The notes beneath the pieces are model-generated. The model saw nothing but the letters and a program-made list of their open reading frames with translations, had not been told where the DNA came from and made no database searches. Shown here piece after piece: positions 1-64,000 of a stretch of DNA of 64,000 nucleotides (the first letter of the stretch is position 1; each line of letters starts with the position of its first letter). Both the position numbers and the translations under genes were made by a program. The DNA comes from Mugil cephalus (Eukaryota > Chordata > Actinopteri > Mugiliformes > Mugilidae): positions 7,147,672 to 7,211,671 of the forward strand of contig NC_061782.1 in the NCBI RefSeq assembly GCF_022458985.1, in the 5' to 3' direction.

Positions 1-462
1 TTTTTGTTGTATTACTGCCCAGCTTTATATTTGACCCTGGGGTTATCAAATTATCATTCTAGCATTTTAGCACGATTTAAACTAAGATATAAAAACCATA
101 AATGAGTGGAGATGATAAAATTTAGTTTGGTAACAATGTCTCCTAAGTGCAGGAGGCAGTGTTGAACCAAGAGGTAGCCCCAGAGGTGTTATTATTAACA
201 CTTACAGTAGGTAAACATCTAAGCATCCACTTTAATCTTCTCATACTAATGATGCTTATTAAGCTGGTGTGTAATGTTGTCATAACAAGCCTCATTCATT
301 TTCTGGCAGTTCCCTATGGGTAATAACAGGATTAAAATCATTTAATTGACTGCATCCTATGTTATGTGTTTGTTCTAGTGCCACAGTCTGTGCTTATATT
401 TTCTACTTACGCTGTTCCCGTCCCTTCGAATGTCAGAATAACCGGTGCTGCTGATTTTACAG
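1..462. other. herc4 intron, start of window
   Basis: No exon is visible here. The first exon of the truncated herc4 gene begins at 463 after a TTTTACAG acceptor. The sequence is AT-rich and I see no recognisable element in it. Confidence 0.6.
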
Positions 463-3400
463 GAAGGAGGCGTGTTTACATTTGGAGCAGGAGGATACGG
501 ACAGCTCGGGCATAACTCTACAAACCATGAGATCAATCCCCGGAAAGTGTTTGAGCTCATGGGAAACGTGGTCACACAGATTGCGTGCGGAAGGTAAAAG
601 AGTAAAAAAGGGATTTTATTGTGTTGCCACAAAACGTTTCCAAACTGTTGTGTTTTTAAAAGACAGCACACGTTGGCTTTCACCCCCTCCTCTGGAAAGA
701 TGGATTCCTTCGGGCTTGGAGGAAACGGGCAGCTCGGTACACGATCCACCTGCAACAGAAAAAGCCCCGCCCCGGTCAAAGGACCCTGGGTAGCCTTGAA
801 TCCTTTAACAGATGCAGGAGAGGAAAGTAAGTAAAGCAGCATCAAGTGATTTCCGAGGACTAGTTGGCAGAGAGGTGCAGCATATATGTAATAATTAACT
901 TATCAGGCTCCAAGATTCTGCTCCAATGTGGCTCATTTTATCCCCGGTTTGGTCCACTAACAGAAAATTATCTGTGTCCTTGTCCATTGTTTACTTAAGC
1001 TCTGAACAGGAAAAACGAGCAAAAGATGCAGAAATCTGGTTGTTGATTCTCAGTGGGCTCAGAAATATTACCAACACTCTTTGATATTTTATTTTATTAT
1101 GATATTGTGAACGCAAATACATGTGTTTTTCTTCCTTTTGTTACAGTCTCAGAGCAGAACTGTTGTGTCAAGAGGATTTATGCGGGGGGAGATCAGAGCT
1201 TTGCTCACTATTGCACTGCCAATGTAAGTTTTCACAAGGTTCTTGATACTTTAGATGTTTGTGAAGTTTAAGAGTCGAACATGACAGGAACAAAATAAGT
1301 CTCTTTTTATTGGTCATAAACTGGCAATACGTCTTTTTTTAATCATGAAGTCATGTATAAAAATTATTAATGATTTGTTATTTGAAGGAGTGATTTTTCT
1401 GGATGTCTACATTATTTCTTTAGTGTGATGCTCTGCATCCTATTTTTTATGATTTATATGTTTGAACTCAAGTAGTTATTTCAAGGTTTTGCATTTTTAT
1501 TTTTTATTTTATTCCTGTTCCTCTTAACTTTAATGTATGCCACTGGTTTTATGTCTCATTTTACTCAGCATAGACCAAATAAACAACTGGAATCAATATA
1601 TAACCCAAAATCTGTTCTAAACTTTGGACTCATCAAAGTAACCATCAACAAACTTGTGACATTCTTTCTTTCTAAAATTGAAATCAAATATTTTTCAGAG
1701 AATTCTTCCCGGTTTTATTGTAGACAATCCCAGAAATGTGGGTAGGGAGCTTTGCTTTCACTCTTCTGTCCAGTTCATCACAAACCAGCTCCATGGAGTT
1801 AAAGTCTAGAGCACAGGTGTCAAACAAGTGGCCCGCGGGCCAAAAGCGGCCCGCCAGAGGGTCCAATCTGGCCCGCGGGATGAATTTGCAAAGTGCAAAA
1901 ATTACATTGAAGACATTAACTGCAAATTTTCCAATAAAAGTAACTACTTTTCCTACGTTTCACACAATTTTAGTAAGAGCTGTGGACATAACACAACATT
2001 GAGACATACAGAAATTGCACTTCTTTTTCTTGAGAAACATGGTTGTTCATAAAAGATTTTGTAATAGTGCAGTTCATTAAATGTAAACACTTTCATAATG
2101 TACTTCTTTGTTCTAAAACAAAGGGAAACATTTGAAGTTGTCATTATTTGAAGGTCTGGCCCCCTTGACATCATATTGTTCTGTACGTGGCCCCTGAACT
2201 AACAAGAGTTTGCCACCCGTGGTCTAGAGACTGGGCCATAGTCCACTCCCATGTTTTCAAGCTGTCCATCTTGTTTTTACCCTGAGGTAGTTCTGGTAGA
2301 GCTTGGACTAAAGTTTTGGGTCATTATCTTGCTGTAGGATGAAGCCCTGACCAATTACACCAGAGGATACTGGTGCTGTTCTAAAAGCAGTAGTGTACAT
2401 CAAAGTTTTCATCATTTTGTAATCTTTCATTTTATATCTTCGTTGTAGAATCTCCACAGCATGGACGACGTGAGGATACACGATCACCAACGAAAGATTT
2501 GCTGCTTGAACGAGGACATCATACAAAAATGGTTGAACTACTCCCCAGGAAGACTCCCGCTAGAAATCTCCAAGTAAAGTGTTCTCCTCAGAAGAACTGA
2601 CCCATCAGACGTCTTCAGCTGAACACATTCATTGTGGAGAAGAAGTCGTACTAATAACCTGCCTCTTATCGTTCCCTTAGTGAGATTGACCTCGTGTTCT
2701 CCTCAGCGAGCAGCCTCAACGGATCCTTCCTCTCGACGAGGTACTCACGTTTTAATGTCTGCTCTCATCTGTAGTCTGATAAGAAAGTCTATTGGATTGT
2801 GATATTGTTTCATACCAGTTTATAGCTTTAATTTATATCTTTTTACATGAATCACAGATGGAGCATCACCGTTTGCTACAATCTTCGAATTTTTTCAGAG
2901 AAATTAAACATTTGTTTGCAGCACACAGTGTTGTCAAGCTGTAGTATATTCATTTAAGAGGTTATATACATGTGTTTTACTTGGTGGTTTGACTTTTTTC
3001 CCACCTGTATCACCTCATATTCTGTTGTTGTTTTTTTTTATGCAGTCATCCAGATCACTACAGTACCAGCAGCAAATGTTCAGGGGTGGATATGAACACG
3101 GCTCGGCTACTTCTCCACAGACTGGTCCAACAAGACCACCCCGAGATCTCCCAACTGGTCAGTAGACGCCTCCAGAACCCGTCGATGTCCTTCCTATATA
3201 TCAGCACTGTGTTGCTTATTTCTCATGCATGCAATAATCCCACAGAATTTATTAATACTGTTACACAAGGATTATATTTCCTATAAATATTCGTATTTCA
3301 AGCTGTATTTTATGTGTCACTGGTTTTTGATTGGCTGCCTAAAAAACAGTAGGATTTATGTTTAGCTCCATCTCCTTCCATCGGTAGCACCATGCCACCT

Positions 3401-6400
3401 CACCCTACAGATAACTACTGAGCCTATTAGGGATTTAGTACAGTAATTAATTAACAGATTTATGTGCGTTTTCTACCTCAGATTGCTGCCAGTTTGGAAA
3501 AGAATCTAATTCCCAGACTAAGCAACTCTCCTCCAGACATTGAAGCTCTGAGACTCTACCTCACTCTTCCAGAATGCCCTCTCTTCAGCGACCGAAACAA
3601 TTACGTGACCATCTCCATCCCGTTTGCTAAATCCCTCATCAGCCTGAAAGAGGCTCCGCGGAAAGTATTAGGTAGGAACGTGTTTTTTTATGCTTTATTT
3701 CTCACGCTTTTATTTATTTTTATTTAGCTCTTGAAGAAATGGTCTTCTGTTTTCTTCAGGCAACTGGTGGTCTACATTCGAGCCGCCAGTCTTCCAGCGG
3801 TTGGTTGAGTTGTACAAGGAGGTGGTGGTTTATCTGCTTCAGATGCACAAGGTGGGCATTCCCTCGGTGGAGCAGAGAATTTTCACCTGTTTCCTGGACA
3901 CGTCCCTCCGACTCCTGGAGATGCTGCACACGGTGAGAACAAAATAAACGCTACAATAAAATCCATGGATTTGTGCTTTGAAGGGCTGTTCACGACATCC
4001 ATTCCCCATTGTCGCTTCAGGTGAGTGAGAGAGCGGGACACGTCATTCAGTACGACAAGTTCTACATTCACGAGCTGGACAACCTGATAGACATCAGAAA
4101 TGACTACGTCACGTGGATTCAGAGGCAGATGTACCCAATGGTGAGTCAGGTGGTGTCTCTCAGTACGTTTACATGCACGTGAACAAAAATTAACTATTGC
4201 GTTAATCCGACTCTAATTGGCCAATTTAAGGTCATGTAAACGTGTTATTCAGACTAATATCAGAGTTCTCCCAGATAATGATTTTTTCCCGTCATGTATA
4301 CACCTTAATTGAAGTTAAACTAGACAACGTATGCACATGCTCGTCAGCCCCTGGTTGCAGAAGAAGGTAAACAGTGGCGGTAGAAGAACCAATAGGGTGC
4401 CATAAATACCGCGCACATTACGTACTTTATTAAAAAAGCTGAACTATAATCCATCTTGTTGTTGTTTGAAATGCCGGTTTGACGCTTGAACAACTCCAGT
4501 TGTTTATCATATTACGTAATAGGTGAAACCGGAAAGGGGGCTGTGTTAACCCGCTGAAAAGACACATATCGCCACCTAGTGTGGAGAAGGAGGAGGACAT
4601 GTTCCCTTCAGTTATTTGATTTTCTCCGTTGCATGTAAACTGAGACAAGGACCACATTCAGAAAGTCAGCATAGCTCAGTTAAACTGTGCATGTAAACGC
4701 ACTGAGTTACACTATTCGCTGTTTGAGTTAAAGGATATAATCTTAAGCGTTTGTCTCTCAGGGTCACGACGGTGTGGTGACTCTGTGTAGGTATCCCTTC
4801 GTTTTTGACGCTCAAGCGAAGACCACCCTGCTTCAGACTGATGCGGTCATACAGATGCAGGTAATTCACAATTAATCCCTCAATGAACGTTTCTTTAATT
4901 TAAAGGCAATCATTAACCGTACTCGTGTTATGTCGGCAGATGGCAGTGGACCAGGCACAGATGCAGAACTTCAGCTCCATGTTCTTGCCAGCAGTGGAAT
5001 CTGTGAACCCGTGCCTCATCCTCATCGTTCGGAGGGAAAATATCGTCGGGGACACCATGGAAGTCCTGAGGAAATCCAAGAACGTTGACTACAAGAAACC
5101 GCTCAAGGTTAAACACAGTTAAAATCTGTATTTGTATTTTAAAGAATCAAACCACAGAAGCACGTATAAAGGGTGCTGGAAATGTTTTATGCTGGGGTCA
5201 GACTACAGGAGAAAACTGTGATTTATCTCTGGATTCACACCACTTTGCAGAGAACCAAGGTTCAGCCTAGATTATTTGCTGATGTAAGAGTTTATAGAGC
5301 CACTCGTAAACGTCCCAAACCGCACATACATGCTACTGATGCTGAAATAAAATTTCTCTTCCAATTCTGGCTGAAGAATAGACACAGTCTCCTTCTTCTT
5401 CTGCTTCAACTTCTTCTTCTTCTGCTTCCTTTGTCTCTTCTTTTTCTATTTCTAATTGCTTCTGCATTACCGACACCTATCCAACCAGAGCGTACATCAG
5501 TACATTTACGGCAAAACTTGGCACCGCAGCAACATCCTGTAGAGTGCACATTATTTTCAAGAATATGTGAAGCTTCTCCTTGAGTGTGTGATGCAGTCTG
5601 ACTTTAAAAATTGAGATGGATTTTAACACTCCTGTAGTTTGAGCCCAGCTTTAGTGTATTATGTTTATATGATAACATTCGTGACAGGTGATATTTGTTG
5701 GAGAGGAGGCCGTCGACGCAGGAGGAGTGAGAAAGGAGTTCTTCCTCCTGATCATGAAAGAGCTGCTGGATCCAAAATATGGGATGTTTCGCTACTACGA
5801 GGAATCCAGGCTCATCTGGTTTTCAAACAAGGTACTTGATTTTTGTTGAGTCACAGTGCTTAAGTATCACTAGCTGTAATTCCCTCAACTATGAGGACGT
5901 GGCTGAACATGTTCATGCTGGTAATAGAGACACTTTTTGCAAAGACTTCTGAACTACTGCAGAAATACGACTTTTTGTTAACCCTTTAACATTCCTCTGG
6001 GTCGTAAATGGGAGAGCAGTAGTTTTTTGAACTAATCAGACCTCTATGAAATATGTTGTCAGAAAAGCTAATTTTCTTCTGAGTTTATTAAAAAAAAACA
6101 TTATAAGATTCAACCAACACATTTTTTTTGTTTTTTTATTTTTTCAAAACACAAAAATTGAGGCGAACCCAACAACTCGTTATTTTTTAAATGTGTGCCA
6201 ACTTTGATTACTGAAGAAAAATCCCACATAGAGTGATTCTGACTTTTGTGTTAGAAACTTCATAGTCTCTGCTTTCAAAAGAGACCAAGACCATGGACGA
6301 GCTCCAACATGTTCATGAACAGCATTCATTTTACTTTGGGTCCTAAATAGGATTTTTGTTTTTTGCAACAAGGCTGGAATGATACACTGTCCTATCTTCC

Positions 6401-9400
6401 AACAGTACGATTAAATGCTGTTGATGATGCTCAGTTGCAGCCTGTTGTTTTGTATTCAGGTGAAGAATATAGATTTAATTGTTGCAAAGCATTGGAACAG
6501 GCATTAGCTTTGTTTCCATTACAGTTTTTCTCAAAATAAGAGATATTTCTGATATTTCAATAAAGTACACTTTGAATATTAATAATAATAATTCTCTTCA
6601 AGTCTTGTCACACGAGACTTTAGACTCAGGAAGATGGATTTCAAATTGGTCACATGACTTCCTGCATCATTTCTGGGGAAATGTGAAAAAAGTGTTTCCA
6701 TTGCACTTTTGTGATCAACATTTATCTATCTATTTATCTATCTATTAAGTTTTTGCTCATTTCTAGGGGTAATTGTAACACAGCAACTGACTGAAACTCT
6801 AACATGTAACAAGTGAATCAAATGCATGTTTGGGTGACGTGTCAGATGAGTCACAAAAAAAAGTTGAAGTCAGCTCAGCTTCAATGTCACAACTCTCACC
6901 CGACGTTTCAACAAGTGTCTGATATCCGTTTGTCGCTTCACATCACCGTCTTGCATTGAAAATGCGTTGTAGCTCGTTGTTGTTCTCTCACGTCCACGTG
7001 TTAAAGCCCCATTAGTGTTGACGGAGCCTAAACATGAACCACGAGAAACGGTTTGTTTTACAGTCTCTTACTGACTTTCCTTTTGCAGACCTTCGAGGAC
7101 ATCGACTTGTTCAACCTCATCGGCGTCATCTGTGGCCTGGCCATCTACAATCTGACGATAGTGGAGCTCAACTTCCCCGTGGCCCTTTACAAGAAGCTTC
7201 TGAAGAGGAAGCCAACGCTGGATGACCTGAAGGAGCTGATGCCAGATGTGGGAAGGTCAGAACAAGGAACAGTCTCCTGAGGTTTCCATGTGAGGTGTTC
7301 ATAGGAAGGTCTGTGTTCAACGTAATATTTGTTTTCTTGACTTAGGAGTCTGCAGCAGCTACTAGACTACACAGAAGATGACCTTGAGGAAACCTTCTGC
7401 TTGAATTTCACAGTAGGATCATATTCAGTCAATGTTTTTTGGGATTTAATAAATATAAAATAAATAGTTCTGCTGTTTTCAGAATCTAAACAGCATTGTT
7501 GTTGTTGTTGTTGTTTTTTCAGATCACAGAAGAAAACTATGGTGCCACTGAAGTCTTTGAGCTGATACCCAATGGTGAAGACATCAATGTCAATAAATCG
7601 AACAGGTAACAATTTATCAGTTGCCTGGTTAATTGTCACCGAGTGGCAGAAAGTGGCAGTTGAGCATGAGAGGTCGGCCCCATTAGTTTCAAGCGTAGGC
7701 TTGTAAGTTTGTAAAACCAATTGACCTGATCAGCAGATGTTCTTTAAACAAAAAATAATACTACTTCCTGTACGGTAAATACACATGTGGAGCCATTAAG
7801 TGTTTAGCTTAGCTTAGCCACAACATGGTGAAATGTCAATGAAATCAGTAAATACAGCAAGACCAGGAAAAATGTTGATTATCAGATCAAATTAAGGACA
7901 ACTGGACTCAACAATGATCCATACGAACTAGTACGGATTTAGAAAAGTGGGTCAGTTTCAGTTAGTTTTAGGTAATTTCAGTTATGATAAATGTAGGTAA
8001 ATAAAATATGCTAATGAGAAGTAGCGTTAGCCATACAACAGTGTAGCATCCGACTTTTATTTATTGTTTTATTCTTATTTATTGTTGGAACTGAAATAGT
8101 TACTGTCGGCCGTAAATACGCCAAAACACCAGCACCCACAAACTTATCTAGACAGCCCTCCTGAATGATGTAACTATGACTTCATCATAAGAATACAGCA
8201 TAAATACTAAATGTCAACCACAACACCAGGTTTCTGTGCCTGGATTCCACTTGTTTCTTTGTAATGCAGCGATCCATTTACTTTTCTTTTCTTTGGAAGT
8301 CGGAGATAGGAAAGGACAAAGCAGGATGTTGTTCCTGAGGTCGTTTGGCGTCTGTAGTAGACTCCTCAAGACCTTCTACCAGTCTTTGGTTGCCAGCGTG
8401 CTCTTCTTTGCTGTGGTGTGCTGGTGGGGCAGGGCCGAGACTGACTCAATAAACTGGTGAGAAAAGCCCGCTCGGTGGTGGTGGGATTTAACTTGGACTG
8501 CTTAGAAACAGTGGCTGAGAGGAGGGTGAAGGACAAAATCTGTGCAATATTGGACAATCCTTCTCACCCTCTTCACAACGAGCTGTGGCTGATGGGCAGC
8601 TCATACATTCAGCCAGCGGATCGTCCCACCCCCGGTGCAGAACTGAACGCTTCAGACGCTCCCTCAGACTGAGCAACAGCGAACAGCTCTGACCTCACTG
8701 AGACCATCTGTAGCATTTCAACTTTATCCACAACTGTTGTCACTTGTGTACTGTACTTTTTGTTGCCTGTTGTCCTATTTAATGTTGTGGCTGCCTGCTC
8801 TCCGTGTCCTCTTTAGTGTCTTTCACTGTTTTCTTTTTCTGACTAGTGCTGCTGTAACATTTGAATTTCAAATCTGCTGGTACACTCAACTGCAAAACAG
8901 CTCTTCATCTTTTTGTAATTAATTTTACAGTTTACAGCCTACGATTCAAACTAATGATGCTAATCTCTATGATCAACTGTCACTTTTTGCCACTCGGTGC
9001 CCGTAACCATGGAGACTTCACTAGCTGTGACGTTATGTGCATACCCTCTAATGGAAAAAAAAAAACAAATATACTTTCACGCTATTCACTTTTTCGTTCT
9101 CCCTTTTAGGCAGGACTTCGTCAACGCCTATGTAGACTACATTTTCAACTCGTCTGTGGCTCCGCTGTTCGAGTGCTTCTACGCCGGCTTCCACAAAGTG
9201 TGCGGTGGGAAGGTTTTGGAGCTGTTTCAGCCGAACGAGCTGCAAGCCATGGTCATTGGAAACACCAACTATGACTGGACGGAGCTGGAAAAGGTAGTTT
9301 TAGAGATAAGAATTTTGAAAAATTACCGATTTAGCCATGGTCAGCGCAGTGAGTCATAAGATGATTTGTTTTCGTTTATTCTCCTCAGAGTACCGAGTAC

Positions 9401-10265
9401 AAAGGGGAGTACTGGACGGATCACCCCACCATCAGACTCTTCTGGGAGGTGTTCCACAATCTTCCTTTAGAGAAGAAAAAGCAGTTTCTCTGTAAGTACA
9501 GTCGGGACACTGCACCGATCAGCCATAACATTATGATCACTCTCAATCTCCCATGTCTCCCTCTACATCACAGGTGTCAAACATGGACAGAGGGTCAAAA
9601 ATGACATAGAAGGCGGCAATTTTCAATTAAAATAACTGCTTTTCCTAGTTTACCCACTGTTTTAATAACAGAGGTGTACCAAACAGCAGATTGCAGTATC
9701 TGCAAATTGCACTCAATTTTTTTTTTAAAACATTCTCCTAATTTTCTTATTCTTCTTTGCACTAAAACAAATGGAAAAAATCTGGAGTTATTGTTATTAA
9801 TAGATTAATACGGTATTGTGTGTTACTTGTCCGGCCCACTTGAGACCAAATTGGGCTGTATGTGGCCCCCGAACTAAAATGAGTTTTTACAGCCCTCCCC
9901 TGCATGGCTGCTTTAAAGGACCTGCACAATATTATGCATAATGTTATGGCTGATGTATGTCTTTTTTTTTTATTATTTGTATTTAAATATCAACAAGGTG
10001 GTAAATGGTTTGTACCAAGCTGGAAAACTGAAAACAGTGCCTCTCGTCTTGTTCAGTGTTCCTCACAGGAAGTGACCGCATACCCATCTTGGGCATGAAA
10101 AGCCTCAAACTGGTGATCCAGCCCACTGGTGGAGGGGAGCATTATTTACCCGTTGCCCACACCTGCTTCAACCTGCTGGACCTGCCCAAGTACACAACTG
10201 TGGAGACACTCCGTGAGAAGCTTTTACAGGCCATAGATCACAATCAAGGCTTTAATCTTGCCTGA
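463..10265 (+). CDS. herc4: HERC4 E3 ubiquitin ligase, 5'-truncated by window edge
   Basis: Eighteen coding exons: 463-593, 663-826, 1147-1223, 2449-2573, 2681-2740, 3046-3157, 3482-3671, 3760-3932, 4021-4140, 4762-4860, 4940-5107, 5688-5831, 7089-7255, 7346-7412, 7523-7605, 9110-9293, 9389-9491, 10057-10265. All have AG/GT borders and join in frame to 791 codons plus stop. Residues 1-135 hold the last RCC1-like blades (GGYGQLGHNST, GLGGNGQLGT). A linker follows, then a HECT domain from about 430 to the end. The catalytic Cys lies in HTCFNLLDLP, codon 10164-10166. The family ubiquitinates substrates through a Cys thioester. HERC4 is favoured over HERC3 by GVDMNTARLL, NVDYKKPLKV and GMKSLKLVIQ. 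Human HERC4 is about 1057 aa, so roughly 265 N-terminal residues are missing to the left. Introns carry several transposons. Confidence 0.95.
1812..2221. mobile_element. non-autonomous hAT-type element in herc4 intron, TSD intact
   Basis: The element begins CACAGGTGTCAAAC and ends GCCACCCGTG, so the ends are imperfect inverted repeats. It is flanked by a perfect 8-bp duplication GTCTAGAG at 1804-1811 and 2222-2229. An 8-bp TSD is the hAT hallmark. There is no coding capacity. Related, more decayed copies lie at 9571-9902 and about 54570-54725. Confidence 0.85.
4161..4704. mobile_element. TIR-bearing MITE-like element in herc4 intron
   Basis: The ends are CAGTACGTTTACATGCAC and the inverse complement of CAGTGCGTTTACATGCAC, an 18-bp terminal inverted repeat with one mismatch. 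There is no reading frame of note inside. I could not identify a target duplication, so the superfamily is open. Confidence 0.65.
5980..6375. repeat. dispersed repeat, copy 1 of a two-copy family
   Basis: This stretch matches 48005-48680 over several blocks: a TTTGAAC(C/T)AATCAGA block, an ATTCAACCAACACATT block, AGAGTGATTCTGACTTTTGTG, and a CATGTTCATGAACAGC block. The family is unassigned and non-coding. It lies in a herc4 intron. Confidence 0.6.
8250..8740 (+). mobile_element. 5'-truncated non-LTR retrotransposon (LINE) fragment
   Basis: Two adjacent plus-strand frames (to about 8459, then from about 8457) read like the C-terminal tail of a LINE reverse transcriptase: RLLKTFYQSLVASVLFFAVVCW, then LDCLETVAERRVKDKICAIL and a DNPSHPLHNEL segment. 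This tail is typical of fish LINE ORF2 proteins. A frameshift separates the two pieces and no RT core is present. It sits in a herc4 intron. Confidence 0.7.
9513..9957. mobile_element. TIR element (ATCAGCCATAACATTA family) with nested hAT copy
   Basis: The left end reads CACCGATCAGCCATAACATT and the right end carries its inverse complement (ATAATGTTATGGCTGATG, about 9938-9955). Inside, 9571-9902 resembles the hAT-type element at 1812, with CAGGTGTCAAAC at its left edge, so it is a nested insertion. No clean target duplication remains for the inner element. Related copies are at 49932, 53292, 62727 and 63694. Confidence 0.65.
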
Positions 10266-10985
10266 TAGCATACAGAAATGCCTAGAATCCCACATTTACC
10301 GTTGATGGCAACCACATTCCTAAATGATTTATTTAACAGCGCACTGGTTGGAAGGAGGTGGCCACTGACTTTCACATTCATGCTATCTCGGATTTTTCTC
10401 TCTTTTTTTTTGGCAATCACTGTATTCAGCGTCGTACTACAAATAGATTCACATTTGATATATGCTCTTGTAGATATGCTTTTATTCATGTTTGAATATG
10501 ACAAGAATGATGAAGCAAACTACTACTGGTGTATACAGTACAGGGCTTGCACACACCAGCGTAAACTCCTGTAAAATACAGTGACGTGCAGCATCAATAC
10601 CTTTATGAAGCTTATAATCTAATGTCACGTCCGCAGTGGTTGAAAGATTCATCAAAAAGGCCCGTTTTAAATTAAATCCACACAAAAGCACCATTTTAAA
10701 ATGGACTCTGGTACTAGTTTCTGCATGGCCGTTGCAGCAGATCAGTGTATTTTACAGGAGCTTCCTGTTTGGTGTTATCCCCTGAGAGTTGAATGTCTGA
10801 ATCTACACAATGTAAACTGAATCTCTTCATGTTTGACACAAGTTCTGTTGTGACATTTGATTGAGCGCGGTGTGAAGAGTTTGCTTTAGATGCTGGATTG
10901 TGGATTTTCTCGGCCGTGCGCCTTTAAAAGAATTCCACAAATAAAAACAGCCACTGAAATAAAGATTTTGGGGGTAAGAGGCCAT
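10266..10985 (+). other. herc4 3' UTR and polyadenylation signals
   Basis: The herc4 stop is at 10263-10265. AATAAA occurs at 10939-10944 and again at 10958-10963, followed by a G/T-rich stretch, which places the likely cleavage site near 10980. No other gene is seen here. Confidence 0.65.
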
Positions 10986-11903
10986 CTTTTTTATTATTAT
11001 TTTTTAATCATTTCATGTCTTCTTGACGGAGTGGTTGATTGGTTGTTGCATTTAGATATTGAAACTTATGCATTTCAGAATTCTGGCAAAAGGTCATTTT
11101 AACATGAATTATTCAGAACATTCAGGTTTTTTTTTAACTTAAATAATGCACATACTACTTCAGTTTACCTTTCCACAGTTTCATTTACTGTATGTCCCAA
11201 CCTGGGGTCCACGCCCCCCCAGATTACAGGGGCAAAACTTGTCTGATCTGAACTCACCATCAGTTTTCACTGGTTTCTTGGAAAGCATGGTTGAGATCCA
11301 GCTGCAGCTAATGCTGCATTCAAGACAACTTGGGGAAAAATGAGCTTCTTGGAAATTACTGCTTCCAAAATAAAATAAAATAAAAATAGCTGCTGCAGGT
11401 ATTTTAATCTTCAGCAAACGGTGACAATATCCCAAACTTATTTTTTTCCTCCTTCGAGTTTACCTGAAACGTGAATGCCTGAAATTTCCGAGTTGGAATA
11501 TAGAATTTCCAAGTTTTCATTAAGGCATCATATAAGCTCTCATAATTTTCATGAAGTCTCTGTTGTGGGAAAGATGGAGAGTAAACTTATGGAGCTAGGA
11601 GAATGTGTCCTAACTGCAAACAAAGGACTTAAAAATAGTTAAAAAAAAAATAATAATAATAGTAACTAATATTAAATGTTAGGATGTACATTTTGCAATT
11701 TGGGGTTACAATATGATCCACAGTTTTTTGTATAAATTGAAACTGAATTAAATGGGTGAATTGCTAATCGAATAATCAATCAAGACGATTTAGTTCAGGC
11801 TCACGTTTTAATGACAAACTGTACATGCTAAATTATATGCACACATAGGCTATGGCCACGAAGGAGGCAAATACAGATGTCTGCTTTGTGCAGAGGTTCG
11901 GTA
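10986..11903. other. intergenic herc4-cox5b and cox5b 3' UTR
   Basis: No gene is supported. On the minus strand an ATTAAA at 11812-11807, about 90 nt beyond the cox5b stop, is the likely cox5b polyadenylation signal. The rest is AT-rich with short homopolymers. Confidence 0.5.
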
Positions 11904-12962
11904 TCAGTGGGGCAGGTCGTGATGGACCAGCTTAAAGTGCGAACCACAGGAAGGACAGCGCTGGGGGTTTCCCTCGTGAAGCCAGAACCACACGATAGCA
12001 GTGTTGTCTTCCTCACCTGAGGAGAACCAAAGTATGAGAAACCTGACGTGTAATGCACACGATCCAACGAACAAAATGTGTGTTTAACTTACACAGACAG
12101 CCCACAAGCCTCTTGGTTCCAATGCACGGCACAATATGAGGGTCTTCCTTAGTACCAGCGTAGCCTTTTGGCTCCAGGATACTGTATGGGTCCTGGAATG
12201 AGAGGAAATTAGTACAAGTCATGTTTTAGTACAGAATACACTTGTGTAAAAAAAAAAAAAAAGTGTTGCCTACCTTTCCCTGTTTGAAGGCCTGCAGGGC
12301 ACGTCTCTCCAGTCCAGTGGCCTGTTCGTCATCTGTTGGGATTCCTGCACAAAAAGAAAAAACATAAAGGTGTCATAAAGACAGTGTACAGGCAGTGAGT
12401 GCTCGGAGGACCGCACGTCGGCAGTGGACGCCTCCCACAACAACATACTCCAGTCCCCTATCAGGATGTTGGCATCAACCCAACCCAGCCCAGTCTGCCA
12501 AAGGAGGAGGGTCAATAAAAGGCCTGTCCGCGACTTAGAGTCCAAATGACCTTCATTATTTTATTCAGACACAAACAGCTTGAAAATGAAAGTGGGCGCA
12601 AGTAGAGAGGCCAAAACTATAATATTCCGCTGCTGCTGCTCAATATTTCTGTCTTCCAGTAGCAGTGTATGGTATATAGGGTTTTAGTGAGCAACCAAAC
12701 TACGCACTAGTCTAAAAATATCGCGGTAAAACAGCTTCACAATCAGCCCGTGCTCCTTCAACTTGACTCCGTCATATGGCCGGTGACAGACCTCTGTCTC
12801 CGGGCCTGGATTTGCGGTCTAAAGTCCACACAAGTAAATAAATAAATACGGACTCTTACCTTTCAGTGTGCCCATGGCACGGTGCAGCGGTCTCGCCACC
12901 ACATTGCTCGTCCTCAGCTGCAAAGTTGCTGCACAGGTTCGGAGAAGAAGACGTCCCGCCAT
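11904..12962 (-). CDS. cox5b: cytochrome c oxidase subunit 5B, mitochondrial
   Basis: Exons on the minus strand: 12962-12860, 12344-12274, 12192-12093, 12016-11904. They join in frame to 128 codons plus stop, against 129 in human. The first exon encodes an Arg-rich amphipathic N-terminus ([19 protein letters not shown]), a mitochondrial presequence. Exon 2 reads [14 protein letters not shown], exon 3 [19 protein letters not shown], exon 4 [20 protein letters not shown] and ends HHDLPH. The Cys pairs CLC (exon 3/4 junction) and CPSC are the zinc ligands known in this subunit. It is a nuclear-encoded structural subunit of complex IV on the matrix side. Two CCAAT motifs lie upstream at 13090 and 13111. 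Teleosts can have two paralogues, and I cannot say which this is. Confidence 0.95.
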
Positions 12963-13389
12963 GCTGGTGCCTCTCTCTATCTCTGTCAAAGTGCGAACAG
13001 CGACCTGACTCGGACTTGACCGACTCGACGCGACTGTCGGCTGGACTGAAATGACCCCGACGCAGCCTCGTGAGCGACAGGTGGTCGGACCAATGAGAGC
13101 GGAGACGCGACCAATCAGATTGAAACCGTGGGAGTCACGAGGAACAGGTGAGAGGCGCTTGTTAATAACGAAAATGCCGGTACACACGACATTTAAAAAT
13201 CTACTTTAATCCTTTAATCCGTGAAGGTTTGTGCCAAAGTATTTGTTTTTAAATATTAAAAAATATAACGTACGGTTGGGGGAAGTAGACCTAATCACTG
13301 AAGTGGTAATAGTTTCTATCTCTGAACAAGAAAACTGAGTGGAAACAATGACAGTGATACACGCTTTTACGCGGAATTAAGAGACAGAA
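12963..13389. promoter_or_regulatory. cox5b upstream region, CpG-rich with CCAAT boxes
   Basis: The block 12963-13140 is GC- and CpG-rich compared with its surroundings. It carries CCAAT at 13090-13094 and 13111-13115, 130-150 bp upstream of the cox5b ATG. No TATA box is evident, as is usual for a housekeeping promoter. Beyond about 13200 the DNA is AT-rich and featureless. Confidence 0.5.
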
Positions 13390-14005
13390 AAACACAGGCT
13401 GTTTTGGGGAAAGTTTTATACTACTTTTCGAATGTCAAGGTTAAGTTTTAACCGGTTGTTTATGTACTGTTGCACTGCAATGCCCTACAATAATATTCCA
13501 TACTTGTGTTTTTCCTCGTTCTAAATTGTGTTATTAGTTTGGGCAAATGCACTTACTCACAGGACATTTTCTGGGAAAAACTTTTCAAACGCTCCGTCTT
13601 TCTTTTCTACTTTTCCACATTTGCCTGAATGTTGACCTGTGTTGATTCCTCCTCTGCTGCAGGTGGAGGCGGTGTTGCCGCAAGAAACAGTAGTAATTTT
13701 GGGATGAGAAGAAAAGATGTAGAATGAGTGTTGAATAAACTGTAACATGTAAAAGCAGATGTTTCGTGGGGTGTATTGTGTAGGAGTATGTGCACAAAAA
13801 AAAGACTGTGTTTCATTCTGAAAAAAAGTCAGAATGATTCATCACAACAACTCTTTGCATATCCTCTCCACTCTCTGCTCCATCTTTCTTTTCTACCTTT
13901 CCACATTTCCGCAAGTAACAGTGGTTTCAAGATGCGAAAAGAAGATGTAGAATGAGTGTTGAGGCTGTTGTAAGATGTAAAATGTTGTTAGAGTAGTGAT
14001 AAAAA

Positions 14006-14300
14006 GACTGTGTCCCGCTATATCACTCAGGCTGCACTACAGCGTCTATTCACAGGCGCGATCCCACTACTGAGCGGCACGGGGGCTTTGACCTGCTCCG
14101 TTTCCGACCTGGGCCGGTGCACCCCTCCTTAGGCGACCTGGTGGTCCCGGGCTCCCCCAGGAGCACCATATCGATACCGAACTTAGTGCGGACACCCGAT
14201 CGACATAGTCCGCTGCAGCTCAGAGCTCCTGAGCTCAAACGATCCTCCAGCCTCAGCCTCCCGGTAACTTGGATTACAGGCACGCGCCACCGCACCCGGC
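14006..14300 (-). ncRNA. 7SL / SRP RNA gene, copy 1
   Basis: Read on the minus strand from 14300, the sequence starts GCCGGGTGCGGTGG and follows vertebrate 7SL end to end for 295 nt. It has the 5' Alu-domain UGUAAUCC loop, the S-domain helix 8 with a GGAA tetraloop and AGCAGG internal loop (14090-14109), and the 3' Alu strand. The A tract at 14001-14005 is a Pol III terminator on the RNA strand. TGACGTCA at 14344-14351 lies at -44 to -51, where the vertebrate 7SL promoter has its ATF/CRE site. SRP RNA scaffolds the signal recognition particle that targets nascent secretory proteins to the ER. Class A promoter spacer. No disabling change is visible. Confidence 0.95.
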
Positions 14301-15046
14301 GAGAGTCGCCTTCATTCAATCAAGATTTGGGCTTTTACTGTGGTGACGTCATCACGTAGCACGCTGCAGCGACACCTTGTGACAGACATAACACATGCAT
14401 GAAATACAGTATTACAATAATAACAAATAACTATAAAATAAACATGTGTGCATAAATAAATAAATAAAACAAATGTAAAGAATCCGAAGTAAAACCCAAA
14501 TTCAAAGTCATTCAAAACAATTAAGGTAATGAAATCAGATAAATTAGCAAAATTATAAGAAATTCAATTGAATAACAGTTGCTGCATTTCTATTACCTCT
14601 AGAGGTCAAAGCCCCCGTGCCACACAACAACTCTTTGTTTATTGCATATCCTCTCCACTCTGCTCCACATTTTTTTTCTACCTTTCCACATTTGACGTGA
14701 ATGCTGTGTTCATTCCTCCTCTTCTTGCAGCCAGTAACATTCGTGGTTTTAAGATGAGAAGAGAAGATGTAGACTGAGTTATCATGCGAACTATTTGTTT
14801 GTTACCTATCTTCTCCCTCTGTGCTCCACATTCCATGTTTACTTCTCACCTTTTGTGTTCAATGTTGACTTGAGAGAGGTGGTCATCCGTCCTCTCCTCC
14901 AGGTGGAGGCGGTGTTGCAGCAAGAAACAGTGGGGGTTTTAAATGGAGAAGAGAAGATGTAGAATGAGTGTTGAAGGTATTGTGAAAAGTAAAAGCTGAT
15001 GTTTGATGGTGTGTGCTGTGAGAGTAGTTTGTGTGGTGATAAAAAA

Positions 15047-15341
15047 GACTGAGTCCCGCTGTATCACTCAGGCTGCACTACAGCGTCTATTCACAGGCGC
15101 GATCCCACTACTGAGCGGCACGGGGGCTTTGACCTGCTCCGTTTCCGACCTGGGCCGGTGCACCCCTCCTTGGACGACCTGGTGGTCCCGGGCTCCCCCA
15201 GGAGCACCATATCGATACCGAACTTTGTGAGGACACCCGATCGACATATTCCGCTGCAGCTCAGAGCTCCCGAGTTCAAACGATCCTCCAGCCTCAGCCT
15301 CCCGGTAACTTGGATTACAGGCACGCGCCACCGCACCCGGC
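15047..15341 (-). ncRNA. 7SL / SRP RNA gene, copy 2
   Basis: Full length at 295 nt, with an A6 tract at 15041-15046 as terminator and TGACGTCA at 15385-15392. Class B spacer. It differs from copy 1 by a few substitutions in the S-domain region (AACTTTGTGAGG and GACATATTCCG on the plus strand). The helix 8 motif is intact. Confidence 0.95.
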
Positions 15342-16505
15342 GAGAGTTTCACTCATTCATTCAAGATTTGGGCTTTTACTGCGGTGACGTCATGCTGCAA
15401 CAAAATCTAGTGACGAAAGGGAGAAATTGCACCTGATCGTTAATAGATGTAGTGTTCAAAGATCAGGCCTGTTTAGCGATAAAGGGTTAGTTTGTTTATT
15501 TAGATGATCAATTAAATCAGTTTTTATCTGATCTGCTTTTTGTTTTCTTACAACAGCCAGCTGTCACACAATGGTGCCACAAAGTGGAGAGAGAGTCTGT
15601 AACACAGGGACTGGTCAATGCTGCAGACACGACTACATCTGAGTCATTTAGTTGGTTTGTATATCATTTGTGTCACAGCAAATACACTTTTTAAAAAGAG
15701 AATCATATGAAACTCATAAAGCAAACACTATCTGGGTCTGTACAAATTTGAACATTGACATTTCAAAAGTAGCTAATTGCATTATTTATTTTTTTTAAAT
15801 AGAAACTGTGACCAGTGTGATGAATGTGAAAGGATAATCTATACATTACAGTGTCTATAGTTTCATTGCAGCCACTGTTTAGTGTTAAATAGTTCCTCTG
15901 TAAATCTGATCACTGGAAGATCTTTCACTCGTGTATCCCTTTCAGAGGCAGAAATCTCACAGTTAAACATCCTTAAATCAAACCTCAACAAATAAAAACC
16001 AAAACTTGCAGCCTCTTGATTACAGGCCTATAGCTGAACATAAAAAAATCTCACTCCTCTGTTTGCTTTCAATAAACTGTGTAAGTGACAATAAACACGA
16101 CTTAAATCTTAAAGTAGAAACATTATGAATAAGAATTAGAAATGTTATTTATGTATGTTTTAGTTATTTTTTTATATAAACAATAAAAATAAGTTGAAAA
16201 GCACTTTAAACCTTTAGTTATATTTAAATTGCCTGTATCTGGGACTCTATTTCTAATGATATGAAAAGTAAAGTTGGATGCATTTCATTTGATTGTGTCC
16301 TTATCTTCTCCTTCTGTGCTCCACATTTCTTTACTTTTGCACATTTGCCTGAATGTTGACCTGTGTTGATTTACCCTCTTCTCCAGGTGGAGGCGGTGTT
16401 GCAGCAAGAAACAGTGGGGATTTTAAGATGAGTAGACGTAGAATGAGTGTTGAGGCTGTTGTAAGATATAAAATGTTGTGAGAGTAGTTTGTGTAGTGAT
16501 AAAAA

Positions 16506-16800
16506 GACTGAGTCTCGCTGTATCACTCAGGCTGCACTACAGCATCTATTCACAGGCGCGATCCCACTACTGAGCGGCACGGGGGCTTTGACCTGCTCCG
16601 TTTCCGACCTGGGCCGGTGCACCCCTCCTTAGACGACCTGGTGGTCCCGGGCTCCCCCAGGAGCACCATATCGATACCGAACTTAGTGCGGACACCCGAT
16701 CGACATAGTCCGCTGCAGCTCAGAGCTCCTGAGCTCAAACGATCCGCCAGCCTCAACCTCCCGGTAACTTGGATTACAGGCACGCGCCACCGCACCCGGC
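16506..16800 (-). ncRNA. 7SL / SRP RNA gene, copy 3
   Basis: Full length at 295 nt; A5 terminator tract at 16501-16505; TGACGTCA at 16844-16851. Class A spacer. It shares private variants with copy 5: GAGTCTCGCTG and CAGCATCTATT near the RNA 3' end, and GATCCGCCAG near the 5' end, all given on the plus strand. Confidence 0.95.
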
Positions 16801-17991
16801 GAGAGTTTCCCTCATTCAATCAAGATTTGGGCTTTTACTGTGGTGACGTCATCACGTAGCACGCTGCAGCGACACATTGTGACAGACACAAAACACGCAT
16901 GAAATACAGTATTACAATAATAACAAATAACTATAAAATAAACAAATGTGTGCAGAAAAAATAAATAAAACAAATGTAAATAATCCGAAGCAAAAACCAA
17001 ATTCAAAGTAATTCAAAACTATCAAGGTAATGAAATCAGATAAATTAGCAAAATTATAAGAAATTCAATTGAATAACAATTGCTGAATTTCCATTACCTC
17101 TACAAATGCGCAAAACCTGGTATCGCAATAAAAAAATGCAAATGGAAACGCCTACATTTAAAAAAAAATATATTGCTAAAACACTTTTACGCTCTCATGA
17201 GGTGGTTTTTCAGACGTATCGATACAAAAGTTTATCACAAACTGAGAGGAAATATTAGACATGGAGTTAAGATACAAAAAAACCCACAAACCGTATTGGA
17301 AATAGTTTTATGATGTTTTTCAAATGTCACGTTATAATCTGTTCTTCGTGTAACGTACAGTTGCGCTGCATACAATAAAAGAAAATTCCATACTTGTGTT
17401 TTTCCTCATTTTAAACTGTTGTTTATGTTTGTTTGTTCCAGCTATTCTGGAAATATATGCAAATGCACTTATACTTATTGACAGGAGATTTTCTGACCTT
17501 TTTATGGTCAAAATAAGCATAAAAAGATTGTGTCTCATGCTGAAAAAAAACTGTCAGAATGATTCATCACAACAACTCTTTGTTTATTGCATATCCTCTC
17601 CACTCTGCTCCACATTTTTTTCTACCTTTCCACATTTGACGTGAATGCTGTGTTCATTCCTCCTCTTCTTGCAGCCAGTAACATTCGTGGTTTTAAGATG
17701 AGAAGAGAAGATGTAGACTGAGTTATCATGCGAACTATTTGTTTGTTACCTATCTTCTCCCTCTGTGCTCCACATTCCATGTTTACTTCTCACCTTTTGT
17801 GTTCAATGTTGACTTGAGAGAGGTGTTCATTCCTCCTGTCCTCCAGGTGGAGGCGATGTTGCAGCAAGAAACAGTGGGGGTTTTAAATGGAGAAGAGAAG
17901 ATGTAGAATGAGTGTTGAAGGTATTGTGAAATGTAAAAGCTGATGTTTGATGGTGTGTGTTGTGAGAGTAGTTTGTGTGGTGTTAAAAAAA

Positions 17992-18286
17992 GACTGAGTC
18001 CCGCTATATCGCTCAGGCTGCACTACAGCGTCTATTCACAGGCGCGATCCCACTACTGAGCGGCACGGGGGCTTTGACCTGCTCCGTTTCCGACCTGGGC
18101 CGGTGCACCCCTCCTTGGACGACCTGGTGGTCCCGGGCTCCCCCAGGAGCACCATATCGATACCGAACTTAGTGCGGACACCCGATCGACATAGTCCGCT
18201 GCAGCTCAGAGCTCCTGAGCTCAAACGATCCTCCAGCCTCAGCCTCCCGGTAACTTGGATTACAGGCACGCGCCACCGCACCCGGC
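17992..18286 (-). ncRNA. 7SL / SRP RNA gene, copy 4
   Basis: Full length at 295 nt; A7 terminator tract at 17985-17991; TGACGTCA at 18330-18337. Class B spacer, nearly identical to that of copy 2. No disabling change is visible. Confidence 0.95.
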
Positions 18287-19451
18287 GAGAGTTTCCTTCA
18301 TTCATTCAAGATTTGGGCTTTTACTGCGGTGACGTCATGCTGCAACGAAATCAAGTGACGAAAGGGAGAAATTGCACCTGATCGTTAATAGATGTAGTGT
18401 TCAAAGATCATGCCTGTTTAGCGATAAAGGGTTAGTTTGTTTATTTAGATGATCTATTAAATCAGTTTTTATCTGATCTGCTTTTTGTTTTCTTACAACA
18501 GCCAGCTGTCACACAATGGTGCCACAAAGTGGAGAGAGAGTCTTTAACACAGGGACTGGTCAATGCTGCAGACACGGCTACATCTGAGTCATTTAGCTGG
18601 TTTGTATATCATTTGTGTCACAGCAAATACACTTTTTAAAAAGAGAATCATATGAAACTCATAAAGCAAACACTATCTGGGTCTGTACAAATTTGAACAT
18701 TGACATTTCAAAAGTAGCTAATTGCATTATTTATTTTTTTTAAATAGAAACGGTGACCAGTGTGATGAATGTGAAAGGATAATCTATACATTACAGTGTC
18801 TATAGTTTCATTGCAGCCACTGTTTAGTGTTAAATAGTTCCTCTGTAAATCTGATCACTGGAAGATCTTTCACTCGTGTATCCCTTTCAGAGGCAGAAAT
18901 CTCACAGTTAAACATCCTTAAATCAAACCTCAACAAATAAAAACCAAAACTTGCAGCCTCTTGATTACAGGCCTATAGCTGAACATAAAAAAAATCTCAC
19001 TCCTCTGTTTGCTTTCAATAAACTGTGTAAGTGACAATAAACACGACTTAAATCTTAAAGTAGAAACATTATGAATAAGAATTAGAAATGTTATTTATGT
19101 ATGTTTTAGTTATTTTTTTATATAAACAATAAAAATAAGTTGAAAAGCACTTTAAACCTTTAGTTATATTTAAATTGCCTGTATCTGGGACTCTATTTCT
19201 AATGATATGAAAAGTAAAGTTGGATGCATTTCATTTGATTGTGTCCTTATCTTCTCCTTCTGTGCTCCACATTTCTTTACTTTTGCACATTTGCCTGAAT
19301 GTTGACCTGTGTTGATTTACCCTCTTCTCCAGGTGGAGGCGGTGTTGCAGCAAGAAACAGTGGGGATTTTAAGATGAGTAGACGTAGAATGAGTGTTGAG
19401 GCTGTTGTAAGATATAAAATGTTGTGAGAGTAGTTTGTGTAGTGATAAAAA

Positions 19452-19746
19452 GACTGAGTCTCGCTGTATCACTCAGGCTGCACTACAGCATCTATTCACA
19501 GGCGCGATCCCACTACTGAGCGGCACGGGGGCTTTGACCTGCTCCGTTTCCGACCTGGGCCGGTGCACCCCTCCTTAGACGACCTGGTGGTCCCGGGCTC
19601 CCCCAGGAGCACCATATCGATACCGAACTTAGTGCGGACACCCGATCGACATAGTCCGCTGCAGCTCAGAGCTCCTGAGCTCAAACGATCCGCCAGCCTC
19701 AGCCTCCCGGTAACTTGGATTACAGGCACGCGCCACCGCACCCGGC
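19452..19746 (-). ncRNA. 7SL / SRP RNA gene, copy 5
   Basis: Full length at 295 nt; A5 terminator tract at 19447-19451; TGACGTCA at 19790-19797. Class A spacer. It is almost the same as copy 3, 2946 bp away, differing within the gene at CTCAGCCTCC against CTCAACCTCC. Confidence 0.95.
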
Positions 19747-20968
19747 GAGAGTTTCCCTCATTCAATCAAGATTTGGGCTTTTACTGTGGTGACGTCATCA
19801 CGTAGCACGCTGCAGCGACACATTGTGACAGACACAAAACACGCATGAAATACAGTATTACAATAATAACAAATAACTATAAAATAAACAAATGTGTGCA
19901 GAAAAAATAAATAAAACAAATGTAAATAATCCGAAGCAAAAACCAAATTCAAAGTAATTCAAAACTATCAAGGTAATGAAATCAGATAAATTAGCAAAAT
20001 TATAAGAAATTCAATTGAATAACAATTGCTGCATTTCCATTACCTCTAGAAATGCGCAAAACCTGGTATCGCGTTAAAAAAAATGGTAATGGAAACGCCT
20101 ACATTAAAAAAATAAATAAATATTGCTAAAACACTTTTACGCTCTGATGAGGTGGTTTTTCAGACGTATCGATACAAAAGTTTATCACAAACTGAGAAGA
20201 AATATTAGACATGGAGTTAAGATACAAAAACCGTATTGGTAATAGTTTTATAATGTTTTTCAAATGTCAAAGTTAAGTTATGTTTTAACCTATTGTTCGT
20301 GTAGCATACAGTTGCACTGTAATACCCTAAAATAATATTCCATACTTGTGTTTTTCCACATTTTAAACTGTTATTTATATTAATTTGTTCCAGCTATTCT
20401 GGAAATATATGCAAATGCACGTATACTTACTTGACAGCACATTTTCTGATCTTTTTATAGTGAAAATAAGCATAAAAAAGATTGTGTCTCATTTTGGGAA
20501 AAAAACTGTCAGAATGATTCATCAAAACAACTCGTTGCTTATTGCATATCCTCTCCCCTCTGCTCCATCTTTCTCTTCTACCTTTCCACATTTGTGAATG
20601 CTGTGTTCATTCATTCCTCCTCTCCTCCAGGTGGGGGCGGTGTTGCTGTTGCAGCAAGTCACAGTGGTTTTAAGATGAGAAAAGAAGATGTAGAATGAGT
20701 TATCAGGAGAACTGTTTGTTTATTACCTATCTTCTCCCTCTGTGCTCCACATTTCATGTTTACTTCTCACCTTTTGTGTTCAATGTTGACTTGAGAGAGG
20801 TGGTCATCCGTCCTCTCCTCCAGGTGGAGGCGGTGTTGCAGCAAGAAACAGTGGGGGTTTTAAATGGAGAAGAGAAGATGTAGAATGAGTGTTGAAGGTA
20901 TTGTGAAAAGTAAAAGCTGATGTTTGATGGTGTGTGCTGTGAGAGTAGTTTGTGTGGTGATAAAAAAA

Positions 20969-21263
20969 GACTGTGTCCCGCTATATCACTCAGGCTGCAC
21001 TACAGCGTCTATTCACAGGCGCGATCCCACTACTGAGCGGCACGGGGGCTTTGACCTGCTCCGTTTCCGACCTGGGCCGGTGCACCCCTCCTTAGACGAC
21101 CTGGTGGTCCCGGGCTCCCCCAGGAGCACCATATCGATACCGAACTTAGTGCGGACACCCGCTCGACATAGTCCGCTGCAGCTCAGAGCTCCCGAGTTCA
21201 AACGATCCTCCAGCCTCAGCCTCCCGGTAACTTGGATTACAGGCACGCGCCACCGCACCCGGC
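20969..21263 (-). ncRNA. 7SL / SRP RNA gene, copy 6
   Basis: Full length at 295 nt; A7 terminator tract at 20962-20968; TGACGTCA at 21307-21314. Class B spacer. It has CACCCGCTCGAC in place of CACCCGATCGAC, a variant shared with copies 9 and 10. Confidence 0.95.
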
Positions 21264-22408
21264 GAGAGTTTCCTTCATTCATTCAAGATTTGGGCTTTTA
21301 CTGCGGTGACGTCATGCTGCAACGAAATCAAGTGACGAAAGGGAGAAATTGCACCTGATCGTTAATAGATGTAGTGTTCAAAGATCAGGCCTGTTTAGCG
21401 ATAAAGGGTTAGTTTGTTTATTTAGATGATCTATTAAATCAGTTTTTATCTGATCTGCTTTTTGTTTTCTTACAACAGCCAGCTGTCACACAATGGTGCC
21501 ACAAAGTAGAGAGAGAGTCCGTAACACAGGCACTGGTCAATGCTGCAGACACGGCTACATCTGATTCATTTAGTTGGTTTGTGCAAATACACTTTTTAAA
21601 AAGAGAATCATATGAAACTCATAAAGCAAACACTATCTGGGTCTGTACAAATTTGAACATTGACATTTCAAAAGTAGCTAATTGCATTTAAAAAAAAAAA
21701 TAGAAACTGTGACCAGTGTGATGAATGTGAAAGGATAATCCATACATTACAATGTCTATAGTTTCATTGGGGCCACTGTTTAGTGTTAAATAGTTCCTCT
21801 GTAAATCTGATCACTGGAAGATCTTTCACTCGTGTATCCCTTTTAGAGGCACAAATCTCAGTTAAACATCCTTAAATCAAACCTCAACAAATAAAAACCA
21901 AAACTGGCAGCCTCTTGATTACAGGCCTATAGCTGAACATAAAAAAATCTCACTCCTCTGTTTGCTTTCAATAAACTGTGTAAGTGACAATAAACACGAC
22001 TTAAATCTTAAAGTAGAAACATTATGAATAAGAATTAGAAATGTTATTTATGTATGTTTTAGTTATTTTTTCACATAAACAATAAAAATAACTTGGAAAG
22101 CACTTTAAACCTTTAGTTATATTTAAATTGCCTGTATCTGGGACTCTATTTATAATAATATGAAAAGTAAAGTTGGATGCATTTCATTTGATTGTGTCCT
22201 TATCTTCTCCTTCTCTGCTCCACATTTCTTTTTTACTGTTGCACATTTGCCTGAATGTTGATCTGCGTTGATTTACCCTCTTCTCCAGGTGGAGGCGGTG
22301 TTGCAGCAAGAAACAGAGGGGGATTTAAGATGAGTAGACGTAGAATGAGTGTTGAGGCTGTTGTAAGATGTAAAATGTTGTGAGAGTAGTTTGTGTAGTG
22401 ATAAAAAA

Positions 22409-22712
22409 GACTGAGTCCCGCTATATCACTCAGGCTGCACTACAGCGTCTATTCACAGGCGCGATCCCACTACTGAGCGGCACGCGGGGCTTTGACCTGC
22501 TCCGTTTCCGACCTGGGCCGGTGCACCCCTCCTTAGACGACCTGGTGGTCCCGGGCTCCCCCAGGAGCACCATATCGATACCGAACTTAGTGCGGACACC
22601 CGATCGACATAGTCCGCTGCAGCTCAGAGCTCCTGAGCTCCTGAGCTCAAACGATCCTCCAGCCTCAGCCTCCCGGTAACTTGGATTACAGGCACGCGCC
22701 ACCGCACCCGGC
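22409..22712 (-). ncRNA. 7SL / SRP RNA gene, copy 7, with 8-bp internal duplication
   Basis: 304 nt. The extra length comes from an 8-bp tandem duplication of CTGAGCTC (around 22630-22645) and one extra base in the run near 22485. A6 terminator tract at 22403-22408; TGACGTCA at 22756-22763. Class B spacer. The duplication adds one more GAGCTC palindrome on the 5' side of the S domain, so this copy may fold differently or be a variant. Confidence 0.9.
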
Positions 22713-23837
22713 GAGAGTTTCTTTCATTTAATCAAGATTTGGGCTTTTACTGCGGTGACGTCATGCTGCAACGAAATCAAGTGACGAAAGGGAGAATTGC
22801 ACCTGATCGTTAATAGATGTAGTGTTCAAAGATCAGGCCTGTTTAGCGATAAAGGTTAGTTGTTTATTTAGATGATCAATTAAATCAGTATTTTATCTGA
22901 TCTGCTTTTTGTTTCTTACAACAGCCAGCTGTCAAACAAATGTGCCACAAAGTGGAGAGAGAGTCTTAACACAGGACTGGTCAATGCTGCAGACACGCTA
23001 CATCTGATCATTTAGTTGGTTTGATGCAAGATAACACTTTTTAAAAAGAGAATCATATGAAACTCATAAAGCAAACCTATCTGGTCTGTACAAATTTGAA
23101 CATGACATTCAAAAGTAGCTATTGCATTAAAAAAAAATAGAAACTGTGACCAATGTGATGAAATAGAAAGAAATAATCATACATTAACATGTCTATAGTT
23201 TCATTGCGCCACTGTTTAGTGTTAAATAGTTTCCTCTGTAAATCTGATCACTGGAAGATCTTCACTCGTGATCCCTTTCAGAGGCAAAATCTACAGTTAA
23301 ACATCCTTAAATCAAACCTCAACAAATAAAAACCAAAACTGCAGCCTCTTGATTACAGCCTATAGCTGAACAAAAAAATCTCACTCCTCTGTTTGTTTCA
23401 ACAAACTGTGTAAGTGACAATAAACACGACTTCAAATCTTAAGTAGAAACATTATGAATAAGAATTAAATGTTATTTATGTATGTTTTAGTATATTTTTT
23501 ATATAAACAATAAAAATAATTGAAAAGCACTTTAAACCTTTTAGTTATATTTAAATTGACTGTATCTGGACTCTATTTCTAATAATATGAAAAGTAAAGT
23601 TGATGCATTTCATTTGATTGTGTCTTAATTCTTTCTTCCTCTCTTGCTCCACATTTTTTCTTTACTTTTGCACATTTGCCTGAATGTTGATCTGCGTTGA
23701 TTTACCCTCTTCTCCAGGTGGAGGCGGTGTTGCAGCAAGAAAGAGTGGGGATTTTAAGATGAGTAGACGTAGAATGAGTGTTGAGGCTGTTGTAAGATGT
23801 AAAATGTTGTGAGAGTAGTTTGTGTAGTGATAAAAAA

Positions 23838-24132
23838 GACTGAGTCCCGCTATATCACTCAGGCTGCACTACAGCGTCTATTCACAGGCGCGATCCCACT
23901 ACTGAGCGGCACGGGGGCTTTGACCTGCTCCGTTTCCGACCTGGGCCGGTGCACCCCTCCTTAGACGACCTGGTGGTCCCGGGCTCCCCCAGGAGCACCA
24001 TATCGATACCGAACTTAGTGCGGCACACCCGATCGACATAGTCCGCTGCAGCTCAGAGCTCCTGAGCTCAAACGATCCTCCAGCCTCAGCCTCCCGGTAA
24101 CTTGATTACAGGCACGCGCCACCGCACCCGGC
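23838..24132 (-). ncRNA. 7SL / SRP RNA gene, copy 8
   Basis: 295 nt overall, but with one inserted base (GCGGCACACCCG) and one missing base (CTTGATTACAGG), both in the half encoding the RNA 5' side. A6 terminator tract at 23832-23837; TGACGTCA at 24175-24182, one base closer than in the other copies because the flank lost a base. Class B spacer. The small indels could be consensus errors. Confidence 0.9.
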
Positions 24133-25303
24133 GAGAGTTTCCTTCATTCATCAAGATTTGGGCTTTTACTGCGGTGACGTCATGCTGCAACAAAATCTAG
24201 TGACGAAAGGAGAAATTGCACCTGATCGTTAATAGATGTAGTGTTCAAAGATCAGGCCTTTTTTAGCGATAAAGGGTTAGTTTGTTTATTTAGATGATCA
24301 ATTAAATCAGTTTTATCTGATCTGCTTTTTGTTTTCTTACAACAGCCAGCTGTCACACAATGGTGCCACAAAGTGAGAGAGAGTCTGTAACACAGGACTG
24401 GTCAATGCTGCAGACACGACTACATCTGAGTCATTTAGTTGTGTATCATTTGTGCACAGCAATACACTTTTTAAAAAGAGAATCATATGAAACTCATAAA
24501 GCAAACGCTATCTGGTCTGTACAAATTTGAAAATTGACATTTCAAAAGTAGCTAATTGCATTAATATTTTTTTATAAAATAGAAACTGTGACCAGTGTGA
24601 TGAATATGAAAGGATAATCTATACATTACAATGTCTATAGTTTCATTGCAGCCACTGTTTAGTGTTAAATAGTTCCTCTGTAAACCTGATCACTGGAAGA
24701 TCTTTCACTCGTGTATCCCTTTTAGAGGCAGAAATCTCACAGTTAAACATCCTAAAATCAAACCTCAACAAATAAAAACCAAAACTTGCAGCCTCTTGAT
24801 TACAGGCCTATAGCTGAACATAAAAAAATCTCACTCCTCTGTTTGTTTCAACAAACTGTGTAAGTGACAATAAACACGACTCAAATTTAAAGTAGAAACA
24901 TTATGAATAAGAATTAGAAATGTTATTTATGTATGTTTTAGTTATTTTTTTTATATAAACAATAAAAATAAGTTGAAAAGCACTTTAAACCTTTAGTTAT
25001 ATTTAAATTACCTGTATCTGGGACTCTATTTCTAATAATATGAAAAGTAAAGTTGGATGCATTTCATTTGATTGCGTCTTTATCTTCTCCTTCTCTGCTT
25101 CTCCACATTTCTTTTTAACTTTCGCACATTTGCCTGAATGTTGATCTGCGTTGATTTACCCTCTTCTCCAGGTGGAGGCGGTGTTGCAGCAAGAAAGAGT
25201 GGGGGGTTTAAGATGAGTAGACGTAGAATGAGTGTTGAGGCCGTTGTAAGATGTAAAAGACGACGTTTAATGTTGTGAGAGTAGTTTGTGTAGTGATAAA
25301 AAA

Positions 25304-25598
25304 GACTGAGTCCCGCTATATCACTCAGGCTGCACTACAGCGTCTATTCACAGGCGCGATCCCACTACTGAGCGGCACGGGGGCTTTGACCTGCTCCGTT
25401 TCCGACCTGGGCCGGTGCACCCCTCCTTAGACGACCTGGTGGTCCCGGGCTCCCCCAGGAGCACCATATCGATACCGAACTTAGTGCGGACACCCGCTCG
25501 ACATAGTCCGCTGCAGCTCAGAGCTCCTGAGCTCAAACGATCCTCCAGCCTCAGCCTCCCGGTAACTTGGATTACAGGCACGCGCCACCGCACCCGGC
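25304..25598 (-). ncRNA. 7SL / SRP RNA gene, copy 9
   Basis: Full length at 295 nt; A6 terminator tract at 25298-25303; TGACGTCA at 25642-25649. Class A spacer that includes an (AT)n run near 25911-25928. It has the CACCCGCTCGAC variant. Confidence 0.95.
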
Positions 25599-26523
25599 GA
25601 GAGTTTCCTTCATTCATTCAAGATTTGGGCTTTTACTGTGGTGACGTCATCACGCAGCAGGCTGCAGCGACACCTTGTGACAGACACAACACATGCATGA
25701 AATACAGTTTTACAATAATAACAAATAACTATAAAATAAACAAATGTACAGAAGAAAATAAAATAAATGTAAATAATCCGAAGTAAAGGCCCAATTTAAA
25801 ATCATTCAAAACAATTAAGATAATGAAATCAGATAAATTAGCAAAGTTATAATGAATTAATTTGAATAACAATTGCTGCATTTCCATTACCTCTAGAAAA
25901 CGCCTGCATTATATATATATATATATATTGCTAATACACTTTTAGGCTCTCATGAGGTGGTTTTTCAGAAGTATCAATATAGACATGGAGTTAAGATACA
26001 AAAACCGTATTGGAAATAGTTTTATGATGTTTTTCAAATGTCAAAGTTAAGTTACGTTTTAATCTGTTCTTCATGTAGCGTACAGTTGCACTGCAATACC
26101 CTAAAATAAAATTACATACTTGTGTTTTTCCTCATTTTAAACTGTTATTTATATTAGTTTGTTCCAGCTATTCTGGAAAAATATGCAAATGCAATTATAC
26201 TTCTTGACAGGAGATTTTCTGACCCTTTCATAGTCAAAATAAGCACAAAAACATTGTGTCTCATTCTGAAAACAAACAAAACATAAAAACAGAATGATTC
26301 ATCACAACAACTCTTTGCTTATTGCATATCCTCTCCACTATCTGCTCCGTCTTTTCTACTTTTGCACATTTGACGTGAATGCTGTGTTCATTCCTCCTCT
26401 CCTCCAGGTGGAGGCGGTGTTGCAGCAAGTAACATTCGTGGTTTTAAATGGAAAAGAGAAGATGTAGAATGAGTGTTGAAGCTGTTGTAAAATGTAAAAG
26501 GTGATGTTTGATGGTGTTAAAAA

Positions 26524-26810
26524 GACTGAGTCCCGCTATATTACTCAGGCTGCACTACAGCGTCTATTCACAGGCGCGATCCCACTACTGAGCGGCACGG
26601 GGGCTTTGACCTGCTCCGTTTCCGACCTGGGCCGGTGCACCCCTCCTTAGACGACCTGGTGGTCCCGGCTCCCCAGGAGCACCATATCGATACCGAACTT
26701 AGTGCGGACACCCGCTCGACATAGTCCGCTGCAGCTCAGAGCTCCTGAGCTCAAACGATCCTCCAGCCTCACTCCCGGTAACTTGATACAGCACGCGCCA
26801 CCGCACCCGC
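26524..26810 (-). ncRNA. 7SL / SRP RNA gene, copy 10, with scattered deletions
   Basis: 287 nt. Eight bases are missing at separate sites, all between about 26665 and 26810: in the CCCGGCTCCCC run, in CCTCACTCCCGG, in ACTTGATACAGCACG and in CACCCGCGAG. The half encoding the RNA 3' side is intact, as are the A5 terminator tract (26519-26523) and TGACGTCA (26851-26858). Class A spacer. It is either a decaying copy or an unpolished consensus. Confidence 0.8.
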
Positions 26811-27671
26811 GAGAGTTTCTTCATTCATTCAAGATTTGGGCTTACTGTGGTGACGTCATCACGCACAGGCTGCAGCGACACCTGTGACAGACACAACACA
26901 GCAAAATACAGTTTTACAATAATAACAATAACTATAAAATAAACAAATGTACAGAAGAAAATAAAATAAATGTAAAAATCCGAAGTAAAGGCCCAATTTA
27001 AAATCATTCAAAACAATTAAGAAATGAAATCAGATAAATTAGCAAAGTTATAATGAATTAATTTGAATAACAATTGCTGCATTCCATTACCTCTAGAAAC
27101 GCCTGCATTATATATAATATATATTGCTAATACACTTTTAGCTCTCATGAGTGTTTTTCAGAATATCAATATAACATGAGTTAAATACAAACCGTATTGA
27201 AATAGTTTATGATGTTTTTCAATGTCAAAGTTAAGTTACGTTAATCTTTCTTCATGTACTACAGTTGCACTGCAATACCCTAAAATAAAATACATACTGT
27301 GTTTTTCTCATTTTAAACTGTTATTTATATTAGTTTGTTCCATATCTGGAAAAATAGCAAATGCAATTATACTTCTTGACAGGAATTTTCTGACCCTTCA
27401 TAGTCAAAATAGCACAAAAACATGTGTCTCATTCTGAACAACAAATAAAAACAGAATGATTCATCACAACACTCTTTGCTTATTGCTATCCTCTCCACTA
27501 TCTGCTCCGTCTTTTCTACTTTTGCACATTTGACGTGAATGCTGTGTTCATTCCTCCTCTCCTCAGTGAGCGGTTGCAGCAAGTAACATTCGTGGTTTTA
27601 AATGAAAAGAGAAATGTAGAATGAGTGTTGAAGCTGTTGTAAAATGTAAAAGGGAGTTGATGGTGTTAAAA

Positions 27672-27954
27672 GACTGAGTCCGCATATTACTCAGCTGCAC
27701 TACAGCGTCTATTCACAGGCCGATCCCACTACTGGCGGCACGGGCTTTGACCTGCTCGTTCCGACCTGGGCCGTGCACCTCCTTAGACGACCTGGTGGTC
27801 CCGGGCTCCCCCAGGAGCACCATATCGATACCGAACTTAGTGCGGACACCCGATCGACATAGTCCGCTGCAGCTCAGAGCTCCTGAGCTCAAACGATCCT
27901 CCAGCCTCAGCCTCCCGGTAGCTTGGATTACAGGCACGCGCCACCGCACCCGGC
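27672..27954 (-). ncRNA. 7SL / SRP RNA gene, copy 11, with deletions in 3' half
   Basis: 283 nt. About twelve bases are missing, all between 27672 and about 27780 (RNA 3' half); from 27780 to 27954 the sequence is clean. Only four A residues (27668-27671) remain as terminator. TGACGTCA is at 27998-28005. Class A-like promoter flank that soon runs into a GAAA microsatellite. This is the promoter-proximal end of the array. Confidence 0.8.
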
Positions 27955-28103
27955 GAGAGTTTCCTTCATTCATTCAAGATTTGGGCTTTTACTGCGATGA
28001 CGTCATCACGCAGCACGCTGCAGCGACACCTTGTGACAGACACAAAACATGTACTACAACACAGTGCTACAACAATAGCAAATAAAATACCCAAATGTGT
28101 GCA

Positions 28104-28105
28104 AA

Positions 28106-28169
<64 letters not shown>

Positions 28170-28172
28170 AAA
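28104..28172. repeat. (GAAA)n microsatellite
   Basis: About 16 units of AAAG/GAAA run without interruption. They sit beyond gene 11 and mark the right edge of the 7SL array. Confidence 0.95.
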
Positions 28173-28731
28173 ATATTCAAATCGAAATACTGAAGTTGTT
28201 GCAGATAAAGCTGCAAAATTATATAAATATATTTATATAAAAAAAAAACAATTCAATTGAATGATAATGAGGATAGAAGCAATTACTAATGTAATAAATG
28301 TGTAAACTGAACTTAGTAGGTGGTGACTTTTTCCAAGTGTTTCTCAATGCTGCTTGAAAACGTGAAATCATAGGTCATCAGTCAGATGTCACTCTTTGTC
28401 TCTTATTGATGTTTGGAGGTGACTGCGTAGAGGGGTTATTTTAAGATGGAAAGTACGTCAGCGCTGAGAGAAAATTATGACCCTCTTTCCACAGCAGGAG
28501 CCCTTTTTTGTTGTTTTTTCAACACAGGCGTTTACGTAACAAGTCATGTGTCTGGTGATTAACATCTTTCAGGTGCAGGGCCTGCCTCTCGAAAATGCAG
28601 TGTGTCCAGTAGCGCTGGTTCTTTGTGGGTGTTTCCCACGGTTGTCTTGACGCAGTGTGGTCTGATGTCTCAGAGCAGAAGGAACCTATTTAATTCACTC
28701 AGAGTACAAGCAGAAAAAAGACGAGACAAGC
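28173..28731. promoter_or_regulatory. intergenic; putative promoter of the 84-aa gene
   Basis: A TATTTAA box lies at 28687-28693, about 40 bp before the ATG at 28732. A TATA-driven, tissue-restricted promoter with a short 5' UTR is therefore plausible. Nothing else is recognised in the interval. Confidence 0.4.
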
Positions 28732-29343
28732 ATGGTTCAAGCCGTTTTGCACTTGCTGGGAGTAAGTAAAACTGTATTTTATTAGTGAGCGTGCACCACT
28801 GTTAAAAGCTTTTATCTAGTGAAGACTGTATAAATTTTTTTTCTTTTTTGTATTCAGATTGTTGTTGGCCTCCTCTTGGCCATAATGTGGTTTACAAAGG
28901 GACTCAAAGAGGTGAGTAACAATTTGTTTCTCTTTTCAAATATTACTCAGATTAAAAAAAAAAACATAAAGTTTGTGCTTCAGATAAAATCAGATAAAGG
29001 ATCAGATAAAAACTGCATTGGTTAGAGGAAGTGTCCACTGTGGGGAACTAGGAAACAAATTGACTTACTTGAATGCTAAATTTCATCAACAGGGAAATAA
29101 ATCTCTGAAGTCCCAGCACTCTGAATCCTCAGGAAACCTCAGGGTACGTAATAATCGAAACTTTAATGCTGTCATTATTTATAATCTCTGTGATTTAATA
29201 TTCAACCTCCATCTCTTCAACAGAGAGATCTGAGTGAACAAGATGTGCATTTGCTGGCGAAGGTCCTCTCGGTGGGATTGGTGGACGCAGATCCGAACTA
29301 CCTCCAACATCTTAAAGCCTACAGAGACTTGCAAGGCAGTTGA
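28732..29343 (+). CDS. unrecognised small single-pass membrane or secreted protein, 84 aa
   Basis: Four coding exons: 28732-28761, 28858-28911, 29093-29143, 29224-29343. Each has clean GTAAGT/GTGAGT/GTACGT donors and CAG acceptors, and all three introns are phase 0. The product starts MVQAVLHLLG, with a hydrophobic segment at residues 4-22 (IVVGLLLAIMWF) followed by a Lys-rich turn (TKGLKEGNKSLK). A Ser-rich linker and a C-terminal stretch, LLAKVLSVGLVDADPNYLQHL, come next; the latter looks helical. It could be a small type I/III membrane protein or a secreted peptide with a signal sequence. I do not recognise the family. ATTAAA at 29698 may serve as polyadenylation signal. The gene converges on adtrp. 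It is a gene model without homology support; the consistent splice frames are the main evidence. Confidence 0.6.
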
Positions 29344-30056
29344 GCTACTCTGAAAAAACAAGTCTTCTAGAGTAATAATGGACACTAAAACGCAGATGTT
29401 CTGAGAGATCGCTGAGGATTTGTGATGGAATCAGATCCAGGCTTCGCAGCATTGGGTTTTGGATTACAAGTCTACCACATACAGCGTGAAACTTTGCACT
29501 TAACTCAAGCCAAACGTGACGTTGGCAATGCGCGAGGAATAACCTATTAATGATGCTTAATCTTAATGTAATCATGATCAACATAGATCCTGGCTGCTTT
29601 TTATTAGCTTGTTTAATTTGTGGATGTACTGCTCCTTAAGGGCGTTTGAAATGCATAACTCAGCATTGATATTTTCTAAAATCGTGGAATTCGTTAGATT
29701 AAACAGCGGACACGGTTTGTGTAGTTGTGCTGCTGTCAGTGGATGTTGCTTTATTGGGTCTGCTTAGATGTTGCAGATACATTATGCACGTGTTTTGTGA
29801 TGTTAAATACTCATTTACTGAGTCGTAAAATCAGATGTTTATTGTAAGCGTTGGCCGTTGTCGTCAGGAAGCAGCTTATATTGTGAGATAACTACTGAGG
29901 ATGCAGTTGTCAGTAGTTGTGAAGAGAATATAGTCCTTGTCATAATACAATAACAGAGCAATGTAAGAAAAAAAGCTCTCAAACTTTTATTTTGCAAGCT
30001 GTCTGAAAAATAACATTCTGTCACTTTAAGGAGTTGCCACTGGATGACTTTATTTG
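29344..30056. other. 3' UTR of the small gene and convergent intergenic gap
   Basis: No coding sequence is seen. ATTAAA at 29698-29703 (plus) is the only candidate signal for the 84-aa gene. The adtrp signal on the other strand is at 30054-30049, so the two transcripts converge within a few hundred bases. Confidence 0.45.
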
Positions 30057-31732
30057 TCAGACATACTTTGCTTTGGCCTTTCCTGAAGGAGACAAAAGAA
30101 AGAGAGGTGTTGACAATGACTAAAGATTAGAGGAAATCACATGATGCCTTTGTTTGTCATCTCGGAAATACCAGTCAGTGTCTCTTACTCCAGACGCGGC
30201 TGTTGAGCTTGTCCCCAAGCAGGTAGAGCAAAGTCACCACGGACATGTTGAAAAAGAAGAAGACCACCAGACCTGCGGCACTGAAGCGCCCAAGGAGGGG
30301 GTACACCCAAATCCCGACTGACACATACACCCATACAATCCTGCAGAAACAAACAGTATCACTGCATCCATCGGATCATCTTGCACTGTCTTGTATAAAA
30401 AGAAAAGATCGTTCATGCAAATGTTCTACCTGCTAACACTGAAACAGTAAAAAATAAATAAATCTCACTCACAGCATACTGTGTTTAAGATTGGTTCTGT
30501 TGAAAATGTGAGCATTATGCATAAAGGTATAAACGAACTTCCAGCCTGAAGCTGTTTGTGTTGTGAACTGGTGCACACCACTGCACCATACCACACATTT
30601 AGACACTGCAGCACAGACATTACAGATAACACTCTGGCATTTGTGCGTTCACTACATGTCTCCCCAGGGCATCTCTGATAAGTTGTCAAAGCAGACGTTT
30701 GCTTCGTTTGTCTGATCAAAGAAACATTTACTTAGAACTCTTGCAAAGGAAAAGAACTGTGTGCTGCTTCATGCATAGTTGAGCTGAACTTTAAGAATGT
30801 TATCTTAGTTAGCTCTCGCACAAGGATAAGAGTTAGATGATGGAACGTGCGTCATTAACTTAGCAGCAGCATCTCCTCTGTAACTTTCATTGGGCAACAG
30901 GTTTGACTTTGCAGACCTTTATAACAGTTTGTCGTAATACCACTGGACATGGTGTCTTAACACTCACCAAAATAAATAAGACAAGCCCACAACTCCTAAT
31001 GCTGCCAGCGCATGTTTGGTCTGTGGGTAGATGTGAGGCTGCACCAGCATTTCTCCAAGTAAAACAGGAAGGACTAATGTGTGCTGAGAAAACACAAAAG
31101 TTAGAACCGGAGAAAAAGGTCACCATAAAGCACAAATTAATAAAGGATTTAATGAAGTGATAAGTTTACAGACCATAGCGTGGTTAATCCAGGGAGGGAA
31201 GAAGGCGTCGATGCTAGCTGGGTACACTAACTCTCTGTCATAGGCAAAGATTGTCCAGAAAAGTAGCACCACAAACTAAATAAAGTGCAGGCGACAGAGA
31301 GTTAATGCAATGAATTGTAGTCATTTTGTGATAAAAGTGTAGGTGTGTTTTGCAAAATGCGTTTCTCACCATGCCCACAGGGAAGGCAAAGACAGAGAAG
31401 AGGTAGTCTTTACATCTGGTCAGAGTGCTCTCTGCCTTCTTCCCAGGTTGTAGATCGTTCACTGCTGCCAGTCCAAAGAATGTCATCTGCAACAACTAAG
31501 ATATCACAAGAAATTTTCACATCTCCATCACACCAATGTTTAAATAAAACCACCAGGCGAATATGAGTAACGTGCTCACCAAATTCAAAAACGTGAGGTA
31601 CTTCCAAGGTCCTCCGTAAACAAAGATTCCTGGTGGCAGCTCCTCTCCATCCTTGGCCGTGAGGCTCTTAACGACAAAAGCGTACCAGCTGAATGCCGAG
31701 ATGTGATACACTCTCCTCAGGGCCGAAGTCAT
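30057..31732 (-). CDS. adtrp: ADTRP-like membrane FAHFA hydrolase (AIG1/ADTRP family)
   Basis: Six exons on the minus strand: 31732-31580, 31486-31370, 31275-31174, 31083-30968, 30340-30189, 30082-30057. They join in frame to 221 codons plus stop (human ADTRP is 230). Recognisable segments are [49 protein letters not shown] and [12 protein letters not shown], in the order of the family. The family are multi-pass ER/plasma-membrane threonine hydrolases of fatty acid esters of hydroxy fatty acids; ADTRP also affects TFPI in endothelium. The catalytic Thr falls at residue 47 and the His at 125, within NHAMHT split over an exon junction. Both are present. The last exon encodes only RKAKAKYV. AATAAA follows four bases after the stop, so the 3' UTR is very short. 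ADTRP is favoured over AIG1 by the N-terminal region. Confidence 0.92.
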
Positions 31733-34700
31733 TTTCAGTCTACGCTTATACTGATCCCCAGCAAACAGCAAACAATAAATTAAACATGGGCAAACGCTAC
31801 GGGTAAGATTTCCCTTCAGAGGTGAAGTTCTTGAGGCAGGCAAGGTTCTTTAGAGATTAGTGGACTTCAGCGCGGGCTTATCAAGACATTGGTGAGCGGC
31901 GGAGACAAAGCAAACCCTTGCCAGACAAGAGGCTCACTGTTCAGTTATAAAGCATGGGAGATCCTCTTTCATAACTGGGACCATGTGACTCCGAGGCAAA
32001 TTCAGTCACAGCTTAATCTGTTTCAGAGCGTTTTGCAAGAGAAACCCCAGCCGAGTTAAATCAGGCTCCCTCCGCACATTTTATAACTATTAGCGACGTA
32101 ACAGCCTACGTAAGTGTCATTATAGAAGAATGTCTACAGGGGGTCCTATCGTCTCAGTCAAGGTTACTTTCGTAACTTTTAGTGAGCTGATGTAAAGTTC
32201 GGAACGTACTCGTGTGGCTTTGTGGAAGCTGAAACAAGAACAACTAGACTTTCTTGAAGATATTTCATCATCATCATCATCGTCCAAGTAGCTTCTTCAG
32301 TTCTATTTGGCTCCTTGGGAGCAGAGATTTAAATAGGAACATCTGAGTTGCCCCAATTTGTTGAATAACTGGAACATCTGTCAGACTTTATCAAATATTT
32401 TACATAGATTTATTACCGCAGATCCAGGAATTATTGATTCAAGAAAGACGACAAACGCAACATGGAATACAGGATGGTTACTTGCACGAAGATTGATATT
32501 ACTTAACTGGAAACAGCTTATTCAAATCTTATGACAGATGTTATGAGACATTTAGAGCTGGACAAAAACAGGTATTTACTGAAAAAGTAAATAAAGAAAG
32601 TGCTATAGAACCTTTATCGATTATTTTAACCACACCACATAGTCCACATAGTTTAGAGGAGCTCCTAACCCTTCAACAGAAGGAAAGGAATTTTTATTTT
32701 GTATTAGTATAGTTTCATTTATTTTCTTTCCTTTCTTTGTTTAGGTTTGATTTTCCTTTTTGAATCCCCATCATCTGTCTATTTGTCATTTTGAAATTAA
32801 AAAGTTATGAATGTAAACGTGAACGTGCAAATGTATAAAGTGTTGAGTTTTAAAGGGCTTAATAAGGCCTTCAGCCTATGTATAACCTTGGGAAGAATCA
32901 AGAAGAATTTTACTTATGCTATCTCATCATCAATCGTTGTCTTTCGCTTTCGCTACAGCTTGCACACAGATTAGGACACATTACACCCTGATATCTCACA
33001 TGCTGGAGACCAGATAAAGCTAATCGACTACACATAGAAACTCACTGACACATGAGAGGCAGTACTCCTCCCCATTGTCTTACGGGCGGGATCTAGGTAG
33101 AATAAGATCACTGTACGTCCCTGAAGTGGGGCTTTTGGTTATTTTCACCCCTAAGGTGAACTGACCGAAGCCTCAGCGCTGAAATCAATATCTATTCTCT
33201 GTGTACAAAATAAACATCCAAAACGTGAGAAATTGTCGCGTGATTTGTGCGTAGGTGAACTACCCTTTCCAAATGGTATAAAGATCCTGGGCTGAAGGAG
33301 AGGAAAATATCCTCCTTCGACAAAAGTCTATAAAGAGTGTGGGAAAAAAATGTGGGAACATCTGTGGGTGTTGTCCACCAGAAACTCATGACTGGGGTCT
33401 GTTAACGACCAGATACTCGAATCTGTGTTGGTCCTTTATTTTGTCAAGGTGTGAACCGGTTGTGAAACCTTTTTGGGGGGCGGATGTTTCCATTGTCTCT
33501 GGCCCCTAGTGGGTTGCTAGAGGACCTTTCATTGAAGAAAGGGAACTGGATTAAAACTAACTCTCTAACTAGGCAAACTAAGAAACTTTAGTTGTTTGCA
33601 CATGTACCTGCGTTCATTCAACCTAGATAAAATAGTTGGGGGGACGAAGGTGAAGCTCATCAGCAAGTTTAATCAACAAGTTTTTTCAGTGCATAGATTC
33701 CTAATTAAACTCCAATTCACCAGTCATTTAAAACTGAAGAACTATTGGTCTCCTAAAATTCAGCCCCCCACCCACACTCCTGTACTCAGAGTCCTGACGT
33801 CTGATAATACGGTTCACAATAGCAGAATGGTCGGAGAACTTCTGCAGATGGCAAAACTGTGAGAAGTATCTGATGTCTGATGTGTATGAGCAGAAAGGTT
33901 GGACCTGTCAGAGGTCACATGGTGTTAAAGGTGCTGGAGAAGTCAAAGAACTCACATTGTGTTTCCACACGAGCAGTGAAATGTCTCCAAAAAGTTGTTT
34001 TAGCTCTGTTTTGTTTTTGTTCTTTTTTTGGATACGCCATCGCCCGGTTGATTGTGAACCTTCAAAGAGTAATGTGACTTTACTAGTTGTTGGTATAAGT
34101 TTGGTCTTTCTATATACTTGCAAGAAGCAGACAAAAAAAGCACATTGAGACAGTTTGTATTGTTGTTGATGCTATATACATAAAATTGAATTGAATTGAA
34201 TTGAATTGAATTGAATTGAATTGAATTGAATTGAATTGAATTGAATTGAACAGCTTTGTGCCGCAGACATATTTTTGGCCTGATGATGGTGCAAGAGGAG
34301 AGGCCTTGATTTAATACCACCATGACGTAATCAACAAACTCTGACACAACTCACTGTGTGTTGCAAGAAACTATGACTCACATTAGGTGTAGAACAACAC
34401 GTGTGATTACTGTGAAAAGGAACAGTATTATTACACACGGCAAATTGTCACAATCCCTTGTGCCAAGATTCGAGGCAAAACACCTTTAGAAGCTCAGTCC
34501 AACTGAAAAACCAAACCAGCAGGCTAACAGCCAGCTACCAACTAGCAACCAACTAGTAGACACCAGCTAACTAGCCTAGCCAACAGCAGTAGGCCCATAA
34601 AATCCCGTCCACCAGTGTGAGTGGGAAATTCCAGCATTTCAACCACCCTGACAGTAGTAAGTATAAGAACATATGAACTGTTTATTTCATTTCCTACATT

Positions 34701-35520
34701 TCATAATCATAAATTAAATGTAATGTAATGAAGTAGACAGTCAGTTAATTAACACGACTCAAAATTCTTTGCCTGTACCACGTTAAGTTTTTGGGGACTG
34801 CCTCTTTTTTTTGTTGTTATTCTTCTTCTTTTGCACTGATTTATTCCTGCCTTCAAATTCTGTTGGATTTATATTTTCTATTCTCGAGCTGGTGTGACTT
34901 ACTTCTGGTTAAATTGTGTTCTCAATAAATTTGGTCACCTGTGCTTTATTAGCAGATCTGTGTATTGTATACCTGTGAAATTATTTCAATTAACTGACCT
35001 TTTTTTTTACATTATACAATATATAACTATTATTTAAATTATATTTTGTTGCTTTTGGGGTGCAGTGTCTATTTTCTTCTAATCTAACCTCTAATCGTGT
35101 CATGAATCTACTCACGAGTTAATTCAACACCTGAAAACGTGACCAAATAATGATCAAATAATACATTTAGTCTCAGGTGTAAATAACACGAACAGAGGCT
35201 GAATTCCATAGTTGTGTCTGAGTCTCGTCCTGTGTCACGTACCATTATTGCTGGTACAATAAGTACTGATGTTGGATCAGGCGGAGACAGAGCGGATCGG
35301 TTTAAAAATAGGTTTTATTTTTTCTCATCATGACTCAGTCATGGTTGGTGGAAACAATGCAGCCACTGTTAGTGTTATTGCTAACATTTCTTTTTTATTT
35401 TATTATTATGACTAATTAAAATGTCTGAAAAAACAGCTGATATTTATGAATCATTCAATTATTCCCGGATGAGTCAACTGCACCATGGTTACCAACGTGG
35501 ACATGGGAACTGAAAAAACA
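31733..35520. other. intergenic between adtrp and fam83h
   Basis: No gene is supported. A block at 32225-32315 (ACTTTCTTGAAGATATTTCATC...AAGTAGCTTCTTCAGTTC) resembles a common fish retroelement segment. A LINE-like 3' tail ending in (TTGAA)n is described separately. The remainder is AT-rich with only short chance frames. Confidence 0.5.
33890..34250 (+). mobile_element. probable LINE/SINE 3' tail ending in (TTGAA)n
   Basis: GGTGCTGGAGAAGTCAAAGA at the left and GCACATTGAGACAGTTTGT followed by GATGCTATATACATAAAATTG at the right are typical of 3' ends of fish non-LTR retroelements. They run directly into thirteen perfect TTGAA units at 34186-34250. Such a simple-repeat tail is expected at a retroposed 3' end. 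No open frame spans it. Confidence 0.55.
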
Positions 35521-36677
35521 ACTGGAAACATAGTTAAGGCATTTTATTCACAAAAGGCTAGTGTTGCTGCAAAACAGGTATCATAAGGCTTCCACGGTGC
35601 AACTATATAAACATATACTGTTGTGTTAATTCTCTGCATTTGTTGCAGAGTTTCTTCTTCAGTGTACAGGGACGACCAGTTTTCATGTAAAATCACAGGG
35701 CACAATTTCAGAGACATTTAAAAAGACTGATTGAAACAACAAAAAAAAAAAAGTCTTTTTGAGGTTTCAGCTTTACATGGAAAAATACATGTAAAAATGT
35801 TCGTACGTTATGTTTGTTTAACAAATCTAAATGTAAATGATTTGAGTCATTTGCATGCACCGAACATTTAAGGCAACAAGATGTGGTTTGGAGAACTGAT
35901 ACTTAACCTCAGAGACCTCTGTGTTCATTACTCATGTTTAAGCTGCTACTTTCTTTCAATCTGAGGTTCGTTGAGCATTTTTTCAATTCCATGTTTGAGG
36001 CTGTTTACAAAGAGCCAACGTTTATTTACACCAGAATGGGCATGAATTTTCACATCCACTCGTTTAACACATACAGCACATGAAACCCTGAACGTCATTT
36101 GTTATAACGCGATTGTAAATATTATAAAACAGACTACGGTATATTACAGTTTCACAACTACTTTGGATGATCTATTACACTTTGACACTGTTGTCACTGC
36201 TGTCATAAAAAAAAGAAAAAAGATAAAAGGCAAGGACGGGCCCTTTTCACAGAAACGACCCACATTGCACTTTACCCATGCAGTCAGTGAAAACATGTTT
36301 GATCAGATACACATAGTCTCAGTATTACATGTACTACACCAACACCAAGTTCTTTGTTGAAGATGGCACGTGAACTGGGACAGCTTTGCATTACTGGGTG
36401 CTACAGGTACTTTTACCCTTTAAAGTTCAGTATCTGGGATACAGATCACTTTCCTGTCCATTACCATCTTTATTTGCAGAGAACCCAACACAAAAACAAT
36501 TTCTGTCTAATGTCTTTATGAGAAAATGCCATCATTTCAGCTACGCACACACTTCATCCTCTATTTACTTTCTTTAGATCTCTTTTAAGGTGCCATCTGT
36601 GAAAGTAATAGAGACACAAATTGATTTTACAGAAGCAGCAAATCACATATTCAACTGCAACAATGATGGCGTGGTGT
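35521..36677 (-). other. fam83h 3' UTR
   Basis: Following the fam83h stop at 36680-36678, the first convincing AATAAA on the minus strand is at 35548-35543. That gives a 3' UTR of about 1.1 kb. No other feature is recognised. Confidence 0.5.
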
Positions 36678-39600
36678 TCATACCTCAAATCTACTGTAAA
36701 CTTTCCTCTCCTTCCTCATACTCTGAATCCTCTCCAGGAGCTTCTCGCGCTCCTCCGTCGGCTTGGGCTGCCCTCTGCTATATGTCCTGTACTTCTCCCT
36801 TTTCGACTTTTTGTCAGCTTCGTCCTCCTTCTCGTCGTCGGTGACGGGAGCCTCCTTGGCGGCCTCGTTCCTGGTCTGGCTGTTGGCGGAAATCTGCTCC
36901 AGCAGTAGCTTTGTATCGTCCCGGAGGTTGCTGCTTGAGATAACGTTGGCCGTGGACGAGTGGTAGCGAGACGGGCTCGACTTTGTCTGCTTGGTTGTGG
37001 TCTCTGCTGCTTCGGATGAGTTATTTTGCGCAGTTTGTTCCTGGGTGCTACTTTTGGGGATTGAACTGGTTTCCTCTGATTTATTCTCACATTTGTCCTG
37101 TACCTCGGGTTCTGTTTTACTATTTTCAGCAACTGTCTCTGAGGTGTTGCTGTCAGAAGTGACTGATTCTTGTGTCCTGCATGGCAGATCAGTCTCGGTT
37201 GGAGTTGCTGCGATAGGCTCAGCTGGACTAGTGGGAGATTTTGTAGATGAGAGTGTTGGACTTTTGTCTTTGTCTGATTCTGGTGGAGACTTGTTGGAAA
37301 TTGAGTTTGCATCTGGAAGACTTTGCAGCGCAGGCATGTTGGTTTCTGTTGTTTTGGCCCCAGGGGACGAAGCTGACTCAGATAAGGAAGTAGAATGTGA
37401 TACGGTTTCAGCAGAATTGCACTCATCAAATCCCTTCAAGCTGAGGGAAGTGGGCCGCTCTGCTTGTATGGGTGTGTCTGCAGAAGATGTAGTTGTTTCT
37501 GACTGGGGAACGTTAGTAATAAAGTCTGACGGGGGTATAGCAGAAATAGTCTCTTCAGATTTGGAAGTGAAGTTTTCTAAATCAGATACACTTGACTCAG
37601 GCCCTGGAGAGATAGGACTAGGAGACGTGTTTTCAACTTTAACATCCTCTGATGATGATAGAACCTCACACTTATCTGTCTTTGGAGAGGAGCAGATTTC
37701 TGATTCTGAAACATCATTTGTTGTTTCAGAAATATCTTTTTCGGATTCTGAAACACCTATTTCTAGCTCAGAAGTGTCTTTTGTCGATTGAGAAACTCCA
37801 TTTTCTGATCCAGAAGTGCCTCTTTCCAATTCAAAAACATCTTTTTCTGATTCAGAAACGTATTTCACTGGTTCACAAACACCTTTATCTGGTTCAGAAG
37901 CCTCTTCTTCCAGTTTAGAAACCTCTTGAGCTGATTCAGAAGCTGGTTCAAAAGCAACATTTTCCGATTTGTTTGCTAAAGGTGTAGCAGCGGAAAGATT
38001 AGAGTTCGTCTTTGAGGTGGTCGGCTGTGATGCACATGCATTAGAAGAAATATCAGGCTCCTCATGTACAGAGTGAACCTCCAGATCTAAATGACTTTGG
38101 TCACTCACATTCTCAGATTTTTGTGAAGCATCATCAGCTGATTTGACAAATTCTTGCGTGTCAGAATTTGGGGATGACACGGTGGACGCTGAATGAGAAT
38201 CCTCTGGGGTGACATTTGATGATACAGAGTCTCCTGGAGAGGGAAGAGGAGTTGAACTCGAGGCCAAGGAATCAGGAGTTGGATCAACAGAGGAGCTTCG
38301 AACTAATGAACCAGAAGAGATGACTTCCAAACCTGTGTCTTTAGATGGCGGTGGAGAAGAGCAAATGTTGGATTCTAACTGCTCCGATGAAGGATTCTGG
38401 GTGATAGATTCCAGCACAGAGGACGATGGTACCTGCTCTGAGCTGGGAGTGACTGGATTAGATGCCTCTGAGGTAGATTCAAGGCTTGGGGTTTCACTTT
38501 CAACAGTACCTTGAGCAAGAAAAGAAACATCAGCAGAAGTTGCGTTTGTTTGTGTGAGTGGGGGACTCTCTTTTACAGCAGGGATTGACAGATGTGGCTC
38601 TTCTTCTGGAGATTTTGGAGATGCTTCTGGTTCTGCAGAAACAGGAAGAATTTCAGCGGACTGACTGCCCTCTAACTGAACTGTATCTGAACTCTTGGTT
38701 TCTTCTTTCCAGCTTTGAGAGGACTTAGACTCAGTTTTGTCAAGACTGTCCTGCTTACTAGTCATTTTGCTGGCAGACACGCCAACTGCCTCGCATGCTT
38801 CTGTAGATACCGTCTTCCCTGCACCCTCTGCAGTTGCATTTTTATCCAGTAAATCTTCAGTTGCGTTGTTTTTAGAGGTTTCTTTTGGTACTGGTTCCTC
38901 CTTTTTAACAGCCTGGTCCGGTGGCTTCACCTGAGCTTTCTTTTTGCTTTTTTCAGCTTCTGCAGCTTTACGTTTTGCTGCTAGCTCTTTGAAAAACATG
39001 AGCCTGTTATCTGGATCATTCATATCTACATATGCTGCACCGCTAAGCGACTGTATCAGTTGATCAGTTTTGGGTAGCTCAGCTTCAGACGGCTTGGCTT
39101 GCTCAGGCAGTTTTATTGAATCTTGTGCCTCTGGGTTTGTCGACGAATTTTCTTCCTTTGACGAATCTTTCTCCTCGGTTTTACCGCTTCCATCCTCCGG
39201 TTTGGATTTTATATAACGACTCCATTCGATAGGTTCTCTTGTCGCAGATCTCCTTTGCCCCAAAAGTTGAGAGACATACGGCAGTTTTGTCTGTTCAGCA
39301 TCATTTTTGTCACTATCTTCATCTTGCTGATCTGAAGTAGCAGTTGCTCCATCTTGAGGGGTGGGCTGGTCCATGGAGCTAAATATCAAAGAAGATCTTA
39401 ACCTGGAGTTCCTTTGCAATGCTTTATTGTAATTTCTACGGAAAGAGTCATCCCTTCGAAGAACAGCAGTTTTCGGCTCCTTTTGTTCTGTCTCCTCTGT
39501 CTTTTCCCCTTCAGCTGTGGATGACGATTCTGAAGGTGTCGGTGTTGTTTTGGTTTCTGTTTCATCCGGCAATTTCTTTGGCTGCTCTCTGGACATTTTG

Positions 39601-42544
39601 GTATAACTAGGCATCTGACTTATCCTGGGTACCTTGAACTCTCTGACATTAGGTATTTTAGTAGATGGTAAATCTACGTCTGGTGCCATTTGCTGTACAG
39701 GGCCAGAGGGCTCTTCAAAAGGATCAAACGCTTGAGGCGGTGCTAATGGCAGGCCTTCATCTCCTGGGTTATCAGATGCACTGAGGTATGAGCTAATCCT
39801 CCAGTTTCTCAAACCTCGTTTCACTTTAGGATCCTTGCGGTCACCGCTGGGCTCTTGTAAAAAATGTTTCTGGTCAGACTGGTTTGAGGGGGTCGGAGAG
39901 GTCTTACAGGCATATGGCTGGCCTATAGTAGGTCTTTTAGGGTAAGGTGAACTAAATGGTAAATCACCTGCGGACAGTAATTTCTCTGAGCTCTGGTCAA
40001 AGTCTGGATTCCTCGTAGATGATAAGTAGTTAAGAACAGGGTCAAAGTTATTGGATGGTGGCATGCCTTGTGGTAAACCAGGTTCAGGGTATTGATCTGT
40101 TGAAAGACAGTCCTGGTCCCAGAACTTGTCATAGCTACTGTAATCAGCCTCTGGTCCCTGTCCCGGTCCCGGTCCTGGTACTGGACCTAGTCCTGGTCCT
40201 GGATAAGGCTGATGCCCTCTAAGAAAATGACGCCCCTGCCCCTCTGAGTCTGGCATACCCTGTTGCTGCAAGAATGAGTGTCTGCCCTGAACACCTTCAA
40301 CATAATAGGGACGTTTAAAGGCAGGAGTTTCCATCATAGGAACCCTTGGGGGGCCCTGATCAAAACTTGGATCCATGCGTGATTGCTGTAACCTGTACAT
40401 ATCTGCCGGGCCACGCAGGGATCCCTGCCTTTTATTCGGATTTGTCCTCCAATCCCCTTCCATTCGTTCCTCATAGGACTGTCTTGCCCATTCGTCTGGA
40501 TGGCCACTTTCCAGTGACAGAAATCTTCTGGGCTCTCTGTATATGGAAGTCCTGTCACTCAGGAACTTCCTGTTTTGCGAAAGGTGTAAATCTTCCAATG
40601 GTGCAACCAAATTTTCGATCATCAGCGGCTGGGACTGAGCAAACAGAATCCGAAACTCTTCGTCAAAGGTGGTCACAAGCTGTCCGAGGAACAGGTGTGC
40701 CATGCAGCGGTGCAGCTTTTCGAAAGACCACATGAAGCTGGACACAAACACGACAACAAGTGGGAATTAATGCAAGCCAACTAACAGAAATAAACTGAAT
40801 ACATATCAATCTATACGTATCACACAAATCATTGCATAATATAAAGCACAGAGTATTTGCGTGACAGATTCAAAAGACCACACCTGTAGTTTCCACTGAG
40901 CACGGCCCTGCAGTCAGTCAACAAGAAGCGATCCATCATCTGACCTTTGAATGATTTCCCTGAGCGGCACTGATACGTTATTCCAGATACCGTTCTGACA
41001 CGCAGAAACTGCAAGAGAAAGATGACATCACCCAAGAATTAATCTCAAGCCCGACTAGTACGTCCGGTATTATTTTTAGTTGTGATCCGTGCTAGGCTGC
41101 AGCGTTGCATTAGCACTTTAATTTGTGAAGTGAGGTCATAATAAACGATGATTACACTGAAGTCAGTTCAGACCCATGTTTAGAATTAAGTAAATAATGG
41201 GTTTTTGAAATGGAAAAGCTGATAAGTTTCCCATATTTGTACGATAGGGTCACCTCAACCAGCAGCGGTAGTGCCTACTGTGTTCACGCTTTTCTTGAAC
41301 TAAGACAACACACCTACAGGGTGAAGTTAGTTACAAACAAAAAGTCGGATACAGTTAACAAATCCAATAAAAAGACAAAAGAACAACAATGTCTCTCACT
41401 TCTTTCTTTCTTCTTATCCTGTCTGTGGCTCATAATGCTTAACCCAGACATTCCAGCTAACATCATCACGTTTTTAATTACACACAATGTTGTTCTGTAT
41501 AGAGGCTAAAATAACTTCAAAATATGCACAATGGTGAGACACCAGTTATTTTTCTGATCTAATCTGAATTGTGCCATGAATTCCACATATTGCATAAAGC
41601 CTGTCAATGAGTCAAGATAATTTTACAAAGAAACCCAAGTGAAGAAAGACACAAATGATAGTAAAGATAGTTACGCACAGTTTGGTAAAATCCCTCCCTG
41701 AACTGTATCATCTATCTATTATAATCTCAGTTGTGGGAGGCTTACAATTGAGCAACTCTCACTATGACTTTCTTCACTTGCAACACTACCTTTTCATTTG
41801 ATAAACGTCGTATGGCCATCATCAGTATGTACTCACTTGAATGGTCTGCAGATTTACTCTGCAGTTGGACACCATGTTGATGAAGTGATGAGCATTCTGT
41901 TCGTCTAGAATGATGTAGACAGCGACTTTCCTCATAGTAGCGTCGAGAATATCCGCAAACATGTCAACATCAGTAAACATGTCCATCACTATGCCAATGA
42001 CCTGAGGAGATGAGGGCAACAAACAGGACCAATGTGAAAATAAAACACTTCAAAGAAAAACAAAAGCTTTTCCGTGAGACAAAGAAATTGAAAGGGAAAC
42101 CTGCTGAGCGTTCTTGATGAGTCGTCGGGCCTGCTCCTTGATACTCGGCATGTCTGGCTCAGGGGGGTTGACCAGAGTGGTGACCTCTGTGGGACCGATA
42201 AAGTGAAGCACCTGGGGCCAGCCGAGGTCCAAACCTGGGACGTCCAGGTCAGAGTGAATGGGCCAGTAAGTGTCCGAGGAGCCATCGCCCCCACTGTCCT
42301 GAAAATACGGCTCAGGGTATCCGCTCTGCTGAGGAACCTGAACAGAGTTCTGAATGTACTGAATTTCAGGCGTGGACAGAAAGTCCACCACGTCATTGTT
42401 TTGGAGGAACTCATAGTATCCCTCTAAATCCTTCTCAATCAGTGAGTCAATGGCCAGACGGTACTCTTCTCGATAGTGAGGAGGGAGGTAGTTGGGGTCC
42501 AGGGGGTTATCCCCAGCAGAGGAACATTGAGAGCGACGTGCCAT
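36678..42544 (-). CDS. fam83h: FAM83H-like protein, CK1-binding, with long repetitive C-terminus
   Basis: Four coding exons on the minus strand: 42544-42101, 42001-41837, 41008-40884, 40737-36678. They are in frame for 1597 aa, against about 1179 in human. The start MARRSQCSSAGDNPLDPNYLPPHYREEYRLAID matches FAM83H, and the end is KVYSRFEV. Residues to about 300 form the FAM83 (DUF1669, PLD-like) domain. The F-x-x-x-F motif used by FAM83 proteins to bind casein kinase 1 appears as FDEEFRILFAQS. FAM83H organises keratin filaments with CK1 and is needed for enamel in mammals. The last exon encodes about 1350 residues of low-complexity Ser/Glu/Pro-rich sequence. It includes a Pro-Gly run (about 40150-40205) and a heptad repeat (about 37690-37925). 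The donor of the first coding exon (GTTTCC) is weak but the frame requires it. Confidence 0.95.
37690..37925 (-). repeat. coding 21-bp minisatellite (heptads) in fam83h last exon
   Basis: Read on the minus strand, the protein here resolves into about eleven 7-residue units on the pattern S-E-x-E-K-D-V/I, for example SESEKDV, FELERGT, SGSENGV, SQSTKDT, SELEIGV, SESEKDI, SETTNDV. The plus-strand DNA shows the matching motif TTCTGATTCAGAAAC at 21-bp steps. Confidence 0.8.
41009..41836. other. fam83h intron
   Basis: Between coding exons 2 and 3 of fam83h. I see no element or alternative exon. Confidence 0.6.
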
Positions 42545-44218
42545 GCTGTTGTCCTAGGAAGGAGATAAGAAATGAATACTCTGTATACAGGACAAATCAT
42601 TTCATTTACATCATTAAATCCAACAAGAATCCCAACTAGACTTAAATATACGTAAAAGTGCATAAATATTATCAAGAAATCGATTAGATTAAAGTGCTGG
42701 TTTGGTCACCTTGATGAATATGACAAAATCTGATTATTAATACTGAACCACCAGTTTGTTACAGGCTGTAGCTGCCTGCTAGAGATCTACTCTTAATTCA
42801 GTGTTAAATACAGACAGCGGTGCGCCATCTAGACAGACAAACAAAGGATCAAGGTCACAAATACAGGCCACGTGAAGGAAATTACAAAGAGATGGCTAAA
42901 CATTGGCATATCTTGTAATGACAACAAAAAACTCCCTTAAACATATGAAGGTCCTGCAGTGCAATGACAATACTCCACAACCACCCCTAGGGGCCCTCTT
43001 TTATCAACCCTGTGGCAGTTTCCCCTAGTTTAGACAATTCATGTTCAGTGAGTTTGTTTTAAACAGAACTACTATGGATGGTTTTGCCCGGGGCCCGTCA
43101 GAAGCTGGGGTTACTACTGTGTACAGAGACAGCGGGTAATTTGACGTTTCTTTGCGTTGTGGAGAAATATTGGATTATTTTGAATGTTTACTGAGATAAA
43201 ACCATATGAGAACTGTACATTGTTATTGGGGAGCTGTTAGCAACTCACACGCACACTGAAGCAGTTTAATTTTTAAACCAGCATTTCCGGGGAATTGGTT
43301 CTTTATCAGTTGTGTAAAACAATCAAGTATTGATCACCCAATCCAGTTCAACCTCATTTACACAGCACCTTAAATCAGAAATATAATAAATGTATCATAA
43401 AACACTCATACTCCAGGAAAGTATGGACACTTGCACTACTTTGACTACCTTTTATCTGCTTAAGAGAGTTGAATGATAATTAATTCAGAACTGAAAACGC
43501 TCATTAGATATTTATGATTATAACTAGTTTCCAAGCAAACATTAGAAAAAACAAATTATGGACCAGATCAGTGTTTAAAATAATCATTTGTTGCAGCTCT
43601 TTATAACTTTAGAACAACTGTTATTTCTATTTTGATACAATCAAGTTGCCTTGTTATCACCTCTTAACTAAAGTCTATAGTCCAAACCTAATTTTCATTT
43701 CTTTGGCAAGACATGATCTCTAAGGTGTCAATACACACCTTACATAAGCCTGTCAGAGATCCACTTTATCGTGCCTAGAGATGGAGCTCTTATCATTCAT
43801 GCGTTATTGTAATACTACACTAGTAAAAAGCACAGTGAATGAGGGCAGATGGAATCTAACCACAGGAAGATACATGGTTAAGGGTGCGGCTCCTCCCTCT
43901 GGCCAAACACCACAGCCTCCATTTGCAAGTTCATGTATAGGAAAAAAAAAACGTCATAGTAAAAAATAAAAGACTTAACAGCACTCTTAGAAGACAGAAT
44001 ATTACGCATAAAAGATATTAGACATAGTTGCCGACTGCGGAGTTTGCCCAAACTTTTTCCCTCGCGGTTTGACATGCGAGAAAACTTTTAACAAGACCAG
44101 AAAAGACTGTAGCGGGGGTCGTATGCGTTCACTGTGCCAAACTTCACATTACAGCAAAACACATTATATATATATTAATATATAATGCACAGTGTTCAGG
44201 GACATCCGGTGGACTTAC
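42545..44218 (-). other. fam83h 5' UTR end and first intron
   Basis: The coding exon starts upstream of the ATG at about 42553 (acceptor CCTAG). The intron extends to 44218, where GTAAGT begins on the minus strand. There is no recognised repeat in it. Confidence 0.55.
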
Positions 44219-44330
44219 CGCTGTGTGGTGTTTTTACTCGTCAGTCTTTTCTCCGGTGAAGCTGTGAACCACTCATCTTTTCCTCTTCACCATGTTTTCC
44301 GCACAGCTGTGTCGCGCTCCTAGTCCAAGT
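44219..44330 (-). other. fam83h non-coding first exon and promoter area
   Basis: On the minus strand a strong donor CAGCG|GTAAGT ends at 44219, preceded by a GC-richer stretch with a 5' UTR character. The transcription start is inferred and not seen. CpG density rises over 44219-44560, and a (GT)n run lies at about 44563-44580. Confidence 0.55.
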
Positions 44331-45125
44331 GGGACATGTCGAAAGTTTTCAGTATCCTCGCCTTTTGCCCCCCCTCCGTCACCCAGCAGAACCAGTTTGC
44401 TGTCATGCTTGAGGCATGTTGGCGAGAATGTCTGAGTCGGAGCACACGGAGAGAAAAAATGAAGTGCTGTCGACTAATCTCGCCCCGCCTCGACCGACCG
44501 GAGCTCCGCAGGTCGTCCACTCCTGCTCTTTCGCAGATCTGCGTCGTGGTTTTTGCTTGCGTGGGTGTGTGTGTGTGTGTATCCACGCTTGTCCTGTCTG
44601 AGCTGAACTCTGCACATCTGTTATCTGACTATTCTGCAGCCTGGAAAACAGTACTTCTTTAGTGCCTAATTGACTCTATTAGGAAATGCGCCATTAAAAC
44701 CCACGCTAGGATTCATCAAAGTTTAAAAACACTGTCACTCATAATATTGTCTTTACCAAGACACCCTCACTCGACCCACTCCTTTAACAGTGACACGATG
44801 TTTAATTTAAGTGCAGACCTGTATTTTCAGTGTCAGAGAAACTCCACTGCTTGTTCCAAAATATGTGTCATGTCCCCATGTCACGGTTTGACCAGATGTT
44901 TTGACGCGGCGGTACGTAGTAACCCATTATAGACGGCACCAGGTATAATATTCTACTGCAGCCCAGATGACGTCACGGTTTATTTATATACAAGATGCGA
45001 AACTGAGACCAGATCTGGATCTGCATTCCGAGACTTCCGTTTATGCCATGTGTGAACACACACAACTAAAGTTAATGCTAGGTCTGAACAGGCCCAGGGA
45101 CAGTAGCTCTTATAATATTCTACTA

Positions 45126-45395
45126 CAGCGTTTTTCAGGCAAAGGACCCCTGAACTGATAGAGAAATTCAGTAGGGACCCCCTACCCACTATATGTGTTC
45201 TATATTAAACTCAGCCTAGTGCTATTTATAAATATACATTATTATTATCATTTTGCATTCAATGTTAAGCCATTCAAATAACACACAGGTTCAAATATTC
45301 ATTTTTTTCTGTCTATATATAAAAATGTCTAATCAACCAAAGATTTTGCAACCCCCCTGCAGTAACCTCAGCGGACCGCCTCTTGAAGACCTGTG
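45126..45395. mobile_element. hAT-type MITE with intact 8-bp target duplication
   Basis: The left end CAGCGTTTTTCAGGC and right end CTTGAAGACCTGTG are imperfect inverted repeats. TTCTACTA flanks it at 45118-45125 and 45396-45403, a perfect 8-bp TSD. A related copy at about 48270-48530 shares TCTATATTAAACTC, GTGCTATTTATAAATATACA and TCTAATCAACCAAAGATTTT. Confidence 0.85.
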
Positions 45396-48004
45396 TTCTA
45401 CTATTTCTCCAAAATGATCGACTCTCAAGAGCTGCCTGGAGATGCAAGCGTGTCCTTGTTTCAGACCTTACATTAACATCTGTCCTGGCTGGAATCAGAT
45501 CCAGCTTAAAGCACACGTGTGAACTCGTCCAGGACGCATCGAGGCTGCATTTGAGAGACCAGATCTGAACACATTTGGAGATGGACTGTCTGGGTTGTAT
45601 TTGTCCACATTCCTTTGGTAGTATGAACATAGAATGTGAACTGGGTCAGGTTAAAGACGTGGTGACTTGTGTCAGCAGAGCATTGCCTCAAAACACACAA
45701 ATGCTGTTGTGAATCATCGCCTGTGATGACAGTGATGTCTGTTCATTAGCACTGAGAGTCTTTTAAAACATTCTGCCCCGGTGCTGGTAAATAACTAAAT
45801 AATAAATAAATCTAAACAAATTAAACTACTGAATATGAGTACATTGTGTGTGACTCTGTCATTAAATGACACACCAGAATGTGGCACATTATTCACGTAT
45901 AGGAGCGGCATTTAGCTTTGTTATACGTTTCCTCAATAGTCACAAGTGTCTTTATTTTCCTTTATTACCGGTGATTCCGGGCTTTGAGTTATAGTCTGAG
46001 TTAAGGCATAACTAATATCAGGGTGGAGATCAATAAATAATAACTTAAGGTGTGCGCCCAAGTCATGACGCACGCAAATAAAACAGCCATTTATTAGAGA
46101 CAGCAGCGGAGACTTAAAATATTCTATTGACACAAGCAGAGCAGGAAGCTGAGAACGGATCTGAAGAAGAAGAGCCGGAGACACACGTGTAGACATTTTA
46201 ATGAACACAGGTACTCAGTGATGACTACTTGTGATCAGCTCGCCCAGATTAGACTGATTAAAGGTTTAAAAGGGGTCAAAAATATAGATCAGTGCTGAGG
46301 CAAAGGTTGTGTTTTCAAGGTTATAAAAACAGATAAAGCCTACTACTAGTTTATTAAAAGGATCCAAAGGGCCCAAGGTTAATCGCCTGATAACATGCAG
46401 TGTGTAGACAAAACAAATATTTGAGTCCTGTGGCGTTTTAATACACTATCTACTATGTACAGGTGATATATTTACGTGACACGACCACATGGACATGTTT
46501 TAACAGTCTTGGCATCTGTTGTATTTGCCCCAATCTGAAATTTCTCATCACTGTTTGCAAGATGTTTTTATGTTTTTTTTTTCCTGTTTTGTCCCAAAAC
46601 AGTTCAGAGGGACTTTGTTTGTCCTTTGACTCATTCCCTAACCTTTAATTATTTCTTTTTGAGACATTGGTGGGTGGATACGCTTTGGATAGTTGTAACT
46701 GTTGAAAGGTCCACATCTGGTTCAACTTCAGTGTTTTCCCAGTTTGCCTCACGTGATCTTCAAATGCTCTTTGATATGATGCAGAATCTTTCGTTTTATT
46801 AATCGGGCCGTAAAGACGGGACATTTCCTCCATCCTTCACGTCTGGTATGAGGTTTTTCTGCCTTTGGCCTCCAGCGAACATGTCTACTGTGGCCAAACT
46901 ACTCCACGTCTGATTCAGCCGTCCACAACACTCATTCCAAAAACGCTGCTCTTTTCCTACTTGTTTGTACATGTTCAGACTATAGCTCTGAAGCTTTTTT
47001 TTTTTTTTTGGACAGTGATGGTTTTTTCCTGTCAGGCCTCACACACAGATCAAATTTGTGTTATCTCTCTCTGATTGTATTTGCAGCACTTTCAGCTGCT
47101 GTGTGATTACATACAGATGTTGTGAGGAATAAAACCTTTTCTTTCTTTTTTTTTGATACAGCTGAATTATCTGGAACGTCTTAGACAAAACTCGTAGTTG
47201 ATTTTCATTCCAGCTGGATTAAATAATTTTGAGATGTTTCTAAGTCCTTTGTTAGACTGTTTGGCCTTCAACTTGTTTTTTTCTTTTTCCTGAAGTACTT
47301 CGTTATCTCTTTAGATGGCATGATGACACCATATACTTCCTCAGTGACAAAGAGAAGGTCAGACACAGGACAAGTTTTATTTGGCACTTTATCTAGAACC
47401 ATAATCCTAATTTTATGGACTTTTATTTACAGACAATTGTGGATTAAAATGTGTGACAACTATTGGTGTTGACTAACTTTTCCAACGTGTGCTCATTTAT
47501 TTTGTATATAAATATCGGTTTGCATGTCAAAAAGCCAAGATTGCTTTTTTACTTTCTTAATGCATAAACCAAATTAACTTTGAGGTGTGTATTCTTGTAA
47601 AGGGACTCTAAATTACAATATTATCCTACATGTTGCATGTTCATTGGGAAAGTTGAATTACAACACAGTAAAAAAAATATCTGGGTGGCCAGTAGCGGCA
47701 CGTAGTAGATTCTTGCCCACGGGGCACATAGTTAAGAACTCCTGACCTGCTTATAAATGCTTTACACAAATAGGGTGGTGCATAATTATATATCCATAAA
47801 AGAATAAATGAATTAATCCCAATTTACTTTGCTAGTGGAAGATGAATAGATAATTGGATGCTATTGTAGGCCTTTTCTCTGGTAATTACGTATGAAGTTG
47901 CACCCTACCAGCTGGTTAATGGAAGCAAAGATTAGAGCATTGTAGTAGTGAAGAAAAAGAACGGCACTTAAGAATTATATCAGATAAGCAGCTTCTCTAA
48001 ACAG

Positions 48005-48680
48005 ATTTAACCTTTTAACTTTTCTCTGGGCCATATATGGGACCGCAGCAGCTTTTTGAACCAATCAGAGCTCCGTACACGAGTTGTGTTTGAGTAAATG
48101 CTGCATGATGCAATATGTAATTGTCTTCTGATTTCATTGATAAAAGTCATTATAGGATTCAACCAACACATTTCTTTTTGAAAACAAAACAAAAAAAAAA
48201 AAATCAGCTACTTCTTAATTTTTAACTCTGCGCCAACTTTGATTCCTCAAGAACAATACCACTTCAGGTCAAGCACCCCCAAACTACTATACCTACCTAT
48301 TATATGTGCTCTATATTAAACTCGACGTAGTGCTATTTATAAATATACATTATTATTATTATCATCATTTTCCATTCAATATTAAGCTACCGCTTATTTC
48401 TTTAATAAAATATGTTGAATTCATGTTGATGTGCATTTAAAGGAATTTAATTTGTGGGGGAAATTAAAAGAAATATATAAAAAGTGTCTAATCAACCAAA
48501 GATTTTGCAACCCCCCCTGCAGTGTCTCAGGGTCAACCCATTACTGAAGAACTATGACTTAGAGTGATTCTGACTTTTGTGATAGAAACATCAGAGTCTT
48601 GGCTTTCAAGAGAGATCACGACCATGAATGAACTCCAAAATGTTCATGAACAGCGATTCAATTTTTTGCGAAAAGGTTAA
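48005..48680. repeat. dispersed repeat copy 2, split by a hAT-type element
   Basis: The flanks match the herc4-intron repeat at 5980-6375. The middle (about 48270-48530) is a relative of the 45126 element. Near the junctions a short part of the host repeat is duplicated (ATTCCTCAAGAAC against ATTACTGAAGAAC), more than a simple 8-bp TSD. Confidence 0.6.
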
Positions 48681-49931
48681 TAAGGTTAATGTGAAACACC
48701 TCACCGCGTTGAGGAACAATCACTAGAAGCACTGGATGAGGATTACATGTGACAGTCATGGACGTATATAAAAGTCTGCACAGTCATTGTCCATTAGAGG
48801 TGTAGTCGAGTGACGCAAAACCAAAAAAAAAAAAAGGTCAAAATCTCAACCTCAATGTCTGCAGGAAAGAAACAAAGAAAAAGGAAGAAAGGCTTCTCAC
48901 TCATTCTTTTGTTTCCCTCACGCTTCATTAACAACCTGACTTGCAAAATTTACAATAGGATGAAATTATACTGTCTCATTGGGCAGGGTGTGATGTAGCT
49001 TTCCCTCTGTGGTTCAGTGGGTGAGCTTATGTGGAAATGTAGTTTAGAAGCTGAATGAAGTCCCTCTGGGATTCCAAGATAAGACCCTGTTTAGCCCCAT
49101 GTTTAGTTAAACCTTGAAAGGAGAGACGCAGAGAGAGGCCAAATACAGTGATTTTCCTTTAAGCGTTGCTCCACTCTCAGACCTAAAATAGTCATGTCAG
49201 GAGAAAATCTGATGTAACCAAACGAAAGGAAGTGAGGCAACGGAGCTGCTCAAGTGATGACTTGAAGACAATCCCTCATTGTTTTCCTTCAGGCAACACC
49301 CAAAGCACACAGAGGCGCAGTTGGAATTGAAACATAAATATTCATGTTCACTCAGTTTATGGCTGATAGTTGCTACACTACATACCAGCGGGTAGCATTC
49401 ACTGCTGAACCCTCTCCCCTCATGTAGTGCTTGTACATAAACACATTTCTCTGCCCTGCCTCTTGGTTTCGTGACTGACAGCCCCGATTACGAAACACAA
49501 ACTTGGCCAAACGCTGAACCAGAGCTGTACCCTCCCTCTTCGCGACGCATCGCCAGGAATGTGTGAATCGAACACACAATGGGTTTTGATTTATGTGACG
49601 GCGCAGTGTCAGACGAACAATTATATGTTAAAAGGGGAACGCAAAAGTAGTAAACCTTGTGGGGAAGGAAAAAAAAAGGCAACAGTAGACCACAGAGCAG
49701 ATTAGACTGAGCTGATAACCGTGTCCACACAAAGGCCTTAATCTGACCGGTTGTTTAAAGTCTTGGGTGATACACTTCATACCGTGCAGATATACTCTGG
49801 CAAACGTGCAGATTTCACTGTAAACAAAATCTTTATCAAACCAAGAGCTCTGCACACACTACAACGCATGTACGGTATTAAGGAATTAATGCTCTTGTGT
49901 GCTAACCGTGCACATCTGAATAGATCTGAAA

Positions 49932-50408
49932 AGATCAGGCATAACATTATGACCACCTTTCTAATACTGTGTAAGTCTCCCTTGTGTCTCCAAAATGAGT
50001 TGAGACTCATGGAGAATGGACATGGGCCTTCTCAGGGTGTCCTGTGGAGTAGTGTGTGGCAACAGGATGTTGTTAGTGAGGGGGGGCCTTTGGGTCCTAT
50101 GAGAGTGAGGGGACAGATTCTTGATCAGTTTGGGATCTAGTGAATTTGGAGGCCAGGTCAACACCTTGTTTTTTCGTGTTTTTTGAGTTGTGGGGTGTCA
50201 GGCTGCATCCTGCTGCCATCAAGGGCTGTCACTACTATCGGGTGGGTGGTGTGCGGTCCGGCCTAGGTGGGTGGTGCATGGTTAAGTAACATCCACAGGA
50301 ATGAATGCCGGGTCCGAAAGTTTCCCATCAGAACACTGAATTGTCACAAGATGGTGAGTGTTTATTTACTTCTCCTGTCAGTGGTTTTAATGTTGTGGCT
50401 GATCTGTG
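49932..50408. mobile_element. TIR element of the ATCAGGCATAACATTA family
   Basis: The left end is GATCAGGCATAACATTATGA and the right end is the inverse complement of GATCAGCCACAACATTAAAA. The length of about 475 bp and internal blocks are shared with the copies at 53292 and 63694. Non-coding. Confidence 0.7.
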
Positions 50409-53291
50409 TATATATAACAACTGAGTATAGCCGAATGAAAGCACAGCCAAACTCTCTGAATTCAGATGTTTACCACGGAAATGGAAATATTTCAGTATGA
50501 CTTAAAAACTGCGGCTCACCACAAAATACTTTACAGATTAGTTTAAAAGCTTCATCTGGAGGGTGGGGCTGGACTAGTGTCTGCAGGTTTATTTCATGTG
50601 GGCACATTTGATCCTAAACCAACTATGGTATTCAGGTACGTCAGTAATATGTCCTCAGGTAGAGCTTGTGGGATGGCTCAGATTGAACTATCACAACTAC
50701 TACTTACAGCCAACAAGAACTTCCTCCATCCACAGATTTATTAAATTTGATGGTCTGGGGTCGCTCTGTTTGGGAATCTTTGCGACGGTTTTTAATCACA
50801 AAATGGTTTTGGTTGCGCTATCCAGCGTGTAGGGGCGCATTTTCTTCTCCGCATCACTTGAAACAACACCATCACTTGCTTGAAACTGGATAACACTGCC
50901 TATAATTAAAACCAAATAGCATTTTACCAGATTGACCAGATACCAGAGGATGAAGTCTGTTTTCATTCCAAAATGCCTGCATGGATTTTTGTTTCACTTA
51001 TAACACCCTCATGTCTCTTTCAAGATGCTAGTGATAAATGCTAGCACGCTAACAAGCCAAACTACGATAGCAAATATGGTAAACAGATAACATGCTAAAC
51101 ATTGGCCTGTTGCCGTTAATAATCAGCCTAGTCTCTTTTATATTCTTGTTATAAACTTATAAAGTGGTTCATTGTAATTGCTGAGAACAGTTCCCGTTTT
51201 ACAATTTCCCTGCCGCTTTTATGTTCATCCAGGAAAGTATGTGTTTATCTTTTGTTTACAACATGCCTCGAGGCTATTGTGGCGTTGGTGCGGACAGGAT
51301 AGGAAAGGGAAGAATGTCGCCGGAGAAGAAAGGGGAAGAGATGACAAAACGTCAAAAAGGAAAAGCAGCAGCTGCAGAATCCATCAGTTGATGGAGGGTC
51401 AGAGGAAGTCTTAGCAGTTCTCAGGGAGGTGAGATCGTGCTTGCCAAGAGACATGATGAAGGTTGAACGTAAGAAGATGATGAATGAACGCAGCTGCCAA
51501 TTAGTACAAGCCGCTATACTCGAACTGGAGTATCATTTGTAAAGTTGTAATGACTGGACCTGAGACATCGGGAGACACCAGCAGTGATTCTGTTAATTGA
51601 AGTCTTGGATACGATTAGAGAGTGGACTTGAACTCATCTGATTTTATTATATATTAGTAGCCAACTTGTGAGGGACCACCCTTGTGATTAGAGGAAAGAC
51701 TAGCTCATCTATATTTGTCACTTGGAGAGGCCGCGACAAATTCCACACCAGATTGTACACCCATAACATTTTGTGTCTCTAAGAGATGCTGTGCTCGTTT
51801 TAGCCCCCTGTCATTGGGCTCTGGTGGTTGTGAAGAACCAGCGTGATCTGTGACCATCACCCCAGTGGTGGAGAAAGGAGCGGACATAAACACGCAGGTG
51901 AGACAAAACCACACCAGTAGAAACGACAGCCTCTCGTCGGTGCGTGGATGTAAATACGCACAAAAGTACGAGGGTGTAGAATGACCCCAGGCGGTGCTTA
52001 GCGCGCGGGGAGGCCATATTGCGTCAGGACAGACTTTGCGGTAAGTGGACATGGCCTCATTTCACACAGTTTACGCTCTATTCAGCGCCAGGCATGCGTC
52101 TTGCTTGTTGATTCATCCTGAAGATAAATCCCGTGGACCGGCGCTCACAGTCAGAGTGTGTGCATATGTACCTGCCAGTGCATGCACGATCACATTAATA
52201 TCTCTGCTTGTCTTTGCGTGTGGCAGGTTGCCTACGGAGCATTAGCTGCTTAAAAGGAAATAGAAAACTGCCATGAGAATAGCTGCAGCAAAAAAAAAAA
52301 CAGAAAAACAGATACTATAGTAACCTGAGGGGTGTACAGTCCCCTGGCTGAAGACAACATCCAACTCCTTTCTCTGAGTAAATCTACACAGACTGGATGG
52401 AGACTTTTGGTCCACGATGACATCATAAATGCTGGACTACAGTGATAATCAACAAGGAGGAGAAACTGTCCTATACTATTTATGTTCCAGCTTCATTTTA
52501 CATATATGAGTTGTTTACAGCCCTATTGTACTGCATCCTGTGGCACATCCTGCAGCTGAAGCACATACGGGAATGTCCTGAGTCAGGGACACACGTCCCA
52601 GGATTGACGTCATATCCCTGTAATTCAGATGCAAAGACATAACAATTTTCCGTCGGGCAAGAAGGGAGGGGTTCAGTATTACTTCAGCAGCCAGACTGAG
52701 GTGTAGCACACATCTGGAATCAATAAAAGCATAAATAATATAGAAGAATGCGCTTGACGTAATTTTGATGTCGCTGAACTCTTTCTGGGTTCAATCAGAT
52801 GCAGCCTGCAGAACGCTGACCGTGCAGATCATTGATAAATACACTAGGCTAAACACGGACCAGCTTATAAATCAGTGCAAGCTCACTTCCTTTTGTCGTT
52901 CCAGTGACCTTTCAGGTTGTGCCTCTTTCTTTTGCAGTCCCCGTTCACATCCGCCTGCGGTTAGTTGGTTCGTGGCACTGAAATCTTGTTGGCATAGGCT
53001 CTAATATAAGAACAAAACGCTGCTAATCTTTGAAACAGTGCCAGGTTAGCTCTCAGCGCTGCCTGCCATAGGTTTGCACTGACGAATTACACAGGAACAC
53101 CCTGATTCAGTTGCTGTCCCAGTATGTGGTGGGATTTGCAAGATTAAGAAGGATAACGGGTCAAAGGTTTTCTGTTTTCTGCATGAGAAAGAGAGAATGA
53201 GATCCTCGATTCACCTTGAGAAAAGCATCAACAGCTTTTGTAGTTTAAATAAACAGTTTTGTTGTTTTTTTAAGATGCATTTATACATATG

Positions 53292-53525
53292 CCAATCAAC
53301 CACAACATTAAAACCACTGACGGGATACTCCACCCCATAGCAATGGCACTCATAGTAACAACTAAGAAAACCTGCATAAGGTTTTGGCCTGGCCTCCAGA
53401 TTCAGTAAATCCCAAACTGATCAAGTATCTGTGGGATGATCCACAGAGGCCCCTCCCCTCAACCCACAGCCCCCCCACTTCTAACATCCTATTGGCAGAC
53501 ACCACAGGACACCCAGAGAGAGCCC
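53292..53525. mobile_element. partial inverted copy of the ATCAGGCATAACATTA family
   Basis: It starts CAATCAACCACAACATTAAA and contains ATCCCAAACTGATCAAG, the inverse of a block at about 50130. The other end is missing. Confidence 0.6.
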
Positions 53526-54569
53526 TCACTATAGATCATTTGTAACCACCAGCTCAGGTTATTTACTTTTACCTACAGGTGTTTGTGGAACTTGTGTTCC
53601 TCTGACAGGTCTCATTTAGTCAGAACTTATTTCTGGTTGGACTGCATTGAGACGCTCTGCCTGACTGTAATATACAAACAGCGACACTCCCTGGACAGCG
53701 TCAAAGAATTTTACTCTGCTGATGTCATCTTCCCTGAGGGCAAACTTTAGCAACCTAGCAACATAATTTTGGCACCTACTGCCTCAATAACAAAAGATAA
53801 AGCATTTGAAAAATACACGCCCTTGAAATATCTGAGAACATTTGGACTTTTGCAGGTTACAGGAAACCGCAGATATGCTGAAAACCTCCTCACAATAGAC
53901 AAGTGGCTCTGCAAGGAATGCAGACACACATGTGGTCTGGCCAACTATGTGCACAGTTGAAGATTACAATGAAGCTCTGGAAGACAAGACACACTTGAAT
54001 ACTGTTCGTCTCTCATGTGCACTGTCTTTAAACTATATGCTGCTGTAAAACTGCAAATTTTCTGTGCAGGTCTTGGTCAGATTTTGTGGTGGGAGTGAAG
54101 CCACTTCACAAAGAGAGGATTTGGTTGCAATGCATGTCAATTAAAGCAGTAGGAATTTGGATGGTCTTTGTGTTTGTGTAACACACAAAATATATCACTG
54201 AAAAGGTCGCTGACGATAGTCCTTGTCAAAGTACAGAGTGGACTCGACAGAAATCACATGCTTCCCCAGACGAATTGTTTGACGGTTAAGAATCTAAACA
54301 ATTAAAATGACTAAATCCGTTGTTGAATAGCGCTGTTCTGAAAGTTATACAGATCTAGCATAGGCTACATAGCCCACCACAGCGGCTAATTGGGAAGAAG
54401 AAAGAGGAAGAAGAAGGAATAGAAAGAGAGAAAAGAGGATGGGGGGATGGGGAAAGAGGAGTGGAGGATGAAGAGGAAGATGTGCAGAAGTATATTTATC
54501 AATAATATTGGCACCTATTCCTTATTTGTTTGTTTATTCATAAAAGGCTTTGTAAAAGGATGGTTCCTT

Positions 54570-54725
54570 GAATGTTAACATTTTGCGTAATGTACTTATT
54601 TCCACTAAAATACGGCAAAACATTAGGAGTTATCCTTATTTTTATTATGTGATTATGTTTCTGTCTGGCCTGCTTAAGATCAAATTGGGCTATACTTGGC
54701 TCCTAAACAAAATCCAGAGCTGAAC
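54570..54725. mobile_element. 3' fragment of the hAT-type element seen at 1812
   Basis: GGCCTGCTTAAGATCAAATTGGGCTATA and the following GGCTCCTAAAC block match the right-hand part of the 9571-9902 copy. It is degenerate, with no TSD. Confidence 0.5.
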
Positions 54726-55443
54726 ATGTCTATCACTACACTTTATTACTATGAAATGAAAAGGACAAATACTCTGTAGACTGTGAAATAACTTCAGTGA
54801 TTCCAGATTTAAGAATCAATTTGTTTCAAAAATTCAAGCTTATATTTACACATTGGTGTCATTTGTTTAACTTTAATTATTTGCCTGCTTTTTGTGAAAA
54901 TATGTGGACTAGTATGGAGAACCATAGAGAAGAAAAACAAAAACAATCGTTATATAGCGCTGTGTAAAAAAGTGTCAAAAAAAACTACCAACGAAGAAGA
55001 CTTGCAGCGAATCACATTATACGTCAGGACGCAGGCCCCGCCGCCGACGTTCCTCCTTTCTCCGCGCGCTGTCAACGAAGATCGTGTATTAACGAAAAGC
55101 TGCATCACTTGTTGGCAAGAAAAAGTTGTTTGTTTTTAACCAACAGCTATACAATAGAATAGCTGAGTCAACTTATTTTCACTTGGATAATTTTAGGGTA
55201 AATACGACCGTTTCAATTGAGACTTATAACTATGGAGTATGATTAAATTAAAACATTGGAAAGCTGAGCGAGCTGTGGACTTCGAGGCAGAGTGAGACGT
55301 CTCCGTTTTTCCATCAGCTCTGGTTACAAGCGTGCTGCGTTTCTTTTACAAGAAGCGATGCGTAGAAGTAATGCTACATTTTTAGCTTAAATGTTTACAT
55401 TTGTAACCCACGCGTGTGTGTATATTCACAGCTACTAACCTGA

Positions 55444-62533
<7,090 letters not shown>

Positions 62534-62610
62534 ACGATCCAAACGTGACTGGGAAACAACATCCACCAAATAAGCTGCTGTTTATGTTTAAATGTAAAAT
62601 TTATGTTGTA

Positions 62611-62616
62611 AATAAA
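62611..62616 (+). terminator. mlh1 polyadenylation signal
   Basis: AATAAA stands 78 bases beyond the mlh1 stop and is followed by a T/G-rich stretch, giving a 3' UTR of roughly 100 nt. Confidence 0.8.
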
Positions 62617-62726
62617 AACTTTGTATGAAACCTGAGGTGAATACTTTTTATTTAAATGTGAAGAGGACACGGGGACATGCAGCCTGGAAATATCGAGAGA
62701 AATATTTTGTTATGAATGAGCTACAC

Positions 62727-62930
62727 CGATCAGCCACTTCATTAAAACCGCTGACGGGTCGAAGTAAATAATCTCGGTCGTCTTGTGACAACTCATTCTT
62801 CTGCTGGGAAACTTTTGGACCAGGTATTCATGCGGATGTTATTCAGACATGTACCACCCACCTGGACCAGACCAGACACCTCCACCCCATAGCAATGACA
62901 CTACTTGATGGCAGTGGCCTGACACACACA
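62727..62930. mobile_element. partial inverted copy of the ATCAGGCATAACATTA family
   Basis: It starts CACCGATCAGCCACTTCATT, with AAAACCGCTGACGGG after it, and includes CCACCCCATAGCAATGACAC, the inverse of a block in the 63694 copy. It is truncated on the right. Confidence 0.6.
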
Positions 62931-63020
62931 GAAAAAACAGTTTAAAAACAACACAACTATTATTAAAGCACGTTTCTACAGCGTTATGTCAATTGCATAA
63001 AAATCTACAATGTAAAACAA

Positions 63021-63373
63021 GTGAGTATTCACACCCTTCAAGTCAGAATTTAGAAGATGCAGCTTTGATTTGCTTGATGTCCTCCTTTGTCTTCATGTTG
63101 TGTCTGGAGCCAGGAATGCTGATTAACCAGTGACTGGATGTGTCTTCATTCACTGCACTCAGTCGATGTCCATTTCATTAACTCTAACACCACTTGACTG
63201 CTGCATGAGATCCGTCACTTTAAAAGGTGCAGATATTCATGCAATAACTTTTTTTTTTACACATTGTATGGTTTTAATTAGCCGACTTAACAGAAATCAG
63301 TTTCAAGTTTGAATCTTTTTCAGTATTAAAAGTGGAAAACATCCAAGGCGGTGAATACTTTTTATAGGCACCA
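63021..63373. mobile_element. Tc1-like or related element remnant
   Basis: GTGAGTATTCACACCCTTCA near the left edge and GTGAATACTTTTTATAGGCACC at the right are characteristic of Tc1-like terminal regions in fish. There is no transposase frame between them. Confidence 0.45.
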
Positions 63374-63693
63374 CATGAACTCGGCGACACGCAGCCAGGA
63401 AAAATAGATCCGTGTCACGAGTCCCTTAACGATAGCCAAAATGTGCCAACACATGTGCTCGGGTTTTACTGCGTCTACATTTCATCTGTCAATCTGAGAC
63501 ACGTGTGGAGGGTTCAGCTCTGAGTGAAGGACATCGACAGCTTCACGGATGATTATGTTCAGTTTTTAACACCTGAATGAGACCGAGGTCAACAAAACCC
63601 CCCAGATTTATATGATTTATACTTTGAAATAATATATAACTTTCTCTCATTATTGCAGGAGCTGGAAACAACACAGTGTAGCTCAGTATACCT

Positions 63694-64000
63694 ACACCGA
63701 TCAGGCATAACATTATGACCACCTTCCGTATATTGTGTAGCTCTCGCCTTGTGCCTCCAAAAACAGTTGTGACTCATCAGTGAATGGACATAGGGTCAAC
63801 ACCTTGTGCTGTTCTTCATTTCTTTTTGAGTTGTTTCTAAACAGTTTGTGTGTGTGTCTGTGTCAGGCTGCATCATGCTGCTACCATCAAAGTGTGTCAT
63901 TGCTATGGGGTGGAGGTGCCTTGTCTGAGTCTAGGTGGGTCGCACATGTCTAAGTTAACATGCACACAAATAAATGCCAGGTCCAAAAGTTTGTCAGCAG
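63694..64000. mobile_element. TIR element of the ATCAGGCATAACATTA family, cut by window end
   Basis: The left end is CACCGATCAGGCATAACATT. Internal blocks such as TCAACACCTTGTG and GTCAGGCTGCATC match 49932-50408 in the same orientation. The right end lies beyond the window. Confidence 0.65.

Follow-up and report, generated by a model that had tools for sequence, protein, structure and literature searches.

A tandem array of full-length 7SL RNA genes in one orientation in Mugil cephalus

The 7SL array and its neighbors

The analyzed window, a 64-kb stretch of the Mugil cephalus genome, contains 11 matches to the Rfam Metazoa_SRP model (RF00017) above the gathering score, all on the minus strand between positions 14002 and 27954 (cmscan, Table 1), and hence arranged head-to-tail in one orientation, as in an rDNA-like array. 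Every match spans model positions 1 to 299 of 299 and lies well above the curated cut-off of 70 bits, with scores of 199 to 276 bits and E-values of 5.7e-53 to 2.3e-75; 9 copies reach at least 250 bits. These results bear out an earlier note on this DNA, which had described 11 full-length units, S domain included, in a single orientation, and the limits proposed there for the array (13390–28105) are correct to within tens of bases when compared with those obtained from spacer similarity (13373–28119). The starts of the array genes are spaced by 1,041 to 1,517 bases. No further RF00017 matches in the window were recovered at E ≤ 0.01 with laxer filters, no other RNA genes in the array spacers exceeded the cut-offs in the covariance search of the window, and no tRNA genes were detected in the window by ARAGORN, run with the bacterial code.

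The placement of the array between cox5b and adtrp, also proposed in the earlier note, is supported on the downstream side by a tblastn match to human COX5B, with one cox5b exon alone scoring 26.6 bits against Pfam COX5B (under the cut-off of 31), and on the upstream side by an exon with a Far-17a_AIG1 domain, which we take to belong to an adtrp-like gene. Array genes other than c01, c02, and c05 are 97.7% to 99% identical to the c08 gene. Barring c01 and c02, the copy with the most differences from the majority sequence is c10, with 7, and the c05 gene carries 1 extra base and an 8-base tandem duplication.

Table 1. Features of the 7SL locus (positions in the window)
Feature	Positions	Strand	Remarks
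cox5b exons, downstream-side neighbor (matched part only)	11907..12348	-	tblastn with human COX5B, E 1.4e-30
Whole array with spacer remnants at either end	13373..28119	-	Spacer similarity, ends approximate
7SL copy c11	14002..14300	-	274.2 bits; B-type over part of upstream spacer
7SL copy c10	15043..15341	-	260.8 bits; A-type
7SL copy c09	16502..16800	-	270 bits; B-type; 1 substitution compared with c07
7SL copy c08	17988..18286	-	276.5 bits; A-type
Conserved 52-base promoter, example upstream of c08	18287..18338	-	CRE TGACGTCA at −51 to start site
7SL copy c07	19448..19746	-	273 bits; B-type
7SL copy c06	20965..21263	-	271.4 bits; A-type
c05 unit, rich in small indels	22403..23831	.	Compared with c06 unit
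7SL copy c05	22405..22712	-	250.3 bits; A-type; indel-rich unit
7SL copy c04	23834..24132	-	269.4 bits; upstream spacer A-type
7SL copy c03	25300..25598	-	274.9 bits; upstream spacer B-type
7SL copy c02	26520..26811	-	230.5 bits; inside suspected unpolished stretch, losses mainly in 5' half
Suspected unpolished or falsely duplicated stretch	26540..27797	.	Copy of 25320–26661
7SL copy c01	27668..27954	-	199.2 bits; 3' half inside suspected unpolished stretch
adtrp-like exon, upstream-side neighbor	31520..31849	-	Far-17a_AIG1 domain, 29.5 bits, cut-off 24.5

Clustered and lone 7SL genes in the genome

A DNA search of the 634.8-Mb assembly revealed at least 17 copies of 7SL (17 of 17 candidates scored; the number is a lower bound, as very diverged fragments could be missed). 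Eleven of these are in the array, 3 form a second cluster approximately 0.6 Mb away, and 3 are lone genes, one located 5.3 kb to the left of the window and two on another contig; the array thus accounts for 11 of the 17 detected genes by count. The 6 copies outside the array score 273 to 281.5 bits against RF00017. A family search of the genome, in which 26 of 9,854 first-look candidates were scored and which also gives a lower bound, recovered the same 17 copies, one of which has an end shorter by 2 bases in the DNA search; in its control, a signal was obtained in 5 of 14 known genomes and exceeded the cut-off in 0 of 14. Sixteen copies cover query positions 1 to 299 and one covers 3 to 299, so that none lacks more than 2 bases. 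In human, the few functional 7SL genes lie near each other and are accompanied by many pseudogenes. The distinction made earlier from genomes in which retroposed copies abound therefore stands for the 17 essentially full-length copies of this lower bound. In length and upstream promoter elements, these do not resemble 7SL-derived SINEs or retropseudogenes, which are dispersed, lack the parental promoter, and are often truncated. No MADF gene (ADF-1L of PMC11893794) was recognized near the two C21 genes when the listed open frames were scanned by eye.

The 14 clustered copies (array and second cluster) have the block from −52 to −1 in common, whereas the proximal promoters of the 3 lone genes are 16% to 36% identical to that of c08 in an ungapped comparison; the proximal promoter is kept among clustered copies only. 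The lone genes have a CRE-like site of their own at −50 and an A/T-rich box, TTTAAAA or TTAAAA, at −31/−30, where the clustered genes have no such box; an A/T-rich run instead starts at −37 in 12 of the 14 clustered copies (−36 in c04, none found in c02). Within the gene, all 14 clustered copies have T at base 19 and all 3 lone copies have C, with a standard pair to G8 in either case; at base 34, the 3 lone copies again have C, and 13 of the 14 clustered ones have T. Across 13 copies (leaving out c01, c02, c04, and c05), 24 of 295 gene positions are variable. A standard pair is kept in every copy at 11 of these, and another 4 fall at positions that the model leaves unpaired; at the remaining 9, some copy is without a standard pair, including positions 55, 81, 277, and 281, where no copy has one, and positions 93 and 116, which are changes in c10. 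The differences in promoter layout and diagnostic bases between clustered and lone 7SL genes are new here, and make the usage of the 2 sets testable, since ordinary RNA reads can separate cluster transcripts from those of lone genes.

Promoters, spacers, and a doubtful stretch

The earlier claim that each unit carries a CRE and a T-tract terminator, as expected of RF00017 members, is correct for all 11 array genes. The first base of the CRE, TGACGTCA, is at −51 in 9 of them (−50 in c04 and −47 in c02), and the gene is followed by a T-run of T4 in c01 and T5 to T7 in the other 10. In mammalian 7SL genes, the CRE consensus, likewise TGACGTCA, is found at −51/−44, and mutating it weakened transcription of the human 7SL gene in vitro, according to the available part of PMC7279448. 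The sequence CCCAAATC occupies −31/−24 in 9 array genes and is the same but shifted in c02 and c04. Its A/T content is lower than that of the box in the 3 lone genes, and the array genes might be transcribed more weakly from it.

The upstream spacers fall into 2 classes, A and B, which alternate from c06 to c11 and are unalike beyond −52. A-type spacers are 91% to 99% identical to the c08 spacer, and B-type spacers are 76% to 98% identical to that of c09 over alignable parts. A copy of the 52-base CRE-to-start promoter (−52 to −1) is present upstream of every array gene: the c08 block matches at 90% to 98% upstream of the 6 array copies of class B and of all 3 copies in the second cluster, and in the 4 other class A copies it falls within whole-spacer matches to c08. 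When c09 (class B) and d2 (second cluster) were compared with c08 (class A), identity was 92% to 100% in 2 bins from −50 to −1 and 12% to 44% in 10 bins from −300 to −51, with the genes themselves being 97.6% and 98.6% alike, respectively. Thus, since the spacer classes share little beyond the −52 to −1 promoter, the promoter-gene cassette is constant while the spacers drift. In addition, a near-identical block of 1.2 kb recurs 2.95 kb away within the array. The description of the locus as rDNA-like holds in part: it fits this repeated block, but there are merely 10 to 11 units, not the tens to hundreds expected of an rDNA-like array, and spacers have diverged by up to a quarter inside one class.

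The uncertainty in copy number stems from positions 26540–27797, which, over 1,258 bases aligned with 25320–26661, display 70 deletions and a single substitution but no insertion. This pattern suggests unpolished reads or a false duplication, and therefore the copy number that can safely be given is 10 to 11, with at most one array unit judged from these alignments to be in clear doubt. The low scores of c01 and c02 probably reflect an error in the assembly consensus rather than pseudogene decay, because the copy of the neighboring unit shows deletions almost alone; the possibility that c01 and c02 are decaying edge genes is disfavored by the same counts. A further qualification is the c05 unit, which is rich in small indels and differs from the c06 unit by 49 of these and by 31 substitutions. 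The 5 other unit pairs compared differ by 17 to 62 substitutions each over 1,404 to 1,468 aligned bases.

Interpretation and comparison with known systems

We consider it highly probable, from the features of the sequence, that the locus harbors working 7SL genes in a small tandem array, which would have grown by duplication and exchange, conserved its cassette, and raised 7SL gene dosage. Each gene would be an independent RNA polymerase III unit, consisting of an ATF/CREB site at −51, an internal type 2 promoter, a gene of approximately 299 nt, and a T-tract terminator. Growth would have proceeded by tandem duplication and unequal exchange, as suggested by the alternating spacer classes and the repeated 1.2-kb block, and selection or gene conversion, which are not separable from one genome, would keep the cassettes alike while the spacers drift. 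If so, SRP RNA dosage could be altered at a compact vertebrate locus by removing a single 14-kb block.

It is very improbable that the array is mostly an artefact in which one or a few genes were expanded by repeat misassembly. Although the c01–c02 unit is nearly a deletion-only copy of the c02–c03 unit and the c05 unit is rich in indels, the 5 other unit pairs differ by numerous substitutions, and misassembly of a single gene cannot yield 2 spacer classes that share little upstream of −52. We attach similarly little weight to the view that the array consists of 7SL pseudogenes, whether retroposed or inactivated in another way: a retrocopy would not carry the CRE-to-start block, which is kept in every array copy, a T-run follows each gene, and the close identity to c08 extends to all genes besides c01, c02, and c05. 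Only c01 and c02, the lowest-scoring copies, with bases missing inside the gene, point toward decay, but their losses are restricted to a stretch nearly free of substitutions.

A further reading, which we regard as unlikely yet less remote than these, is that clustered and lone genes represent 2 specialized 7SL systems serving different stages or secretion demands, for instance egg or stress versus body-cell supply. The putative cluster class would comprise the 14 copies with T19, the CRE at −51, and the A/T run at −37, and the putative lone class the 3 copies with C19, in which the CRE-like site sits at −50 and the A/T-rich box (TTTAAAA or TTAAAA) at −31/−30. The separation of the 2 sets by bases 19 and 34 (the latter with 1 exception among clustered copies) and by the placement of the A/T-rich run is consistent with such a division, for which the 2 zebrafish rRNA types offer a precedent (PMC5513064, available part); if it were true, SRP would exist in 2 RNA types, as zebrafish ribosomes do. 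However, the 2 sets may differ simply because the clusters descend from a single founder, and the pairing of base 19 is unaffected by the change. The 8 adjacent 7SL genes of miiuy croaker respond to infection, which is in line with such a division, but so does a croaker gene outside the cluster (PMC11893794, available part).

Returning to the array of working genes, its members resemble other metazoan SRP RNA genes (RF00017) in the full-length match, Alu and S domains, CRE at −51, and T-run, and differ in forming an array of one orientation. Tandem 5S rRNA genes likewise consist of a Pol III gene and a spacer repeated in a single orientation, but the present array has far fewer units and 2 spacer classes. 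Rodent 4.5SH RNA genes are also 7SL-derived, Pol III-transcribed tandem repeats with upstream CRE-like and TATA-like boxes, but they number hundreds of copies in repeats of 4 to 5 kb and specify a separate nuclear RNA, not SRP RNA (PMC7279448, available part). The detected complement in M. cephalus, small and essentially full length, contrasts with the more than two thousand 7SL copies that PMC11893794 gives for primates. The closest counterpart is described in the same source, the only report of fish 7SL clusters found in the literature searched: miiuy croaker has 24 7SL genes, 8 of which (7SL-9 to 7SL-16) are adjacent on chromosome 12, and read depth is greatest for 7SL-23, located outside the cluster on chromosome 19. 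The earlier suggestion that the array is the main source of SRP RNA in M. cephalus is therefore not supported, although it makes up 11 of the 17 detected genes. Both teleosts have adjacent 7SL genes on one chromosome and others elsewhere, with 8 genes in the croaker cluster compared to 10 to 11 in the present array. Because 7SL clustering itself thus has a teleost precedent in print, the array is only moderately surprising and serves as a tidy example.

Full-length 7SL genes in the window and across the genome

Infernal with the Rfam model Metazoa_SRP (RF00017; cut-off, 70 bits) yielded 11 matches in the 64-kb window, all spanning model positions 1–299 with scores of 199–276 bits. The same matches, with none added, were recovered in the window under laxer filters with E ≤ 0.01, and no other Rfam family exceeded its cut-off there. 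The genes (c01 to c11, numbered from 27954 downwards) start 1041–1517 bases apart, the CRE core, an ATF/CREB site, is present 5′ of all 11, and every gene carries a terminal T-run of length 4 to 7. These results confirm the claim of the earlier note that eleven full-length 7SL genes lie here in one orientation, each with a CRE and a T-tract, and the proposed position between cox5b and adtrp is also borne out, by tblastn on one side and by a domain match on the other (see table). One cox5b exon taken alone scores 26.6 bits, below the Pfam COX5B cut-off of 31, and the name adtrp for the gene with the Far-17a_AIG1 domain is presumed.

The genome search with RF00017, proposed alongside that of the window, covered the 634.8-Mb assembly (24 contigs) and returned at least 17 places (26 of 9854 first-look candidates were scored). 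A DNA search with c08 returned the identical 17 copies, likewise a lower bound, from 17 candidates, all scored; query coverage was 1–299 in 16 copies and 3–299 in one. The contig of the window, C13 (the window being 7147672-7211671), holds 15 of the 17, namely the array, a second cluster of 3 genes and a lone gene, and the remaining 2 are lone genes on C21. The 6 copies outside the array score 273.3–281.5 bits. No population of truncated 7SL copies was found genome-wide by either search, both being lower bounds which strongly diverged fragments may escape.

7SL loci and other features (C13, contig coordinates; window, positions in the 64-kb stretch)
Feature	Position	Strand	Basis or remark
7SL array	window 14002-27954	minus	11 Metazoa_SRP matches
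Second cluster	C13 6547644-6550617	one orientation	three full-length 7SL genes, spacing 1327 and 1348 bases
Lone 7SL gene	C13 7142037-7142335	opposite to array	5.3 kb left of window
cox5b	downstream of array	minus	tblastn with human COX5B, E 1.4e-30
adtrp-like gene (presumed name)	upstream of array		Far-17a_AIG1 domain
Short-period simple repeat	window about 28070-28250		adjoins upstream end of array; repeating KERK frames, by eye
HECT-domain gene	window 7038-10262	plus	three frames match Pfam HECT
Stop-to-stop frame	window 36681-40766		1362 codons; neighbours SACK1 frames
SACK1 frames (presumably FAM83-type)	window 41825-42553	minus	Pfam SACK1
mlh1-like gene	window 58234-61948	plus	DNA_mis_repair and Mlh1_C domains

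Copy number and assembly quality

When 26540–27797 is aligned to 25320–26661, the 1258 aligned bases show a single substitution and no insertions, along with 70 deletions that remove 84 bases in all; 45 of the 70 deletions trim runs of like bases, in which 47% of the bases sit. Four other unit pairs differ by 17–62 substitutions and 2–17 small indels each, and the units of c05 and c06 by 31 substitutions and 49 small indels. The combination of 70 deletions with a single substitution looks like unpolished long-read sequence rather than ordinary divergence, and a false duplication is another possible account, given a length close to that of one unit. The low scores of c01 and c02 therefore call for a reading other than decay, and neither these two copies nor c05 were classed as pseudogenes. 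Thus, while the eleven copies of the earlier note were all found as matches, the array is best described as containing 10 or 11. By contrast, the intact stop-to-stop frame, which perhaps forms one gene with the SACK1 frames (36681-42553), is so long as to suggest that the assembly is clean around it.

Promoters, spacers and sequence variation

PMC7279448 places the CRE consensus of mammalian 7SL genes, TGACGTCA, at −51/−44 and a TATA-like box at −31/−24, and reports that altering either reduces in vitro transcription of human 7SL. In 9 of the 11 array copies, the same CRE core begins at −51, with TAAAA at −37 and CCCAAATC at −31/−24; the elements of c04 are shifted by one base (CRE at −50), and c02, located inside the suspect stretch, has its CRE at −47 and no TAAAA run. 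All 3 genes of the second cluster carry TGATGTCA at −51 in place of the CRE, together with the TAAAA of the array at −37. In each of the 3 lone genes, a CRE-like site (TGACGTCA, TGACGTTA or CGACGTCA) sits at −50, together with an A/T box (TTAAAA at −30 or TTTAAAA at −31), their proximal promoters being elsewhere unlike the cluster type (16–36% ungapped identity). The downstream flank of the lone C13 gene resembles the array spacers, yet its promoter groups with those of the other lone genes.

Upstream spacers of the array fall into class A (c04, c05, c06, c08 and c10; 91–99% identity to that of c08) and class B (c01, c02, c03, c07, c09 and c11; 76–98% identity to that of c09 over the aligned parts, the alignment being partial in c01 and c11), in the order BBBAAABABAB from c01 to c11. 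Ungapped comparisons of c08 with c09 and with d2, a copy from the second cluster, gave 92–100% identity for the pair of 25-base bins covering −50 to −1, but 12–44% for the ten that cover −300 to −51. Within the gene itself, c08 is 97.6% identical to c09 and 98.6% to d2. The 52-base block of c08 up to the start site is present 5′ of all other clustered copies (90–98% identity where reported as a separate match), and immediately 3′ of the genes the two classes are ~70–85% alike for up to about 250 bases. Because the bases from −50 to −1 and the genes are alike but the spacers are not, the constant part is mainly the cassette from CRE to terminator. Either selection or conversion could account for this constancy, the two being indistinguishable from one genome. 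Over about 1.2 kb, the segment from 20061 down to 18847 (a spacer end, c07 and the start of the next spacer) differs from its match 2.95 kb away by 3 substitutions and 1 deletion, whereas adjoining parts of these units show up to 13 substitutions per 100-base bin. Such a trace would be expected after a recent duplication or exchange of two units.

Within the RNA, base 19 is T in all 14 clustered copies and C in all 3 lone genes, which also have C at bases 34 and 55, where T and A are found in 13 and 12 of the 14 clustered copies, respectively. Either base at position 19 keeps the pair with G8, and the clusters look derived, since the Rfam consensus has c at this position. Among 13 copies (7 from the array, 3 from the second cluster and 3 lone; c01, c02, c04 and c05 left out), 24 of 295 gene positions vary. 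Every copy keeps a standard pair at 11 of these (partners 67 and 276 counted separately), 4 are unpaired in the model and 9 lack a standard pair in some copy, including 4 (55, 81, 277 and 281) at which no copy pairs. Seven differences from the majority occur in c10, 2 of which (93 and 116) disrupt a pair intact in the other copies.

Proposed working of the array and comparison with known systems

Full-length genes, promoter elements, terminators and a conserved cassette are all present in the array. In the best-supported reading, each unit would be transcribed as an independent Pol III gene; the array would increase 7SL dosage, and its RNA would be incorporated in SRP. The array is real, functional-looking and tidy, with a useful two-class pattern. 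By analogy with miiuy croaker, a lone gene may be the leading source in this fish. That species has 24 7SL genes, of which eight adjacent ones on chromosome 12 are infection-sensitive, and the deepest RNA-seq reads belong to 7SL-23 on chromosome 19, which rises with infection too (PMC11893794). Clustering of teleost 7SL genes is thus already in print and not new as such, although the accessible part of that paper describes the eight by adjacency alone, without spacing, orientation or promoter details. In rodents, the 7SL-derived 4.5SH RNA genes form hundreds of tandem 4-5 kb repeats (PMC7279448). For a bolder reading, in which clustered and lone genes would be two types of 7SL, the distinct egg and somatic types of zebrafish 5S and 45S rRNA (PMC5513064) serve as a model.
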